64,000 nucleotides of DNA from Herbiconiux moechotypicola (GTDB lineage Bacteria > Actinomycetota > Actinomycetes > Actinomycetales > Microbacteriaceae): NCBI RefSeq assembly GCF_024979255.1, contig NZ_JANLCN010000016.1, positions 1-64,000 of the forward strand. The letters run 5' to 3'. Position numbers and translations under genes: made by a program. This document shows, in pieces, positions 1-64,000 of the stretch. Numbering within the stretch: the first letter of the stretch is position 1; the number at the start of each line of letters is the position of its first letter. The notes beneath the pieces were generated by a model. It made no database searches. It saw nothing but the letters and a program-made list of their open reading frames with translations, and was not told where the DNA came from.

Positions 1-272
1 CTCACCCACGTCCACGACGCCGGCAACCCGGTCGGAATCTCCACCACCACACGGGACGCCACCGACGCGAGCCCGGACGCGGTCGAGGATGGGTATACCG
101 AATCGAACTCGACGACAACGATCTCGCTCCCGATGATGACCTACCCAGTGGACCATTCATCAGCTTCCAGCTCCCCATGGCACGCATCGCTGCAATCCTG
201 GATCGGGGCGTCAATCCCGACGATCCACGCCACGCTCGCGAACTGCAACGCTTCGTCAACCTGATCGGCTGA
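1..272 (+). pseudogene. Frameshifted tail of an unrecognised ORF
   Basis: Two different forward frames look coding. Bases 1-96 read as a plausible polypeptide in frame 1. From base 99 the plausible reading moves to frame 3 and runs to a TGA at 270-272, ending in the peptide ELQRFVNLIG. The switch lies at a TATA tetranucleotide (94-97): dropping one TA joins the frames as VEDGYRIELDD, while as written frame 1 runs into low-quality Ser/Thr-rich sequence and stops at 262. I do not recognise the family. It lies just inside the recombinase end of an integrative element, so it is probably element cargo, either decayed or carrying an assembly error. The 5' end is outside the window. Confidence 0.45.
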
Positions 273-400
273 CCCCAAGCGCGCAACAATCTGTCGCGCG
301 ACTCATCGCCTCATCAATGCTGACGACACCGCTAGCTGCTCCGTGACCCTCGCCACCCTCAATTCTTCATCCCACTCTCTGCCCCACTTTTCACTTTCTT

Positions 401-518
401 CTTCTCGCCTGCACCACTGCCACCCCTTTACTTCCCAACCTCCGTCAAACTGCAACGAAGTTTGGGGGAGGTTGGGAAGCGCGCCCTGCGCGGGGGTGGC
501 AGTGGTGCAGGCGAGAAG
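401..518. repeat. Long interrupted palindrome (118 bp)
   Basis: Outer arms 401-426 and 493-518 are perfect 26-bp inverted repeats. Inside them, 431-443 pairs perfectly with 467-479 (13 bp) and 446-450 with 460-464, leaving a 9-nt loop at 451-459. The right side carries an extra GC-rich insert at 480-492, against only TTTA (427-430) on the left. As single-stranded DNA or RNA this would fold into one long, slightly bulged hairpin. There is no credible gene in 273-794. Its place next to the recombinase of an integrative element suggests a replication or transfer function, such as a single-strand origin, but that is inference. A decayed insertion element is the main alternative. Confidence 0.7.
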
Positions 519-658
519 AGCCACAGACCCTTCCGCCGCCTATTCTGGCTCGGGGAATACCCACGGGAACACCCAGCAGAGCCCCGATTCTTCGGAGGAA
601 AATCGCTCGCGCGTACTGCTCTAGTTTTGTTCTGTCCTGTTCCTTCCTGTTAAAGGGA

Positions 659-741
659 CGAATAATTGGCCCCCTGTACGACAAATAATTGGTCCCCTAA
701 GGGGGCCAAAGACTCGCCCCCTAGAGGGACCAAAGATTCGT
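659..741. promoter_or_regulatory. Four-copy operator-like repeat before the recombinase gene
   Basis: Two direct copies of AATAATTGGYCCCCT (661-675 and 684-698) are followed by two copies in the opposite orientation, AGGGRCCAAAGAYTCG (around 700-716 and 724-740). The inner pair forms a dyad centred near 699. The array ends about 55 bp before the recombinase start codon and covers the expected promoter. Such spaced copies could be sites for the element's own repressor or excision factor, or arm-type recombinase sites. No regulator gene is visible in the window. Confidence 0.6.
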
Positions 742-794
742 ACCCTGCCCGATGCAGAATGGACACCAGAATCGGAACGGGGTGACAGCGGCTG

Positions 795-1973
795 ATGGCG
801 AGCATCGAGACGTACTACGTCAAGGGAGAGCTCACGAAGAGCGGGCGCCCGCGTGACGCCGATCGGCGCTACATGGTTCGCTACCGGAAGCCCGACAACA
901 AGTCGACCGACAAGCGCGGCTTCCGCACCCGGCGCGAGGCCGAGATCTTCCTGCACGCCAAGGAGACCACGAAGCATCGCGGGGAGTTCATCGACGTGAG
1001 CGCGGCCCGGTCTCCGATCGGGACCCTGGGAGAGCACTGGTTGGCCACGAAGGTCGGGCTCAAGCCCTCCGCCCTCGCACCCCTCGAGTCAACCTGGCGC
1101 CTCTATGTCGAACCGCAGTGGGGTACGCGGCCTGTCGCTTCGATCCGACACTCTGAGGTGCAGCAGTGGGTCGCGGAGCTTGCCGCCGGCACCGCAACGA
1201 CGAAGCACACGAAGCCTGGCACGCGGAGCGCGACGCATGTGATCCGGGCGTACGGCATCCTGGCCGCGATCCTCGACGTCGCCGTGAAGGACCGTCGCAT
1301 CGCCTCGAATCCGGCTCGTGGCGTCGAACTGCCTCGGAAGGCGAAGCGGGCTCATCCGTACCTCACCCACTCCCAGGTCGAGCTCTTGGCGCTCTCAGCG
1401 AAGCAACACGGCACGCTCGTGCGGTTCCTGGCGTACACGGGCGAGCGGTGGGGAGAGGCTGTCGAGCAGCGGGTCATGGATCTCGACATGCCACGCCGAC
1501 GAACCAATGTCCGGCAGAATGCCGTGCTCGTGAACGGGAAGATCATCGTCGGCACTCCAAAGAATCACGAGGCGCGCAGCGTGCCCTTCCCGGCCTTCCT
1601 CGCCGAGGAGCTCACTGCGCAGTGCGAGGGCAAGTCGCAGACTCAGCTCGTGTTCGGGTCGGGTGACGCGCACGTCCGGACGCCCTCCACTCGCGACGGG
1701 TGGTATCGCGCGGCGATCCTGCGTGCGCAGGCTGCGGATGCCACGTTCCCGAGGCTCACGCTCCACGACCTGCGGCACACGGCCGCAAGCCTGGCCGTGT
1801 CCTCTGGTGCGAACGTGAAGGCCGTGCAGAAGATGCTCGGTCATGCATCCGCCGCGATGACGCTCGACATCTACGCAGACCTGTTCGACGACGACCTCGA
1901 CGCCGTGGGTACGCATTTGGATGCGGCTCGGTCACAGGCGCTCGTGGGTATCTCGTGGGTGCGGAGCGCCTAG
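795..1973 (+). CDS. int: Tyrosine recombinase / phage-type integrase
   Basis: This 392-residue site-specific tyrosine recombinase would integrate and excise the element to its left. The N-terminal part, about residues 1-75, carries an AP2-like DNA-binding arm, followed by a SAM-like core-binding region at about 80-165. The catalytic domain shows the full set: Arg218 in the motif TGERWGEA, His324-x-x-Arg327 in LHDLRH, His350 in LGHAS and the nucleophile Tyr360 in DIYADL. It appears intact and of normal length. The gene ends 61 bp from the 3' end of a tRNA gene, the usual arrangement for an element integrated into that tRNA. The ATG follows a weak GGGGTGA ribosome site. Expression is probably controlled by the repeat array just upstream. 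Confidence 0.95.
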   Translation: MASIETYYVKGELTKSGRPRDADRRYMVRYRKPDNKSTDKRGFRTRREAEIFLHAKETTKHRGEFIDVSAARSPIGTLGEHWLATKVGLKPSALAPLESTWRLYVEPQWGTRPVASIRHSEVQQWVAELAAGTATTKHTKPGTRSATHVIRAYGILAAILDVAVKDRRIASNPARGVELPRKAKRAHPYLTHSQVELLALSAKQHGTLVRFLAYTGERWGEAVEQRVMDLDMPRRRTNVRQNAVLVNGKIIVGTPKNHEARSVPFPAFLAEELTAQCEGKSQTQLVFGSGDAHVRTPSTRDGWYRAAILRAQAADATFPRLTLHDLRHTAASLAVSSGANVKAVQKMLGHASAAMTLDIYADLFDDDLDAVGTHLDAARSQALVGISWVRSA

Positions 1974-2034
1974 CTCGGATGTCCCCCACCCTGAGATCCG
2001 CGCCGTTTCAACGATCTCGCTCGCAGATCTGACG

Positions 2035-2075
2035 TACCCCCACTGGGACTCGAACCCAGACTGAAACGATTTTAA
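2035..2075. other. Probable attachment-site half in the tRNA 3' end
   Basis: The 3' half of the tRNA gene (T-arm, 3' acceptor strand and discriminator) faces the recombinase gene. Tyrosine recombinases of this kind usually cross over in such a segment and restore the tRNA. The matching direct repeat should lie at the far end of the element, left of this window, so the exact core cannot be defined here. A short GATCT...AGATC dyad occurs between the recombinase stop and the tRNA. Confidence 0.35.
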
Positions 2076-2108
2076 GTCGTCTGCCTCTGCCGATTGGGCT
2101 ATGGGGGC
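2035..2108 (-). tRNA. tRNA with UAA (Leu) anticodon and class I body
   Basis: Read on the minus strand this is a 74-nt cloverleaf. It has a 7-bp acceptor stem (GCCCCCA with TGGGGGT, one G-U pair), a D-arm with a 3-bp stem, and an anticodon stem GACGA/TCGTT with loop CTTAAAA. The variable loop TCAGT is 5 nt, the T-arm is CTGGG/CCCAG with TTCGAGT, and the discriminator is A. CCA is not encoded. The anticodon is TAA, reading the leucine codon UUA. Bacterial leucine tRNAs are normally class II with a long variable arm, so the short arm is odd. It could be a true but divergent isoacceptor or a non-canonical tRNA. It serves as the probable integration site of the element to its left. Confidence 0.85.
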
Positions 2109-2156
2109 GGGGGCCGTCACCGGGCACGGATGCGCGGGGCGGCCTCCCGTGAGAGG

Positions 2157-3704
2157 TTACTCCGCGGCGGGGGCGGCGTCGGACGCCGCAGCCTTGGTCG
2201 CGCGGGGCTTGGTGGTGCGCGGCGCCTTCTTGGGAGCCTCGGCCTTGCCGTCGACGGCGGCCTCGGGGGCGGGGGCCGACGCGGGGGCACCGACGAGCTG
2301 TGGCTCGGCGGCCTTCTCGGCGGCCGCGGCGGGCGCGGACGCGGACGCCGCGGCGACGGCGGGCGCAGCAGCAGGGGCCGCCGGCCGCGGGCGCGCCGCG
2401 AACTTCTCGAACGCCTCGCGCGGGTGCACACGGGCCTCGAGCGACACGTTGTCGCGGCCGAGGAAGAAGTTGTTCACCCAGCCCCAGATGACGCGGAACT
2501 TGCGCTCCCACGACGGCATGGCCAGGCCGTGGTAGCCGCGGTGCGCGAACCAGGCCAGCAGGCCCTTGAGGGCGAGCTTGCCCGACTGGAACACGCCGAT
2601 GCCGAGACCGAGGCCCGCGACCGCGCCCATGTTCTTGTGGTAGTACTCCTTGACGCCCTCGCCGCGCAGCTCGGCGACGATGTTCTTCGCGAGCAGCTTG
2701 CCCTGACGCACGGCGTGCTGGGCGTTGGGCACGCAGTAGCCGCCCACGCCGCCACCGGTGAGGTCGGGCACGGCCGACACGTCGCCGGCGCCCCAGGCGC
2801 CCTCGACGATGCCGTCGTCGCCCTCGACCCGCAGGTCGGCGCGCACGCGGAGGCGACCGCGCTCCTCGATGGGGAGGTCGGAGTTCTTGATGTCGGGCGT
2901 GGCCATGACACCGGCGGTCCAGATGATGAGGTCGCTCTCGAAGCTCTCACCGGTGGAGAGCTCGACGACGCCGCCGACGGCCGACTTCAGCTGGGTCTCG
3001 AGGTGCACGGTGGCGCCGCGCTGCTTGAGGTTCTCGATCACCCAGAGCGAGGTGGGCAGGCTCACCTCGGGCATGATGCGGCCCATCGCCTCGATGAGGT
3101 GGAAGTGGGTGTCTTCGAACGCGATCTCGGGGTAGCTCTCGATGAGCGCCGACACGAACGAGCGCAGCTCGGCGAACACCTCGATGCCCGCGAAACCGCC
3201 GCCGACCACGACGACGGTGAGCAGCCGGTCGCGCTCGGGGCCGTCGGGCAGCAGCGCCGCCTTGTCGAAGTTGGTGAGGATGCGGTCGCGGATGGCGGTC
3301 GCCTCTTCGATGGTCTTGAGCCCGATGGCCTCGTCGGCCACGCCCGGGATGGGGAAGGTGCGCGACACGGCACCCGCGGTGACGACGATGATGTCATACT
3401 GCTCCTCCCACGGCTCTCCTGCGCCCTCGACCGGCGTGATGGTCGCGGTCTTGGTGGCGTGCGAGATGTGCGTGACCTTCGCGGCGATGACGCGGGTCTT
3501 CTTGAGGTGACGGCGCAGGCCCACCACGGCGTGACGCGGCTCGATGGAGCCGGCGGCGACCTCGGGGAGGAAGGGCTGGTAGGTCATGTACGGCAGCGGG
3601 TCGACGACCGTGACCTCGGCCTCGCCGGATCGGAGCCACTTCTCGAGCTTCCACGCGGTGTAGAACCCGGCGTAACCGCCGCCGACAATCAGGATCTTGG
3701 GCAC
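2157..3704 (-). CDS. ndh: Type II NADH dehydrogenase (NDH-2)
   Basis: A single-subunit, non-proton-pumping flavoenzyme that passes electrons from NADH to quinone at the inner face of the membrane. The N-terminus has the FAD dinucleotide fold (VGGGYAG, residues 7-13). A second nucleotide-binding motif, VVVGGGFAG, for NADH lies near residue 165. The stretch around AWGAGDVSAVPD is typical of the pyridine nucleotide-disulphide oxidoreductase family. The core ends near residue 430; the last 80 residues are an Ala/Pro/Lys-rich tail with no recognisable domain, common in actinobacterial orthologues. Translation starts at GTG after a GGAG site. It is separated from the tRNA by 48 bp and appears to have its own promoter. 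Confidence 0.9.
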   Translation of the reverse strand: MPKILIVGGGYAGFYTAWKLEKWLRSGEAEVTVVDPLPYMTYQPFLPEVAAGSIEPRHAVVGLRRHLKKTRVIAAKVTHISHATKTATITPVEGAGEPWEEQYDIIVVTAGAVSRTFPIPGVADEAIGLKTIEEATAIRDRILTNFDKAALLPDGPERDRLLTVVVVGGGFAGIEVFAELRSFVSALIESYPEIAFEDTHFHLIEAMGRIMPEVSLPTSLWVIENLKQRGATVHLETQLKSAVGGVVELSTGESFESDLIIWTAGVMATPDIKNSDLPIEERGRLRVRADLRVEGDDGIVEGAWGAGDVSAVPDLTGGGVGGYCVPNAQHAVRQGKLLAKNIVAELRGEGVKEYYHKNMGAVAGLGLGIGVFQSGKLALKGLLAWFAHRGYHGLAMPSWERKFRVIWGWVNNFFLGRDNVSLEARVHPREAFEKFAARPRPAAPAAAPAVAAASASAPAAAAEKAAEPQLVGAPASAPAPEAAVDGKAEAPKKAPRTTKPRATKAAASDAAPAAE

Positions 3705-3746
3705 AGTGAAACGATCTCCTCAGGACAGGTGGCCACGTACAGGCTA

Positions 3747-4994
3747 CTACTTGCGGAGCAGTCGCTTGAACTGGGCCACCGCTCCCAGGACGAATGTCGC
3801 GACGAGGATGAGGAATCCGAGCAGGAGCCCCAGCGGCACCGCCCAGTGCACAAGATCATACACCTCGGTGCTGGGCGGGGCCGGGGCCGCGACCGCCGTG
3901 GGCGAGGGCGTGGCCGTGGGCGGAGGGATGACGAGCGTGTCGACCGACACCGTCCCCGACGAGGGGCGATAGGTCGCGATCCACGCTGCGAGATCGCCGA
4001 TCGGGTTGGCCGACACGGCCGGCACCTCGTCGGTCACGGCCGCCTCGGCGTCGATCAGGCCGTAGCCGTAGATGGGGCCGGGCACCGGCTCCCCCTTCGG
4101 CGTGGCCGTGGCGATGATGCGGTTGATGACGTTGGCGGCGTCGAGCTCCGGATGCGCGGACTTCACCAGAGCGGCGAGCCCGCTCACCAGAGGGGCCGCG
4201 CCGCTGGTGCCGTCCCAGATGACGTAGCCACCACCCGGCACCACGGCCACGAGCTGCTCGCTCGGGGCGGCCACCGCGATCGTGATGCCCTGCGAACTGG
4301 CGTCGAAGCTGGCGTCGCCCTCGGCGTCGACCCCCGCCACGGCGACCACGCCGGGGATGGTCGCCGGAGCCCCCACCTCGTCGGTGCCGTTGATGCGATT
4401 GCCGGCGGCTGCCACCACCACCACGTCGTTGTCGAAGGCGTAGCTGAAGGCGTCGTCCCAGCTCTCCGGCCAGTCGATGCTGTTGCGGGTCAGCGACATG
4501 TTGATGACATCGGCCCCGTGGTCGACGGCCCAGCGCACCGCATCCGCGATCTGATCGTCGGAGCCGGGCGCTCCGTCACCGAGCGCCACCGAGATCGACA
4601 GGATCGATGCCTCCGGCGCGACACCGATCACGCCGCTGCCGGCCCCCGTGCCGCGACCGGCGATCATCGAGGCCACCATCGTGCCGTGCTGGGAGTTCTC
4701 CCCCACCGGCGTCTGACCGTCGGCCGACCCCATCCCCGACATGTCGGCACCGTCGACCACCACCCCCTGTAGCTCGGGCACGCTGCCGTCGACACCGGTG
4801 TCGATGACCGCGACCGTCGCACCCTCGCCGAGCGTGGTGTCCCAGGCGTCGTAGAAGCCGTAGTCGTCGAGCCAGTACTCCATGTCGCGGATCGAGTCCG
4901 CCCGCGCGGGCGCGGCCACCGCCGCAGGCAGCCCGAGAGCGACGACGACGCCCACGGCCACCGCCACGGCGCGACGCCGGCGCCCGCCCGTCAC
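3747..4994 (-). CDS. Exported S8 serine protease with C-terminal membrane anchor (mycosin-like)
   Basis: A secreted subtilisin-family protease of 415 residues. A basic start followed by a hydrophobic segment and an Ala-x-Ala site (residues 8-32) forms a signal peptide. The triad is Asp65 (VIDTG), His103 (HGTMVA) and Ser264 (GTSGAAP), with the oxyanion Asn199 in AAAGN. A Pro/Thr-rich linker leads to one transmembrane helix and a basic tail, so the catalytic domain would sit outside the cell, tethered. This layout recalls mycosins, but no type VII secretion genes are nearby. The GTG start overlaps the stop of the DUF501 gene (GTGA), so the two are probably coupled. Longer in-frame starts exist but would run through DUF501. 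Confidence 0.85.
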   Translation of the reverse strand: MTGGRRRRAVAVAVGVVVALGLPAAVAAPARADSIRDMEYWLDDYGFYDAWDTTLGEGATVAVIDTGVDGSVPELQGVVVDGADMSGMGSADGQTPVGENSQHGTMVASMIAGRGTGAGSGVIGVAPEASILSISVALGDGAPGSDDQIADAVRWAVDHGADVINMSLTRNSIDWPESWDDAFSYAFDNDVVVVAAAGNRINGTDEVGAPATIPGVVAVAGVDAEGDASFDASSQGITIAVAAPSEQLVAVVPGGGYVIWDGTSGAAPLVSGLAALVKSAHPELDAANVINRIIATATPKGEPVPGPIYGYGLIDAEAAVTDEVPAVSANPIGDLAAWIATYRPSSGTVSVDTLVIPPPTATPSPTAVAAPAPPSTEVYDLVHWAVPLGLLLGFLILVATFVLGAVAQFKRLLRK

Positions 4995-5503
4995 GGCTCG
5001 ATCGGGTACGCGACGCACTCGCAGACCTCCGGCGACCAGTCGCCTCTGGCCAGCGCCAGATCGCCCACCGGGTTGAGACCGGGGCCCGCGGCGAGCGCGT
5101 GCGCGGCGAGGGCGTGCAGGCACTTCACCCGCGTGGGCATGCCCCCCGCCGAGATGCCCGCGATCTCGGCGACCTCCCCGAACAGCGCACGGTCGGCGAG
5201 GTAGGACTCGTGCGCGGCGAGGTACGACGCGGCGAGTTCGCCGTCGGCCAGAGCATCCTGGAACTCCACCATCACGTGCTCGGCCTCGAGGTCGCTCATC
5301 GCGGCGGTCGCCGCCGGGTGGCTGAGGTAGTAGAACGTGGGGAAGGGCGTGCCGTCGGGCAGTCGCGGAGTGGTGGCGAGTACCGTCGGGTTGCCGCACA
5401 CGCAGCGTGCCGCGATGCCCACGACGCCGCGCACGGTGCGGCCCAGCTGGGCAGAGGCCACGGCGAGGTCGCGCTCGGTCGGCTGCTCGAACGGGGGTCT
5501 CAT
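4991..5503 (-). CDS. DUF501 family protein
   Basis: A 170-residue cytosolic protein of unknown biochemical function, conserved in Actinobacteria between ftsB and downstream genes. The family is recognised from conserved runs such as CGNPTV, PFPTFYYL and GGMPTRVKCLHAL, and from its position. Cysteines in CVCGNP and near the C-terminus (CECVAYP) could bind metal, which is inference. Its ATG overlaps the ftsB stop by 4 nt, and its stop overlaps the protease start by 4 nt, so the genes form one tightly coupled unit. Confidence 0.88.
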   Translation of the reverse strand: MRPPFEQPTERDLAVASAQLGRTVRGVVGIAARCVCGNPTVLATTPRLPDGTPFPTFYYLSHPAATAAMSDLEAEHVMVEFQDALADGELAASYLAAHESYLADRALFGEVAEIAGISAGGMPTRVKCLHALAAHALAAGPGLNPVGDLALARGDWSPEVCECVAYPIEP

Positions 5504-6006
5504 TGCACGGCTCCGTCATTCTCGAGCTGCTCGGGGGTCTGGGTCGACAGCCCGGCCGTCACGCCCGAGACGAGCAGCGAGGACAGCCAATCCACCTGGG
5601 TGGCGGTGATGGTGTCGCTCACCGCGGCGGCGTCGCCGGATGCGGCGGGCGCGTCGTCGATGACGAGGAAGCTGATCTCCCCCGGCATCACGTAATAGAG
5701 CCGGTCGCGCGCCTCGGCCTTGATGTAGGCGGGATCGCTCCAGCGGGCCACCTCGGCGGTGAGCCTGTCGTTCTCGGCGCTGCGGTCGTCGACCGCGGCC
5801 TGCAGCTCGGCCAGCTGCTGCCGCTGTTCGATGAACACCCGGAGGCCGGGCGCGACGATGATGACGAACATCACCACCACCACGAACATCAGCACGGTGA
5901 AGCCCGACAGCCGGCTGCTGCGCAGCCACGCGGCCGGGCCGGAGACGATCTGCGGCAGCGCGACCGGCACCCGCTCAGGGCGTGATGACGGTTCGCGCTG
6001 CCGCAT
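5500..6006 (-). CDS. ftsB: Septum formation initiator FtsB/DivIC
   Basis: A small bitopic cell-division protein that would act with FtsL and FtsQ at the septum. A cytosolic N-terminal region of about 35 residues precedes one transmembrane helix (GFTVLMFVVVVMFVIIVAP). A periplasmic-side coiled coil rich in Gln, Glu and Leu follows, then the family motif WSDPAYIKAEARDRLYYV. The C-terminal tail is Ala-rich. I chose the ATG at 6006 because GAGGTGG lies at a suitable distance; a GTG nine bases upstream is possible. It sits directly after eno, the usual actinobacterial order. Confidence 0.9.
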   Translation of the reverse strand: MRQREPSSRPERVPVALPQIVSGPAAWLRSSRLSGFTVLMFVVVVMFVIIVAPGLRVFIEQRQQLAELQAAVDDRSAENDRLTAEVARWSDPAYIKAEARDRLYYVMPGEISFLVIDDAPAASGDAAAVSDTITATQVDWLSSLLVSGVTAGLSTQTPEQLENDGAVQ

Positions 6007-6050
6007 GGAGACCACCTCGGAGGAGTGCTCCCGGCCGAGTGCCGGGGTTG

Positions 6051-8001
<1,951 letters not shown>

Positions 8002-8005
<4 letters not shown>

Positions 8006-8496
8006 CGGCGTTCCAGCCCTTCGGTGAACATGCCCAGCAGCCGCACGAACTCGGAGAGGTCGCCGTCGCTCCACTCGGCGAACAGCTCCTCGTAGACGGT
8101 GTGCGTGCGCTCCCTGATCTCGGCGAGGCGCCGGACGGTCTCCTCGGTGGGCGAGAACAGGCTCGAGCGCCCGTCGGCGGGGTCGGCCTCGCTGGTGACG
8201 AAACCGAGCTCCTTGAGGGTGCGCAGCTGGCGGCTCAGGGCGCTCTTGTCGATGCCCATGCGCGCGACGATGTCGCCCGGGGCGGTGGGGTGATGCTTGG
8301 CGATGTGGCCGAGCACGAGATACCCCGAAGGCTGGAGCTCCTCCGAGAACAGGCCCGCGTTGCGGTGCACGATGGTGCGCACGGCGCGCAGCACCTTCGT
8401 CATCTCCCCCTCGACGCCGAGGATGGCCTCGGAACGACCGGAGGTGCTGGTCTCGGGGGCGGGGGCGCTCACAGCCTCCAGGGTATCGGGTGTCAT
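8002..8496 (-). CDS. MarR family transcriptional regulator
   Basis: A winged-helix repressor of 164 residues. The DNA-binding region spans about residues 60-115 (GDIVARMGIDKSALSRQLRT, then the wing with DPADGRSS). It lies immediately after the DHA2 pump gene, with a 4-nt ATGA overlap, so pump and regulator share one transcript. The 46-bp double dyad in front of the operon is of the kind MarR dimers bind. Autoregulation is therefore likely: the operon's own second gene would repress its promoter until a toxic ligand is present. That link is inference from position. Confidence 0.88.
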
Positions 8497-10217
8497 GCGC
8501 GGGTTCCTGCACCCCCGCGCGGTTCGGAAGCCGGCGCGGAGCCGGACTGTACTCGCTGCGCTTCCTCCGCATCCTCTTCGTCGATGCTCAGCGAGACGCC
8601 CTCGGTGTCGCCGGCGATCTCGGCGCTCGAGACGGCGATCGCCGTGGCGCCGGCCGCCTCGCGCTCGGCGAGCTGCTCGACCGAGGTCTTGGTGCCGAGC
8701 GCCCGGTTGGGCAGCAGGGCGATCGCGATGATGGAGATGACCGCGAGCGGCACGGCGATGAGGAACACATCGGCCACCGCCTCGCCATAGGCCGACTCCA
8801 CCAGGATGCGGATGGGGTCGGGCAGCGTGCTGAGGTCGGGGATCGATCCGCCCTCGAGGCCGCCGGTCTGCGAGGGGTCGACGCCGAGCTTGGTGAGCCC
8901 CTCGGTCACGAGCGTGGTGATGCGGCTGCCGAGCACGGCGCCCATCACGCTCACGCCGATGGTGCCGCCGAGGCTGCGGAAGAAGGCGACCGAGGCGCTC
9001 GCGGTGCCGATCTGCCTCGGGTCGACCGCGTTCTGCACGATGAGCACGAGGTTCTGCATCACCATGCCGACGCCGGCGCCCATGACGAACATGTACACGA
9101 ACACGAGCGCGAAGCTGGTGTCGTAGCGGATGGTGCCCATGAGGGCGAGGCCGATGGTGAGCAGCACGGAGCCGAGCACCATGTAGCGCTTCCACTTGCC
9201 GGTGCGGCTGATGACCTGGCCGATCACGATGCTCGACAGCAGCACGCCGCCGATCATGGGGATGGTGTAGAGCCCCGACTCGGTGGGGGTCTTGCCGCGG
9301 GCGAGCTGCATGTACTGGCTGAGGAAGACGCTCGTGCCGAACATGGCCACACCCACCGAGATGGAGGCGATGACCGCGAGCCAGAAGGTGCGGTTTTTGA
9401 AGAGCGTCATCGGGATGATGGGCTCCTTCACCTTGAGCTCGGTGAGCACGGCGAGGCCGAGCAGAACGACGGCGCCCACCACCATGCCGATGCTCGTCAC
9501 GGAGCCCCACTCGAAGTCGTTGCCCGCGAGGCTCACCCAGATGAGCAGCAGCGACACACCCGCCGCGATGAGCACGGCACCGAGGTAGTCGATGGTGACC
9601 TTGCGCTTGTGGGTCGGGATGTGCAGGGTGCGCTGCAGCACGATGAGCGCGGCGATCGCGAAGGGCACGGCGATGTAGAAGTTCCAGCGCCAGCCGATGG
9701 AGTCGGTGACGACACCGCCGAGCAACGGACCGCCGACGGTGGCGACGGCCATGACCGCACCGAGCAGACCCATGTAGCGGCCGCGCTCGCGGGGCGGGAT
9801 GATGTCGGCCATCACGACCTGCACGAGGGCGGTGAGGCCTCCCGCGCCGAGACCCTGCAGCACCCGGAAGAAGATGAGCATCTCGGTCGACTGGCTGAGC
9901 CCGGCGAGGGCGGAGCCGATGACGAACACGAGCAGGGAGAGCTGGATGAGCAGCTTGCGATTGGTGAGGTCGGCCAGCTTGCCCCAGATGGGCGTCGAGA
10001 CTGTGGTGGCCAGCAGGGTGCCGGTGACCACCCAGGTGTAACCGGCCTGGGTGCCGCCCAGGTCGCCGATGATCTTCGGGAGCGAACTCGACACGACGGT
10101 GCTGGCCAGGAGGGCCACGAACATGCCGAGGAGGAGACCCGAGAGCGGCACGAGCACGTCGCGCCGGCTCTTCGGGGAGGCGTCGGCGAGGGCCGGCGCG
10201 TCGGAGGTGAGGGACAC
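8493..10217 (-). CDS. DHA2-type MFS multidrug efflux transporter (14 TMS)
   Basis: A proton-driven drug exporter of the EmrB/QacA class, 574 residues with 14 predicted membrane segments. Motifs include the loop 2-3 signature WGKLADLTNRK (motif A), RVLQGLGAGGL in TM4, and motif C-like GGPLLGGVVTD in TM5. The C-terminal 55 residues form a cytosolic acidic tail rich in Glu and Ala. GTG is chosen as start because GGAGA lies 5 nt ahead; a more distal start would fall inside the operator. It leads the pump-marR-tetR operon and is probably induced by its own substrates. Confidence 0.92.
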   Translation of the reverse strand: MSLTSDAPALADASPKSRRDVLVPLSGLLLGMFVALLASTVVSSSLPKIIGDLGGTQAGYTWVVTGTLLATTVSTPIWGKLADLTNRKLLIQLSLLVFVIGSALAGLSQSTEMLIFFRVLQGLGAGGLTALVQVVMADIIPPRERGRYMGLLGAVMAVATVGGPLLGGVVTDSIGWRWNFYIAVPFAIAALIVLQRTLHIPTHKRKVTIDYLGAVLIAAGVSLLLIWVSLAGNDFEWGSVTSIGMVVGAVVLLGLAVLTELKVKEPIIPMTLFKNRTFWLAVIASISVGVAMFGTSVFLSQYMQLARGKTPTESGLYTIPMIGGVLLSSIVIGQVISRTGKWKRYMVLGSVLLTIGLALMGTIRYDTSFALVFVYMFVMGAGVGMVMQNLVLIVQNAVDPRQIGTASASVAFFRSLGGTIGVSVMGAVLGSRITTLVTEGLTKLGVDPSQTGGLEGGSIPDLSTLPDPIRILVESAYGEAVADVFLIAVPLAVISIIAIALLPNRALGTKTSVEQLAEREAAGATAIAVSSAEIAGDTEGVSLSIDEEDAEEAQRVQSGSAPASEPRGGAGTRA

Positions 10218-10237
10218 GGTTCTCCAAAGAGGTAAGA

Positions 10238-10283
10238 AGTTGATCTTCGTCAACCATACTCTCTTGGTTGACGAAGATCAACT
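10238..10283 (-). promoter_or_regulatory. Promoter embedded in a double MarR-type operator
   Basis: A perfect 19-bp inverted repeat (10238-10256 and 10265-10283, 8-nt spacer) stands before the DHA2 pump. Each arm contains its own dyad, GTTGA-N6-TCAAC, so two identical dimer sites face each other (10239-10254 and 10267-10282). On the minus strand TTGATC (10276-10281) and TATGGT (10253-10258) are 17 bp apart and match a sigma-70-like -35/-10 pair. Binding to both dyads would cover the promoter completely. Confidence 0.85.
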
Positions 10284-10339
10284 AATTACTGCACCGCGTG
10301 CAGATTCGCAGTCACTGCACGATCAGCGCTCTCGCGCGA

Positions 10340-11632
10340 TCAGAGCGACTCGCCGGCCGTGATGGCCTCGGCCTCGGCGAGTTCGCTCTCCTCCTCGTGG
10401 TCGATGTGGGCGATCGCACGGTGGCCGAGCACCGAGATGAGGGCCGCGACGAGAACCGAGCCGGCCGCCAGATAGAAGGGCGCCGCATCCGTGACCGCCG
10501 CCGCCACGAGCGACGCGATGGGCGGGGCGACGGCGCCGCCGATGAAGCGCACCGCCGAGTAGGCCGACGAGGCGACCGGGCGCGGCAGATCGGTGGCGGC
10601 CATCACCGACTCGGTGAGGACGGTGTTCATCACACCGAGCAGGGCTCCGCCCACGACCACGCAGGTGATGAGCCCCGCGGTCGAGGAGACGAACAGCCCC
10701 GCCGCCACGAGGTCGAGGGCGAGGAGGGCGAGCACCACCCAGAGCACCCGGGTGCGCGGCATGCGGGCCGTGAGCCAGGGGGCCAGCCACACCGAGGTCA
10801 CGGCCACCGCGATGCCCCAGCCGAAGAAGGTGAGGCCGAGGCCCATCGCGTCGAGACCGAGGGGGAAGGGCGTGTAGGCGAGCAGGATGAAGAAGCCCAC
10901 GTTGTAGAACAGGGCCGTGACCGCGAGCACGGCGAGTGCCGGGCGGGTGAGCGCCTTGAAGGGCGCCGAGAGCGGTGTGGGCGTGGGCTGCTGGGTCTCC
11001 TTCTTCATGAGCACGAAGATGGCGATGAAGCCGATGGCCATGAGCGCCGAGGTGCCGAAGAAGGGGCCCCGCCAGCTGATCGAGCCGAGCAGGCCGCCGA
11101 GCAGCGGCCCGATCGCGATGCCGAGGCCGAGGGCGGCCTCGTAGAGGATGATCGCCGAGCTCGCTCCCCCGCTCGCGGCGCCCACGATGGTGGCCAGCGC
11201 GGTCGAGATGAAGAGGGCGTTGCCGAGTCCCCAGCCGGCGCGGAAGCCGATGACCTCTTCGACCGTGCCCGAGAGGCCGGCCGCCAGCGCGAACACCACG
11301 ATGAGCGCGAGGCCCACGAGGAGGGTCTTGCGGGCGCCGATGCGGGTGGAGAGCCAGCTCGTGAAGAGCATCGCGAAGCCGGTGATGAGCAGGTAGCTCG
11401 TGAAGAGCAGGCTGGTCTGGGTCTGCGAGGCGTGCAAGCTCTCGGCGATGGCGGGGAGGATGGGGTCGACCAGGCCGATGCCCATGAAGGCGATGACGCA
11501 GGCGAAGGCGACGGCCCAGACGGCCTTGGGCTGGCGGAGGATGGAGGAGCCGGCGCTCTGGCCGGTGGCTGGGCCGTGGCCGGTGGCTGGGCCGATGCCC
11601 GTGCCGGTGCCGGTGCCGGTGCCGTGGGCCAT
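10340..11632 (-). CDS. MFS transporter, drug-efflux type (12 TMS)
   Basis: A 430-residue major facilitator of the DHA1 or related class with 12 predicted membrane segments, probably a drug or metabolite exporter. The N-terminus is unusual: a Gly/Thr repeat (MAHGTGTGTGTG, then two PATGxG units) encoded by tandem GGTGCC-like hexamers, likely variable in length between strains. Loop 2-3 shows WLSTRIGARKT (motif A). The C-terminal tail is acidic. It follows a MarR gene with a 1-nt overlap (TGATG), so both are cotranscribed and the pump is the probable regulated target. Confidence 0.87.
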   Translation of the reverse strand: MAHGTGTGTGTGIGPATGHGPATGQSAGSSILRQPKAVWAVAFACVIAFMGIGLVDPILPAIAESLHASQTQTSLLFTSYLLITGFAMLFTSWLSTRIGARKTLLVGLALIVVFALAAGLSGTVEEVIGFRAGWGLGNALFISTALATIVGAASGGASSAIILYEAALGLGIAIGPLLGGLLGSISWRGPFFGTSALMAIGFIAIFVLMKKETQQPTPTPLSAPFKALTRPALAVLAVTALFYNVGFFILLAYTPFPLGLDAMGLGLTFFGWGIAVAVTSVWLAPWLTARMPRTRVLWVVLALLALDLVAAGLFVSSTAGLITCVVVGGALLGVMNTVLTESVMAATDLPRPVASSAYSAVRFIGGAVAPPIASLVAAAVTDAAPFYLAAGSVLVAALISVLGHRAIAHIDHEEESELAEAEAITAGESL

Positions 11633-12132
11633 CAGGCGGCCCTCGCGGCGGAACCCTCCGAGGCGGCGCCGGCCGCGCCCGAGCGCAACTCGGTGCACTC
11701 GTGCAGCAGGTCGACGGCGCGGCTGATGATGTCGATCTCGGTGGTGTCGAGGTCGTCGAACATCGGGGTGAGCGCTTCGCCCAGGCGGTCGCGCCACTCC
11801 GCGAGTGCCTTGATGCCCTTCGGGGCGAGCGCGATCTGCCAGCCGCGAGCGTCGTCGACCACCGCGATGCGGCGGATCCACTCGACCTCGTTGAGGTTCG
11901 CGACGATCTTCGTCATGGTGGGCTGGCTCACGCGGCTCTGCTTCGCCAGCTCGCCGAGCCGCATGGGCCCGAAGGAGCTGAGCACGCTGAGGGTGCGCCA
12001 GGTGGCGGGTGAGGTGGTCTCCCCCGTCGCCTGCGCGGCGATGCGGGTGAGGCGATGCGTGACCGAGACGAGGTCGGAGAGCAGGGCGGAGAGTTCGGGT
12101 GTGGTGGTTGTCGTGTCGTGTGTCACGGACAA
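11632..12132 (-). CDS. MarR family transcriptional regulator
   Basis: A winged-helix regulator of up to 166 residues, with the DNA-binding segment around residues 55-110 (LGELAKQSRVSQPTMTKIVA, wing VVDDARGW). It lies upstream of the second MFS gene and overlaps it by one base. The stated start is TTG; a GTG two codons later (12126) is equally possible. A TAGTTT-N8-AAACTA dyad two bases before the start is the likely binding site, implying autorepression of the marR-MFS operon. The C-terminus is Ala/Gly-rich. Confidence 0.87.
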   Translation of the reverse strand: MSVTHDTTTTTPELSALLSDLVSVTHRLTRIAAQATGETTSPATWRTLSVLSSFGPMRLGELAKQSRVSQPTMTKIVANLNEVEWIRRIAVVDDARGWQIALAPKGIKALAEWRDRLGEALTPMFDDLDTTEIDIISRAVDLLHECTELRSGAAGAASEGSAARAA

Positions 12133-12133
12133 C

Positions 12134-12153
12134 TAGTTTACATAGCCAAACTA
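12134..12153 (-). promoter_or_regulatory. MarR-type dyad at the start of the marR-MFS operon
   Basis: TAGTTT (12134-12139) and AAACTA (12148-12153) form a perfect dyad with an 8-nt spacer. It abuts the translation start and includes a -10-like TATGTA on the minus strand, so a bound dimer would block transcription. Its sequence differs from the double operator at 10238-10283, so the two MarR systems should not cross-talk. Confidence 0.7.
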
Positions 12154-12161
12154 TCGATCGG

Positions 12162-13484
12162 TCACTCCGCGCCGAATCTCTTGATCTCGAGGGGTTCACC
12201 CGGCGTGTGGTCGCGGCTCACGATCGCGAACCCGCCGAATCCGGCCTGCTCGGCCCGCTCGAGGAGGGCCGTGAGATTCTTCGTGCGCCGCTCGAGCCGC
12301 ACGCGGTAGCCGTCGGCCACGAGCGACTGCTTGAGCGTGAGCAAGGTCTCGGGCGCGAGCGCCTTGTCGTGCACGAGCACGAGGGAGCGGTCGTCGGCCG
12401 CCGCCGGGTCGTCGACGAGATCGATGATGCGCTCGAAGCCGATCGAGAACCCGCAGGCCGGCACCTCTTCGCCGAGGAAGCGGCCGATCATGCCGTCGTA
12501 GCGGCCGCCGCCGCCCAGCGAGAAGCCGAAATCCGGGTGCTCGATCTCGAAGATAGTGCCGGTGTAGTAACCCATGCCGCGCACGAGGAAGGGGTCGAAC
12601 ACGAGCTCACCGCGCACCCCGGCCGCCTCGAGGGCCGAGCCGATGCCCGCGAGCGCGGCCACCGCATCCGGAGCCACCCCGTCGGGGAGCACCGAAGCCA
12701 CCGCGTCGGCGGTGAGCGCGGTCGACTCGGCCGCGACGGCGTCGCCGGGGGCGGATGCGGGCGGCTGCGACGCGAAGTAGGCCTCGAGCGCGTCGACCGC
12801 GGTCGCGGTCGCACCCTTGGCGCGGAGTTCGGCGACCACACCCTCGGTGCCGACCTTGTCGAGCTTGTCGACCGTGATGAGCACCGAGGCGTGCTCGTCG
12901 GCGGCGAACCCGAAGGCGGCGAGCATGCCGAAGAGGATGCGGCGGTCGTTGATGCGGATGCGGCAGCCGGTGAGCCCGAGCTCGGCCAGCGTGGCGAGGG
13001 TGGCGGTGAGCAGTTCGATCTCGGCGAGCGGGCCGGCCTCGCCGATGATGTCGATGTCGCACTGCACGAACTGGCGGTAGCGGCCCTTCTGCGGGCGCTC
13101 GGCGCGCCACACGGGGGCGATCTGCACGGCCCGGAACACCTGGGGCAGCTCGGCGCGGTGGCTGGCGTAGAACCGGGCCAGCGGCACGGTGAGGTCGAAG
13201 CGCAGGCCCAGGTCGGCGAGCTCGTCGGGGGCGTCGGCGCCGGCCGCCGCCGCGAGGTCGGCGGCGGAGAGGCCGCGCTTCATGACGTTGAAGGAGAGCT
13301 TCTCGTTGTCGCCGCCGAGGCCGGCGTGCAGGCGGTCGAAGTCCTCCACCACGGGCGTCTCGATCTCGTCGAAGCCGTGCCGGGAGTACACCGAGCGGAT
13401 GACGCCGAGCACACGTTCACGCTTGGCCTTGTCGGCGGGGAGGAAGTCGCGCATGCCGCGCGGGGGTGAGACGGGTGAAGCCAT
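12162..13484 (-). CDS. hisS: Histidyl-tRNA synthetase
   Basis: A class II aminoacyl-tRNA synthetase attaching histidine to its tRNA; 440 residues. Class II motifs are visible: motif 2 around APVWRAERPQKGRYRQF, the histidine-specific VRGMGYYTGTIFE, and motif 3 SLGGGGRYDGMIG with the Arg in GFSIGFERI. The C-terminal anticodon-binding domain starts near residue 345. An Ala/Pro-rich segment of about 30 residues (around SQPPASAPGD) lies in the insertion domain and makes the protein slightly long. The ATG follows GGAGG closely. Confidence 0.96.
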   Translation of the reverse strand: MASPVSPPRGMRDFLPADKAKRERVLGVIRSVYSRHGFDEIETPVVEDFDRLHAGLGGDNEKLSFNVMKRGLSAADLAAAAGADAPDELADLGLRFDLTVPLARFYASHRAELPQVFRAVQIAPVWRAERPQKGRYRQFVQCDIDIIGEAGPLAEIELLTATLATLAELGLTGCRIRINDRRILFGMLAAFGFAADEHASVLITVDKLDKVGTEGVVAELRAKGATATAVDALEAYFASQPPASAPGDAVAAESTALTADAVASVLPDGVAPDAVAALAGIGSALEAAGVRGELVFDPFLVRGMGYYTGTIFEIEHPDFGFSLGGGGRYDGMIGRFLGEEVPACGFSIGFERIIDLVDDPAAADDRSLVLVHDKALAPETLLTLKQSLVADGYRVRLERRTKNLTALLERAEQAGFGGFAIVSRDHTPGEPLEIKRFGAE

Positions 13485-13494
13485 GCCCTCCAGG

Positions 13495-14196
13495 TTAGCC
13501 GTCGCGCGCGCCCGCCTCGGCGGCGAGGGACGCGGCCGCCCGGGTCTCGGCGGCGACGACGTCGGCGCGGAGGGTGCGGAGGGTGGTGCGGAGGGCGCGT
13601 TCGGGGTCGAGGCCGCGGGTTCGGGCCGAGGCGACGATGCCGAGCAGCAGCTCGCCGAGCTCGCCCTCGTCGTCGACGTCGGCTGCGGCCGGCGCATCCG
13701 GAACCGTCACGCCCACTTTCCCGGCCTTGCCCAGCAGCTTGTCGGCGAGTGCGAGCGCGGGCATGCCGAGGGGAACACCGTCGAGCACGCTCGAGCGGGA
13801 CGGCTTCTCGGCGGCCTTGAACGAGTCCCAGGCGCCTTCCACGTCGCCGGCGGTGCTGAGGTCGAGGTCGCCGAACACGTGCGGGTGGCGGCCGACCATC
13901 TTCTGGGTCATGTGGGCGGCGACGTCTTCGATCGTGAAGTCCTCGCCTGGGGTGTGGGCGGCGATGTCAGCGTGGAAGACGACCTGGTAGAGCACGTCGC
14001 CGAGCTCTTCGAGGAGCTCTTCGCGGGAGCCCGACTCGATCGCGTCGATGAGCTCGTGGGTCTCCTCGGTGAGGTACCGCACCAGCGACTCGTGCGTCTG
14101 CTCCGCATCCCACGGGCACCCGCCCGGCGCACGCAGCAGCGCCGTCACCGCCACCAGTCGCTCGAGCTCGCTCCCCGCCTCCGGCACGTCCACCAT
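13495..14196 (-). CDS. mazG: MazG family nucleoside triphosphate pyrophosphohydrolase
   Basis: A cytosolic housecleaning enzyme that hydrolyses (d)NTPs to monophosphates and pyrophosphate. The first half holds the metal-binding MazG fold: GGCPWDAEQTHESL, then EETHELIDAIE and ELGDVLYQVVFHADIA, which carry the acidic helix pairs. The second half is a shorter, degenerate repeat. At 233 residues it is close to actinobacterial MazG and shorter than the tandem-domain E. coli enzyme. It lies between mfd and hisS, all on the minus strand. Confidence 0.92.
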   Translation of the reverse strand: MVDVPEAGSELERLVAVTALLRAPGGCPWDAEQTHESLVRYLTEETHELIDAIESGSREELLEELGDVLYQVVFHADIAAHTPGEDFTIEDVAAHMTQKMVGRHPHVFGDLDLSTAGDVEGAWDSFKAAEKPSRSSVLDGVPLGMPALALADKLLGKAGKVGVTVPDAPAAADVDDEGELGELLLGIVASARTRGLDPERALRTTLRTLRADVVAAETRAAASLAAEAGARDG

Positions 14197-14257
14197 GCCC
14201 CGAGTCTAGGTGGCGGGAGCGCGACGGGATGCGGCGGGAGCGCGGCGCGAGGCGGCC

Positions 14258-17200
14258 TCAGGGGGCGGGGGTGGCGGGGGTGGCGGCCTTCGCGGGGGCG
14301 AAGAGAGCGTCGAGCAGGTTCTGCACCCAGGCGATGAGGTCGGCGTCGGCCACGGGGCGGCCGTCGACGACGGGCAGGGGCACCGAGACCGAGGAGGTCT
14401 GGGCGAAGTACTTGCCGCCCGGGTACATGCGCTTCAGCCGCACCTGGATGGAGTCGGGCAGCTCGGCGGGCGCGACGCGCAGGTTCGACCCCATGGCCAC
14501 CACCTCGCTGAGGCCCGACTTCTGGGCGGCGCGGCGCAGGCGCGACACCGCCACGAGGTTCTGCACGGGCTCCGGCAGCTCGCCGTAGCGGTCGGTGAGC
14601 TCCTCGATGACGCGATCGATCGAGTCGTCGGAGGCGGTGGGTGCGCTGGCCGTGGAGAGCTTCTGGTAGGCCTCGAGCCGGAGACGCTCGCTGTCGACGT
14701 AGTTCTCGGGGATGTGCGCCTCCACGGGGAGCTCGAGCCGCAGCTCGGTCTGCCCCTCGGCCACGTCGCCGCGGAACGCCGACACCGCCTCGCCGATCAT
14801 GCGCAGGTACAGGTCGAACCCGACGCCGGCGATGTGACCGGCCTGCTCGCCGCCGAGCAGGTTGCCCGCCCCGCGGATCTCGAGGTCTTTCAGCGCCACC
14901 TGCATGCCCGAGCCGAGCTCGTTGTTGGCGGCGAGGGTGGAGAGGCGGTCGTTCGCGGTCTCGGACAGCGGCTTGTGCTCGTCGAAGAGCAGGTAGGCGT
15001 AGGCGCGCTCCCGCCCTCGGCCCACGCGCCCGCGCAGCTGGTGCAGCTGCGACAGGCCGTACTTGTCGGCCCGGTCGACGATGAGCGTGTTCGCGTTGGC
15101 GATGTCGATGCCCGTCTCGATGATGGTGGTCGACACCAGCACGTCGAACTTGCGCTCCCAGAAGTCGACGATCACCTGCTCGAGCACGTGCTCGTTCATC
15201 TGCCCGTGCGCCACGGCCACCCGCGCCTCGGGCACGAGCTCCGCGATCTGCGCCGCCACCCGGTTGATGCTCGACACCCGGTTGTGCACGAAGAACACCT
15301 GCCCCTCGCGCAGCAGCTCGCGCCGGATGGCGGCCGCCACCTGCTTGTCGGAGTACGGGCCCACGAAGGTGAGGATGGGGTGCCGGTCTTCGGGCGGGGT
15401 CGCCAGCGTCGACATCTCGCGGATGCCCGTGACCGCCATCTCGAGGGTGCGCGGGATGGGCGTGGCGCTCATCGCGAGGATGTCGACGTTGGTCTTGAGC
15501 TTCTTCAACGCATCCTTGTGCTCGACGCCGAAGCGCTGCTCCTCGTCGATGATGAGCAGACCCAGGTCTTTGAACGACACGTTGTCGCTCAGGATGCGGT
15601 GGGTGGCGATGACGACGTCGACGGTGCCGTCGGCGAGCCCCGCGATGGTCTCGCGCGACTCCTTCTCGGTCTGGAAGCGGCTGAGCGCCTTGAGGTGCAC
15701 GGGGAACCCGGCGAAGCGCTCCTGGAAGGTCTCGAGGTGCTGCCGCACGAGCAGCGTGGTGGGCACGAGCATCGCCACCTGCTTGCCGTCTTGCACGGCC
15801 TTGAACGCGGCGCGCACCGCGATCTCGGTCTTGCCGAAGCCCACGTCGCCGCTCAGCAGCCGGTCCATCGGGATGGGCCGCTCCATGTCGGCCTTCACCT
15901 CGTCGATGACGGTGAGCTGGTCGGGCGTCTCCTGGAACGGGAAGGCCTCCTCAAGCTCGTGCTGCCACGGGGTGTCGGGCCCGAAGGCGTGGCCCTTCGA
16001 GGCCATGCGCGCCGAGTAGAGCTTCACGAGCTCGACCGCGATGTCGCGCACGGCCTTGCGCGCCTTGCCCTTCGCCGCCGCCCAGTCGCTGCCACCCATC
16101 TTGCTGAGGCCGGGCGCCTCGCCGCCCACGTAGCGGCTGAGCAGGTCGAGCTGGTCGGTGGGCACGTAGAGCTTGTCGCCCGGGTAGCCGCGTTTGGAGG
16201 GCGCGTACTCGATGACGAGGTATTCGCGAGTGGTCTTGATCGCGTTGCGACCGCCCGAGGAGACCTCGCGCTGGGCCAGCTCGAGGAACTTTCCGATGCC
16301 GTGGGTCTGGTGCACCACGAAGTCGCCGGCCTTCAGCTGCAGCGGGTCGACCACGTTCTTGCGGCGGCTGGCGAGCTTCTTCACCTGCCGCGTCTCGTAG
16401 CCGACGGTGCGGCCGTAGAACTCGGTCTCGCCGATGACGGCTAGCTGCAGCTCGGGCAGCTCGAAGCCGTGCTCGACGGCGCCGAGCAGCAGGTAGGCCA
16501 CCCCGGAGTCGGGGTCGGCCGGGAAGTCGTCGGCGATGCGCGCGGGCACCTCCCGCTCGGCGAGCACGTCGGAGGCGCGCTCCACCAGGCCCTGGCCCTT
16601 GGCCACGACCGCCACGGTCCATCCCGCGGCCAACCGTGACGCCACGTGGGCGACGGCACCGTCGGCGTTGCCGTGGAAGGTCGGCACCGCGTCGGCCTGG
16701 ATGCGCAGGGTGAGGTGCTCTTCGAGCTCACGATGCTCGGGCAGCACCTCGGCATCGTCGGGGCCGAGCTGGAACTCGCTCAGCGTCCACCACGGCCGCC
16801 CGGTGCCCGCGGCGTGCCGCAGCTGCGTGAGGCTGATGAACTCGCCCGAGGCCAGGTCGATCGGCGCCTCGGCCCCTGCGGTCGCGGCCGTCCAGGCCGC
16901 GGCGAGGAACTCGCGGTTGGTCTCGGCGAGGTTGATGGCGCGAGTGGCCACCCGCTCGGGCGACACCACGGCGATGGCGGAGGCCTCCGGCAGATAGTGC
17001 GCGAGCGTGACCAACTCGTCGAGCAGCGCGGGCGCTAGCGACTCCATGCCCTCGACCGGGATGCCCGCGGCGATCTTCTCGAGCATGCCCGCGAGGCTCG
17101 GGAACTCGTGTTGCATCTCGCGCGCCCGCTGCCGCACCGGCTCGCCGAGCAGCAGCTCGCGGCTCGGCGGCAGCACGATGCCCTCGACGGGCTCGGGCAG

Positions 17201-17893
17201 CGACCGCTGGTCGGCCACCGAGAACGCCCTGATCTCGTCGACCTCGTCGCCGAAGAAGTCGACCCGGTAGGGGTGGTCGGCGACGGGCGGGAACACGTCG
17301 AGGATGCCGCCGCGCACCGCGTACTCGCCGCGGCGGGTGACCATGTCGACGCGCGAGTACGCGAGCTCGACGAGCGTGAGCGAGAGCTGCGAGAGGTCGA
17401 AGCCGCGCGCGCCCTTGGTGAGCTCGACGGGCTCGAGCTCAGTGAGGTTCGCCGCGATGGGCTGCAGGGCGGCACGCACCGAGGCCACCACGATGACGGG
17501 GGCGGGATGCGCGCCCTTCCCGGCCGCGGCGGCATCGGCGTCGCGCTGCCAGGCGGCGAGCCTGCGCAGCGCGTCGATGCGGCGGCCGACGATCTCGGCG
17601 CTCGGGCTGAGCCGCTCGTGCGGCAGCGTCTCCCAGGCGGGGAACTCGACGATCTGCGCCTCGGGCAGGTAGCTCACGAGCGACTCGCGCAGCTTCTCGG
17701 ACTCGCGACCGGTGGCGGTGACCACGAGCATCGCCGCGGGCAGGCCCCGCTCCACCCGGCGCTGCATCATCGCGGCGAGGAAGGGGGCGCGGACGCCTTC
17801 GGGCAGCGAGAAATCGCTGTCGCGACCGGCGTTGGCCAGGGCTCGTTCGAACGTGGAGGCGCGCGAAAGCGCAGGAATCAAGCCCTGAAGCAT
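14258..17893 (-). CDS. mfd: Transcription-repair coupling factor Mfd
   Basis: A large DNA translocase that removes stalled RNA polymerase and recruits UvrA to damaged template strands; about 1,211 residues. The N-terminal UvrB-like region (to about residue 340) is followed by the RNAP-interacting CarD-like domain (DFVVHQTHGIGKF). The helicase core has the Walker A loop DVGFGKTEIA, DEEQ (Walker B), SATPIPRTL, and the TRG segment with HQLRGRVGR. The C-terminal TRCF domain closes it. I chose ATG 17893 because it starts the conserved LQGLIPAL segment; a GTG ten codons earlier is possible. Confidence 0.96.
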   Translation of the reverse strand: MLQGLIPALSRASTFERALANAGRDSDFSLPEGVRAPFLAAMMQRRVERGLPAAMLVVTATGRESEKLRESLVSYLPEAQIVEFPAWETLPHERLSPSAEIVGRRIDALRRLAAWQRDADAAAAGKGAHPAPVIVVASVRAALQPIAANLTELEPVELTKGARGFDLSQLSLTLVELAYSRVDMVTRRGEYAVRGGILDVFPPVADHPYRVDFFGDEVDEIRAFSVADQRSLPEPVEGIVLPPSRELLLGEPVRQRAREMQHEFPSLAGMLEKIAAGIPVEGMESLAPALLDELVTLAHYLPEASAIAVVSPERVATRAINLAETNREFLAAAWTAATAGAEAPIDLASGEFISLTQLRHAAGTGRPWWTLSEFQLGPDDAEVLPEHRELEEHLTLRIQADAVPTFHGNADGAVAHVASRLAAGWTVAVVAKGQGLVERASDVLAEREVPARIADDFPADPDSGVAYLLLGAVEHGFELPELQLAVIGETEFYGRTVGYETRQVKKLASRRKNVVDPLQLKAGDFVVHQTHGIGKFLELAQREVSSGGRNAIKTTREYLVIEYAPSKRGYPGDKLYVPTDQLDLLSRYVGGEAPGLSKMGGSDWAAAKGKARKAVRDIAVELVKLYSARMASKGHAFGPDTPWQHELEEAFPFQETPDQLTVIDEVKADMERPIPMDRLLSGDVGFGKTEIAVRAAFKAVQDGKQVAMLVPTTLLVRQHLETFQERFAGFPVHLKALSRFQTEKESRETIAGLADGTVDVVIATHRILSDNVSFKDLGLLIIDEEQRFGVEHKDALKKLKTNVDILAMSATPIPRTLEMAVTGIREMSTLATPPEDRHPILTFVGPYSDKQVAAAIRRELLREGQVFFVHNRVSSINRVAAQIAELVPEARVAVAHGQMNEHVLEQVIVDFWERKFDVLVSTTIIETGIDIANANTLIVDRADKYGLSQLHQLRGRVGRGRERAYAYLLFDEHKPLSETANDRLSTLAANNELGSGMQVALKDLEIRGAGNLLGGEQAGHIAGVGFDLYLRMIGEAVSAFRGDVAEGQTELRLELPVEAHIPENYVDSERLRLEAYQKLSTASAPTASDDSIDRVIEELTDRYGELPEPVQNLVAVSRLRRAAQKSGLSEVVAMGSNLRVAPAELPDSIQVRLKRMYPGGKYFAQTSSVSVPLPVVDGRPVADADLIAWVQNLLDALFAPAKAATPATPAP

Positions 17894-17952
17894 ACCCACG
17901 AGTTTACCGGCCACCACCGACACCGAGGCCGCGCGGTGTCGGATGCGCGGGG

Positions 17953-18540
17953 TCAGCCCGCGGTGTGCACCTTCAGTTGCGCGGCGGTGAGGCCGTCGGC
18001 CGCGATGAGCTCCACGGCGTCGGCGGCGTCGACCACGAGGTTCGGCAGCGTCTGCCGCTCGGTCGAGGAGAAGGGCTGCAGCACGAAGTCGGCGGCCTGC
18101 TGCCGGCCGGGCGGCCGCCCGATGCCGACGCGCACGCGCACGAAGTCGTTCGAGCCGGTGGCGGCGATGATGTCGCGCAGGCCGTTGTGGCCGCCGTGGC
18201 CGCCGCCCTGCTTGAGCTTGAGGGCGTCGAACGGGATGTCGAGCTCGTCGTGCACGACGATGAGTCGCTCCGGAGGCAGACCGAAGTACTTCAGCAGCCC
18301 GTTCACCGGACCGCCCGACACGTTCATGTAGGTGTTCGGCAGGGCGAGCACACAGCGGGGACCGCCAGGCACGACGCGCCCCTCGGCCACCCTGGCGTTG
18401 GCCTTGTGCGGCTTGAACGCCCCGCGCATCCGCTCTGCCAGTTCGGCCACCACCATCTGCCCCACATTGTGGCGGGTGGCGGCGTACTGCGCGCCGGGGT
18501 TGCCCAGACCCACGACGAGCCAGGGATCCGAGCTGCTCAT
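17953..18540 (-). CDS. pth: Peptidyl-tRNA hydrolase
   Basis: Releases peptides from prematurely dropped peptidyl-tRNA; 195 residues, normal length. The family signatures are VVGLGNPGAQYAATRHNVG at the N-terminus, including the catalytic His in RHNVG, the NTYMNVSG motif, the Asp in VVHDELDIP, and GGGHGGHNGLRDI. It lies between rplY (upstream) and mfd (downstream) on the minus strand, a common actinobacterial order; the 65-bp gap to rplY suggests cotranscription. Confidence 0.97.
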   Translation of the reverse strand: MSSSDPWLVVGLGNPGAQYAATRHNVGQMVVAELAERMRGAFKPHKANARVAEGRVVPGGPRCVLALPNTYMNVSGGPVNGLLKYFGLPPERLIVVHDELDIPFDALKLKQGGGHGGHNGLRDIIAATGSNDFVRVRVGIGRPPGRQQAADFVLQPFSSTERQTLPNLVVDAADAVELIAADGLTAAQLKVHTAG

Positions 18541-18605
18541 GCGATCAGACCTCGGTTCCCTGGCTCGTGCTGCGGATGCGGGTGGTGTGTGTGCGGAGGG
18601 GTCGC

Positions 18606-19205
18606 CTACTCGGCGTCGCCCGCAGCGGCCTCCGCGGCCGCCTCGGCGTTCTCTTCGCTCTCGACGGCGGCGGGCACCGAGATGCCGACGACGACGGTGT
18701 CGGCGTCGGTGACGAGCACGGCGCCGCGGGGCAGCTCGACGTCCTTGGCGTGGATGAGGGTGCCGTCCTCCAGGCCCTCGATCGACACGACGAGGCGCTC
18801 CGGGATGTGGGTGGCCTCGACCTCGAGCAGGATCGCCGCGGCGTCCTGCGTGGCGATGGTGCCGCCGAACGACTCGCCCTCGAGGTGGATCGGGACCTCG
18901 ACCTGCACCTTCTCGCCCTTGCGCACGACGATGAGGTCGATGTGCTCGATGAGCTGGAGCACGGGGTCTTTCTGCACGTCCTTGACCAGGGCGAGCTGCT
19001 CTTTGCCGTCGATGTCGAGCTCGAGCACCTGGTTGGCCTTGCGCAGGATGAGCGAGGTCTGGTGACCGGGCAGGGTGATGTGCTGCGGCTCGGTGCCGTG
19101 GCCGTAGATGACGGCGGGGATCTTCTTGGCGGCACGGATGCGGCGGGCCGCGCCCTTGCCGAACTCGGTGCGGATCTCTGCGGAGACCTTATTGTCGTCG
19201 CTCAT
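18606..19205 (-). CDS. rplY: 50S ribosomal protein L25 / general stress protein Ctc
   Basis: Binds 5S rRNA in the large subunit. At 199 residues it is the long, two-domain Ctc form. The N-terminal L25 domain (residues 5-95) includes RTEFGKGAARRIR and PAVIYGHG; the C-terminal TL5-like beta domain runs to about 180. The final Ala/Glu-rich tail is disordered. The divergent gap to gnd (19206-19385) must hold promoters for both genes; a short GGATGC-TCGT-GCATCC hairpin lies at 19292-19307, with no other feature seen. Confidence 0.96.
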   Translation of the reverse strand: MSDDNKVSAEIRTEFGKGAARRIRAAKKIPAVIYGHGTEPQHITLPGHQTSLILRKANQVLELDIDGKEQLALVKDVQKDPVLQLIEHIDLIVVRKGEKVQVEVPIHLEGESFGGTIATQDAAAILLEVEATHIPERLVVSIEGLEDGTLIHAKDVELPRGAVLVTDADTVVVGISVPAAVESEENAEAAAEAAAGDAE

Positions 19206-19385
19206 GGTGTTCTCTCTTTTCGTCTGGTGTTCAACTCGACCGCGTGAGCGGGAGGAAAGACCTGCGAAGACTCACCCACCGCGTCGATAACGGATGCTCG
19301 TGCATCCCTCGCCGAAGTACAGTCAGGCAGTCTAGCGCATCCGCTCCACTACGCTGGAGGGGTTCGACCTACGAGGAGCTTGTTC

Positions 19386-20843
19386 ATGTCATCAGCCGCT
19401 GGAACCGCCAACATCGGAGTCGTCGGGATGGCGGTGATGGGCTCCAACCTCGCCCGCAACCTCGCCAGCCGCGAGGGCAACACCGTCGCGGTGTACAACC
19501 GCTCCCCCGAGCGCACCCGCAAGCTCGTCGCCGAGCACCCCGAGGCCGGTTTCGTGGCCTCGGAGTCGGTCGACGACTTCGTCGCCTCGCTGGCGAAGCC
19601 CCGCACCGCGATCATCATGGTGCAGGCCGGCGCCGGTACCGACGCGGTCATCTCCGAGCTCGCCGAGCGCTTCGAACCGGGCGACATCATCGTCGACGGC
19701 GGCAACGCGAACTTCCACGACACCATCCGGCGCGAGAAAGACGTGTCGGCCACGGGCATCCACTTCGTCGGCACCGGCATCTCCGGCGGCGAGGAGGGCG
19801 CGCTGAAGGGCCCGTCGATCATGCCCGGCGGCACCGCCAAGGCCTACGAGACCCTGGGCCCCATCCTGGCCTCCATCGCGGCGGTCGCCGAGGGAGAGCC
19901 CTGCGTCACCCACATCGGCACCGACGGCGCCGGCCACTTCGTGAAGATGGTGCACAACGGCATCGAGTACGCCGACATGCAGCTCATCGCCGAGGCCTAC
20001 GACCTGCTCCGCGCCGTGACCAAGCGCACGCCCGCCGAGATCGCCTCCGTGTTCGAGACCTGGAACTCCGGCGACCTCGAGTCGTACCTCATCGAGATCA
20101 CCGCCGAGGTGCTCAAGCAGGTCGACGCCGAGACCGGTCAGCCGTTCATCGACGTGGTGCTCGACCAGGCCGGCGCCAAGGGCACCGGCGCCTGGACCGT
20201 GCAGAACGCGCTCGACCTCGGCGTGCCGGTCGGCGGCATCGCCGAAGCGGTGTTCGCCCGGTCGGTGTCGTCGAAGCCCGAACAGCGCGCGGCCGTGCAG
20301 GCCGTCGTCACCTCGCGGCCGGCGGTCGTCGAGGTCGACGTCGACTCGTTCGCCGACGACATCCGCGCCGCCCTCTACGCCTCGAAGGTGGTGGCCTACG
20401 CGCAGGGCTTCGACGAGATCATCGCCGGCGCGAAGGAGTTCGGCTGGGAGATCGACAAGGGCGCCGTGGCGAAGATCTGGCGTGCGGGCTGCATCATCCG
20501 CGCCCAGTTCCTCAACCGCATCGTCGAGGCCTACGAGAACAACCCGTCGCTGGCGACCCTGCTCGAAGACCCGTATTTCGCCTCGGCCGTGGCCGACGGC
20601 GAGGCCGCGTGGCGCCGCGTGGTGTCGACCGCGGCGCTCTCGGGCGTGCCGATCCCGGGCTTCGGCGCGGCGCTGTCGTACTACGACTCGCTCGCCACGA
20701 AGCGCCTGCCGGCCGCCCTCGTGCAGGGTCAGCGCGACTTCTTCGGCGCGCACACCTACAAGCGGGTCGACAAGCCCGGCACCTTCCACACCCTCTGGTC
20801 GGGCGACCGCACCGAGGTCGAGACGGAGCCGTCGACGCACTGA
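19386..20843 (+). CDS. gnd: 6-phosphogluconate dehydrogenase (decarboxylating)
   Basis: Oxidative pentose-phosphate enzyme converting 6-phosphogluconate to ribulose 5-phosphate, CO2 and NAD(P)H; 485 residues, normal for the long form. The N-terminal Rossmann fold carries GMAVMGSNLARN; the substrate site shows GTGISGGEEGA and VKMVHNGIEYADMQ with the catalytic Lys; the C-terminal all-helical domain holds GKGTGAW-like AKGTGAWT. The ATG follows GAGGAG (19373-19378) at 7 nt. Confidence 0.97.
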   Translation: MSSAAGTANIGVVGMAVMGSNLARNLASREGNTVAVYNRSPERTRKLVAEHPEAGFVASESVDDFVASLAKPRTAIIMVQAGAGTDAVISELAERFEPGDIIVDGGNANFHDTIRREKDVSATGIHFVGTGISGGEEGALKGPSIMPGGTAKAYETLGPILASIAAVAEGEPCVTHIGTDGAGHFVKMVHNGIEYADMQLIAEAYDLLRAVTKRTPAEIASVFETWNSGDLESYLIEITAEVLKQVDAETGQPFIDVVLDQAGAKGTGAWTVQNALDLGVPVGGIAEAVFARSVSSKPEQRAAVQAVVTSRPAVVEVDVDSFADDIRAALYASKVVAYAQGFDEIIAGAKEFGWEIDKGAVAKIWRAGCIIRAQFLNRIVEAYENNPSLATLLEDPYFASAVADGEAAWRRVVSTAALSGVPIPGFGAALSYYDSLATKRLPAALVQGQRDFFGAHTYKRVDKPGTFHTLWSGDRTEVETEPSTH

Positions 20844-20881
20844 GCGGGACCTCGCGGATGCGCGCGGCGGCCTGAGAGGGG

Positions 20882-22291
20882 ATGGACATGGGGTCGACGG
20901 TGTTCGAGCGGCAGCCGCCCGCGCCCGGAGTCGTCTCGGAGGCGCTCAGGGGCACTCGGCAGTCGGTGTTCTGGCTCGATTCCGACGGCCTGCCCCCGGG
21001 GTTCCGCACCGCGCATCCGTCGCTCGTGGGCGACCGCACCGCCGACCTCGTCGTCGTGGGCGGCGGCTACACCGGGCTCTGGACGGCCGTGCGGGCCAAG
21101 GAGCGCGACCCGTCGCGGTCGGTGGTGCTGCTCGAGGCATCGACCATCGGATGGGCGGCGTCGGGCCGCAACGGCGGGTTCTGCGAGGCGTCGCTTACGC
21201 ACGGGCACGAGAACGGCGTCTCGCGGTGGCCTGACGAGATCGACACGCTCGAGGCGTGGGGGCTGCAGAACCTCGACGACATCGCGGCGACCGTCGAGCG
21301 GTACGGCATGGACGTGGAGTTCGAGCGCACCGGAACGCTGTCGGTCGCGGTGGAGCCGCACCAAGTGGAGTGGCTGCGCGAAGAGCCCGACTTCCGCGAC
21401 GCGGCGGCGACGCGTGCGCTGGTGGACTCGCCCACGTACCTCGCGGGGTCGTGGGAGGAGTCGGGGACGGCGCTCGTGCATCCCGCGAAGCTGGCGCTCG
21501 AGCTCGCCCGGGTGGCGGTGTCGCTCGGGGTGGAGATCTACGAGCACTCGCGGGTGACGGCGCTCGGCGACGGGGTGGTGACCACGACGCGCGGGTGGGT
21601 GCGGGCGTCTCAGATCGCGCTGGCCACCAACGTGTTCCCGTCACTGCTGCGGCGCAACCGGCTGATGACGGTGCCCGTGTACGACTACGTGCTGGTGACG
21701 GAGCCGTTGAGCGCGTCGCAGCGGGCGTCGATCGGCTGGGACGGGCGGCAGGGGCTCGCCGACCTGGCGAACCAGTTCCACTACTACCGGCAGACCGCCG
21801 ACGGGCGCATCCTGTTCGGCGGGTACGACGCGGTGTACTACCCGGGCGGGAAGGTGCGGTCGTCGTACGAGGACCGGCCGGAGTCGTTCGCGCGGCTGGC
21901 GTCGCACTTCTTCACGACGTTCCCGCAGCTCGAGGGGCTGCGGTTCACGCACAAGTGGGCGGGGGCGATCGATTCGTGCTCGCGGTTCTGCGCGTTCTTC
22001 GGTACGGCGCGGGGCGGGTCGGTGGCGTACGCGACCGGGTACACCGGGCTCGGGGTGGGGGCGTCGAGGTTCGGGGCCGACGTGATGCTCGACCTGCTGT
22101 CGGGGTCGGCGACGGAGCGCACGGCGTCGCGGATGGTGCGTGAGCGGCCGCTGCCGTTCCCGCCGGAGCCGGCTGCCTCGGTGGGGATCTCGCTGGTGCG
22201 TGGTGCGATGAACCGCGCCGACCACCGCGAGGGCCGTCGCGGCCTCTTCCTCAAGACGCTCGACGCCGTGGGCATGGGCTTCGACTCCTGA
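20882..22291 (+). CDS. FAD-dependent amine/amino-acid oxidoreductase (DAO family)
   Basis: A 469-residue flavoprotein of the D-amino-acid oxidase superfamily, probably oxidising an amine such as gamma-glutamylputrescine or a secondary amino acid. The FAD motif VVVGGGYTGLWTA lies near residue 60, followed by GWAASGRNGGFCEAS, a run typical of PuuB-like enzymes. A C-terminal second cofactor contact is seen at ATGYTGLGVGASRFGA. The N-terminal 50 residues hold FWLDS...P, also seen in this subgroup. It is a single gene after gnd and ends 286 bp before smc; no transporter partner adjoins, so the substrate is open. Confidence 0.85.
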   Translation: MDMGSTVFERQPPAPGVVSEALRGTRQSVFWLDSDGLPPGFRTAHPSLVGDRTADLVVVGGGYTGLWTAVRAKERDPSRSVVLLEASTIGWAASGRNGGFCEASLTHGHENGVSRWPDEIDTLEAWGLQNLDDIAATVERYGMDVEFERTGTLSVAVEPHQVEWLREEPDFRDAAATRALVDSPTYLAGSWEESGTALVHPAKLALELARVAVSLGVEIYEHSRVTALGDGVVTTTRGWVRASQIALATNVFPSLLRRNRLMTVPVYDYVLVTEPLSASQRASIGWDGRQGLADLANQFHYYRQTADGRILFGGYDAVYYPGGKVRSSYEDRPESFARLASHFFTTFPQLEGLRFTHKWAGAIDSCSRFCAFFGTARGGSVAYATGYTGLGVGASRFGADVMLDLLSGSATERTASRMVRERPLPFPPEPAASVGISLVRGAMNRADHREGRRGLFLKTLDAVGMGFDS

Positions 22292-22334
22292 CGCGACGGC
22301 GCCGCGCGGCGCGCCCCGTGTGCGCTGTACCCCC

Positions 22335-22392
22335 CGCGCGCTGCGGCCCACGCGCGCTGCCGCCCACGCGCGCTGCGCCTGACGCGCGCTTC
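22335..22392. repeat. 16-bp-period GC-rich tandem repeat
   Basis: The word CGCGCGCTGC starts at 22335, 22351 and 22367, and CGCGCGCTTC at 22383: an exact 16-bp period over four units. A decayed unit lies just upstream. It sits in the gap between the DAO gene stop and the hairpin before smc. No coding function is supported; slippage-generated intergenic sequence is the likely origin. Confidence 0.75.
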
Positions 22393-22434
22393 GCCTCCAC
22401 CTCACACCCACACCCCTCGCGCCCGTCACCGCGG

Positions 22435-22492
22435 TCGACCCGTCGCAAAGTGCCCCCTTTTCGACGCGAATGGGCACTTTGCGACGGGTCGA
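22435..22492. terminator. Bidirectional terminator-like hairpin between convergent genes
   Basis: Perfect 21-bp arms (22435-22455 and 22472-22492) enclose a 16-nt loop. It lies between the ends of the DAO oxidase (+) and smc (-), so it could stop transcription from both sides. No U-run follows on either strand, which is common in actinobacteria but also leaves open that this is a dispersed palindromic element. A similar structure occurs at 51902-51960. Confidence 0.65.
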
Positions 22493-22577
22493 TTGCTGCT
22501 GGGTGTCCCGGCCGCGCCTGCAGTGAGTGCGAGAAGGCGTGAGGTGATGGCGGGGCCCTCGGGCCGGCCGGGCGGGG

Positions 22578-25500
22578 TCAGGCGGTGGCGGCTTCGGGGA
22601 CGACACGCTGGCCGACGACGGCGGAGACGCCGTCTTGGCGCATGGAGACGCCGTAGAGGGCGTCGGCGATCTCCATGGTGCGCTTCTGGTGGGTGATGAC
22701 GATGAGCTGGCTGGTCTCGCGCAGGTCTTCGAAGATGGTGAGGAGGCGGCCGAGGTTGGCGTCGTCGAGGGCGGCCTCGACCTCGTCCATGATGTAGAAC
22801 GGGCTGGGGCGGGCCTTGAAGATGGCGATGAGCAACGCCACCGCGGCGAGGGAGCGCTCGCCGCCGGAGAGCAGCGAGAGGCGCTCGATCTTCTTGCCCG
22901 CGGGCTTGACGCTCACCTCGATGCCGGTGGTGAGCATGTCGCCCGGGTCGGTGAGAGAGATCGAACCCGTTCCGCCGGGGAAGAGCACGGGGAAGACCTT
23001 CGTGAAGGCCTCCTGCGTGTCGGCGAACGCGCTCTCGAAGATGGCCTGCATGCGCTCGTCGATCTCCTCGATGATGGTGACGAGGTCTTTGCGCGTGTTC
23101 GTGAGGTCGGTGAGCTGCTCGGTGAGAAAGCGGTGGCGCTGCTCCAGGGCGTCGAACTCCTCCAGCGCCAGCGGGTTCACGCGGCCGAGCTCGGCGAGCT
23201 TGCGCTCGGCCCGGCTGAGGCGCTGCTGCTGCTCGGCCCGCACGAACGGGCGACCGGTGGGCTCGTCGATCGGGATGTCGGCCTCGGGGGCGATGGTGTC
23301 GGTGGGGTCGGGCCCGACATCGGGACCATCAGCCGCGCGCGAGACACCGGAACCGTCGGCGGGTTCGGTTTCGGCGGCGGCACGGTCGGCGGCCAGCTGG
23401 GCCGTGGCCTGGGCCACCGCCTCGTCGCTCGTGTCGATGAGGGCCACGCGGTCGTCGTCGGGGATGAGCTGGTCGGGGCCGTACTCGGCGACGAGCACGT
23501 CTTCGACGAGCCCGAGTTCGGAGGCCACGCGCTCGAGCAGGCTCGACAGGTGCAGCTTCTTCTCGTAGATCTGCAGTTCGAGTCCGTGCACGTTCTCGGT
23601 GATGGCCTGCAGCCGCTCGCGAAGGGCCGACTCGTCGCGGCGCAGCGCCACGAGCTCTTCGTTCTGCTCGGCGCGCTCGGCCTCGCGCTGCGACAGCAGG
23701 ATGCGCGCCTCGGCCACCGACCGATCGACCGATTCGAGCACCGCGGGCAGCGCCTCCGCCACCTCGGTGGCCGCGGCGAGCTGCCGGCGCCGGATGACCG
23801 CGCGCCGGGCAGCCGCCTCCGCCGCCGCCCGGTCGGCCTCGAGCTGCCGTTCGAGCGAGGCCGTGCGAGCCTGTTCTGCTCGCACGCGCTCGCGCGCCGT
23901 CTCTACACCCAGCCTGCCCTCGACCTCGTGCTCGCGCGCGGTCTCGAGCTCGGCGAGCAGTCCGTCTCGCGCGCTCACATCGAGCACCGGGCGAGGGCGC
24001 TCCCGTGCCACCTCGAGTTCGCGACGCGACTTCTCGGCTGCCTGCTCCGCCTGGGCGACCGTGTCTTGAGCGAGCTGTAGCGAGCGACCCAGCCGCTCCC
24101 GCTCGCCCACACCGGCCTCGACCTGCGCCTTGAGCCTGCTGAGACGCTCCGACCGGGAGGCCAGAGTGGCGTCGTGCTCACGGAGCGCGGTGAGCGCGGT
24201 CTGGGACTGCTGCTTCGACTGCTGCACGCTCTCGCGCTGCTCCGCGAGAGCGAATCGGGCGCGTTCGATGACCGAGGTCTCCTCGTCGAGGAGGGCGGCC
24301 GCGGAGTCGCGCTCGGCGAGCAGCTCGATGCGCGACCGTGTGGCGCCCGACCCTCCGCGGAGCACGAATCGCGTGAGAACGTCTCCCGCCCTCGTGACCA
24401 CGGTGACGGCGTCGTGCGAGACGGCGCCCGCGGCCCCGGCTGCACCGTCCTGGGCGGCGTCGAGCTCGCTCCACGCACGCTGCGCGGCCTCGAGGTCGTC
24501 GGCGATCGCCACGCCTCCGAGCACCCCGAGCAGACCACGCGGACCGCTCACCACCTCGACGGCGGCCACCACCCCGGGCACCGCGAGCAAGGCGGTGGGG
24601 AGCGTGAGCGCGCGCATCTCGGCGGCCGGCTCGGCGATCACGATCTCCACGCGGCCCATGTCACCCGCCGCCGCCGCGCCGGCCGCGGCCACCGCGGCCT
24701 CGACGTCGTCGGCCAGCACCGCCTCGGCGAGCGTGCCGAGCGCCGCGGCCACGGCCGCCTCGAATCCCGGCTTCACCTTGACGTGCTCGGCCACGAGCCC
24801 CCGCACGCCCGCGGGCCGCGAGGCGACGAGTTCGGCGGAGCCGTCCCGCTGGTCGAGCGCCATCGTGAGCGCGCTCGACCGCGCCGCCAGGGCGTCGCGC
24901 TCGCGCTCGTGGGTGTGGAGTTCGTCGCGCAGGCGCTCGATCTCGGCCTCGGCCTCGAACACCTGCGACTGGGCGAACTCGTAGGCCTCGTCGAGCTCGG
25001 TGGCGTCGACCCCGCTCTCGACCGATTCCGCCTCGGCCACCGCGTACTCGGCCTCCGCCGCGGCCCGGCGGCTCTCGGCCGCGTCGAGCGCGTTCTGCTG
25101 GCGCAACACCTCTCCGCGCACCGCCGCCAACCGGGAGTTGGCCGACTCGAGCTGCCCCGTGAGCTTCGACAGCTCGAGGTCGTGCTTCGACACCAGCGAG
25201 CTCTGGTAGGCGATCTGCTCGTCGAGCGCGTCGAGCGAGTTGCGCGCCGTCTGCGTGGCGCGGCGCGCGGTCTCCCAGGCCGCCTCGGCCGCCCCCACCT
25301 CGCCGTGCAGCCGGACCGCCTCGTCGCGCGAGTCGGCGACCATGCCGGGTGTGACGCCGGGCGCGGTGTCGGGCAGGGACTCCTCCCCGCCGAGCAGCGC
25401 GAGCCTCTGACCCGCCAGGTTGTGCAGGCTGCGGAGCCGCTCCTGCGCCTGCTCCAGCCCGAAGGCGGTGCGCCGGGCCTGATCGACGGCGTCGCCCACC

Positions 25501-26327
25501 TGGGCCTGCTCGAGGCGGGCGATGCGCAGACGGTGCTGCTCGAGCCGCTCCTGCAGCACGATGCGCTCGGTGTGCCGCTCGCTCTCGCTGCGCGTGTGGG
25601 CGTCGAGCGCCGTGCGCAGGCCGACGATCTCGTCGGCGAGGAGTCTCGCCCGCGCGTCGCGGACGATGGCGGCGATCGACTGCGCCTGCTTCGCCACCTC
25701 GGCCTGACGCCCCAGCGGCTTCAGCTGCCGCCTGATCTCTCCGGCGAGGTCGCTGAGGCGGGTGAGGTTGGCCTGCATGGCCTCGAGCTTGCGCTGGGTC
25801 TTCTCTTTGCGCCGACGGTGCTTGAGGATGCCCGCCGCCTCTTCGATGAAGCCGCGCCGGCCCTCGGGGGTCGCGTGCAGCACCGCATCCAGCTGCCCCT
25901 GACCGACGATGACGTGCATCTCGCGGCCGAGCCCGGAGTCGGAGAGGAGCTCTTGCACATCGAGCAACCGGCAGCCCTCGCCGTTGATGGCGTACTCGCT
26001 GCCGCCGTTGCGGAACAGCGTGCGCGCGATGGTGACCTCGCTGTAGTCGATGGGCAGCGCGCCGTCGGTGTTGTCGATGGTGAGGGTGACCTCGGCCCGG
26101 CCGAGCGGGCCCTTGGTGGAGGTGCCGGCGAAGATGACGTCTTCCATCTTGCCGCCGCGGAGGGTCTTGGCGCCCTGCTCGCCCATCACCCAGGCCAGGG
26201 CGTCGACCACGTTGCTCTTGCCGGAGCCGTTCGGGCCCACCACGCAGGTGACTCCGGTCTCGAAGGCGAAGGTGGTGGGGTTGGCGAAGCTCTTGAATCC
26301 CTTGAGGGTCAAGCTCTTCAGGTACAC
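22578..26327 (-). CDS. smc: Chromosome segregation protein SMC
   Basis: The ATPase subunit of condensin, which compacts and segregates the chromosome with ScpA/ScpB; 1,249 residues. The N-terminal head holds Walker A GPNGSGKSN. Two long coiled coils flank a hinge at about residues 470-600 (RPAGVRGLVAEHVKVKPGFE). The C-terminal head has the signature LSGGERSLAAVALL and Walker B YIMDEVEAALDD. An acidic, low-complexity insert of about 40 residues interrupts the second coiled coil before the head (near AADGPDVGPDPTDTIAPE). The GTG start follows GAGG; the family start VYLKSLTLKGFKSF supports it. Confidence 0.97.
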   Translation of the reverse strand: MYLKSLTLKGFKSFANPTTFAFETGVTCVVGPNGSGKSNVVDALAWVMGEQGAKTLRGGKMEDVIFAGTSTKGPLGRAEVTLTIDNTDGALPIDYSEVTIARTLFRNGGSEYAINGEGCRLLDVQELLSDSGLGREMHVIVGQGQLDAVLHATPEGRRGFIEEAAGILKHRRRKEKTQRKLEAMQANLTRLSDLAGEIRRQLKPLGRQAEVAKQAQSIAAIVRDARARLLADEIVGLRTALDAHTRSESERHTERIVLQERLEQHRLRIARLEQAQVGDAVDQARRTAFGLEQAQERLRSLHNLAGQRLALLGGEESLPDTAPGVTPGMVADSRDEAVRLHGEVGAAEAAWETARRATQTARNSLDALDEQIAYQSSLVSKHDLELSKLTGQLESANSRLAAVRGEVLRQQNALDAAESRRAAAEAEYAVAEAESVESGVDATELDEAYEFAQSQVFEAEAEIERLRDELHTHERERDALAARSSALTMALDQRDGSAELVASRPAGVRGLVAEHVKVKPGFEAAVAAALGTLAEAVLADDVEAAVAAAGAAAAGDMGRVEIVIAEPAAEMRALTLPTALLAVPGVVAAVEVVSGPRGLLGVLGGVAIADDLEAAQRAWSELDAAQDGAAGAAGAVSHDAVTVVTRAGDVLTRFVLRGGSGATRSRIELLAERDSAAALLDEETSVIERARFALAEQRESVQQSKQQSQTALTALREHDATLASRSERLSRLKAQVEAGVGERERLGRSLQLAQDTVAQAEQAAEKSRRELEVARERPRPVLDVSARDGLLAELETAREHEVEGRLGVETARERVRAEQARTASLERQLEADRAAAEAAARRAVIRRRQLAAATEVAEALPAVLESVDRSVAEARILLSQREAERAEQNEELVALRRDESALRERLQAITENVHGLELQIYEKKLHLSSLLERVASELGLVEDVLVAEYGPDQLIPDDDRVALIDTSDEAVAQATAQLAADRAAAETEPADGSGVSRAADGPDVGPDPTDTIAPEADIPIDEPTGRPFVRAEQQQRLSRAERKLAELGRVNPLALEEFDALEQRHRFLTEQLTDLTNTRKDLVTIIEEIDERMQAIFESAFADTQEAFTKVFPVLFPGGTGSISLTDPGDMLTTGIEVSVKPAGKKIERLSLLSGGERSLAAVALLIAIFKARPSPFYIMDEVEAALDDANLGRLLTIFEDLRETSQLIVITHQKRTMEIADALYGVSMRQDGVSAVVGQRVVPEAATA

Positions 26328-26448
26328 GGAGGCCTCTCGGTCGGACAGGAGCGAACTGGTGGGACTACGGTACCGGGTCGGGAGCCCCTTCGCCGTGACC
26401 TGTGGACAGCGCGGTTCGCTTACGCTGGTTGTGCAGGAAAGGATCCCG

Positions 26449-27747
26449 ATGCCGCTCCAGGCCCTCGTCTCCCCCGGCGCCGAACTCACGCGCGCCGAAC
26501 TCGCCCGCTACGCCCGCCAGATCTCGCTGCCGCAGATCGGCGTGGACGGCCAGCGCAGACTGAAGGAGTCGCGGGTGCTCGTGCTCGGCGCGGGCGGCCT
26601 CGGCTCACCGGTGCTGCAGTACCTCGCGGCCGCGGGCGTCGGCACACTCGGCATCGTCGACCACGACACCGTCGAGACCTCGAACCTGCACCGTCAGATC
26701 GTCCACGCGGATGCGGCGGTCGGCACCCGCAAGACCGCGAGCGCCGCCGCGGCAGTGCGCACGCTCAACCCCTTCGTCGAGGTGATCGAGCACGACGTCG
26801 AGATCAGCCCCTCGACCGTGCTCGAACTGGTGTCGGAGTACGACGTGGTGGTCGACGGCACCGACACCTTCGAGGTGCAGTACGTGGTCGACGCGGCCTG
26901 CGCCCTCGTGGGCAAGCCCGTCGTGTGGGGCTCGGTGCTGCGGTTCGACGGGCAGGTGACGGTGTTCTGGGCCACCGCTCCCGCACCGCTCGCCCGCACG
27001 ATCGCCGACCTCTACCCCGAGCAGCCCGCCGCCGACCCGGCGGAGAGCTGCGCCGTCGCGGGTGTGCTCGGTGCGGTGTGCGCCTCGGTCGGCGCGGTCA
27101 TGGCCACCGAGACGCTGAAGCTGCTGGGCGGCTGGGGCGAACCGCTCCTCGGCCGGCTGCTCGTGCTCGACGCCCTCGACTCGTCGACGCGCGAGGTGGA
27201 GTTCGGCGCGGCGCCGACGCGGGCGGGCACGCCGGGGTCGACGCGCGGGGCCGCCAACATCGGTGAGCCGTATCGTCCGTCGGTGCAGGGTGCGGGTGCC
27301 GCGGGGCCCGCGACGAGGCTGTTCGACCGACAGGCGGCCGAGGCTCCGGATGCGCGCGACGCGGCGCAGACATCGCTGACACCCGAGGGCGCGCATCCCG
27401 AACCCTCCTCCCCCGACAGCGTCTCGGTGGCCGAGCTGAAGCAGCTGCTCGAGGCGCGCGAGCGTGACGAGGCCGACTTCGTGCTGGTGGATGTGCGCGA
27501 GGGCTACGAGTACCAGATCGCCTCGATCGAGGGTGCCGAGCTCGTGCCGCTGTCGCGCATCCTGACCGACGCGGCCCGCGAGATCCTGCCCCCGCAGGAA
27601 CGCGTGATCCTGCACTGCCACCACGAGTCGCGCTCGCAGTACGCGGCCGCCCAGCTGCGGGCCGCCGGGTGGGAGGACGTGGTGTTCGTGCGCGGGGGCA
27701 TCGACGCCTGGTCGCGCGAGATCGACCCCACAGTCCCGCGCTACTGA
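26449..27747 (+). CDS. moeZ: MoeB/MoeZ-like E1 adenylyltransferase fused to rhodanese
   Basis: Activates the C-terminal Gly-Gly of a ubiquitin-like sulphur carrier (MoaD, ThiS or CysO) by adenylation, then loads sulphur with its rhodanese domain; 432 residues. The E1 domain (to about 265) shows VLVLGAGGLGSPVLQYLA, SNLHRQ, and the ESCAVAGVLG segment. An Ala/Pro-rich linker leads to the rhodanese domain (about 325-432) with active loop CHHESRS. Odd point: the two CxxC pairs that bind structural zinc in typical MoeB are absent. ATG follows AAAGGA. It lies beside moaD and moaA but converges on them. Confidence 0.88.
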   Translation: MPLQALVSPGAELTRAELARYARQISLPQIGVDGQRRLKESRVLVLGAGGLGSPVLQYLAAAGVGTLGIVDHDTVETSNLHRQIVHADAAVGTRKTASAAAAVRTLNPFVEVIEHDVEISPSTVLELVSEYDVVVDGTDTFEVQYVVDAACALVGKPVVWGSVLRFDGQVTVFWATAPAPLARTIADLYPEQPAADPAESCAVAGVLGAVCASVGAVMATETLKLLGGWGEPLLGRLLVLDALDSSTREVEFGAAPTRAGTPGSTRGAANIGEPYRPSVQGAGAAGPATRLFDRQAAEAPDARDAAQTSLTPEGAHPEPSSPDSVSVAELKQLLEARERDEADFVLVDVREGYEYQIASIEGAELVPLSRILTDAAREILPPQERVILHCHHESRSQYAAAQLRAAGWEDVVFVRGGIDAWSREIDPTVPRY

Positions 27748-27783
27748 GAACGGCCGCAGCACCCCGCGGCACCCCGCGAGGCG

Positions 27784-28035
27784 TCAGCCGCCGGCGAACG
27801 GAGGCAGCACGTCGAGGGTGTCCCCGTCGGCGAGCGTGATCGCGCGGTCGGTCGTGGCGACGCGGTTGTGCAGGAACGAGCACCGCGCGAGCACCGCGGC
27901 CGCCACCTCGGGCGAGGGCGCCGCAACCGCCGCCTCCGCGAGCGCCTCGGCGATCGTGACGCCGCCCGTCCGCTCTTCCCCGCCCGTGCCGAGGGCGGCC
28001 TTCGCCGCGGCGAAGTACCGGATCGCGACGCCCAT
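27784..28035 (-). CDS. moaD: MoaD-type sulphur carrier (molybdopterin synthase small subunit)
   Basis: An 83-residue ubiquitin-fold protein whose C-terminal Gly-Gly (VLPPFAGG) would be adenylated and thiocarboxylated, then donate sulphur to precursor Z within the MoaD-MoaE complex. The N-terminal strand (VAIRYFAAAKAALG) and the DGDTLDVLPPFAGG ending are typical. The start overlaps the moaA stop by one base (TGATG), so both are cotranslated. Its partner MoaE is encoded at 31568-32017 and its activator at 26449-27747. Confidence 0.93.
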   Translation of the reverse strand: MGVAIRYFAAAKAALGTGGEERTGGVTIAEALAEAAVAAPSPEVAAAVLARCSFLHNRVATTDRAITLADGDTLDVLPPFAGG

Positions 28036-29198
28036 CAGCCGCCGATCGCGCTCATCGGCCGCGCGGGCTGCGCGAAACCGATCTCGTTCATCTGGTGCCC
28101 GGCGGGCTTGTCCCACATGGCTCCGCGCCACAGGTCGGCCACCTCGGCGTCGTCGGCCCCGGCGCGCATCGGGCCGAGCAGGTCGGTCTCCACGTGCGAG
28201 AACAGGCAGCTGCGCACGGCTCCCTCGGCCGTGAGCCTGGTGCGCCGGCAGTCGCTGCAGAAGGGCTCGGTGACGCTCGCGATGATGCCCACCAGCCCGA
28301 GCATCCGGCCCCCAGGGCCACCGTCGCCGCCCCCGTCGGACCCCTCGAGGGCCCGCACCTGGAACAGCTCGGCCGGCGCCCCGTCGCGCGGTGCGTCGTC
28401 GGGCGTGAGCAGGTACCGCTCTCCCAGCCGCGCCCGGATCTCGGCCGCCGTGATCATGCTGTCGCGGCTCCACCCGTGATCGGCGTCGAGGGCCATCTGC
28501 TCGATGAAGCGCAGCTGGTGCCCGCCCGCGAGCGCCCACTCCAGCAGGTCGACGGCGTGGTGGTCGTTGATGCCGGGCATGAGCACGGCGTTGATCTTGG
28601 TGTGGGAGAGCCCCGCCGCCCCGAGCGCGTCGATGCCGGCGAGCACCCGGTCGAGGAAGGGCCTCCGGGTGATGGCCGCGAAGGTGTCGGGGTGGATGGA
28701 GTCGAGCGACACGTTCACCCGGTCGAGCCCCGCGTCGGCGAGCGCCTGCGCCCGTGAGGCGAGGCCGATGGCGTTCGTGGTGAGCGAGATCTCGGGCCTC
28801 GGGTCGAGCGACGCGACGGCCCGCACGATGTCGACGAGGTCGCGCCGCAGCAGCGGCTCACCGCCGGTGAACCTGATCTGCCGCACGCCGAACTCCGTCA
28901 CCGCGATGCGCGCCAGCCGGGTGATCTCGTCGAGCGACAGTAGAGCGGGCGGCGCCAGGAACGGCAGGCCCTCGGCGGGCATGCAGTAGGTGCAGCGCAG
29001 GTTGCAGCGGTCGGTGAGCGAGATGCGCAGGTCGGTGGCGGTGCGCCCGAAGCGGTCGAGAAGAGCGGATGCGCGCGGCCGATCGGCGGGCAGGCGCACC
29101 ACGGTGCGGGGCGCTGTCGCCATCGCGGTCGTGGCTGAGGCGCCGGCGTCTGCGGGCGCGCCGGGGCGGCGTCCGGGGATGCCGAGTGCGACGCTCAT
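28035..29198 (-). CDS. moaA: GTP 3',8-cyclase MoaA (radical SAM)
   Basis: Catalyses the first step of molybdenum cofactor synthesis, rearranging GTP with MoaC to cyclic pyranopterin monophosphate. The radical-SAM cluster is CNLRCTYC (Cys65, Cys69, Cys72). The SAM-binding GGEP follows at RFTGGEPLLRRD. The second [4Fe-4S] cluster ligands are in FCSDCRRTRL and RSCLF. The C-terminus ends in Gly-Gly, as required for activity in the family. An N-terminal extension of about 40 residues, Ala-rich, precedes the core, so a later start cannot be excluded. Divergent from moeA across an inverted repeat. Confidence 0.95.
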   Translation of the reverse strand: MSVALGIPGRRPGAPADAGASATTAMATAPRTVVRLPADRPRASALLDRFGRTATDLRISLTDRCNLRCTYCMPAEGLPFLAPPALLSLDEITRLARIAVTEFGVRQIRFTGGEPLLRRDLVDIVRAVASLDPRPEISLTTNAIGLASRAQALADAGLDRVNVSLDSIHPDTFAAITRRPFLDRVLAGIDALGAAGLSHTKINAVLMPGINDHHAVDLLEWALAGGHQLRFIEQMALDADHGWSRDSMITAAEIRARLGERYLLTPDDAPRDGAPAELFQVRALEGSDGGGDGGPGGRMLGLVGIIASVTEPFCSDCRRTRLTAEGAVRSCLFSHVETDLLGPMRAGADDAEVADLWRGAMWDKPAGHQMNEIGFAQPARPMSAIGG

Positions 29199-29239
29199 CC
29201 CCTCACTCTACGGCGGCCGTCGGCCGGCGACGCCGGCTC

Positions 29240-29296
29240 AGACGAACCTCACCGGGAACAGGCTGCCGTCTGGGCCGCCCCCGCTGAGGTTCGTCT
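29240..29296. promoter_or_regulatory. Inverted repeat in the moaA-moeA divergent promoter
   Basis: AGACGAACCTCA (29240-29251) and TGAGGTTCGTCT (29285-29296) are perfect 12-bp inverted copies separated by 33 bp, lying between the two divergent moco gene starts. The spacing suits two DNA-bound dimers or a looped operator controlling both operons. No regulator gene adjoins. A pair of facing promoter elements is the alternative reading. Confidence 0.6.
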
Positions 29297-29328
29297 CGAG
29301 GGCGCCCCCGCGCATCCGGTGGGGCAGG

Positions 29329-30618
29329 ATGGGAGCCGTGCGCACGATCGACGACCACCTCCGCGAGGTCACCGCCCTGCTCGCCCCTCTGGCGGCAAGA
29401 CTCGAAGCCGAGACCCTGCCCGTGTCGGGCGCGGCGATCGCCACCGACCCGGCGCGGTACGCGCATCGCGTGCTCGCCGCCGATCTCGTCTCCCCCTCGG
29501 CGCTCCCCGCCTTCGACAACTCGCAGATGGACGGATACGCCGTCGTCGCGGCCGAGCTCACCGGCGCCACCGAGGCCGCGCCCGTGCGGCTCGCCGTGGC
29601 CCCTCGCATCGCTGCGGGCGACCCGGGCGCCACGCACCGGTCGGGCACGGCCACCCCCGTGATGACGGGTGCACCCGTGCCACAGGGGGCGGATGCGGTG
29701 GTGCAGATCGAGCGGGCGATCCCTTCCCGATTCCCGGCAGACGGCGAGACCGCGACGGTCTCCTTCGCCGCTGCCGTCGCACCCGGTACCTTCGTGCGCC
29801 CCGCGGGCAGTGACGTGGCGGCGGGCGAGCTGCTGCTGGCGGCGGGCAGCGAGCTCCGGGGGCCGCAGTACGGCGTGATCGCGGGCACGGGGGCCACCGA
29901 GATCGAGGTGCGCCGGCGGCCGCGGGTGCTGCTGGTGTCGACGGGCCACGAGATCCGGGATGCGGGCACCGCCCTCGCCCCCGGCCAGATCTACGACGCG
30001 AACACCGTCGCCCTCACCGTCGCGCTGCAGGCCGCGGGGTGCGCGGTCACGCCGCTGCCGTGCCGCTCCGACGACGCCTCCGATCTGCTCGGCCTCCTCG
30101 CCGAACACGCCGCCGACCACGACCTGCTCGTGACGGTGGGCGGTGTGAGCGCGGGGGTGCGCGAGGTGGTCCGCGATGCCCTCGGGCCGCGCGGGGTGGC
30201 GTTCATGAAGGTGGCGATGCAGCCCGGGGGCCCACAGGGGTTCGGGATGCTGCGCCTCGACGACGAGGAAGGGGCCCCGGTGGCGCTGCCCGCCGTGTGC
30301 CTTCCAGGCAATCCCGTCAGCGCGCTGGTGTCGTTCGAGGCGTTCCTGCGACCCGCGCTGCGGAGCGCACAGGGTCTGACCGCACCGCTGCGCGAGCTCC
30401 GGAGCGCGCCGGCCGCGCATCCGTTCGACTCGCCCCCGACGCACCACCAGCTGCGGCGCGGGGTGCTGAACGACCAGGGGGCGCTCGAGCTGGTGGGCGG
30501 GCCGTCGAGCCACCTGCTGCACTCGTACGCGACCTCGACCGTGCTGGTGCACGTGCCCGTCGGCGTCACCACGGTCGCGGCGGGCGACCGATTGGACTAC
30601 TGGAGGATCGATGGCTGA
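29329..30618 (+). CDS. moeA: Molybdopterin molybdenumtransferase MoeA
   Basis: Inserts molybdate into adenylylated molybdopterin; 429 residues, normal length. Domain order is N-terminal PF03453 region with PAFDNSQMDGYAV, the central MPT-binding domain with TGHEI, GQIYDANT and the VGGVSAG loop, then the C-terminal beta domain. LPGNPVSALVSFE is another family signature. ATG 29329 and GTG 29338 are both possible starts; GGGG precedes the first. The stop overlaps moaC by 8 nt, so moeA-moaC-mog-moaE form one coupled operon. Confidence 0.95.
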   Translation: MGAVRTIDDHLREVTALLAPLAARLEAETLPVSGAAIATDPARYAHRVLAADLVSPSALPAFDNSQMDGYAVVAAELTGATEAAPVRLAVAPRIAAGDPGATHRSGTATPVMTGAPVPQGADAVVQIERAIPSRFPADGETATVSFAAAVAPGTFVRPAGSDVAAGELLLAAGSELRGPQYGVIAGTGATEIEVRRRPRVLLVSTGHEIRDAGTALAPGQIYDANTVALTVALQAAGCAVTPLPCRSDDASDLLGLLAEHAADHDLLVTVGGVSAGVREVVRDALGPRGVAFMKVAMQPGGPQGFGMLRLDDEEGAPVALPAVCLPGNPVSALVSFEAFLRPALRSAQGLTAPLRELRSAPAAHPFDSPPTHHQLRRGVLNDQGALELVGGPSSHLLHSYATSTVLVHVPVGVTTVAAGDRLDYWRIDG

Positions 30619-31099
30619 CGGAACCGAGCTCACCCACGTGGGCGCCGACGGATCGGCGCGCATGGTCGACGTGTCGGCCAAGGCGGTCACGCAGCGGATC
30701 GCGACGGCGCAGGCGGTGCTCTCCACCACCCCCGAGGTGATGCGGCTGCTCGTGGCGGGCGAGCTGCCCAAGGGCGAGGCGCTCGCGGTGGCACGGGTGG
30801 CGGGCATCCTGGGAGCCAAACAGACCTCGTCGCTCATTCCGCTGTGCCACCCGCTGCCGATCTCGTCGGCGAAAGTCGACTTCGAGCCCGCCGAGTCGAG
30901 CGTGCGCATCGTGGCGACGGTGAAGACGACCGGGGTGACCGGGGTGGAGATGGAGGCGCTGACCGCGGCGTCGGTGGCGGCGCTGACGCTCTACGACATG
31001 ATCAAGGCGGTCGACCGGGGGGCGGTGATCGGCGAGTTGCTGGTGGTCGCGAAGTCGGGCGGGGCGAGTGGCGAGTGGTCGAGGGAGGTGCCCGCATGA
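30611..31099 (+). CDS. moaC: Cyclic pyranopterin monophosphate synthase MoaC
   Basis: Converts the MoaA product to cyclic pyranopterin monophosphate; 162 residues, hexameric in the family. Conserved runs are HVGADGSARMVDVSAK, AKQTSSLIPLCHPLPI with the active-site His, and GVEMEALTAASVAALTLYDM with KAVDRG. The ATG lies within the end of moeA and the stop overlaps mog (ATGA), indicating translational coupling. Confidence 0.96.
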   Translation: MADGTELTHVGADGSARMVDVSAKAVTQRIATAQAVLSTTPEVMRLLVAGELPKGEALAVARVAGILGAKQTSSLIPLCHPLPISSAKVDFEPAESSVRIVATVKTTGVTGVEMEALTAASVAALTLYDMIKAVDRGAVIGELLVVAKSGGASGEWSREVPA

Positions 31100-31584
31100 G
31101 CGGGGAGCGCGCGGCACGGGTGGTGGTCGCGTCGAGCCGGGCGGCTGCGGGCGTGTACGACGACACGACCGGGCCCGTGATCGCGGAGTGGCTGGAACAG
31201 CGCGGATGGAGCGCCTCGGTCGAGGTCGTGCCCGACGGGGCACAGGTCGGCGAGGCGATCCGCGGCGCCGTCGAGGCCGGAGCCCGTCTCGTGATCACGA
31301 CCGGGGGCACCGGGGCGAGCCCCACCGATCGCACGCCGGAGCAGACCCGGGCGCTGCTCGACTTCGAGGTGCCCGGAATCGCCGAGGAGCTGCGCCGTCG
31401 GGGTGCGGCGCACACGCCGCTGGCGCTGCTGTCGCGGGGCGTGGTGGGCGTCTCGGGGGCGGCCGTGGTGGTCAACCTGCCGGGATCGCGCGGCGGCGTG
31501 CGGGACGGGCTCGAGGTGCTCGGCGAAGTGCTCGATCATCTCGTGGACCAGGTGGCGGGAGGCGATCATGTCCGCATCGGATGA
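31096..31584 (+). CDS. mog: Molybdopterin adenylyltransferase (Mog/MoaB family)
   Basis: Adenylylates molybdopterin to prepare it for metal insertion by MoeA; 162 residues. The MPT-binding fold is marked by VVASSRAAAGVYDDTTGP at the start, TTGGTGASPTDRTPE in the middle and VVVNLPGSRGG near the end. It overlaps moaC by 4 nt and moaE by 17 nt. Mog and MoaB cannot be separated by sequence alone here; the function is the same. Confidence 0.93.
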   Translation: MSGERAARVVVASSRAAAGVYDDTTGPVIAEWLEQRGWSASVEVVPDGAQVGEAIRGAVEAGARLVITTGGTGASPTDRTPEQTRALLDFEVPGIAEELRRRGAAHTPLALLSRGVVGVSGAAVVVNLPGSRGGVRDGLEVLGEVLDHLVDQVAGGDHVRIG

Positions 31585-32017
31585 GCCCGGGGTGACCCGG
31601 GTGCGGGTCGCGCGGATCGCCGAGACCGCCATCGCGCTGGAGGAGTGCGAGCGGGCCGTCGAGAGCGCGGCGGCGGGTGCCGTGGTGACCTTCGCGGGGG
31701 TGGTGCGCGACCACGACGAGGGCCGCGGCGTGGCCGCACTGTCGTACACCGCGCATCCGGAGGCGGAGGCAGCCCTGCGGGCCTCGGCCGAACGCGTCGC
31801 CGAGGCCCATCCCGAGGTGTCGATCGCGGTGGTGCACCGCGTGGGCGATCTCGTGGTGGGCGACCTCGCCCTCGCGGCGGCGGTCGCGTCGGCCCACCGG
31901 GCCGCGGCGTTCGCGGCCTGCGCCGCACTCATCGACGACGTGAAGGCGAGCGTGCCCATCTGGAAGGAGCAGTCGTTCGACGACGGCAGCTCGGAGTGGG
32001 TGGCCTCACTCGGCTGA
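31568..32017 (+). CDS. moaE: Molybdopterin synthase catalytic subunit MoaE
   Basis: Large subunit of molybdopterin synthase, which with thiocarboxylated MoaD converts precursor Z to molybdopterin; 149 residues. Typical features are GAVVTFAGVVRDHDEGR, SYTAHPEAE and the basic VHRVGDL/VKASVPIWKEQSF region holding the active-site Lys residues. ATG follows a strong GGGAGG inside the end of mog. It is the last gene of the moeA-moaC-mog-moaE run. Confidence 0.95.
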   Translation: MSASDEPGVTRVRVARIAETAIALEECERAVESAAAGAVVTFAGVVRDHDEGRGVAALSYTAHPEAEAALRASAERVAEAHPEVSIAVVHRVGDLVVGDLALAAAVASAHRAAAFAACAALIDDVKASVPIWKEQSFDDGSSEWVASLG

Positions 32018-32139
32018 CCTCAGACCTGTCCTGCACAACTTCTCGAGCGGCCGGGTTATCCCCAAAACGGGGGTTTCGTTACATCCGGGACACAAACCTG
32101 CGCTTCACTGAGGGGAGCACCACAGGAACGGAGAACCAC

Positions 32140-33012
32140 GTGGATCTCACCACCATCACCGCCATCGTCCCGGCACGCACCCGCGCCGACCTCGCCGCCC
32201 TGGGCGCCGGGAGCGCTCCGCTGGCGGGCGGGTCGTGGCTGTTCTCGGAGCCGCAGAACCACCTCACCTCGCTGGTCGACCTCATGGCGCTCGGCTGGCC
32301 GTCGCTCGTGGTCTCAGGCGAGGGTCTGGAGGTGGCCGCCACCTGCACCTTCGCCGAGCTCGCCGCGCTGCCCGACGACCAGGGCTGGCCCGCGCATCCG
32401 GTGCTCTACCAGTGCTGCACCGCCCTATTGGGGTCGTTCAAAGTCTGGAACGTGGCGACCGTCGGCGGCAACATCTGCGCGTCGCTCCCCGCGGGCCCGA
32501 TGACGTCACTGTTCTCCTCGCTCGATGCGACGGCCCTGGTCTGGCGTGCCGACGGTGGCGACGAGCGGGTGCCGGTGGCGGAGTTCGTGACCGGCAACGG
32601 GTCGAACGTGCTGCGGCCGGGCGACGTGCTGCGGTCGGTGCAGGTGCCGCAGTCCTCGCTCACGGGACGCACCGCCTACCGCAAGATCGCGCTGTCGCCG
32701 CTCGGGAGGTCGGGTGCAGTGATCGTGGGGCTGCTGCGCGCCGACGGGTCGTTCATGCTGACGGTGTCGGGGGCCACGGTGAAGCCCGAGCAACTGCGGT
32801 TCGACCGCCTGCCAGGCGCCGGGGAGCTCGCTGCCGCCGTGGAGGCCGTGACCACCTGGTTCACCGACCCGCACGGCGCCGCCGACTGGCGGCGGGCGGT
32901 GTCGACGGCGCTCGCGCTCGAGATCCGCGACGAACTCGCGGCCCCGCCCGGCGAGGCTCCGCCGTCGCACTACACCACCGACCGATACGTGTCCGAGGAG
33001 GCCGCACGATGA
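32140..33012 (+). CDS. FAD-binding subunit of a molybdenum hydroxylase
   Basis: A 290-residue FAD subunit (CoxM/XdhB type) that would take electrons from the iron-sulphur clusters of its partner and pass them to NAD+ or another acceptor. The FAD-binding PCMH fold shows APLAGGSWLF near the start and VATVGGNICASLPAGPMTSLF around residue 107; the CO-dehydrogenase flavoprotein C-terminal domain follows. GTG follows GGAGA. A gap of 122 bp from moaE, with a CCCC/GGGG dyad near 32057, probably holds its promoter. The stop overlaps the catalytic subunit start (ATGA). Confidence 0.9.
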   Translation: MDLTTITAIVPARTRADLAALGAGSAPLAGGSWLFSEPQNHLTSLVDLMALGWPSLVVSGEGLEVAATCTFAELAALPDDQGWPAHPVLYQCCTALLGSFKVWNVATVGGNICASLPAGPMTSLFSSLDATALVWRADGGDERVPVAEFVTGNGSNVLRPGDVLRSVQVPQSSLTGRTAYRKIALSPLGRSGAVIVGLLRADGSFMLTVSGATVKPEQLRFDRLPGAGELAAAVEAVTTWFTDPHGAADWRRAVSTALALEIRDELAAPPGEAPPSHYTTDRYVSEEAAR

Positions 33013-35909
33013 GATTCATCGTCAACGGCGAGCAGCTCGAGGCCGATCCCGCACCCGGCCAGTGCCTGCGCACCTTCGTGCGCGACCAGGGTCACTTCGA
33101 GGTGAAGAAAGGATGCGACGCGGGCGACTGCGGCGCCTGCTCGGTGATCGTCGACGGCACGCCGGTGCATTCCTGCGTCTACCCCGCCTACCGCGCCGAG
33201 AACCGCATCGTCACGACGGTGGCGGGTCTGGGCGAGCCCGACGACCTCAGCCCCCTGCAGCAGAGCTTCGTCGACAACCTCGGCTTCCAGTGCGGCTTCT
33301 GCACCGCGGGGATGGTGGTGACGGCCACCACGCTGAAGCCCGAGCAGCTCGGCGACCTGCCCCGGCTCATGAAGGGCAACCTGTGCCGGTGCACAGGGTA
33401 CCGGGCGGTCGAGGCGTCGATCCGGCAGGGCGTGTGCGCGTCGGCGCGCGCGGCGGAGGGCGGCGGTCACGACGACGGGCCCGGCTCCGGATGCGCGGGG
33501 ATCTGCGGGTCGGATTCCCACGGAGCGGTGCGGGCCACAGGCAAGTCCCGCGCGAGCGAGTCGGCGACGACCGCAGAGGCGGCGAGTGCCGAGGGCGTGG
33601 CGAGCGCCGAACGCGTGGCGCTGCTCACCGAGTCGCCCGCGAGCGAGCTTGCGACCGTCACGGTCGGCACCTCGGTGCGGCCGCCGGCCGCCCGGCGCAT
33701 CGTGACGGGCCGGGAGGAGTACACGCTCGACACAGCGGTGCCGGGCGTGCTGCACCTCAAGCTGCTGCAGAGCCCCCACGCGCACGCACGGGTGCTCTCG
33801 ATGGACACCAGCGCCGCCGAAGCCCTGCCGGGGGTGCACGCCGTGCTCACGGCGGCCGACTCGCCCGCCACCCTCTACTCCACGGCGCGGCACCAGTGGC
33901 GCACCGACGACCCCGACGACACGACGCTCTTCGACACGGTGGTGCGCTATCGCGGACAGCGGGTCGCCGCCGTGGTGGCCGACAGCATCGGCATCGCCGA
34001 GGCCGCGTGCCGGCTCATCGAGGTGGAGTACGAGGTGCTCCCCGCCGTGTTCGACCCGGAGGCCGCCAGGCAGCCGGGCGCCCCGTTGCTGCACGCAGAC
34101 AAGTCGCCCACCGCGTCGCGCATCGCAGAGCCCGAGCGCAACGTCATCGCCTCGGTGCACAGCGAGATCGGTGACGTCGAGGCCGCCCTCGCCGAGGCCG
34201 ATGTGACGGTCGCGGGCACCTGGCAGACCCATCGTGTGTCGCACGCCGCCCTCGAGACCCACGGCTCGGTGGGCTGGCTCGACGAGCAGGGCCGGCTCGT
34301 GCTGCGCACCAGTTCGCAGGTGCCGTTCCTCGTGCGCGACGAACTCGCCCACATCTTCGCGCTCGACCCCGCGGCGGTGCGCGTCTACACCGCACGGGTC
34401 GGCGGCGGCTTCGGGGGAAAGCAGGAGATCCTCACCGAAGACGTCGTCACCGCGGCGGTGCTCGCCACCGGCCGCCCGGTGCAGTTCGAGTTCACCCGCA
34501 GCGACGAGTTCAGCATCGCGCCGTGCCGTCACCCCATGCGGGTGAAGGTGGCACTCGGAGCCACCCGTGACGGTCACCTCACCGCGATCGAGCTCGATGT
34601 GCTGAGCGACACGGGGGCCTACGGAAACCACGGGCCGGGCGTCATGTTCCACAGCGTCGGCGAGACGGTGAGCCTCTACAACGCCGCGAACAAGAAGATC
34701 GACGCCGAGGTGGTGTACACCAACAACATCCCCTCGGGAGCGTTCCGCGGCTACGGTCTCGGGCAGGTGCTCTTCGGCGTGGAGTCGGCCCTCGACGAGC
34801 TCGCCCGCGAGCTCGGCATCGACCCCTTCGAGCTGCGCCGCATCAACGCGGTGAGGCCCGGCGATCCCCTCGTGGCCTCGCACGTCGAGGGCGACGACCT
34901 GGTGTTCGGCAGCTACGGACTCGACCAGTGCCTCGACCTCGTCGAGTCCGCCCTGGCCCGCGACGGCGCATCACTGCCCGTGCCGCACGGCACGGAGTGG
35001 TCGGTGGGAACGGGCATTGCGGCGGCCATGATCGCCACCATGCCGCCGCGCGGCCACTTCTCCACGGTCTCGATGACGCTGGAGTCCGACGGCGGCTACC
35101 TCGCCTCCGTCGGCACCTCCGAGTTCGGCAACGGCACCACCACCGTCCACACGCAGATCGCGTCGAGTGTTCTCGGCACGGCGGCGGAGAGCATCCGCAT
35201 CCGGCAGTCCGACACGGATGCGTCGGGTCACGACACCGGGGCCTTCGGCTCGGCGGGGAGCGTGGTCGCGGGCAAGGCGCTCTACTCGGCGGCGCTGTCG
35301 CTCAAAGCCGCCATCCTGCGCACGGCCTCCGAGATCGCGGGCGAGTGGAGCGAAGGCCACCTCGGCCCCGACGGGGTGACCATCGGCGAGCGCCTCGTGC
35401 CGCTGGCCGACATCGCCGCCGCCGCGGGCGGCACGCTGACCGCCTCCGGCAGCGAAGACGGCGCGAAGCGCTCCCTCGCCTTCAACGTGCAGGGGTTCCG
35501 GGTGGCCGTCAACGCGACCACCGGCGAGGTGCGCATCCTGCACTCGGTGCACGCGGCCGATCCCGGCGTCATCCTCAATCCCGAGCAGCTGCGCGGCCAG
35601 ATCGAGGGCGGGGTGGCGCAGGCGATCGGTTCGACACTCTACGAGGAGATGATCCTCGACGAGGGCCTGGTGAAGACCCAGGTGTTCCGCAGCTACCACT
35701 TGCCGCAGTTCGCCGACGTTCCCGTCACCGAGGTGCTGTTCGCCGAGACGGAGGACAGCGTCGGCCCCTTCGGTGCCAAGTCGATGAGCGAGGCGCCCTA
35801 CAACCCGGTCGCCCCCGCCCTCGCCAACGCGGTGCGCGACGCCGTGGGCGCCCGCCCGCACGTGCTGCCCATCTCCCGCGACCGCGTCTGGAGGTCGATC
35901 AACGCCTGA
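33009..35909 (+). CDS. Fused [2Fe-2S]-molybdopterin subunit of a xanthine dehydrogenase-family hydroxylase
   Basis: A 966-residue catalytic subunit. Residues 1-145 form the small-subunit part: a plant-type ferredoxin cluster (CDAGDCGAC) and the helical cluster domain (QCGFCTAGM, LCRCTGY). A linker of about 75 residues rich in Ala, Ser and Gly follows. The rest is the molybdopterin domain: GGGFGGKQE, GAFRGYG, QSDTD, and the catalytic Glu in KSMSEAPYNP. Small and large subunits are separate genes in most bacterial CoxSML-type enzymes; here they are fused in that order. With the FAD subunit and XdhC nearby, oxidation of a purine or related heterocycle is likely, though the substrate is not fixed by sequence. 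Confidence 0.92.
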   Translation: MRFIVNGEQLEADPAPGQCLRTFVRDQGHFEVKKGCDAGDCGACSVIVDGTPVHSCVYPAYRAENRIVTTVAGLGEPDDLSPLQQSFVDNLGFQCGFCTAGMVVTATTLKPEQLGDLPRLMKGNLCRCTGYRAVEASIRQGVCASARAAEGGGHDDGPGSGCAGICGSDSHGAVRATGKSRASESATTAEAASAEGVASAERVALLTESPASELATVTVGTSVRPPAARRIVTGREEYTLDTAVPGVLHLKLLQSPHAHARVLSMDTSAAEALPGVHAVLTAADSPATLYSTARHQWRTDDPDDTTLFDTVVRYRGQRVAAVVADSIGIAEAACRLIEVEYEVLPAVFDPEAARQPGAPLLHADKSPTASRIAEPERNVIASVHSEIGDVEAALAEADVTVAGTWQTHRVSHAALETHGSVGWLDEQGRLVLRTSSQVPFLVRDELAHIFALDPAAVRVYTARVGGGFGGKQEILTEDVVTAAVLATGRPVQFEFTRSDEFSIAPCRHPMRVKVALGATRDGHLTAIELDVLSDTGAYGNHGPGVMFHSVGETVSLYNAANKKIDAEVVYTNNIPSGAFRGYGLGQVLFGVESALDELARELGIDPFELRRINAVRPGDPLVASHVEGDDLVFGSYGLDQCLDLVESALARDGASLPVPHGTEWSVGTGIAAAMIATMPPRGHFSTVSMTLESDGGYLASVGTSEFGNGTTTVHTQIASSVLGTAAESIRIRQSDTDASGHDTGAFGSAGSVVAGKALYSAALSLKAAILRTASEIAGEWSEGHLGPDGVTIGERLVPLADIAAAAGGTLTASGSEDGAKRSLAFNVQGFRVAVNATTGEVRILHSVHAADPGVILNPEQLRGQIEGGVAQAIGSTLYEEMILDEGLVKTQVFRSYHLPQFADVPVTEVLFAETEDSVGPFGAKSMSEAPYNPVAPALANAVRDAVGARPHVLPISRDRVWRSINA

Positions 35910-36003
35910 CCCGGATCGGGTTGGGCAATCCGCCCGAGCCGGCGGTCCCGGTCACCCGGTAACCCGGTCACGTGCCGGTCGTCGCCTGACCTCGCGCCAC
36001 AGG

Positions 36004-37596
36004 TCACGCGCCGGCGAGCCACGCCGTCTCGCGCAGCAGCTCGGCGTCGGCCGCGGCGGTCGCCGACTCGGCCGCGCGCTCCGACTCGGCGTCGTCGAAG
36101 GGGAGGCGCGGCCACTTCTCGGCGTCGGGATGCACCTCGAGCGCCCGCACCCCGAGCTCGGCACCCGCAGCGAGCAGCGCTCGGCGCACCGCCGAAGGGT
36201 CGATGTCCCGCACCTCCGAGCCCCCGGCCAGAGCAGTCAGCGCCGCCGCCGTCCCCGCCGCCTCACCCGTCGCCAGGCAGATCGGGATGACACGAGCCGA
36301 CCCCACCGCCTCGTGCGTGGCCGACAAGCACTTGCCCGCCATGAGGAGCCCGCTCATCCCCCGCGCCACCAAGGCCCCCAGCGGAATGCCGTAGGCCCGC
36401 ACATTGGTGGAGCTCACCCACGTTCCGCTCGGTCGGTGGATGTCGATGTGATAGCCGCCCATCGCCACGTCGTCGGGGTGACGCCTCCCCTCCACCAGGT
36501 CATCGGCCGTCAGCACCGCATCGCCCACGATGCGCCGGCTCTCACGCACCCCCAGCATCGGAGCGATCTCCACCAGGTAGGCGTCCGCGCATCCGGGCAC
36601 GTAGTCGCGGAAGAACCGCACGATCGGCGGGATCTGCTCGTACACCCGCCCGTAGGCCTCGCTCATCGACCCGACATCGACCGGGTCGAGCCCGAGCACC
36701 CGCGTCATGACCACACTGATCTCGTGCGGCGTCTCGGGCGTGGAGAGCTTCACGCCCACGATGCGGCTCTGCGGGATGTCGAGGTCACCAGCCGCCCGAG
36801 CGCGCTCCACGAGCCCCGCGAATCCACCGAGCACCCACACGTCGACCTCGTCGAGCCGCTCAGCCAGTCGGGCGAACAGCTCGGGGTACGGAACGAACCA
36901 CTCGCGATACGCGAACGATGGATCCTGGCAGGCCTTCCGGAACGCGTCGTCGTCGATGCCGCCGAGCCGGAAGACGAGGGTGGGCGACTGCACGAGACCG
37001 TCACCCGTTCGGCCCTTCTCCCAGTCCGCCCCGGCGCTGACCGCCACGTCGCCGTCGCCCGAACAGTCCACGACGACCCGGCCGTCGAACCTCGTCCTGC
37101 CCGACTTGCTCTCGACCTCGACCCCCGTGACGCGGGTGCATACGCCCCCGCGTGCACCCTCGCCCGCGTCCTCCACCCGCTCCACGATCGCCCGCACGAA
37201 CAGCGCGTGCAGTAGCACCGTAACACCCGCTTCGCGCAGCAGCCGGAGCGCGAGCACCTTCCAGTAGTGCGGATGCACGGCCACGAGCGATCCGCACTTC
37301 GGGTCGAGCGTGATCGGCGAGGCATGACCTTCGGCCGCCAGGGTGTCGGCGAACTCTCCAGCCAGCCCTCGCACCACCCGCTGGAAGTCCTGATCGTGGA
37401 ACCCCAGCCACGGCAACGTGGCCGAGATCCCGCCCACGAATCCCGATCGTTCGAGCAGGAGGGTGCGCGCTCCCTGCCGCCCCGCGGCGATCGCGGCGGC
37501 CACACCGGCCGCGCCGCCGCCCACGACGATCACGTCCCACTCCCCCGAACTCTGCACGCCCATCCCGTTCACTCCGCCCGTCCCCGTCCCATCCAT
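36004..37596 (-). CDS. FAD-dependent oxidoreductase (FAD_oxidored family), first of a pair
   Basis: A 530-residue flavoprotein with the N-terminal dinucleotide fold VIVVGGGAAGVAAAIAAGRQ (about residues 22-41), followed by LLLERSGFVGG and GRVVVDCSGDGDVA, typical of the FAD_oxidored group (PF12831). The C-terminal region has SGLLMAGKCLSATHEA and a second flavin contact. Substrates for this group are mostly unknown. It is the last gene of a seven-gene run started by a GntR gene and including an ABC importer, an aldolase and a second enzyme of the same family. The two paralogues may act in sequence or on related sugar acids. ATG after GGGAGG. Confidence 0.82.
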   Translation of the reverse strand: MDGTGTGGVNGMGVQSSGEWDVIVVGGGAAGVAAAIAAGRQGARTLLLERSGFVGGISATLPWLGFHDQDFQRVVRGLAGEFADTLAAEGHASPITLDPKCGSLVAVHPHYWKVLALRLLREAGVTVLLHALFVRAIVERVEDAGEGARGGVCTRVTGVEVESKSGRTRFDGRVVVDCSGDGDVAVSAGADWEKGRTGDGLVQSPTLVFRLGGIDDDAFRKACQDPSFAYREWFVPYPELFARLAERLDEVDVWVLGGFAGLVERARAAGDLDIPQSRIVGVKLSTPETPHEISVVMTRVLGLDPVDVGSMSEAYGRVYEQIPPIVRFFRDYVPGCADAYLVEIAPMLGVRESRRIVGDAVLTADDLVEGRRHPDDVAMGGYHIDIHRPSGTWVSSTNVRAYGIPLGALVARGMSGLLMAGKCLSATHEAVGSARVIPICLATGEAAGTAAALTALAGGSEVRDIDPSAVRRALLAAGAELGVRALEVHPDAEKWPRLPFDDAESERAAESATAAADAELLRETAWLAGA

Positions 37597-37623
37597 CTCG
37601 TGTCCTCCCTGGGGCCGCCGGCC

Positions 37624-39264
37624 TCAGTACGCCGCCACCGTCGGCCAGTGCAGCTCGACCCCGCGGGCGGTCAGCGCCCGCTGGAAGTCCTCGAGCAACC
37701 CGTCATCGGCCCGCACCGCCGCGGGTACGTGCCCGCCGGACACGCAGAACGCCGCGAGCGCTCCGGCCGACTCGCCGATGTTCCACTCCACGGGGTGCAC
37801 CCGGTAGCAGCCGTTCGTGATGTGCGTGGTGCCGATGTTCTTGGCGGCGGCGATCAGGTTGTCGGCCTCGTCGCCGATCAGCGCGCCGAGCGGAATCTCG
37901 AACGGCCACGCCGCGTCGTAGCGCCGCTCGCCGCCGTTCGTCGAGGGGTGCAGGTCGATCTTGTAGCTGCCCACGCCCACGCTGTCACGGTATCGGGTCG
38001 CTCCGCGATCGCCGCGCACCGACCGCGCGATGTCGTTCTGGGTGATCGTGACCGCGGCGCGCATCCGTCGCCCCTCCCGGATGTACGGCGCCATCGCGAG
38101 TCCGTCGTCGGTGCCCATCACGTCGCCGCGGGGGCGCAAACCGGGGAATCCCGTGCCGCCGTCGGCACGAGGCGCCTCGGTCTGCAGCCAGTAGAGGAAG
38201 CTGAGGCTCTGCTGCCGGGCCCCTTCGAGACTCGCAGCCGCAACGTCGGCGGAGACGTCGACGATCGAACCGTCGACGTAGTCGTTGGCCGGGCAGTTGA
38301 TGAGGGTGATGTCGCTCGGCGGCGCCGGATCGAAGTTGCCGCGTGCCACGAGCCGCCGGAACCGCCAGAGGTCGGCGATGGGGTCGACCGTGCGCGGCCC
38401 GAACCTGCCGGCGAGGCTCGACGGCACGACGACGGCCGCGTCTCCCGCCGGGTCGGGGTTCGGGTCGAGCACCCCGCCCGACCCCATCCACCCGACGGCG
38501 GGGTACGCACGCACCGGCGCACCCGGAGAGGTCCAGTAGTCGTACTGCTCAGGCCGGTCGATGGTGTGGTCCTCGCCGGCCAGATGGTCCATCGCGAAGC
38601 AGACCGTGAAACCCTGCATCATCTGCGGGTCGCCGGTCTCCGGGGCATCGGGCTCGCCGGTCTCGTGGTGCGACTCGGTGCCCGTCACGTACGGCACCCC
38701 GGCGAGCGGCAGCAGGTCACCGGTCTCGGTCGCGTCGAGAACCACGGATGCGGTGACGCGGCGGGCAGACCCGTCCCTGTCACGCAGTTCCACCGCGGCG
38801 AGGCGGCCCCCGTCGCGTTCCACCGCCGTGGGCGTGCAGCCGGTCAGCACCACGAGGCGCCCGTCGCGGCGGGCGGGCTCGAGCATCGCCTCGAGCACGG
38901 CCAGCGCGACCCGGGGTTCGTGACAGATGGCGCTGACGGTTCCCGAGCCGGGGTTGAGGTACAGCGATCGCCGCGCACGCCCGGACAGCGGGTACCAGCG
39001 CCGATAGTGGTCGCGCACGGCCGCGCGGAACCGGCGGTAGGCCGCCGTGGCCCCGAACTGCTCGATCCACGGGTGCTCGTCGGGCGGCACGGCCTGCGAG
39101 GTCAGCTGTCCACCGATCCACTCGGTCGGCTCCGTGAGCACGACGCTCGCCCCCGCCTCGGCCGCGGCGAGCGCTGCGGCGACTCCCCCCGTGCCGCCGC
39201 CTACGACGAGCACGTCGGCATGCAACTCGACCGCGGCCCGCTCACCGCTCGCGTACCCGCTCAC
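37624..39264 (-). CDS. FAD-dependent oxidoreductase (FAD_oxidored family), second of a pair
   Basis: A 546-residue flavoprotein, distant paralogue of its downstream neighbour. It has VLVVGGGTGGVAAALAAAEA near residue 18, then EPTEWIGGQLTSQAVPPDEH, a run seen in a subgroup found near polysaccharide and sugar-acid genes. VVLDATETGDLLPLAGVPYV and NLIAAAKNIGTTHITNGCYR are further conserved stretches. No signal peptide is present, so it acts in the cytosol. The GTG start overlaps the aldolase stop (GTGA). Role in the locus is inferred only from neighbours: oxidation of the imported substrate or of the aldolase product. Confidence 0.82.
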   Translation of the reverse strand: MSGYASGERAAVELHADVLVVGGGTGGVAAALAAAEAGASVVLTEPTEWIGGQLTSQAVPPDEHPWIEQFGATAAYRRFRAAVRDHYRRWYPLSGRARRSLYLNPGSGTVSAICHEPRVALAVLEAMLEPARRDGRLVVLTGCTPTAVERDGGRLAAVELRDRDGSARRVTASVVLDATETGDLLPLAGVPYVTGTESHHETGEPDAPETGDPQMMQGFTVCFAMDHLAGEDHTIDRPEQYDYWTSPGAPVRAYPAVGWMGSGGVLDPNPDPAGDAAVVVPSSLAGRFGPRTVDPIADLWRFRRLVARGNFDPAPPSDITLINCPANDYVDGSIVDVSADVAAASLEGARQQSLSFLYWLQTEAPRADGGTGFPGLRPRGDVMGTDDGLAMAPYIREGRRMRAAVTITQNDIARSVRGDRGATRYRDSVGVGSYKIDLHPSTNGGERRYDAAWPFEIPLGALIGDEADNLIAAAKNIGTTHITNGCYRVHPVEWNIGESAGALAAFCVSGGHVPAAVRADDGLLEDFQRALTARGVELHWPTVAAY

Positions 39265-40169
39265 GCGGCCGCCCCGTCGAGAATCCCGGGCACCGCGGCC
39301 AGACGCTCCCGCAGCACCCGCGCCTGCCCGGGCTCGAGCGCGGGCAGCGCCTCGCCGAGAGCAGGTCCGATGACGCCGAGCTCGGCGAGCGCCCCCTTGA
39401 GCGACGACAGCCAGAACCCGGCACCGTAGATGCCGCAGGCGACGTCGAGTTCGGCCTGCAGCCGCGCGGCCTGCTCCGTGTCGTGGGCGAGTCCCGCCGC
39501 GACCAGGCGGGAGGCGAGCCCGGGAACGAGGTTCGCGATGCCGGGAACGGCGCCGTCGGCTCCCTCGGCGAGACTCCGGGCGATCAGCGCCTCGGCCCCC
39601 TGGAAGACGCCCAGCCCGTGCTCCCGAGCCGTGTCGGCGAGCGCCGAGAACACCTCCCAATCGGCCGACGACTCCTTGAGGGCGATGACCGCGTCGATCC
39701 CCGCGATCTCGGCCAGCGCATCCGGAGTGATCGGCGAGTGCGTGAGGTGCGGGATGTTGTATGCCACGAGCGGTGACGAGGTGCGCGCCGCCACCCCCTC
39801 GAAGTGGCGCACCACGGCGCCGTCGGTCTCGGTGTCGAAGTACATGGGAGCCATCACCACGAGCGCGTCGACGCCCGCCTCTTCGTAGGCGGCCGCCGCG
39901 GCGACGGCGCGCTCGGTGCTGGTCTCCCCCACCCCCGCGAGAACGGGCACGCGGCCGTCGACCGCCTCCACGAAGCCCGCGACGACCGCGCGCGCGACCC
40001 CCGGCTCCAGCGTCGGGCCCTCTCCGCAGGAGCCGAGCACGAACACGCCGGAGGCGCCGCCGTCGAGCAATCGCTCCGTGAGACGGCCGATGCCCTCCCG
40101 ATCGGCCGTTCGGCGGGCGGTGAGCGGTGAGACGGCGGGCGGGATCATGCCGGAGAGCTGAAGGGGCAC
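39261..40169 (-). CDS. DHDPS/N-acetylneuraminate lyase-family aldolase
   Basis: A 302-residue class I aldolase or hydro-lyase of the DapA superfamily (TIM barrel). The Schiff-base Lys lies in VIALKESSADW and the catalytic Tyr in VAYNIPHLTHSP; the pyruvate-carboxylate loop is LGSCGEGPTL in place of the usual GTTGE. YNIP and the context of sugar ABC genes favour a sialic-acid, 2-keto-3-deoxy acid or similar substrate over lysine biosynthesis. The GTG at 40169 has AAAGGA 8 nt ahead and fits family length; an ATG at 40211 overlapping the permease stop is the alternative. Confidence 0.85.
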   Translation of the reverse strand: MPLQLSGMIPPAVSPLTARRTADREGIGRLTERLLDGGASGVFVLGSCGEGPTLEPGVARAVVAGFVEAVDGRVPVLAGVGETSTERAVAAAAAYEEAGVDALVVMAPMYFDTETDGAVVRHFEGVAARTSSPLVAYNIPHLTHSPITPDALAEIAGIDAVIALKESSADWEVFSALADTAREHGLGVFQGAEALIARSLAEGADGAVPGIANLVPGLASRLVAAGLAHDTEQAARLQAELDVACGIYGAGFWLSSLKGALAELGVIGPALGEALPALEPGQARVLRERLAAVPGILDGAAA

Positions 40170-40207
40170 GAGCGAGGTCCTTTCGGTAGGGAGGGGTGCG
40201 GTCGAGT

Positions 40208-41053
40208 TCATGACTTGACCGCACCGGCGGTGAGACCGCCGATGAAGTGGCGCTGCATCACGAGCAGACACACGATGAGGGGAACGGTGGAGATGACGGT
40301 GCCGGCCGTGATGGCACCCCAGGGCGACTCCTCGACGATCGAGAAGTTGAGCTGGGAGTGCAGGAAGGCGAGCCCGATGGGCATGGTGAACTGATCGGAG
40401 CTCGTGAGCATGACGAGGGGCAGCAGATAGGCGTTCCAGGCGTTAAGGAAGAGCAGCAGCGCCGCTGCGCCGAGACCCGGCCGCACGAGCGGGACCGCAA
40501 CCGTCCAGAACAGCCGCAGCTCCCCCGCGCCGTCGAGGCGGGCGGCGTCGAACAGCTCTTCGGGCAGCTGTGCGAAGTACTGCCGCAGCAGGAACAGCAC
40601 CAGCGCGTTGGCGGCCAGCGGGAGGATGACCGCCGCCCAGGTGTTGAGCAGCCCGAACTGCCGCATGATGGTGAACTGCGGCAGCACCAGCGCGTACTCC
40701 GGGATGGCGAGACTCGCCAGCACGATGCCGAACAGGATCGTGCGACCGCGGAAACGGTACCGGGCGAAGCCGAACGCGGCGAGCGACGCGACCGTCACCC
40801 CGAGCGCGGTGGTGCACAGCGCGATACCGATCGTGTTGAGCATCCACCCGGGGATCGGGCCGGCCAGGGCCGCGCGGTAGTTGTCGAGGGTGAGCTGCGA
40901 GGGGATGAGCGACACCTCGCCGAGGAGCGTGCTCGGCTTCAGCGACGAGATCACCAGCCAGTACAGCGGGAAGGCGATCACGACGACGAGCAGCACCACG
41001 ACGACGGCGCGCACGACGCGCGACGAGAGGCGTTCAGCGATCACGGTCGTCAC
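40208..41053 (-). CDS. Carbohydrate ABC transporter permease (MalG type)
   Basis: A 281-residue inner-membrane permease with six predicted helices. The EAA loop, where the ATPase docks, is seen at EELFDAARLDGAGELRLFW followed by the usual hydrophobic segment. It belongs to the CUT1 sugar-importer family and pairs with the MalF-type permease encoded just upstream (20-nt overlap). No ATPase gene is present in the locus; actinobacterial CUT1 importers often share a single MsiK-type ATPase encoded elsewhere. Confidence 0.9.
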   Translation of the reverse strand: MTTVIAERLSSRVVRAVVVVLLVVVIAFPLYWLVISSLKPSTLLGEVSLIPSQLTLDNYRAALAGPIPGWMLNTIGIALCTTALGVTVASLAAFGFARYRFRGRTILFGIVLASLAIPEYALVLPQFTIMRQFGLLNTWAAVILPLAANALVLFLLRQYFAQLPEELFDAARLDGAGELRLFWTVAVPLVRPGLGAAALLLFLNAWNAYLLPLVMLTSSDQFTMPIGLAFLHSQLNFSIVEESPWGAITAGTVISTVPLIVCLLVMQRHFIGGLTAGAVKS

Positions 41054-42005
41054 TCCTCAGCAGGCGGTTGGCGAGCAGGGTGCTCACGATGATGGCGACG
41101 GCGAGCACGGCCGAGGCGGCGGCGCCCTTGCCCAGGTCGAACTGACCGAAGGAGGCCTGGAAGATGTACATGACCGCCGTGAGCGTCGACCGTGCCGGAC
41201 CGCCGTCGGTGAGCACGTCGACCTCGGCGAACAGCTCCCACGCGGCGATGGAGGCGGCCACGAGCACGAACAGGGTGACCGGTTTCAGCAGCGGGAAGGT
41301 GATGTGGCGGAAGCGCTGCCAGGCGTTGGCGCCGTCGAGCGCGGCCGCCTCGTAGTACTCGTCGGGGATGGACTGCAGCCCGGCGAACAGGATGACCGCG
41401 TAGTAGCCCAGCACCCGCCAGATGCGCAGCAGGATGATCGACCACGGCGCCAGGCCGGCGTCACTGAGGAACGGGATCGGATCGAGCCCGAACTGCGCGA
41501 GCACTCCGCTCACGAAGCCCACCCGCTCGTTGAGGATGAGGTCGAACACCAGGGCCACCGCGATGAGCGACATGGTGATGGGGGCGAACACGAGCACCTG
41601 CACGATGTTCGCCGAGCGCTTGCGCAGCTGCTTGAGCAGCACCGCCACGAACAGCGCCAGGGGCATGAGGGCGAGGAGGAAGCCCGCGAGCATGTAGACG
41701 GTGTTGCCCATCGCCTTGCCGAACAGCGGGTCGGTGAGCACCGTGGCGAAGTTGTCGCCGCCCACGAAGACAGGTGCCTGGCCGAGCGGCCAGGTGACGA
41801 AGGCCATGCCGAGGGCCAGCAGCACACTGCCCGCCCCGAACGGCAGGAAGACGACGAAGAACGGGGCGATGAACAGGTACGGCGCCGACCGGGGGTGGCG
41901 CCGCAGCGCTCGCCGACGCCGGCCGGGCGCGGCAGGGGCGGGCCGGTTCGGCCCCGCCCCCGTCGCGCCGGGCTCCACGTCGAGCCGGGACTGCAGCGCG
42001 GTCAC
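41034..42005 (-). CDS. Carbohydrate ABC transporter permease (MalF type)
   Basis: A 323-residue CUT1 permease with six helices and an arginine-rich cytosolic N-terminus of about 40 residues. The EAA loop is EYYEAAALDGANAWQRFR. GTG start overlaps the solute-binding protein stop (GTGA), coupling the three transport genes. With its MalG-type partner and the lipoprotein at 42002-43261 it would import an oligosaccharide or sugar derivative. Confidence 0.9.
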   Translation of the reverse strand: MTALQSRLDVEPGATGAGPNRPAPAAPGRRRRALRRHPRSAPYLFIAPFFVVFLPFGAGSVLLALGMAFVTWPLGQAPVFVGGDNFATVLTDPLFGKAMGNTVYMLAGFLLALMPLALFVAVLLKQLRKRSANIVQVLVFAPITMSLIAVALVFDLILNERVGFVSGVLAQFGLDPIPFLSDAGLAPWSIILLRIWRVLGYYAVILFAGLQSIPDEYYEAAALDGANAWQRFRHITFPLLKPVTLFVLVAASIAAWELFAEVDVLTDGGPARSTLTAVMYIFQASFGQFDLGKGAAASAVLAVAIIVSTLLANRLLRSDDRDR

Positions 42006-43261
42006 AGCGATCCGAGCTCCGCGACGATCTGGTCGATCGCCTCGCGTGGAGTGAGGGTTCCGGCGTAGGCCGCGTCGACCGCCGCGGTCACCGCCCCCTC
42101 CGTCTCGGGCCAGTTGAAGAAGTAGAACGGCGGGTAGGGCACGCTCGACAGGTCGGAGATGACCGTCTGTCCGCCGAAGTAGGGGTCTTCGAAGTCGAGG
42201 TCGATCTCCTCGGCGGCCGGCTCGTAGGAGACCAGGCCGAGGGTGTCGACCGTGGCCTGCAGACCCTCCGGGGTGAGCCACCAGAGGATGAAGTCCTTGA
42301 CCCCCTGGGGGTTGTCCGACGCGGCCAGGCCCGCGAAGAGGCTGCCGCCGAACACGCCGGTGGCCTGCTCGTCGCCGGCCTCCCAGGTGGGCCAGGTGAT
42401 GAGCCGCCACTGCCCCGACTGCTCGGGCACGTTCTTCTGCAGGTTCGTGCTGCCCACTCCGTAGTTCATGGTCCAGCCCACCACCTGCTCGCTGCGGATG
42501 GAGTCCCAGAAGGTCGGCTCGGTCCACACCCCGTCGTAGACGAGACCGCGCTCGTGCAGGTCGACCAGGAACTCGAGCGTGTCGGCGGCGAGGTCCTCGT
42601 CGACGGCCAGCTCGCCGTTCTCGTCCCACCAGGTGCCGCCCCTCGAGTTGAAGAAGGCGTTGAACATGTTCGCGCCGTTCGCGCCCGGGGGCTGGATGAA
42701 CATGTACTGCGTTCCCCCTGAGGCCTCCTTGAGCTGCTCGGCGACCGCGACGATGTCGTCCCAGGTGGGGTTCTCGGGCACGGCGAGCCCGTGCTTGGCC
42801 AGAGCGGCCTCGTTCACCCAGAGGCCCATGTTGCCCGACCCCATCGTGAACGTGTTGATCTGATCGCCCGTGCCGAGCAGCGCACCGTCGGGGAAGTCGT
42901 CCGCCATCGGCCCGAGCTCGGCGGTGAGGTCGAGGAACTGCCCGGTCGAGAGCAGGCCGCCGCTCTCGCGCAGCGGCAACTGCACCACGTCGGGCAGACC
43001 CTCGCCACCCTGCAGGGCGACCACCAGGCGCTGGGTCATGTCCCCGATGGGAATCTCCACCACCTCCACGTCGTAGTCCGGGTACGCCGCCTGGAACTGG
43101 TCCTCGATCACCGCCGGCATCGAGCTCGAGAACAGCCACACCTCGAGGCTGTTGTCGGTCGGGGTCTCCGCGGGTGTGCCTGGCGAGGCGCATCCGGCGA
43201 GGGTGAGAGCGGATGCGGCGACCAGGGCCGCGGTCGCTGCGAGTCGTCTGCGGGTGTTCAT
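42002..43261 (-). CDS. Extracellular solute-binding lipoprotein (CUT1 sugar importer)
   Basis: A 419-residue substrate-binding protein. The signal peptide ends in the lipobox LAGC (Cys24), so the mature protein is lipid-anchored outside the membrane. The rest is a cluster B/D type sugar-binding fold (SBP_bac_1), with many Trp residues in the C-terminal half that could stack on sugar rings. It is the first transport gene after the GntR gene in the locus and decides substrate choice; the ligand cannot be told from sequence. Confidence 0.9.
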   Translation of the reverse strand: MNTRRRLAATAALVAASALTLAGCASPGTPAETPTDNSLEVWLFSSSMPAVIEDQFQAAYPDYDVEVVEIPIGDMTQRLVVALQGGEGLPDVVQLPLRESGGLLSTGQFLDLTAELGPMADDFPDGALLGTGDQINTFTMGSGNMGLWVNEAALAKHGLAVPENPTWDDIVAVAEQLKEASGGTQYMFIQPPGANGANMFNAFFNSRGGTWWDENGELAVDEDLAADTLEFLVDLHERGLVYDGVWTEPTFWDSIRSEQVVGWTMNYGVGSTNLQKNVPEQSGQWRLITWPTWEAGDEQATGVFGGSLFAGLAASDNPQGVKDFILWWLTPEGLQATVDTLGLVSYEPAAEEIDLDFEDPYFGGQTVISDLSSVPYPPFYFFNWPETEGAVTAAVDAAYAGTLTPREAIDQIVAELGSL

Positions 43262-43313
43262 GAGCTCCTCCTTGAGCTGCTCGGGTGAAGGGGGCGCGGC
43301 GCCGGGCCGCGGG

Positions 43314-43976
43314 TCAGGCCTCGTGGTCGAGGCGCACGCGGATGTCGTCGAAGTGCCGGCTCATCGCCTGCACCACGTCGCTCTCGTCGGCGAGGGCGTC
43401 GACGATGTTGAGGTGCAGGCGGGCGAGCTCGGCGCCCGACGGCGCCGAGGTGACCGTCTGCTCCTGCATGCGGTGGAAGATCTCCCAGAACAGCTCGATC
43501 ATCTGGTCGACGAGCGGGTTGTCGAGGGGTTCGTAGAGCCTCAGGTGGAACTGCCGGTCGAGCTCGGCGATGCGTTCCGGCGTGGCGGTCTCCATCGACA
43601 CGGCGAGCTCGCGCAACGCCTCGAGATCGCGGCGCCGGATCCACTCCGATGCGCGGCCGATGAGTCCTTCCTCGAGGGCGGCCCGCACCTCGAGCAGGTT
43701 GCGCAGGTCTCGCGACTGCAGCTCGATGGCGTAGGGCAGGTTCTCGAGGATGGGCGAGAACGAGAACGGCTCAACGTAGGTGCCGCCTCCGTGCCGCGTC
43801 TTCAGCACGCCCACCGTCTCGAGGCCCTTGATGGCCTCGCGCAACGAGAGCCGGCTGATGCCGAAGCTCGCGGCCAGATCGGCCTCGGCGGGGAGCTGGT
43901 CGCCCGCGGCGAGGCCCTTCTCGGAGATGTAGCTGCGCAGCCGCAGCTGCGCCTCGCGGTACTTGGGTGTCGGCAT
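43314..43976 (-). CDS. GntR/FadR family transcriptional regulator
   Basis: A 220-residue regulator with an N-terminal winged helix (residues 5-75; LPAEADLAASFGISRLSLRE is the recognition part) and a C-terminal helical FCD ligand domain whose metal-type residues lie in DRQFHLRLYE and SRHFDDIR. It heads the minus-strand run of importer, aldolase and flavoenzymes and is divergent from two BNR-repeat genes. It probably represses both sides through the dyad at 44021-44051 and is released by a sugar acid from the pathway. That effector is inference. Confidence 0.88.
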   Translation of the reverse strand: MPTPKYREAQLRLRSYISEKGLAAGDQLPAEADLAASFGISRLSLREAIKGLETVGVLKTRHGGGTYVEPFSFSPILENLPYAIELQSRDLRNLLEVRAALEEGLIGRASEWIRRRDLEALRELAVSMETATPERIAELDRQFHLRLYEPLDNPLVDQMIELFWEIFHRMQEQTVTSAPSGAELARLHLNIVDALADESDVVQAMSRHFDDIRVRLDHEA

Positions 43977-44020
43977 CGTCGTCCTCGAAACTCGGTGTGC
44001 CGCCCACCCTACGATCAAGA

Positions 44021-44051
44021 GATCAGATGAGTCAAGAGTATTGATCTGATC
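44021..44051. promoter_or_regulatory. GntR-type operator in the divergent promoter
   Basis: GATCAGAT (44021-44028) and ATCTGATC (44044-44051) are perfect inverted copies with 15 bp between. The right arm lies within the smaller palindrome TGATCTGATCA-like. It sits between the GntR gene and the first BNR gene (starts 43976 and 44077), in the only AT-rich patch of the region, and is the best operator candidate for both transcripts. Confidence 0.65.
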
Positions 44052-44076
44052 ACTTCCCCACTCATATGATCCCTGC

Positions 44077-45201
44077 GTGGACCCGCACTGTCGCCGTCTT
44101 CGGCCCGAACCTCTCGCCATCGCCCTCGCCGATGCCCGCGAGCCTCGCCACAGCGAGCCCAGCCTCATCGAGATCGACGCGGGCGGCACACCCGAGCTGC
44201 TCCTGGCCTGGTCGGCGTTCTCGGCGAGCTCCCGCGCTCGAGGAGCGACCGGCGCCGCCGCGCGGGAGTGGGAGTTCTCGCGCGACAACAACGCCGCCGA
44301 GATCCGGCTCCTCCGCTCGCGCGACGGCGGCCTCTCCTGGTCGGAGCCCGAGCTGCTGGTCGCCGACTCGGGCGGCATCAACACGATGCAGCCGGCGTTC
44401 ATCGGCCTGGCCGACGGTCGTCTCGGGTTGAGCTGGTCGGTCCGGGACTCCCCGAGCCGGGCGCGCCGACTCTTCGCCACCAGCGAAGACGGAGGGCGGA
44501 CCTGGTCGGAGCCCGTCGACATGACGGGTGACCCCGGCTACGTGACGGCCGCCCACCACCGCCTCGTGCGACTGCGGACGGGCCGGCTGCTGCAGCCCTG
44601 CCACCGTCTTCTCGGAGACGAGCTCCAGACGGTCGTGGCCCTCTCTGACGACGACGGCCGGAGCTGGGTCGCGTCCGACCCGATCGCCCTGCACGGCGGC
44701 GGTGGCGGCGCGGGCCACCAGCACGGGCTCTGGGAGGCCTCGGTGGTCGAGCTCGACGACGGACACCTACTGCTGGCCGGGCGCACGGCCACGGGGCGGG
44801 TGCATGCGTCACGATCCCACGACGCCGGCGAGCACTGGTCCGCACCGGAGCCGCTCGACGTCGTCGCCCCCTCGGCCCCGTGCATCCTCGTGCACCGCGG
44901 CGGAGGCCGTGTGGCACTCATTCACAACCCGGGCTTCGATGCCCACGCCGTGCTGGCCGGTGCCCGAACCCGCCTCACCACGTCGATGAGCGCCGACGGC
45001 GGCCGCACCTGGTCGCCCGGCCGCACGCTCTTCGACGATACCCATCGCTGGTTCCACTACCCGGCGATGCTCCCCCGCGCCGACGGCGGGCTCCTCGCGC
45101 TCAGCGTCACCGATCCCCGCACACGCCTGTGGAACCTGGTGCTGACCCGCGTGGCCCTCGATCCGGCACCGAACCATCTCGTCGAAGGAGACGAATCATG
45201 A
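44077..45201 (+). CDS. Cytosolic BNR-repeat (sialidase-fold) protein
   Basis: A 374-residue six-bladed propeller of the sialidase superfamily (BNR_2 type). Five Asp-box-like repeats are visible: SRDGGLSW, SEDGGRTW, SDDDGRSW, SHDAGEHW and SADGGRTW. The canonical (F/Y)RIP arginine motif of GH33 is absent; the start reads EPRHSEPSLIE. No signal peptide is present, so it should act inside the cell on an imported substrate. The GTG start is the best in-frame choice but has no clear ribosome site. It is cotranscribed with the exported homologue that follows (ATGA overlap). Confidence 0.82.
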   Translation: MDPHCRRLRPEPLAIALADAREPRHSEPSLIEIDAGGTPELLLAWSAFSASSRARGATGAAAREWEFSRDNNAAEIRLLRSRDGGLSWSEPELLVADSGGINTMQPAFIGLADGRLGLSWSVRDSPSRARRLFATSEDGGRTWSEPVDMTGDPGYVTAAHHRLVRLRTGRLLQPCHRLLGDELQTVVALSDDDGRSWVASDPIALHGGGGGAGHQHGLWEASVVELDDGHLLLAGRTATGRVHASRSHDAGEHWSAPEPLDVVAPSAPCILVHRGGGRVALIHNPGFDAHAVLAGARTRLTTSMSADGGRTWSPGRTLFDDTHRWFHYPAMLPRADGGLLALSVTDPRTRLWNLVLTRVALDPAPNHLVEGDES

Positions 45202-46298
45202 CCGAACACCAGCCACCCACCGCCCTCGCCCCGGCCGGCCTCACCCGACGCGGCTTCATCGCGCTCGGTTCGGGGCTCGGCGCCGCAGCGCTCACCGGGC
45301 TCTCGTTCGCGAACGGCCCCCGCGCATCCGCCGCACCCCTGTTCGACGACGTCGGCGTGGTGTCGAACGATGTGCACCACCTGCCCACGATCATCCACGT
45401 CGAAGGATCGACGCTCGTGATCGCGGCCCAGCGCCGCCGCGCCGTCGCGAGCGGCGTGCACCCCGACAAGGGCGCCGCCGACATCGTGACCTTCCGGAGC
45501 ACGGACGGCGGGGCGACCTGGGGCCCGATGCGCTACGTCTACCAGACCTCGGGCACCACCGGCGACTGCGGGTACGCGCCGGTGGTGACGATGATCGACG
45601 GGGAGCTGTCGATCCTGCACACCGTCGGACCGCAGGACTGGGCGGTGACCGATCTCGAGCCCCACCAGCGCTTCAGCCCCGACGGCGGCGACACCTGGGG
45701 AGCCGATTCGACGCCCGTCATCACCTCGGCCCACGACAACGGGCTGCCCACCAACGGTGGCAAGGGCTTCCAGTTCCCCACGGGGCGGGTGGTGGCACCC
45801 GGGCGCAACTGCCTGCTCTACAGCGACGACGGCGGTGCGAGCTGGACGGCCACGCCCGAGATCCTCGGCAACGTCGAGACCAAGACCGTGCCGTACTTCC
45901 TCTCGGGGGCCATCTCGCGCACGGCTCTCGCTCCGTGGCGCACGAGCTCCACCACCTCGGGCCGCATCGGCAAGGCGCGCCTGGCCGACTTCTACCAGCA
46001 GGCCGCCACGGTGAACCACACCTTCGGGGCCGACTTCAACATCGGGTTCTCGCGCTATGACGGCACCCGCCTGCTGCAGACCGGATCGCGGTCGAACCAG
46101 CTCTACGCGCGGCTCAGCGCGAACGAGGGCGTGAGCTGGACGAACGAGAAGAACATCACCGGATCGGCGCCCTCCGCGCGCTACTCCGACGTCGCGGTGA
46201 CCGACGACGGCACCATCGTCGTGGTGTTCATGCAGAACGGATCGCCCGGTGCGGCCCTGCGGGTGGTGCGGTTCAACCTGGAGTGGCTGACGAGCTGA
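45198..46298 (+). CDS. Tat-exported sialidase-fold protein (GH33-like)
   Basis: A 366-residue secreted protein. A twin-arginine signal (LTRRGFIALG, Arg17-Arg18, hydrophobic stretch, then RASA cleavage) implies export in folded form. Asp boxes STDGGATW, SPDGGDTW, SDDGGASW and SANEGVSW mark the propeller. The motif that is (F/Y)RIP in sialidases reads HHLPT, losing the first Arg of the triad that holds the sialic acid carboxylate; the following DKGAADIVTFRS block fits GH33. So it is related to sialidases but may cut a different glycoside. It would generate the substrate for the divergent importer. Its end overlaps the convergent argP-like gene by 26 bp. Confidence 0.82.
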   Translation: MTEHQPPTALAPAGLTRRGFIALGSGLGAAALTGLSFANGPRASAAPLFDDVGVVSNDVHHLPTIIHVEGSTLVIAAQRRRAVASGVHPDKGAADIVTFRSTDGGATWGPMRYVYQTSGTTGDCGYAPVVTMIDGELSILHTVGPQDWAVTDLEPHQRFSPDGGDTWGADSTPVITSAHDNGLPTNGGKGFQFPTGRVVAPGRNCLLYSDDGGASWTATPEILGNVETKTVPYFLSGAISRTALAPWRTSSTTSGRIGKARLADFYQQAATVNHTFGADFNIGFSRYDGTRLLQTGSRSNQLYARLSANEGVSWTNEKNITGSAPSARYSDVAVTDDGTIVVVFMQNGSPGAALRVVRFNLEWLTS

Positions 46299-47217
46299 CC
46301 GGCGAGCGGAGGGCGGCCGGCGCGCGCAGGGCAGCGGATGCGGCGGCCGCCACCGCGGCGGCGGTGCGTGCCAGCGGGCGCGTGTCGAGCTGCCACTGCT
46401 GCCAGTGCAGCGGCACGTCGATCGCGCCGCCGGGGTCGAGGTCGACGAGCTCGTCGTGCTGACGGAGCTGCAACTCGGGCACCAGCCCCCACCCGAAGCC
46501 GAGCCTGATCGCGTCGACGAAGTCGGCGGAGGAGGGCACGTGGTGGTTCGGCGGGAGTGCCGGGTCGACTCCCCGCGACTCGAGGTAGCGGTGCTGGAGC
46601 GTGTCGGCGCGGTCGAACACCACGACGGGAGCGACCGCGAGCGCGGCGGCCGAAGGCACATCCGCCCCGAACCTCCGCCGCACGAACTCCCCCGACGCCA
46701 TCGGGCGGTAGCGCATCGCCCCGAGCAGCAGGGAGGAGCACCCCTGCACGGCGGTGGGCTCCGTCGTGATGGCCGCCATCACCGACCCCTGGCGCAGGAG
46801 CTCGGCGGTGCGGCTCTCGTCGGCGCGCACCAGCTCGAACGCGATCTCGCCCGCGAGCGGCCGGAGTGCGGCGAGCAGCCAGGTGGCGAGCGAATCGGCG
46901 TTGACCGCGAGCGGAAGCGGCTCCAGCCGGGGTGCGGAGCGATCACCCGTGGCACCCGCGCCGGCTCCGAGGGCGACCATGGCCTCGCGCGCGAGTGCAT
47001 CGGCCTGACGCGCCAGGCGGAGCAGCACCTCGCCCGACTCGGTCGCCTCCACGGGTCTCGTGCGGCGCACGAGAACACGGCCGGTCTGCAGCTCCAGCGC
47101 CTTGATGCGCTGGCTCACCGCCGACGGGGTGATGGCGAGCGACCGTGCCGCGGCCTCGAGCGTTCCGGTCTCGACGGCAGCGCGGAGGGCGGCGAGTCGG
47201 TGCGGGTCGAATTCCAT
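46273..47217 (-). CDS. argP: LysR family regulator, ArgP/LysG type
   Basis: A 314-residue LysR-type regulator with the N-terminal helix-turn-helix (LAALRAAVETGTLEAAARSL, then TPSAVSQRIKALE). The effector domain follows. It is divergent from a LysE exporter gene, the classic lysG-lysE arrangement, where the regulator activates export in response to basic amino acids. The C-terminus is Ala-rich. The 70-bp gap between the two genes holds a nested dyad. Confidence 0.9.
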   Translation of the reverse strand: MEFDPHRLAALRAAVETGTLEAAARSLAITPSAVSQRIKALELQTGRVLVRRTRPVEATESGEVLLRLARQADALAREAMVALGAGAGATGDRSAPRLEPLPLAVNADSLATWLLAALRPLAGEIAFELVRADESRTAELLRQGSVMAAITTEPTAVQGCSSLLLGAMRYRPMASGEFVRRRFGADVPSAAALAVAPVVVFDRADTLQHRYLESRGVDPALPPNHHVPSSADFVDAIRLGFGWGLVPELQLRQHDELVDLDPGGAIDVPLHWQQWQLDTRPLARTAAAVAAAASAALRAPAALRSPVSSSATPG

Positions 47218-47226
47218 GCAGTCATG

Positions 47227-47250
47227 CTAATGATTCCTAAGGAAGATTAG
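47227..47250. promoter_or_regulatory. Nested dyad in the argP-lysE divergent promoter
   Basis: CTAAT (47227-47231) pairs with ATTAG (47246-47250), and TTCCT (47234-47238) with AGGAA (47240-47244), around one central base. The AT-rich nested dyad lies 10 bp from the regulator start and 38 bp from the exporter start, as expected for a LysR-type binding site controlling both genes. Confidence 0.65.
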
Positions 47251-47287
47251 CTGGACTGGGCGCGATCGCTCCTCCTATGGTCGCAGG

Positions 47288-47902
47288 GTGACCCTCGACC
47301 CTCTGGCAGCCCTCGCGGGCCTCGGCTTCGGCCTCTCCCTCATCGTCGCCATCGGCGCGCAGAACGCCTTCGTGCTGCGGCAGGGTCTGCTTCGCCGGCA
47401 CGTGCTGGCGGTCGTCGTGGTGTGTGCAGCGTCGGATGCGGTGCTCATCCTGCTCGGCATCGCCGGCGCGGGCGTGGTGTTCGCCGCCATCCCCTGGCTC
47501 ACCACCGCGGTGCGCATCGCAGGAGCCGCGTTCCTGCTCGGCTATGCCGTGCTCGCCGCCCGGAGGGCAGTGCGCCCGCGCGCGCTCGAGGCCGGCGACC
47601 CGCAGGCCTCCCCCGGGCTCGCCGCCACCGTGCTGGCGTGCCTGGCCCTGACCTGGCTCAACCCCCACGTCTACCTCGACACCGTCGTGCTGCTCGGCTC
47701 CGTGGCCAACACCCACGGCGACTCCCGCTGGCTGTTCGGCGCGGGCGCGGCCGTGGGCAGCGTGCTGTGGTTCACCGCGCTCGGCTACGGCGCGCGCCTG
47801 CTCCAACCCGTGTTCGCCCGTCCGGCGGCCTGGCGCATCCTCGACGCCGTGATCGCCGTGGTGATGGCCGGCATAGCGGTCTCGCTGCTGCTCGGCCTCT
47901 GA
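47288..47902 (+). CDS. lysE: LysE/ArgO family amino-acid exporter
   Basis: A 204-residue membrane protein with six predicted helices of the LysE family, exporting lysine and/or arginine. The family start GFGLSLIVAIGAQNAFVLRQGL and the Asp of the second segment (CAASDAVLILLGIAG) are clear, as is LTWLNPHVYLDTVVLLG. GTG follows a weak AGGG. Divergent from its likely activator. Confidence 0.93.
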   Translation: MTLDPLAALAGLGFGLSLIVAIGAQNAFVLRQGLLRRHVLAVVVVCAASDAVLILLGIAGAGVVFAAIPWLTTAVRIAGAAFLLGYAVLAARRAVRPRALEAGDPQASPGLAATVLACLALTWLNPHVYLDTVVLLGSVANTHGDSRWLFGAGAAVGSVLWFTALGYGARLLQPVFARPAAWRILDAVIAVVMAGIAVSLLLGL

Positions 47903-47959
47903 GAAGGGCGGCCCCGCGCCCCCGCACCGCGGCACCGCCCGCCCCGCGCATCCTGCGCC

Positions 47960-49351
47960 TCAGCCGAGCAGCGTCGCGACCGCCCGCTCCACCCCGCGCG
48001 CGACCTCGCGCTCGTCGGCCCGCACCAGCCGCCCCTCCCGCACCACCGGCGAACCGCTCACCAGCAGCAGCGACAGCGGCGGCTGCGCACCCAGCGTGAG
48101 CGCGGCGACCGGGTCGGCGATCCCGGCGTGCGCGACGCCGTCGACCCGCCAGAGCGCCAGGTCAGCCAGCTTGCCCACCTCGATCGATCCGAGCTCGGCC
48201 TCGCGCCCCAACACCCGGGCACCCCCGCGCGTGGCGACGTAGAGCGCATCCCGCCCGCTCATCGCCCCCGCCCCACCGCGCAGCCTGTTGACCAGCACCG
48301 ACATGCGGATCTCGGTGCCCAGCTCACCCGACTCGTTCGACGCCGAGCCGTCCACCCCGAGCCCCACCGGCACCCCCGCCGCGAGCAGCTGCGGCACCGG
48401 TGCGATGCCGGCCGCGAGTCGCGCGTTCGACGCCGGGCAGTGCGCGACGCCCGTGCCGGTCGCCGCGAACCGCGCGATCGCGTCATCGTCGAGGTGCACA
48501 CAGTGCGCCATCCACACGTCGTCTCCCAGCCACCCCTGGTCTTCGAGGTACTGGGTGGGGGTGCGGCCGAACTTCTCCAGGCAGTAGGCGTCTTCTTCGA
48601 CGGTCTCCGAGCCGTGGGTGTGCAGTCGCACGGCGCCGTCGAGCGAGCGGGCGAGCACCGCCGACTCGCGCAGCAGCTCATCCGTCACCGAGAACGGGGA
48701 GCACGGCGCGATCGCGATCTTCACCATCGCCTCGCGCGAGGGGTCGTGAAAGCGGGCCACCGCATCCGCGCTCGCCTGCAGCGCCTCGGCCGTGGTCTCG
48801 ACGGCGAAGTCGGGCGGCAGGCCGCCCTGCGAGGCTCCGAGGTCCATCGAGCCGCGTGTGGCGTGCAGACGGAGCCCCAGCGTGGAGGCCGCGTCGACGA
48901 TCGAGCCCAGGATGTCGCCCCCACCGCGCGGGAACACGTAGTGGTGGTCGCCCATGGTGGTGCAGCCCGAGAGCGCCCCTACGGCCATCGCACCGAGCGC
49001 GCCGGGCCCGACCGTGTCGGCGGTGATACGCGACCAGGTGGGGTAGAGCGCGGTGAGCCAGTCGAACAGGATGGCGTCTTGCGCGATGCCGCGGGTGAGC
49101 CACTGGTAGAGGTGGTGGTGGGTGTTGATGAGCCCCGGCGTCAGCAGGTGGCCCGTGCCGTCGACGCGTTCGATCGCGACGCGTCCGCCGCCGTCGTCGT
49201 CGTCGCGCAGCGCGGCAGGTGCAGGTCCGGCACCGACGGCCACGATGTCCGTCCCCTCCACGACCACGTGTCCCGTCGGATGCTCGGTGCCGGCGGGGTC
49301 GACGGTGGCGACGTAGGCGTTCTCGATCACGGTGCGGACGACAGGGGTCAC
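47960..49351 (-). CDS. 8-oxoguanine deaminase-like amidohydrolase
   Basis: A 463-residue metal-dependent deaminase of the AtzB/guanine deaminase superfamily, closest in motif pattern to 8-oxoguanine deaminase (THHHLYQWLTR, then TTMGDHHYVFP), which converts 8-oxoguanine to urate. The metal site is complete: His78-His80, His244/His246, Glu249, His283 and Asp334. The GTG start overlaps the XdhC gene stop (GTGA), so the two share a transcript. Together with the molybdenum hydroxylase it points to purine breakdown. Confidence 0.87.
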   Translation of the reverse strand: MTPVVRTVIENAYVATVDPAGTEHPTGHVVVEGTDIVAVGAGPAPAALRDDDDGGGRVAIERVDGTGHLLTPGLINTHHHLYQWLTRGIAQDAILFDWLTALYPTWSRITADTVGPGALGAMAVGALSGCTTMGDHHYVFPRGGGDILGSIVDAASTLGLRLHATRGSMDLGASQGGLPPDFAVETTAEALQASADAVARFHDPSREAMVKIAIAPCSPFSVTDELLRESAVLARSLDGAVRLHTHGSETVEEDAYCLEKFGRTPTQYLEDQGWLGDDVWMAHCVHLDDDAIARFAATGTGVAHCPASNARLAAGIAPVPQLLAAGVPVGLGVDGSASNESGELGTEIRMSVLVNRLRGGAGAMSGRDALYVATRGGARVLGREAELGSIEVGKLADLALWRVDGVAHAGIADPVAALTLGAQPPLSLLLVSGSPVVREGRLVRADEREVARGVERAVATLLG

Positions 49352-50469
49352 GGGATGCTCCGGGTGGGTCGGCCGGCCGGTGCGGCGGCGAGGCGGTGGA
49401 TGGGTCCTTCGACGGAGCGGAGGGGGCGGCCCGACGACGCCGTGCGGGTCGCGAGCACCTCGGCGAGGATCGACACCGCCGTCTCCTCGGGCGACGAGGC
49501 CCCGAGGTCGAGCCCGATGGGCGAGTGCAACGATGCCAGGGCGTCGTCACCCAGTCCCCGCTCCCGCAGCGCCGCCACCCGACGATCATGCGTGCGCCGC
49601 GATCCCATCGCGCCCACGTAGGCCACCGGCAGCGCGAGCGCGGTCTCGATGAGCGGCACGTCGAACTTGTCGTCGTGGGTGAGGATGCACACCACCGTGC
49701 GCTCGTCGACCTCGGTCTCGGCGAGGTAGTCGGCGGGCCAGCGGTTCACCACCTCGGCACCTGGAAAACGCTCGGCCGTGGCGAACACCGGCCGCGCGTC
49801 GCACACGGTCACCCGGTAGCCGAGCAGCTGGGCGGCCGCCGACAGCGCCACCGAGAAGTCGACCGCGCCGAAGAGGATGAGCCGGGGCGGCGGAGCGCTC
49901 ACGAGCAGCACCACGGTGCGCAGGGCGCCGTCGCAGGAGAGCTCGCGCCGTTGCGGGCGACCGGATGCGAGCGCGCCGTCGAGCGCGACCGCCACGTCGT
50001 GCAAAGCGGGCCCGTCGGTCACCGCGAACTCGTGCGGGGTCAGCATGCGCACCGAATCGTCGTCGTCGAGCACCAGCGCCAGGCCGGCCGCGCGCCGTGC
50101 CGCCGCGCGCTCGAGCGCGTCCCGCACCTCTGACGACAGCTCGCCCCGCTCTCCCGGCAGCCCCAGCTCCTGCACGAACACGGTGATGCGGCCGCCGCAG
50201 GCGAGCCCGACCGCGAAGGCGTCGTCGTCGCTGAACCCGAACGAGCACACCTCGGCGTCGCCGCTCTCGAGCACCCGGGTGCAGGCGTCGTAGACCGCAC
50301 CCTCGACGCACCCGCCCGAGATGCTGCCGATCACGCTCCCGGCCGAGTCGACCGCCATCGAGGTGCCGAGGGCGCGCGGGGCGCTGCCGTCGACCTCGAT
50401 CACCGTGGCCACAGCGAGCCTGCGACCGTCGGCGAGAGTCGTCAGCAGTGGCGCGGCGAGCTCGAGCAC
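49348..50469 (-). CDS. xdhC: XdhC/CoxI family molybdenum-hydroxylase maturation factor
   Basis: A 373-residue protein of the XdhC family, which binds and sulphurates molybdenum cofactor before insertion in xanthine dehydrogenase. The N-terminal part has TVIEVDGSAPRALGTSMAV and GSISGGCVEGAV with the conserved Cys; the C-terminal Rossmann part has LLGYRVTVCDAR, CILTHDDKFD and YVGAMGSRRTH. I chose the GTG at 50469 because GGAGGGAGGGG lies just ahead; an ATG at 50514 would leave only 20 bp to the divergent gene. It lies 12 kb from the hydroxylase it probably serves. Confidence 0.9.
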   Translation of the reverse strand: MLELAAPLLTTLADGRRLAVATVIEVDGSAPRALGTSMAVDSAGSVIGSISGGCVEGAVYDACTRVLESGDAEVCSFGFSDDDAFAVGLACGGRITVFVQELGLPGERGELSSEVRDALERAAARRAAGLALVLDDDDSVRMLTPHEFAVTDGPALHDVAVALDGALASGRPQRRELSCDGALRTVVLLVSAPPPRLILFGAVDFSVALSAAAQLLGYRVTVCDARPVFATAERFPGAEVVNRWPADYLAETEVDERTVVCILTHDDKFDVPLIETALALPVAYVGAMGSRRTHDRRVAALRERGLGDDALASLHSPIGLDLGASSPEETAVSILAEVLATRTASSGRPLRSVEGPIHRLAAAPAGRPTRSIP

Positions 50470-50534
50470 CGGCCCCTCCCTCCGTCGAACGTCTGCGTCA
50501 TCAGCCTGACACATGAAAGTGTTAGAACTGCACC

Positions 50535-51872
50535 ATGCTCCTGATCCACGACGCCGCCCACCTGGTCATCGACTCCACCACCGAGGCGAGCGACGCCGAT
50601 CTCGCCGTCTCCGACGTCGTTCTCACCCCCGAGCAGGCCGCCTCCGCCCAGGCGGCGGAGAGCGGTGCGAGCACTCCCGTCGACCGCCTCGACGCCTCCG
50701 GCTGCGTCGTCACCCCCGGGCTCGTCAACGCCCACCACCACCTGCTGCAGAGCGCGTTCCGCACCCTTCCCGGCACCCGCGGCGTGCCCATGCACGTGTG
50801 GCTGCCCACCATGGCCGCCGAATATGCCGCGATCGGCATAAACCCCGAGCTCGCCCGCGCGGCCGCCCTCGTCGGCGTAGCGGAGGGCCTGCTCAGCGGC
50901 GTCACCACCGTTGCCGACCACCACCTCACCTGGCCCTCGGGCTCAGACACCGTCGGCATCGCGACCGCGACCGCCACGGCGGCCCGCGAGCTCGGCGGCC
51001 GCCTCGCCTTCGTGCGCGGTTCGGCCCGCGACGACCCCGAAGAGGCCGCGGCCTCGGCCGAGGCCATCGCCCAGGCGCTGGTTCCGGATGCGCCCGGCGG
51101 CATCAGCGCCGACGGCCTGCTGCAGCTCGCGGTCGGCCCGGCGGGCGTGCACAGCGACAGCGAGCAGACCTTCCGCCTGCTGGGCGAGGTCGCGGCCCGT
51201 CGCGGACTCCGCCGCCGCACCCAGGCCAATGAGCAGGTCGACGTGGCGATCGCGCTCGAGAAGTACGGCAAGCGTCCGATCGAGCTGCTCGAGGAGTGGG
51301 GCTGGCTCGCCTCCGACGTCACCCTCGCCCACCTCTGCGCCGTCACCGACGACGAGATCGCGCTCCTCGCGGCGCGCGGCGTGACCGCCACCCACGCGCC
51401 CGGGTGCGACCTGCCGATGGGCTGGGGCATCGCCCCGGTCGCCGCGCTGCGTGCCGCGGGCATCCCGGTGGGCCTGGGCACGAGCGGCGGCGGCAGCAAC
51501 GACGCCGGGCACCTGCTGGCGGACGCGCGCCTGGCGATGCAGGTCGCCCCGCTGGCCGGCCCTCCGATCGATGCCCGCAGCATCCTGTCGATGGCGAGCG
51601 AAGGGTCGGCGCTCGGCCTCGGCCGCACAGAGCTCGGCCACCTGCGCCCCGGCGCCGCGGCCGACCTCTGCGTGTGGGACGTGACCGGTGCCGCAGACGC
51701 CGGCGTCGCCGACCCTGTGGCCGGCCTGCTCTGGGCCAACCCCGGCCGCCGCCCCAAGCACGTCGTCGTCGCGGGCCGCGTGGTCGTGCGCGACTACGAG
51801 CTCGTCGCCGCCGACCAGCGCGCCGTCGCCTCCGAACTCGACGCCCTCCTCACCGCCCGCCGCGCCTCCTGA
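50535..51872 (+). CDS. Amidohydrolase paralogue with degenerate metal site
   Basis: A 445-residue homologue of the deaminase at 47960-49351. The first metal motif is kept (His67-His69 in NAHHHLLQ) and so is His266, but the HTHxxE block reads RTQANE (residues 228-233), losing both His, and the catalytic Asp of GLGVDG is Ser317 (GLGTSG). The fold is otherwise well preserved and the frame is open, so it is not simply decaying. It may be a regulatory or binding partner, or an enzyme with altered chemistry. It is divergent from xdhC. Confidence 0.85.
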   Translation: MLLIHDAAHLVIDSTTEASDADLAVSDVVLTPEQAASAQAAESGASTPVDRLDASGCVVTPGLVNAHHHLLQSAFRTLPGTRGVPMHVWLPTMAAEYAAIGINPELARAAALVGVAEGLLSGVTTVADHHLTWPSGSDTVGIATATATAARELGGRLAFVRGSARDDPEEAAASAEAIAQALVPDAPGGISADGLLQLAVGPAGVHSDSEQTFRLLGEVAARRGLRRRTQANEQVDVAIALEKYGKRPIELLEEWGWLASDVTLAHLCAVTDDEIALLAARGVTATHAPGCDLPMGWGIAPVAALRAAGIPVGLGTSGGGSNDAGHLLADARLAMQVAPLAGPPIDARSILSMASEGSALGLGRTELGHLRPGAAADLCVWDVTGAADAGVADPVAGLLWANPGRRPKHVVVAGRVVVRDYELVAADQRAVASELDALLTARRAS

Positions 51873-51901
51873 CCCACCCGCGCATCCCCCCTCCCTCTCC
51901 C

Positions 51902-51960
51902 TCGAGTAGGCGCAATCAGTCGCTTCGCCGCGCTGGTGGCGACCGATTGCGCCCACTCGA
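51902..51960. terminator. Bidirectional terminator-like hairpin between convergent genes
   Basis: Arms of 22 bp (51902-51923 and 51939-51960) with a 15-nt loop. The two imperfect positions are A-C on the plus transcript but G-U on the minus transcript, so the hairpin is fully paired for the reductase gene reading leftward. It lies between two convergent gene ends, like the hairpin at 22435-22492, and shares its size and GC pattern. Confidence 0.65.
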
Positions 51961-52015
51961 TGAAGTGGGGTGGGGTGAGGGTGGGCGGGATGCGCGAGCG
52001 CGGGGCGCCGCGGGG

Positions 52016-53005
52016 TCAGAGTTCGAGCACGAGGCGGGGGCAGGCGGCGCGGGAGACGCAGATCATCATGACCTCGTTGGCCTCCTGCTCGTCGGGGGTG
52101 AGCACGGAGTCGCGGTGGTCGACCTCGCCCGAGACCACGGGGGTCTCGCAGGTGCCGCAGGTGCCCTCCCGGCAGGAGGAGAGCACGAGCACCCCGGCGT
52201 CCTCCACCACGTCGAGGATCGACCGGTCGGGCGGCACCTCGAGCGTGAGCCCTGAGATCTCGAGTTCCACCTCGAACGCCTCGTGCCGCACGGGCTCGGC
52301 CATCTCGCGCGCCTCGAAGCGCTCGAGGTGCAGCGTGCCGCTCGGCCAGGCCGCCGCCGACGACACCGCCTCGAGCTCGGTGAGCATGCGCGCCGGACCG
52401 CAGCAGTACACCGCCACCGGCTTCGACACCGAACCTCCCGAGATCGACGACAGATCGACACGGCGGCCGTCGTCGGAGCTGTAGACCGTGACCCGGTCGC
52501 CGTACTCGGCCACGAGCTCGTCGACGAACGGCATCTTCTCGAGCGAGCGCCCGGCGTAGTGCAGCTCCCAGGGCACCCCGGCCGCGGCGACCGCGCGCAC
52601 CATCGGCAGGATCGGCGTGATGCCGATGCCGCCGGCCACGAACACGTAGTGCGGCAGCAGCGGCGTCGAAGCGGGCGGCAACGACAGCTCGAAATGGTTG
52701 AGCGGGCCCCGCACGCGCAGCTCGCTGCCCTCCACGACGTGGGCGTGCAGGTGCTCGGAGCCGCCTCGCCCGTCGGGCTCGCGCAGCACCGCGATCTGGT
52801 ACCGGGTGCGATCCGCCGGGTCGCCGCAGAGCGAGTACTGCCGCTCGACCCCGGGCTGCACCACCACGTCGAGGTGCGCACCGGGCGTCCACGCGGGCAG
52901 CGGCGACTCGTCGCGGGCCCGCAGGGTGAGCAGCACGACATCGGTCGCCACCACCCTCGCCTCGGTCACGATCGCATCGATCTCGGTGAGGGTCACGCCG
53001 GTCAT
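52016..53005 (-). CDS. Phthalate dioxygenase-type reductase (FMN, NAD, [2Fe-2S])
   Basis: A 329-residue electron-transfer protein for a Rieske-type oxygenase. Order of domains: flavin-binding barrel with RQYSLCGDP, NAD-binding domain with GGIGITPILPM, then a C-terminal plant-type [2Fe-2S] ferredoxin with CREGTCGTC and a fourth Cys in MMICVSRA. No oxygenase gene is in the window, so the partner lies elsewhere or the reductase serves another monooxygenase or demethylase. ATG overlaps the upstream regulator stop (ATGA). It is cotranscribed with the XRE-cupin gene. Confidence 0.9.
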   Translation of the reverse strand: MTGVTLTEIDAIVTEARVVATDVVLLTLRARDESPLPAWTPGAHLDVVVQPGVERQYSLCGDPADRTRYQIAVLREPDGRGGSEHLHAHVVEGSELRVRGPLNHFELSLPPASTPLLPHYVFVAGGIGITPILPMVRAVAAAGVPWELHYAGRSLEKMPFVDELVAEYGDRVTVYSSDDGRRVDLSSISGGSVSKPVAVYCCGPARMLTELEAVSSAAAWPSGTLHLERFEAREMAEPVRHEAFEVELEISGLTLEVPPDRSILDVVEDAGVLVLSSCREGTCGTCETPVVSGEVDHRDSVLTPDEQEANEVMMICVSRAACPRLVLEL

Positions 53006-53634
53006 GACGAGGGTCTCCGCTCTTTCACGATGAACAGGTGGTACTCCCCCTCGCCCCGCGAGCACCAGCGGTGCAGCGTGCCGCCCGCGTAGTGCACCGA
53101 GTCCCCCGACTCCAGCTCGTACTGCCCCTCGTCGGCGAGGTCGACCAGCACCGACCCGCTCACGACGTGCAGGAACTCGTCTTCGTCGTGGCGGTAGAAC
53201 TCCCCGAGCGACCGGTTCGTTCCCCGGAACTCCATCGGCACGAAGCTCACCTCGCCCCGCACCAGGATGCGCGCCTCACCGCCGCCGAACGGCCCCTGAG
53301 GACCCTCCATCTGCCGCACGAGCGACACGCGCGCCGTGCCATGGCCGGGCACCAGGTCGTCGGTCGCCGCGGCGATCAGCTCGATCTGGCTCGAGCCGAG
53401 GGCCCGCGCGATACGTTCGAGCGACACCATCGAGGGTCTCGCCTGCCCGCGTTCGAGCTGGCTGAGGAAGGGATGCGAGAGTCCGGCCATGCCCGCCAGC
53501 TCCACCAGGGTGAGTCCGCGCGCCTGACGGAACGAGCGGATGCGCGCGCCGAGGCGCACGGTCTGCTCATCGATGGCGACGCTTCCCGACGTGATGGCGC
53601 ACCCCTCTCGATCATGGTCCGGCTCGGAATCCAC
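53002..53634 (-). CDS. XRE-cupin transcriptional regulator
   Basis: About 210 residues. The N-terminal helix-turn-helix of the XRE type (LGARIRSFRQARGLTLVELA, then GLSHPFLSQLERG) is joined to a C-terminal cupin with RHDEDEFLHVVSG and HRWCSRGEGEYH, which likely binds a small ligand or metal. Such regulators often govern amine, purine or pyrimidine catabolism. It is divergent from the hydrolase-importer operon and probably controls it and its own transcript. The start is uncertain: GTG at 53634 is given; other in-frame GTG codons exist up- and downstream. Confidence 0.83.
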   Translation of the reverse strand: MDSEPDHDREGCAITSGSVAIDEQTVRLGARIRSFRQARGLTLVELAGMAGLSHPFLSQLERGQARPSMVSLERIARALGSSQIELIAAATDDLVPGHGTARVSLVRQMEGPQGPFGGGEARILVRGEVSFVPMEFRGTNRSLGEFYRHDEDEFLHVVSGSVLVDLADEGQYELESGDSVHYAGGTLHRWCSRGEGEYHLFIVKERRPSS

Positions 53635-53743
53635 ACCGACAGTAACCACAGCAGACGTCAGGTGCGAAATCGCGACGAGGTGAAATTTACAGAGGGAAAT
53701 GTTTGCGTTACGCGCCCGAAACGAGCCGTCCGTAGCGTGGCCC

Positions 53744-53762
53744 ATGTTGAGCCCATCAACAT
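53744..53762. promoter_or_regulatory. Operator-like dyad before the hydrolase-importer operon
   Basis: ATGTTGA (53744-53750) and TCAACAT (53756-53762) form a perfect dyad with a 5-nt spacer, in the leader of the plus-strand operon and 33 bp before its first start codon. An AT-rich patch at about 53684-53710 upstream is the likely shared promoter. The XRE-cupin protein encoded divergently is the obvious candidate ligand. Confidence 0.6.
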
Positions 53763-53795
53763 CCGAGCATGCCAAGAAGCAGGGAGATCCGCAGC

Positions 53796-55082
53796 ATGAA
53801 CGCTCTCCCCCGCCCGATCACGAGGCTCACGGATGCGACGCTTCCGGACGGCTCCCGCGTCGACGTCGAGATCGCGGGCGACACCGTCGTCTCGGTCTCG
53901 CCCGCGGCGGCCGACGGGGCCAGAACCGACTTCACGGCAGCGCCCGAATCGACGATCAACCTCGACGGCTTCCTGCTGCTCACCGCTCCCGCCGAGCCCC
54001 ACGCGCACCTCGACAAGGCGCTCTCGTGGGACGTCATCAACCCGCCCATGGGAGACCTCGACCTCGCGGTGGAGTCGTGGAAGGCCTACTCGGCCATCAC
54101 GACCACCGACGACATCGCCGACCGCGCCCGGCGCCAGGCGCTGGCCATGCTCGCGAACGGCACCACGAGCATCCGGTGCCACGTCGACGTGCTGCACGGC
54201 GGCGACCCGATGCGCGGGGTGCGCGCCCTGGTCGCGGTGCGCGACGAGCTGCGCGGGCTGGTCGACATCGAGCTCACGGCCCTCAACGGCCCGCACTCCC
54301 CCACCGAGCACCTGCTCGAGGCGATCGACCTCGGCGTCGACCTGGTGGGCGGCGCCCCGCACATGGCCGACGACCCCGAGGCCGACCTGCGGCGCCTGCT
54401 CGCGGTGGCCGCCGAGCGCGGCATCGGTGCCGACCTGCACACCGACGAGAGCCTCGGAGGCGCGATCACCCTCGGCCTCCTCGCCGAGATCGTGCGCGAC
54501 TGGCCTGAGAGCCAGCCTGTCACCGCCGGCCACTGCGTGCGGCTCGGCACCCTCGAGCGGGCCGAGCTCGACGAGATCGTCGACGCCGTCGTGGCCGCGG
54601 GCGTGGGAATCGTCACGCTCCCCATCACCAACCTCTACCTGCAGGGCTGGGAGCACCCGGTGTCGACGCCGCGCGGGCTCACCGCGGTGCGGGCGCTGCT
54701 CGACGCGGGCGCGAAGCTCGGCGCGGGCGCCGACAACGTGCGCGACCCGTTCAACCCCGTGGGCCGCAGCGACGCCCTCGAGACGGCGTCGCTGCTCGTG
54801 ACCGCGGGGCACCTCACCCTCGACGAGGCTTACACTGCTGTCAGCGACGGGGCGCGCCGTGTGATGAGTCTTCCACCGGCCGGGGTCGCCGTCGGCGCCA
54901 AGGCCGAACTGCTGGCCGTCCGCGGCTCGAACCTGTCCGACGTGATCGCGAACGCGCCGGCCGACCGCTACGTCATCCACGGCGGGCGGCTGGTCGCGCA
55001 GAGCGAGGTGACCCGGTGGATCGCACCGGCCGCCGCATCCGGAAACCTGTCCACCACCGAGCCCCTTTTCGAAACGAGGTGA
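53796..55082 (+). CDS. Cytosine deaminase-like amidohydrolase
   Basis: A 428-residue hydrolase of the CodA-type subgroup. Metal-binding and catalytic motifs are present: HAHLDKAL, HTDESLGG, GHCVRLG and GADNVRDPFNPVG, the last holding the Asp seen in cytosine deaminases. Related enzymes act on cytosine, isocytosine, creatinine or hydroxylated triazines, so the substrate is open. ATG follows AGGGAG. It opens an operon with a NitT/TauT importer, so it probably hydrolyses the imported compound. Confidence 0.85.
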   Translation: MNALPRPITRLTDATLPDGSRVDVEIAGDTVVSVSPAAADGARTDFTAAPESTINLDGFLLLTAPAEPHAHLDKALSWDVINPPMGDLDLAVESWKAYSAITTTDDIADRARRQALAMLANGTTSIRCHVDVLHGGDPMRGVRALVAVRDELRGLVDIELTALNGPHSPTEHLLEAIDLGVDLVGGAPHMADDPEADLRRLLAVAAERGIGADLHTDESLGGAITLGLLAEIVRDWPESQPVTAGHCVRLGTLERAELDEIVDAVVAAGVGIVTLPITNLYLQGWEHPVSTPRGLTAVRALLDAGAKLGAGADNVRDPFNPVGRSDALETASLLVTAGHLTLDEAYTAVSDGARRVMSLPPAGVAVGAKAELLAVRGSNLSDVIANAPADRYVIHGGRLVAQSEVTRWIAPAAASGNLSTTEPLFETR

Positions 55083-55090
55083 GAAGCTCC

Positions 55091-55863
<773 letters not shown>

Positions 55864-55864
<1 letters not shown>

Positions 55865-56715
55865 TGACCACCACGCCTCCCGCTCCCCCGAAGAACCGCA
55901 CCCTGATGCGGCCCGCGACGGTCAAGTCGACCCGCAAGAAGTCGGCCACCTGGGTTCCGCCCATCCTGGTCGCCCTCGGCATCATCGCCATCTGGTACTT
56001 CGTCTCCTACGTCGTGCTCGACGCGCAGCGCCGCTTCCTGCTGCCCCCGCCCCACGAGGTGTTCACCGAGGCCTTCTTCCAGCCCGACGTGTTCGGCGAC
56101 ATCATGGTGGCCCTCGGCCGCACGGCGATCGTCGCGCTGGTCGGTCTCGCCATCGCGATCGTCATCGGTGTCGCCTGGGCGGTCGCCATGTCGCAGGCCC
56201 GCTGGATCGAGCGCTCGACCTTCCCCTACGCCGTCATCCTCCAGTGCATCCCGATCCTCGCGCTCGTGCCGCTGATCGGCTTCTGGTTCGGCTTCGACTA
56301 CCCGGCCCGTGTGATCGTGTGCGTGATGATCGCGCTGTTCCCGATGGTGTCGAACACGCTGTTCGGCCTCCAGTCGGTCGACAAGGGCCAGCGCGAGCTG
56401 TTCCAGCTGCAGAAGGCCGGCCGCTGGACCGTGCTCAGCAAGCTCGAGTTCCCCGCCGCGCTCCCCGCGATCTTCGCCGGCATGCGCATCTCGGCCGGAC
56501 TCGCGGTGGTCGGCGCGATCGTCGGCGACTACTTCTTCCGTCGTGGAGAGCCGGGCCTGGGTTCGCTCATCTCGAACTACCAGTCCCGGGTGCAGTCGGC
56601 GGAGCTGTTCGCCGCCATCATCACCGCGTCGCTGTTCGGCGTCGTGATCTTCATCTTCTTCGGCTGGCTCGGCAAGCGAGTCGTCGGAAAGTGGTACGAC
56701 TTCAGCGCCAGCTGA
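55864..56715 (+). CDS. NitT/TauT-family ABC transporter permease
   Basis: A 283-residue BPD_transp_1 permease with six predicted helices and a basic cytosolic N-terminus. The ATPase-docking loop is around KGQRELFQLQKAGRWTVLSK. With the ATPase before it and the lipoprotein after it, it forms an importer for a small anionic or heterocyclic compound. Confidence 0.92.
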
Positions 56716-56799
56716 CGGTCGTCCGGAACCGCCCACAGCAGTTCCATCCCGCATCACCCCGCACCACCCTTCCTGCATCACAGATCTCAAGGAGATGAC

Positions 56800-57978
56800 A
56801 TGCGCAGCACCCGAAGCCGGCTCGTCCTCGCAGCCGGACTGGTCGCCACGACCGCGGTCGCACTGACCGCCTGCAGCAGTGGCACCTCGGCCGACACCGA
56901 GTCCACCGCATCCGCCGACCTCACCGTGGGCTCGGTCGACCTGGCGGCCGCCGGCTGTCCGGCCACCGTGGTCATCCAGACCGACTGGAACCCGGAGGCC
57001 GAGCACGGTCACCTGTACCAGATGCTCGGTGACGACTACACCATCGACGCCGACAACAAGCTGGTCTCCGGCCCGCTGATGTCGGCCGGTGAGTACACCG
57101 GCGTCGACGTCGAGATCCGCTCCGGCGGCCCGGCCATCGGCTTCCAGACCGTGTCGAGCCAGCTCTACACCGACGACGACATCCTGCTCGGCTACGTCTC
57201 CACCGACGAGTCGATCCAGCTGTCGGCCGACATGCCCACCACCGCCGTGTTCGCGCCCCTCGACATCAGCCCGCTGATGATCATGTGGGACCCGGCCACC
57301 TACCCCGACGCCGAGACCGTGCAGGACATCGTCGCCGACGGCGCCGTCATCCGCTACTTCAGCGGCTCGGCCTACATGGAGTACCTCCTCGCCGCCGGCA
57401 TCGTGCCGCAGGCTCAGGCCGACGGCTCGTACGACGGCACCCCGGCCTCCTTCGTGGCCGCGGGCGGCAAGGATGCGCAGCAGGGCTTCGCCTCCGCCGA
57501 GCCGTACATCTACGAGAACGAGGTCGCCGACTGGGGCAAGCCCGTCAACTACGAGCTCATCAACGACACGGGCTACCCCTTCTACATGTCGTCGATGGTC
57601 ACCCGCACCGGTGACCTCGAGGCCAACAGCGAGTGCCTCTCGGCTCTCGTGCCCGTGCTGCAGCAGGCCGAGGTCGACTACTTCGCCGACCCCGCCAAGA
57701 CCAACGCGCTGATCCTCGACCTGGTCGACCAGTTCGACACCGGCTGGGTGTACTCGCAGGGCGTCGCCGACTACTCGGTGGAGACCATGCTCTCCGAGGG
57801 CATCGTGGGCAACGGCCCGAACGACACCATCGGTGACTTCGAAGACGCCCGCGTCTCCGAGCTCTTCGACAAGGTCGTTCCGATCTTCGAGGGTCTGGGC
57901 ACCGCTCCGGCCGAGGGTCTGACCGCCGAAGACCTCTACACCAACGAGTTCATCGACACCTCCATCGGCCTCCAGTAG
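56800..57978 (+). CDS. NMT1/SsuA-like substrate-binding lipoprotein
   Basis: A 392-residue binding protein with a lipoprotein signal ending in LTAC (Cys25). Conserved segments such as VVIQTDWNPEAEHGHLYQML match the NMT1/THI5-like family, which binds thiamine pyrimidine precursors and other heterocycles as well as sulphonates. The protein is acidic. An 84-bp gap precedes it, with a strong AAGGAGA ribosome site. It sets the specificity of the importer. Confidence 0.9.
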   Translation: MRSTRSRLVLAAGLVATTAVALTACSSGTSADTESTASADLTVGSVDLAAAGCPATVVIQTDWNPEAEHGHLYQMLGDDYTIDADNKLVSGPLMSAGEYTGVDVEIRSGGPAIGFQTVSSQLYTDDDILLGYVSTDESIQLSADMPTTAVFAPLDISPLMIMWDPATYPDAETVQDIVADGAVIRYFSGSAYMEYLLAAGIVPQAQADGSYDGTPASFVAAGGKDAQQGFASAEPYIYENEVADWGKPVNYELINDTGYPFYMSSMVTRTGDLEANSECLSALVPVLQQAEVDYFADPAKTNALILDLVDQFDTGWVYSQGVADYSVETMLSEGIVGNGPNDTIGDFEDARVSELFDKVVPIFEGLGTAPAEGLTAEDLYTNEFIDTSIGLQ

Positions 57979-58095
57979 TCCGATTCCCGTGAGCGAGGCA
58001 TCGGCTCCCCGTGAGCCGGTGCCTCGCTCCACGAGAGCCCGCACCATCCGCATCAGCCCGCACCACCCCGTACCACCCGTACCAAAGGAAGCGCC

Positions 58096-59427
58096 ATGAC
58101 CGCCACCGCCGACCAGATCGCCGCACTCGCCGAGGAACTCGCCGGAATCCTCGGACCGCGAGGTGTCACCACCGAACTCCGGGGCCGCGAGAAGGCGTCG
58201 GTCGACGGCGCGAAGATGTCGCCCATCCTCGCCGAGCAGCTCCCCCTGGGGCTCGCCGACCTGGTCGCCTTCCCCGCCGACGCCGAGCAGATCGCCCAGA
58301 CCGTCGCCGCCGCTGTACGCCACGGCGTCTCGGTCACGCCGCGCGGCAAGGGCACCGGCAACTACGGCCAGGCCATCCCGATGCAGGGCGGCCTGGTGCT
58401 CGACATGTCGAAGGCCCGCGCCATCGTCGAGGTGGGCGAGGGCTACCTCACCGCCGAGGCCGGCACCCCCATGATCACCATCGAGCAGGCCGCCCGCGAC
58501 GCGGGCCAGCAGGTTCTGATGTACCCCTCGACCGCACAGTCCTCCATCGGCGGATTCCTCTCCGGCGGCTCCGGCGGCACCGGCTCGATCAAGCACGGCA
58601 GCAACATGAGCGGCGACTACGTGCTCGCCCTCGACGTCGTCTACGCCGACGGCGAGCCCGGCCTGGTGCACGTGGAGGGCGAAGAGGCCCAGCCCTACGT
58701 GCACACCTACGGCACCGCCGGCATCATCGCGCGCGCCACCATCGCCCTGGAGCCCCTGCAGGAGTGGGTGGGCTTCTACGCCAGCTTCCCCGCCTTCGAC
58801 GACGCCACGAGCGTCATCCGCCAGATCGGCTGGCTCGAGCCCACCCCGCGCCTGGTCTCGGCCGACCTGCCCACCATCGCCAACGCCCTCCCCGCCGACA
58901 CCGCCATCCCGAAGGACCGCGCGTCGCTGCGCGCCATCCTCGACCCCGCCACGATCGAGGCCGCCACGGCGCTCGTCGAGGGCGCCGGGGGCCGCGTGGA
59001 GGAGGTGCGCGAGGGCCCGCAGGCCACCGTCAAGATCTCGATGATCAGCTACAACCACCCGATCGAGTGGCTGCAGAAGTCCTCCGACCAGACGTACTTC
59101 CACGTGGAGGTGTCCGGTGCCGCCCTGGTCGAGCGTCTCGACGAAGTGCATCAGGCCTACCCCGGCGCCATGCTGCACATCGAGGCGCAGCGCGACCACC
59201 CGATCGGGATGCTCGCCGCCCCCTACGTGAGCCCCGAGGAGGTGTACGCCGGGTTCGACCGCCTCACCGCCATCGACGTGGGCTACCACAGCCCGCACCA
59301 GTGGTTCGTCGACTGGAACGTCGAGCGCACCCGCGACCTCGCCGCCACCACCGACCCCTCGGGCCTGCTCAACCCGGGCAAGCTGCCCGAGCCCGGCACT
59401 GAGTCGACCGCGGGGAAGAAGGCATGA
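58096..59427 (+). CDS. FAD-binding oxidase (GlcD/vanillyl-alcohol oxidase type)
   Basis: A 443-residue PCMH-type flavoprotein. The FAD-binding half shows VTPRGKGTGNYGQAIPMQGG and SSIGGFLSGGSGGTGSIKHG; the C-terminus ends in the family motif DPSGLLNPGKL. Members oxidise 2-hydroxy acids, alcohols or amines. It follows the binding protein by 117 bp and overlaps the creatininase-family gene (ATGA), so it most likely acts on the imported compound or a breakdown product. Confidence 0.85.
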   Translation: MTATADQIAALAEELAGILGPRGVTTELRGREKASVDGAKMSPILAEQLPLGLADLVAFPADAEQIAQTVAAAVRHGVSVTPRGKGTGNYGQAIPMQGGLVLDMSKARAIVEVGEGYLTAEAGTPMITIEQAARDAGQQVLMYPSTAQSSIGGFLSGGSGGTGSIKHGSNMSGDYVLALDVVYADGEPGLVHVEGEEAQPYVHTYGTAGIIARATIALEPLQEWVGFYASFPAFDDATSVIRQIGWLEPTPRLVSADLPTIANALPADTAIPKDRASLRAILDPATIEAATALVEGAGGRVEEVREGPQATVKISMISYNHPIEWLQKSSDQTYFHVEVSGAALVERLDEVHQAYPGAMLHIEAQRDHPIGMLAAPYVSPEEVYAGFDRLTAIDVGYHSPHQWFVDWNVERTRDLAATTDPSGLLNPGKLPEPGTESTAGKKA

Positions 59428-60200
59428 GCCGCCGCCTCGTCGAGCTCTCCGGCACCGCCGCCGCCGCAGCGCTCTCGCCTGACTCCGTCGTCGTGCTGCC
59501 CACCGGAGCGATCGAGTTCCACGGCCCGCACCTGCCGCTCATGACCGACTTCCTCATCGCCGACAGCATCGCCAACGCCTCCGTCGACGCCGCGGCCGCC
59601 GCCGGGCAGGACGTCTGGATCCTCCCGACCCTCGCCTATACCAAGTCCGACGAGCACCACTGGGCGCCCGGCACGATGTGGATCAGCTGGGACACCCTCA
59701 TGCAGACGGTCGTGGAGCTCGGCAACTCGATCGCCGCGACGCCCGCGAAGAAGCTGGTCTTCTTCAACGGCCACGGCGGCAACGTGGCCCTGCTGCAGGT
59801 GGCGTGCCGCGAGCTGCGCCGCCGCTTCGGGCTGGAGACCTTCCTCATGGGCGCGACCGTCCCCGCTGGATCGCACGACGGACCCGAGGAGCTCGGTCTC
59901 GGCATCCACGCCGGGCACGCCGAGACCTCGCTCGTGATGCACCTCCGGCCCGAGCTCGTCGACCTCGGCCTGGCCGAGCGCAGCGTGCCCGAGCACCTCG
60001 CGGAGTTCGAACACATCGGCTTCAAGAAGCGGGTGACCTTCGGCTGGCTCTCGAACGACTTCGGCACCAACGGCACGCTCGGCGACCCCACGGGTGCCAC
60101 GGCGGCCTACGGCGAGCAGTTGTTCGACGCCGCCGTGGTGGAGGCCGTGGCCGCGTTCGAGGAGATCGCCCGGTTCAGCCACGACGGGAGCGCCCGATGA
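59424..60200 (+). CDS. Creatininase family hydrolase
   Basis: A 258-residue metal-dependent amidohydrolase of the creatininase fold. Metal ligands are in GAIEFHGPHLPLMTD, in the NGHGGN loop and in HAGHAETS. Members open cyclic amides such as creatinine, or deformylate pterin precursors. In this operon it could hydrolyse a cyclic ureide or lactam, after or before the amidohydrolase encoded first. Stop overlaps the PdxH-like gene (ATGA). Confidence 0.87.
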   Translation: MSRRLVELSGTAAAAALSPDSVVVLPTGAIEFHGPHLPLMTDFLIADSIANASVDAAAAAGQDVWILPTLAYTKSDEHHWAPGTMWISWDTLMQTVVELGNSIAATPAKKLVFFNGHGGNVALLQVACRELRRRFGLETFLMGATVPAGSHDGPEELGLGIHAGHAETSLVMHLRPELVDLGLAERSVPEHLAEFEHIGFKKRVTFGWLSNDFGTNGTLGDPTGATAAYGEQLFDAAVVEAVAAFEEIARFSHDGSAR

Positions 60201-60883
60201 GCGGCGAGGCGACGGACACCCCGCGTCCCGGTGCCGCCGGCGTCTTCGCCGACACCACCGCGGCACCCGTCGTCACCCGCAGCCCTTCGGCCGAGGCCGC
60301 GTCGACCGGTATGGCGCCCGACCCCTTCGCCCTGCTCGCCGACTGGCTGCCCGCCAACGACGACCCCGCGCGCCCCCTGATGACGCTCTCGACCGTCGCG
60401 TCGAGCGGGTATCCGGATGCGCGCACGGTGCTGCTGAGCGAGTTCGGCCCCGAGGGCCTGTACTTCCACACCGACTCGCGATCGCGCAAGGTGCTCGACG
60501 TCACGGCCACGCCGCGTGCGGCGCTGACGATGGTGTGGCCCGGCCGACAGCTCGTGGTGCAGGGCGACGTGTCGCGCGCCTCCGCCGAGGAGCAGACCGC
60601 GGCCTACGGGCGGCGTTCGCGCTACCTGCAGATGCTCGCGTGGCTCAACACCGACGACTTCGCGGCGCTGCCGCTCGAGGAGCGACTCGCCACCTGGGCG
60701 GCCTTCGGCGAGCAGCATCCTGACGGCTCACTCGAAGCCCCCGGCACCTGGGCGGGTTTCGTGGTCTCGCCGGTGCGCATCACGTTCTGGGAGGGCCGTC
60801 CCGACACCGCGGGCATCCGCACCGAGTTCACCCGCGCATCCGGTGCCGGAGACAGCTGGGGGTGCGGGGTCATCGCCGGCTGA
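60197..60883 (+). CDS. PdxH-like FMN oxidase (pyridoxamine phosphate oxidase family)
   Basis: A 228-residue split-barrel flavoprotein. The FMN motif RTVLLSEFGPEGLYFHTDSR and a GRQLVVQGDV strand match PNPOx. The usual SxGSxIGAW loop and the C-terminal RLHDR motif of true PdxH are not seen (it ends with FWEGRPDTAGIRTEF), so it may be a paralogue acting on another substrate. An Ala/Pro-rich leader of about 40 residues precedes the barrel. It is the last gene of the operon. Confidence 0.8.
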   Translation: MSGEATDTPRPGAAGVFADTTAAPVVTRSPSAEAASTGMAPDPFALLADWLPANDDPARPLMTLSTVASSGYPDARTVLLSEFGPEGLYFHTDSRSRKVLDVTATPRAALTMVWPGRQLVVQGDVSRASAEEQTAAYGRRSRYLQMLAWLNTDDFAALPLEERLATWAAFGEQHPDGSLEAPGTWAGFVVSPVRITFWEGRPDTAGIRTEFTRASGAGDSWGCGVIAG

Positions 60884-60919
60884 GCCGGACGACCCCGCAC
60901 CCCCGGGTGCGCCTCGCGA

Positions 60920-61315
60920 TCAGGCCTGGTGGGCCAGCGCCTTCGCCTTGAGCAGCTCGTACTCGTCCTGCGTGATGGTGCCCGCGTCGAGCAGCGACTT
61001 CGCCTTGGCGATCTCGTCAGACGGGCTCGAGCCCGCCACGGTGCGGATGTAGTCGTCGGCGGCGGTCTGCGCCTGCTTCACCTCTTTGTTCTGGCGCTCG
61101 GCCATGCCGCGACCACGCGCGATGAGGTAGACCAGCGCGGTGAGGAACGGCACGAAGATGAGGAACAGGATCCACAGCGCCTTCCACCACCCGTTCAGCT
61201 TGTGATCGCGGAACAGGTCGCCGATGATCGCGAACAGCGCCATCAGGTAGGCGATGAACACGAACGCCCACAGGAACCAGCCGATGACGTCCCAGAAATT
61301 GCCCCAGAAGCTCAT
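60920..61315 (-). CDS. Small membrane protein with PLDc_N and SHOCT domains
   Basis: A 131-residue protein with two transmembrane helices (about residues 10-35 and 45-68, PLDc_N-like), a charged stretch, and a C-terminal SHOCT motif (EIAKAKSLLDAGTITQDEYELLKAKALA region, positions about 101-128). SHOCT domains are thought to mediate oligomerisation. Function unknown. It converges on the PdxH-like gene. Confidence 0.88.
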   Translation of the reverse strand: MSFWGNFWDVIGWFLWAFVFIAYLMALFAIIGDLFRDHKLNGWWKALWILFLIFVPFLTALVYLIARGRGMAERQNKEVKQAQTAADDYIRTVAGSSPSDEIAKAKSLLDAGTITQDEYELLKAKALAHQA

Positions 61316-61397
61316 GATGATGATGAACCTTTCAGTGCGCCCACGGTCGGGTGCGGGTGCTCCCCCGGGTTCCTGAATCGGTCCCCCGGATGCGATT

Positions 61398-63119
61398 CTA
61401 GGGCTTGACAGACGCCGCTTTCGCTGCAGCGGCAGAGATCGCCTGGGTGAGCTCGGTGAGCAGGCGCGGGGAGTCGAGCGCCGGCAGCACGACCTCGATC
61501 AACACCGCCTTACCCGTGGTCTCCTGTGCCGTGGCGAGTGCGGCCGCGAGCTCGTCGTCGGTGCGCGCCGTGGCCGTCACGATCCGGTCGGCCGCCCCGA
61601 ACGCCGCCGGCACGAGGGTCCAGTTCCAGGGCGTGATGTCCTGGTAGACCGCTTCGGGGCTCTGGATCTTGCGCTCGACCGTGTACCCGTCGTTGTTGAG
61701 CACGAACACCACCGGGGTGAGGCCGCGATGCAGGATGGTCGCGAGCTCCTGCACGGTGAGCTGCGCCGCGCCGTCGCCGACGAAGAGCACGGCGCGGTGG
61801 TCGGGCTGGGCCACGCAGGCGCCGAGCGTGGCGGGGATGGTGTAGCCGATGGCCGACCACACCGGCTGGCCGAGCAGGGCGGAGTCGTCGGGCAGCACCA
61901 GGTCGAGCGCGCCGTAGAAGGAGGTGCCCGCATCCGCCACCACCGTCGTGCCGGGCTGCAGCCACTCCTGCACGGCGGCCCAGAAGTGGGCCTGGGTGAG
62001 TGCGCGGCCCGGCACCACCTCGGGCGCCTCGGGCACGGGCGGGTGGCCGACAGGTTCGACCGCCGGGCGGTGGGAGTCGCCGAGCACCCGGTGCAGGGCC
62101 GCCAGCGAGTCGGTGAGCCGCACCCCGTAATAGGTGGTGTCGGCGATGCGGGCGGTGGTCAGGCCCAGTTCGATCGCCGCGTCTTCGTCGAAGCGCTGGG
62201 TGAAGAACCCGGTGAGGAAGTCGCTCATCACCGTGCCGGCGAGCACCAGCAGGGGCGCGTCGTCGACCGCCTCGCGAGCCTCGTCGATGCGCGTGAAGGC
62301 ACCCATGTAGGTGCCGAGCGAGGCCGGGTGCGACTCGTCGAGCACCGCCTTCGACATGTTCTGGGCGGCCACGTACACCCCGTCGTGGTCGGCGATCGAA
62401 CGGATGAGCGGTTCCAGTCCGGTGCGGTGCACCTGCGGTCCGACGAGAAGGGTCACCCGCGACTGCGCGGCCACGGCCTCGGCGAGCGCCTCGGTGAAGC
62501 GCTCCAGCTCGCCGAGGTCGGAGCGGGCGGGCACGAGCGGGGTGCGCAGGTTGGCGGCGTGCACCGGCGCGATCGCGACATCGGCGGAAATGCCGAGGTA
62601 GACGGGCTTCGACTCGCGGAGCGCGGTCATGAGGGCCGCGTCGATGTCGCGCGTGGCCGACGCCGCGCGCAGGAGGGTGGCCGAGGCGGTGACCTCGCGG
62701 TAGGCGCGGTAGAAGTGCTCGTAGTCGCCGTCGATAAGGGTGTGGTGCAGGTGGAGGCCGGCCGCCTTGGCGCTGGTCGACGGCATGCCGGTGATCTTCA
62801 CCACGGGCACGTCTTCGGAGTAGCTGCCGGCCACCCCGTTGATGGCCGAGAGCTCGCCCACACCGAAGGTGGTGACGAGCGCGCCGATACCGCGGGTGAG
62901 GCGGGCGTAGCCGTCGGCGGCGTAGGCGGCGTTGAGCTCGTTGGCCGTGCCCACCCAGGTGAAGCCGTCGACCGTCACCATCTGGTCGAGCAGGCTGAGG
63001 TTGAAGTCGCCCGGGAGCCCGAACACGTGGTCGGCGCCGAGCTGCACGAGACGCGTGGCGAGGTACTGGCCGACCGTGACGGTGGGTGCGGTGGGAGCGG
63101 TGGTGTGCTGGTCGGTCAT
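61398..63119 (-). CDS. Thiamine-dependent 2-oxo-acid decarboxylase (PDC/IPDC/KdcA type)
   Basis: A 573-residue ThDP enzyme that would decarboxylate pyruvate, indolepyruvate or a branched-chain 2-oxo acid to the aldehyde. The catalytic Glu61 (ANELNAAYAADGYAR) and the His125-His126 pair (GLHLHHTL), diagnostic of the PDC group, are both present; the ThDP-binding GDG...NN motif begins near residue 437 (GDGAAQLTVQELA). Substrate preference cannot be read off. It lies downstream of the MTHFR-like gene in the same direction. Confidence 0.92.
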   Translation of the reverse strand: MTDQHTTAPTAPTVTVGQYLATRLVQLGADHVFGLPGDFNLSLLDQMVTVDGFTWVGTANELNAAYAADGYARLTRGIGALVTTFGVGELSAINGVAGSYSEDVPVVKITGMPSTSAKAAGLHLHHTLIDGDYEHFYRAYREVTASATLLRAASATRDIDAALMTALRESKPVYLGISADVAIAPVHAANLRTPLVPARSDLGELERFTEALAEAVAAQSRVTLLVGPQVHRTGLEPLIRSIADHDGVYVAAQNMSKAVLDESHPASLGTYMGAFTRIDEAREAVDDAPLLVLAGTVMSDFLTGFFTQRFDEDAAIELGLTTARIADTTYYGVRLTDSLAALHRVLGDSHRPAVEPVGHPPVPEAPEVVPGRALTQAHFWAAVQEWLQPGTTVVADAGTSFYGALDLVLPDDSALLGQPVWSAIGYTIPATLGACVAQPDHRAVLFVGDGAAQLTVQELATILHRGLTPVVFVLNNDGYTVERKIQSPEAVYQDITPWNWTLVPAAFGAADRIVTATARTDDELAAALATAQETTGKAVLIEVVLPALDSPRLLTELTQAISAAAAKAASVKP

Positions 63120-63185
63120 GCCGTCAGCCTTTCGTTCGAGGACGGAGCGCTTGTGGCGCTGATGGGCGACCGCCGGGGTCGGCGG

Positions 63186-64000
63186 TCACGACTGGAGTGC
63201 GAGGCGTTCGGCGACCGTGCCCATGGCCTCGGCGAAGGCGACCTCGGCGCCCGGGTTCGCACCCCCCGAGAGGTCGACGCCCACGACGCCCTCGAGCTCG
63301 AGCAGCTGCTCGCAGAGCCGGGTGGCCGCGTCGAGGCCGGCGCGCAACGGGTCTGCCGAGGCGAGGATGCCGTCGAGATACCCCTCCGGCAGCACGAGGG
63401 TGGTGAACGACTTCAGCAGGGCCGCACTGCCGTGGTCGACCACCATCGGTACGCACGCGATGAAGCCGGGCGCCACCCCGAGATCGTGCGATTCCGCGAT
63501 GAAGCGCCGCACCGGCTCGACCCCGCCCGCGTGGTTGACGAAGCAGAGGTCGGCCCCGGCCCGCACCTTCTCGGCCAGACGGGCGGCCCGGCGGTCGGTG
63601 GGCGGGGTGGTGGGCGACTCGCCCACCGACACGAGGTGGCCGGCCTGGCGGGCGAGAGCGGCGACCTGGGTGCTGTCGAGGTCGAAGACCGGGAGCGCAT
63701 CCGGCCGGTTGCCCGTGGCGGTGTGGTCGCCCGTCACGCAGTGCACACCGGCCACGCCCACGTCGGCGAGCCCGGCGAGCTCGCCCTCGAGGGCCACGCG
63801 GTTGCGGTCGCGGCAGTTCAGGCCGGTCCAGACGGCGAGACCGCGCTCCTGGATGAGCAGAGCGCGGTAGGCCGGCGGGAACTGCACGCGGCTCCGGCCT
63901 GAGTCGCCGGCGAGGGTCGCGTCGACCCGGCCTGCCAGGGCGTCGGCGCACTCCGCGAGGGAGGCGCGGTCGAGGGGCCGGCCGGGGAAGTCGGCGATGA
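63186..64000 (-). CDS. Methylenetetrahydrofolate reductase-like protein (5' end outside window)
   Basis: At least 271 residues of an MTHFR-fold (TIM barrel) protein; the start lies beyond the right edge. The frame stays open to the edge, reading IADFPGRPLD and later LAVWTGLNCRDRNR, a folate-site pattern, and VTGDHTATGN. Such stand-alone MTHFR domains often act in C1 transfer from demethylation rather than methionine synthesis. An internal start near 63887 is possible but would remove the conserved N-terminal strand. Confidence 0.82.
   Translation of the reverse strand, partial: IADFPGRPLDRASLAECADALAGRVDATLAGDSGRSRVQFPPAYRALLIQERGLAVWTGLNCRDRNRVALEGELAGLADVGVAGVHCVTGDHTATGNRPDALPVFDLDSTQVAALARQAGHLVSVGESPTTPPTDRRAARLAEKVRAGADLCFVNHAGGVEPVRRFIAESHDLGVAPGFIACVPMVVDHGSAALLKSFTTLVLPEGYLDGILASADPLRAGLDAATRLCEQLLELEGVVGVDLSGGANPGAEVAFAEAMGTVAERLALQS

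Follow-up and report, generated by a model that had tools for sequence, protein, structure and literature searches.

A GntR-linked gene cluster with two FAD-dependent oxidoreductases, a pyruvate aldolase and sialidase-like proteins in Herbiconiux moechotypicola, a candidate operon for a sialic-acid-like sugar

Canonical nan clusters have been defined by the presence of nanA, nanK and nanE within 10 ORFs, and the actinobacterial survey that used this definition lists none of 13 Jiangellales species as nan-positive (PMC8754123). A second described system, the 2,7-anhydro-Neu5Ac pathway of Ruminococcus gnavus, comprises an IT-sialidase, the SAT2 importer and NanOx (PMC7535918). The window analyzed here is a 64,000-nucleotide stretch of the Herbiconiux moechotypicola genome, and it contains a cluster that resembles both systems in part. 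As in the actinobacterial nan clusters described in PMC8754123, an importer, a regulator, a lyase of the DHDPS superfamily and a sialidase-like gene lie in one locus; however, NanK and NanE are missing, and two PF12831 flavoenzymes are added. The R. gnavus pathway as outlined in PMC7535918 resembles the cluster in that a sialidase-like gene, an ABC importer and an oxidoreductase accompany the lyase, but the R. gnavus oxidoreductase is an NAD enzyme of the Gfo/Idh/MocA type, whereas the enzymes here are FAD enzymes and are found without NanK and NanE. None of the nine cluster proteins has a Pfam match to the Gfo/Idh Rossmann family to which NanOx belongs. We found no description of this gene set in the literature titles and abstract openings searched, a scope that most subscription papers fall outside. 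The nine genes (36004 to 46298) overlap or nearly abut and are grouped around one putative GntR operator:

36004..37596, minus strand: FAD1, FAD-dependent oxidoreductase (PF12831, 356 bits)
37624..39264, minus strand: FAD2, second FAD-dependent oxidoreductase (PF12831, 336 bits)
39261..40211, minus strand: class I pyruvate aldolase, DHDPS/NAL superfamily (DHDPS PF00701, 153 bits)
40208..41053, minus strand: CUT1 importer permease 2, inner-membrane (BPD_transp_1; best NCBIfam model UgpE, below cut-off)
41050..42005, minus strand: CUT1 importer permease 1, inner-membrane (BPD_transp_1; best NCBIfam model UgpA, below cut-off)
42002..43261, minus strand: solute-binding lipoprotein (Pfam SBP_bac_1, 106 bits)
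43314..43976, minus strand: GntR/FCD regulator (Pfam GntR and FCD)
44022..44050, no strand: putative operator between the divergent operons, inverted pair ATCAGAT n15 ATCTGAT
44077..45201, plus strand: BNR1, leaderless sialidase-like protein, accessory (BNR_2, 129 bits)
45198..46298, plus strand: BNR2, exported sialidase-like protein, RIP arginine absent (HHLP; BNR_2, 31.9 bits)

The original prediction of nine genes around one GntR operator was borne out by the Pfam matches and by the operator-like pair, which is single in the genome: the pattern ATCAGATN{10,40}TCWGAT matched only at 44022-44050, and there on both strands, in the 4.28 Mb sequence, and the reversed control pattern gave 0 and 0 matches. 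Half sites of the TCWGAT type were also seen by eye upstream of cluster genes in relatives. The best NCBIfam models for the regulator are LldR and NanR, both far below cut-off; among the matches listed, no cluster gene reaches a curated NCBIfam cut-off. The SBP_bac_1 protein and two BPD_transp_1 permeases identify the importer as a CUT1 sugar importer, and no ABC ATPase was found among the nine genes by Pfam. PDB matches of the binding protein are sugar-type binding proteins, all at ≤43 bits, and as a substrate clue they point to nothing narrower. The GC content of the cluster is 0.709 compared with 0.712 for the rest, so base composition gives no sign of a recent foreign import. For all eight shared genes compared, the closer relative is the copy of Jiangella endophytica, and the copies of the other Microbacteriaceae are more distant.

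The aldolase carries Schiff-base Lys177 (ALKESS), Tyr149 (YNIP) and the GSCGE motif (residues numbered on a 314-residue translation with its start ATG at 40211), as expected of a class I pyruvate aldolase. Its NCBIfam scores all fall short of their cut-offs (dapA, 134.9 of 206 bits; PRK04147, 84.6 of 281; nanA, 68.9 of 382). The nearest PDB matches are 4xky and then 5c54, which we take to be the N-acetylneuraminate lyase of Corynebacterium glutamicum. The Schiff-base lysine, YNIP and GxxGE are common to that lyase (PMC5380162) and the aldolase; however, the match reaches only 118 bits, and the motif reads GSSGE there and GSCGE here.

Both flavoenzymes cover the PF12831 profile from 1 to 416 of 416 (cut-off, 27 bits) and thus belong to this family, for which matches to the full or partial profile occur in all 14 control genomes. 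FAD1 shows 66-74% identity in the close loci L030-L033. It has no full-length PDB match among the best 60 of 136, the best ones covering the FAD-binding N-terminal part, to which the matches listed for FAD2 are also confined. No assigned reaction is known to us for enzymes of the FAD2 family, and in the part of the literature covered, searches for PF12831 or FAD_oxidored, also in combination with sialic acid, returned only a Brucella flavoproteome study. Other FAD2 copies are flanked by genes that resemble, by eye, pectate lyase, FAH and sulfatase genes, and in other loci FAD2 also occurs with NanE/ROK genes.

The core of the cluster consists of GntR, the binding protein, two permeases, the aldolase, both FAD_oxidored enzymes and exported BNR2. 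Its gene order is identical in five genomes of Jiangellaceae, a family of another order, which argues that the grouping goes beyond chance. Two further Microbacteriaceae assemblies carry the core rearranged or split: a Microbacterium MAG, in which the order of the catabolic genes is unchanged, and another Herbiconiux genome, whose cluster copy is spread over two contigs. Core FAD2 is present in 5 of 22 Jiangellaceae genomes, where identity falls from 73-74% to 58% with a gap between, and the core FAD2 sequences form one clade (SH-like support, 100); together with the conserved order, these results rule out a chance grouping. The genes could have proved scattered and never co-occurring in relatives, an outcome named beforehand as refuting; instead they co-occur, and the expectation of a conserved, self-contained set holds. 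BNR2 is present in 8/8 cluster copies seen. BNR1 adjoins the cluster in three Microbacteriaceae and no BNR1-type gene lies within the fetched stretch of the five Jiangellaceae loci; BNR1 is therefore accessory to the core.

Several other carbohydrate-related genes lie near the core: RIP-motif BNR genes, GH2 and GH36 in one Jiangellaceae genome (G379), a SASA esterase in a second (G417), and a GH106 homolog that adjoins the cluster in loci L030, L032 and L128. BNR genes are frequent in the Jiangellaceae genomes, with 8 to 35 matches per genome. Within 25 kb of the core lie 3 of 18 in G379 and 2 of 16 in G417, counts attained at 1.1% and 2.4% of randomly drawn positions, and this clustering lends weak support to a link.

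We found zero NanE matches in the 4.28 Mb genome (assembly 99.89% complete), so this assembly encodes no NanE-dependent Neu5Ac route. NanE was also not found in carriers G435 and G636 (the latter 88% complete), and it is present in four of the seven cluster-carrying genomes searched. The ROK family has 11 matches in the window genome. Neither NanE nor ROK has a match among the nine genes, which places the cluster outside the definition by nanA, nanK and nanE within 10 ORFs and agrees with the predicted absence of the usual sialic-acid partners.

Outside the core, an aldolase gene lies within 8 kb of 24 of 114 FAD2 copies and is adjacent in 23 of these. The other 90 copies lack an aldolase within 8 kb, so the FAD2 family also has other uses. 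A BNR gene was found near 18 of the 24 aldolase-linked copies (none within 8 kb at the remaining six) and near 1 of the 90 others; with an HMM trained solely on GH33 genes that lack this linkage, BNR was detected beside 2 of the 90. Four loci (L188, L189, L190 and L192) had been picked for a BNR gene already seen near FAD2. When loci were chosen by FAD2 rank alone, BNR was present at 8/13 aldolase-linked copies compared with 1/85 others; this set combines a named-genome scan (76 copies; by itself 3/6 compared with 1/70), the top-ranking match outside the core in each of 15 Jiangellaceae genomes (which added 10 distinct copies to the scan) and 12 Microbacteriaceae loci, which hold one aldolase-linked copy, with no BNR gene within 8 kb. 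An earlier count of 11/16 compared with 1/87 included chosen loci and is not choice-free, because L212 was known beforehand to have a BNR neighbor and L214 and L215 were among the loci guessed to be its orthologs. The loci are related by descent, and Fisher values are descriptive only and overstate independence because the linked loci are clades. The aldolase precedes FAD2 in 7/7 core copies and follows it in 23/23 adjacent non-core copies. Thus the predicted grouping of FAD_oxidored, aldolase and BNR genes recurs in other loci.

A first clustering of neighborhoods had set NanE and the aldolase apart as mutually exclusive beside FAD2, which the Jiangella-group locus L190 contradicts by having both. 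Here, FAD2 and the aldolase stand with an SBP_bac_5 importer, two BNR genes, NanE, a BadF-type kinase and an amidohydrolase. Because NanE, the kinase and the amidohydrolase are joined with FAD2 in this locus, FAD2 may be part of a sialic-acid-type pathway rather than a sign against one.

PDB matches of BNR1 and BNR2 are almost all sialidases. BNR1 has no leader, and profile alignment to GH33 chains places its Glu220, Arg236, Arg297 and Tyr328 at catalytic positions; the Glu, second and third Arg and Tyr are invariant in three proteins, as in GH33. In the three-protein alignment, Arg24 (PRHSE) falls near the place of the RIP motif; the GH33 alignment puts other residues there. BNR2 scores only just above the BNR_2 Pfam cut-off of 31.4 bits and has, by eye, a twin-arginine-type leader. 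The core BNR2 proteins have the GH33 Glu and Tyr nucleophile in 8/8 and Asp (six) or Glu (two) in the acid/base column, but the RIP arginine column holds Arg in 0/8 (Gln in five, Ala in two, His in one), leaving the GH33 arginine triad incomplete.

The same pattern extends to the proteins linked to FAD2 and the aldolase: like GH33 sialidases, they and BNR2 keep the Asp boxes, Asp, Glu, Tyr and two triad arginines (nearly always across the linked set, and in 20/20 non-core proteins for the catalytic residues), whereas the first arginine is absent, by alignment columns, from 28/30 linked proteins. Both exceptions share one locus with NanE, a kinase and an amidohydrolase. In the same genomes, 19/22 BNR genes without this linkage keep the first Arg; of the rest, two (L222 and L232) carry His and the third (L235) gives a poor alignment. 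These controls are 22 ORFs from 20 regions chosen in G379, G417 and G457, not within 8 kb of FAD2, although for several the distance to the core is 55 kb or less. The RIP count covers 20 linked ORFs from 18 loci, including L062 (aldolase ~8 kb off); L087, a truncated sequence with His, and duplicate copies from the same locus are excluded. The second L030 BNR gene, which lies ~5 kb downstream of core FAD2 and keeps Arg, and the L160 relative (FRVH, Arg kept) are in neither group; the L225 relative is a control. The altered RIP motif noted for BNR2 is therefore real by alignment and common to related loci.

Taken as a GntR-controlled, self-contained catabolic operon, the cluster would act on a sialic-acid-like sugar (2-ulosonic or closely related) other than ordinary Neu5Ac, a reading to which we give about an even chance. 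Exported BNR2 would release a sugar or short glycoside, the CUT1 importer would take it up, and cytosolic BNR1, where present, would remove any remaining aglycone. FAD2, encoded next to the aldolase, would oxidize or open the sugar into a lyase-ready form, which the DHDPS/NAL-type lyase would cleave to yield pyruvate plus an aldehyde sugar. Further oxidation by FAD1 would explain why a NanK/NanE pair is not needed. The pathway originally proposed gains from the conserved set, the absent nan partners, the altered RIP motif and the recurring linkage; its second cut in the cytosol does not stand as a general step, because the fetched stretches of the five Jiangellaceae loci have no BNR1-type gene.

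The loss of the first triad Arg speaks against this operon reading, since it argues against a plain C1 carboxylate, which an ulosonic acid has. Also against it are the aldolase scores below the DapA and NanA cut-offs and the GSCGE motif, the non-core FAD2 copies that lack an aldolase or, when linked to one, a BNR gene, the abundance of BNR genes in the Jiangellaceae genomes and the Arg kept by the second BNR gene of L030. A tentative extension, possible but not favored, makes FAD2, the aldolase and a sialidase-fold enzyme whose first triad Arg is now His, Gln or Ala the parts of a catabolic module not described before. The module would exist in two or more gene arrangements across several families of actinobacteria and serve a sialic-acid-like sugar modified at C1 (e.g., reduced, amidated or lactonized). 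FAD2 would then restore or create the keto acid that the aldolase splits, placing a flavin enzyme at the entry of a sialic-type pathway.

The changed arginine could also indicate a route for uronic or other sugar acids, which we consider rather unlikely: the BNR proteins would use the sialidase fold to cleave uronic-acid glycans, as lyases or as hydrolases, and after flavin oxidation the aldolase would act on a KDG-type 2-keto-3-deoxy acid. Some beta-propeller lyases use His and Tyr, and here His, Gln or Ala takes the place of the first Arg while Tyr is retained; the GH106 homolog at L030, L032 and L128 and the pectate lyase-, FAH- and sulfatase-like neighbors of other FAD2 copies would suit such a route. 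However, the GH33 Asp, Glu, two other Arg and Tyr in all 20 linked non-core proteins fit retaining glycosidase chemistry, and the structural matches of BNR1 and BNR2 are almost all to sialidases.

It is improbable, in our estimate, that FAD2 is a flavin counterpart of NanOx, one that precedes the lyase, causes no net redox change and turns a sialic acid in anhydro or other blocked form into the free acid by opening it. FAD2 does occur with the aldolase and elsewhere with NanE/ROK genes, yet the family has no assigned reaction that we know of, and an intramolecular trans-sialidase role for BNR1 or BNR2 would have to be assumed. As precedent, RgNanOx combines oxidation, elimination and re-reduction with bound NAD (PMC7535918), and SBP_bac_1 importers of actinobacterial nan clusters, a type also present here, are assigned to 2,7-anhydro-Neu5Ac (PMC8754123).

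If the substrate were Kdn or another nonulosonic acid without N-acetyl, derived from actinobacterial walls, the aldolase would yield pyruvate and mannose. Mannose is the aldolase product from Kdn, and NanE would not be needed, in keeping with the window genome. Teichulosonic acid with Kdn is reported from walls of Streptomyces (PMC11481543) and from Promicromonospora (PMC6801904), and nontypeable Haemophilus lacking NanA incorporates more Kdn, which suggests a part for NanA in Kdn breakdown (PMC7845648). We nevertheless hold this proposal to be quite improbable; Kdn bears a C1 carboxylate, leaving the lost Arg unexplained, and the proposal gives the two flavoenzymes no role. An ordinary nan cluster with NanE and NanK elsewhere in the genome is highly improbable and is rejected for this assembly, since NanE, though present somewhere in four of seven cluster genomes, has no match genome-wide here, nor in carriers G435 and G636 (the latter only 88% complete), and the operator-like pair is single.

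Returning to a sialic-acid-like substrate, the link between FAD2, the aldolase and sialidase-fold proteins lacking the first triad Arg gives two PF12831 enzymes a concrete candidate substrate class. It may also explain how actinobacteria that lack canonical nan clusters yet are rich in sialidase-like genes use sialic-like sugars.

The nine genes of the cluster occupy 36004 to 46298 of the window and flank an operator-like pair of half-sites:

36004-37596, minus strand, FAD1 (PF12831 FAD_oxidored enzyme)
37624-39264, minus strand, FAD2 (PF12831 FAD_oxidored enzyme)
39261-40211, minus strand, DHDPS/NAL-superfamily aldolase
40208-41053, minus strand, CUT1 permease
41050-42005, minus strand, CUT1 permease
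42002-43261, minus strand, SBP_bac_1 solute-binding protein
43314-43976, minus strand, GntR/FCD regulator
44022-44050, between the two divergent operons, operator-like pair ATCAGAT-n15-ATCTGAT
44077-45201, plus strand (divergent), BNR1, sialidase-like protein with leader absent
45198-46298, plus strand (divergent), BNR2, sialidase-like protein with a twin-arginine-type leader (judged by eye)

This gene set is as claimed in the original prediction, which placed nine genes around one GntR operator. In a genome-wide search with the paired pattern ATCAGATN{10,40}TCWGAT, the window site was the sole match, and the reversed control gave 0 matches; because the paired pattern was found once, the regulon of the cluster GntR may be confined to the window locus. 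By eye, half-sites resembling the window pair also stand 5' of cluster genes in relatives. The cluster is flanked by genes (32235-35909 and 47960-49351) that by eye resemble xanthine dehydrogenase and a guanine-deaminase-type amidohydrolase; an ArgP/LysG regulator (46273-47217) and, by eye, a LysE-like gene (47288-47902) occupy the interval.

Searching relatives for the same gene set and order, the check proposed with the original prediction, revealed a core order common to five Jiangellaceae loci. Among the best 80 of 269 loci retained from an FAD2 genome scan, four hold the cluster (67-73% FAD2 identity): Jiangella endophytica, Phytoactinopolyspora alkaliphila, Jiangella asiatica, and one Microbacterium MAG. 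Further copies occur in the Jiangella group (loci L127 and L128; Jiangellaceae membership of additional cluster genomes was taken from the family label) and in a different genome from the window's genus, where one copy is divided over two contigs (L129 and L130). All five Jiangellaceae loci have the order GntR-SBP-permease-permease-aldolase-FAD2-FAD1 with BNR2 divergent; the MAG, with its contig cut, retains permease-aldolase-FAD2-FAD1, followed by BNR2 and BNR1, with GntR inverted. Core FAD2 proteins form a single clade (SH-like support 100) and are held by 5/22 Jiangellaceae genomes, 19/22 having any FAD2 homolog. BNR2 matched 6/394 genomes of the class at E < 1e-100 (the window's own and five Jiangellaceae) and 8/394 at E <= 1e-10. 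A cytosolic BNR cut had also been predicted, and the leaderless BNR1 is present; such a cut is not supported as a general step, as among the copies seen BNR1 is found only in three from Microbacteriaceae (the window, the MAG, and the divided copy), with matches in 2/16 genomes of the window's genus and 3/99 relatives overall.

Three genomes of the Jiangella group have a GH106-type alpha-L-rhamnosidase homolog adjoining the core cluster (L030:236-3934, L032:172-3936, and L128:13154-16909; called by Pfam scan in L030 and L032). Two Microbacteriaceae assemblies have a third BNR protein next to cluster genes (L033:8117-10141 and L130:2927-5035); it carries a Golvesin_C domain.

We aligned the BNR proteins and compared the GH33 catalytic columns. 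The altered RIP motif of BNR2 was borne out: the RIP Arg, the first arginine of the carboxylate triad, is present in 0/8 core BNR2 proteins (Gln in five, Ala in two, His in one), which keep Glu and Tyr in 8/8, the second and third Arg each in 7/8, and Asp (6/8) or Glu (2/8) in the acid/base column. At 18 non-core FAD2/aldolase loci, His replaces the RIP Arg in 20/20 BNR ORFs, all of which retain Asp, Glu, the second Arg, the third Arg (within one column), and Tyr, whereas the BNR pair of locus L190 retains the RIP Arg. Among 22 control BNR ORFs >8 kb from FAD2 in three Jiangella-group genomes, 19 have the RIP Arg, two (orthologous) have His, and one aligns poorly; the position is thus other than Arg in 28/30 linked vs 3/22 unlinked proteins. 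In the BNR tree, the non-core His proteins cluster with the L190 pair (support 81) and include the two His controls, core BNR2 forms a separate long branch (support 100) whose place is not fixed, and BNR1 falls in a third group (support 100). Based on this grouping, the change represents about two lineages rather than 28 independent events. A rival reading of the cluster is a uronic-acid route; some propeller lyases use His and Tyr.

FAD2, aldolase, and BNR genes recur together outside the core. We counted neighbours within 8 kb of 121 distinct FAD2 copies, 114 of them non-core. An aldolase is near 24 of the 114, adjacent in 23, and a BNR gene is near 18/24 of these vs 1/90 aldolase-free copies, a count that includes some loci picked for a nearby BNR gene; an HMM from unlinked GH33 genes alone gave 2/90 in the aldolase-free group. 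For loci chosen by FAD2 rank alone, the figures are 8/13 aldolase-linked vs 1/85 others, and for the first FAD2 scan by itself, 3/6 vs 1/70. In 23/23 adjacent non-core copies the aldolase comes after FAD2; in 7/7 core copies it comes before. Trio loci examined by gene calls mostly have LacI-type regulators with Dpp-type importers, often with an MGH1-like glycosidase (most neighbours identified by cluster or by eye), and come from Jiangellaceae, Streptomyces, Actinomadura, Microtetraspora, and Dactylosporangium.

The PDB matches listed for FAD1 (searched by profile) and FAD2 (by single sequence and profile) reach no further than the FAD-binding region at the N-terminus, spanning about 175 profile positions at most. 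A flavin analogue of NanOx is another rival; the RgNanOx mechanism is described as oxidation, elimination, and re-reduction with bound NAD (PMC7535918). The aldolase retains Lys177, Tyr149, and GxxGE (as GSCGE) in alignment, and in the PDB it matches 4xky and 5c54 best. It scores below each curated NCBIfam cut-off listed. We take 5c54 to be the Corynebacterium glutamicum lyase. That lyase is described as a NAL that also has DHDPS activity (PMC5380162). The window genome has three DHDPS-family genes. Kdn, whose cleavage product is mannose, is a rival substrate. It is reported from actinobacterial walls (PMC11481543, PMC6801904), and NanA is described as a route of its breakdown (PMC7845648).

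Elsewhere in the window genome, L157 (G000:C4:22001-42000), 7348-13684, holds a GntR-type regulator (by eye), a DHDPS aldolase, CUT1 permeases, and an FAD_oxidored enzyme; not orthologous to the window cluster, it is a second, differing version of the same theme. Jiangella has an expanded FAD2 family, with 15 matches in genome G435, and BNR_2 matches reach 35 in genome G417. At L034, L035, L046, L075, and L085, FAD2 is near a likely symporter and a hydantoinase/oxoprolinase-like gene (judged by its start), with a second PF12831-type enzyme in three of the five; this arrangement points to a further role for the family.

The usual sialic-acid partner NanE had been noted as absent, and a genome search indeed found no match in the window genome, with 8/14 control genomes positive; BNR1 and BNR2 are its only BNR_2 matches. 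NanE is encoded somewhere in four of the seven cluster-bearing genomes but not in the other three, one of which is 88% complete. The actinobacterial nan survey reports the canonical cluster in 0/13 of its Jiangellales species and attributes Neu5Ac uptake to SBP_bac_5 importers and 2,7-anhydro-Neu5Ac uptake to SBP_bac_1 importers (PMC8754123). NanE is close to nine of the 114 non-core FAD2 copies (within 8 kb). At L036, L042, L053, L058, L061, L063, L069, L071, and L083 (Streptomyces, Haloactinopolyspora, and Bacillaceae-type genomes), NanE, ROK, CUT1-type permeases, and the uncharacterised DUF4127 accompany an FAD2 homolog, and no aldolase is clustered with them. At the Jiangella-group locus L190 (G417:C1:2378001-2398000), 4582-19999, NanE, a BadF-type kinase, and an amidohydrolase accompany FAD2, an aldolase, an SBP_bac_5 importer, and two BNR proteins; FAD2 can therefore form part of an apparently complete gene set of the sialic-acid type, and, because its kinase is not ROK, L190 may be a sialic-acid cluster overlooked by ROK-based surveys.

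Judged from sequence, the window cluster is best accounted for as an operon for breaking down a sialic-acid-like sugar other than plain Neu5Ac. Exported BNR2 would act first, outside the cell, and the CUT1 importer would bring the sugar in; a second BNR cut would be optional, the flavin enzymes would oxidise or open the imported sugar, and aldol cleavage would give pyruvate. Because the RIP Arg is lost, the comparison suggests that the substrate differs at the carboxylate.
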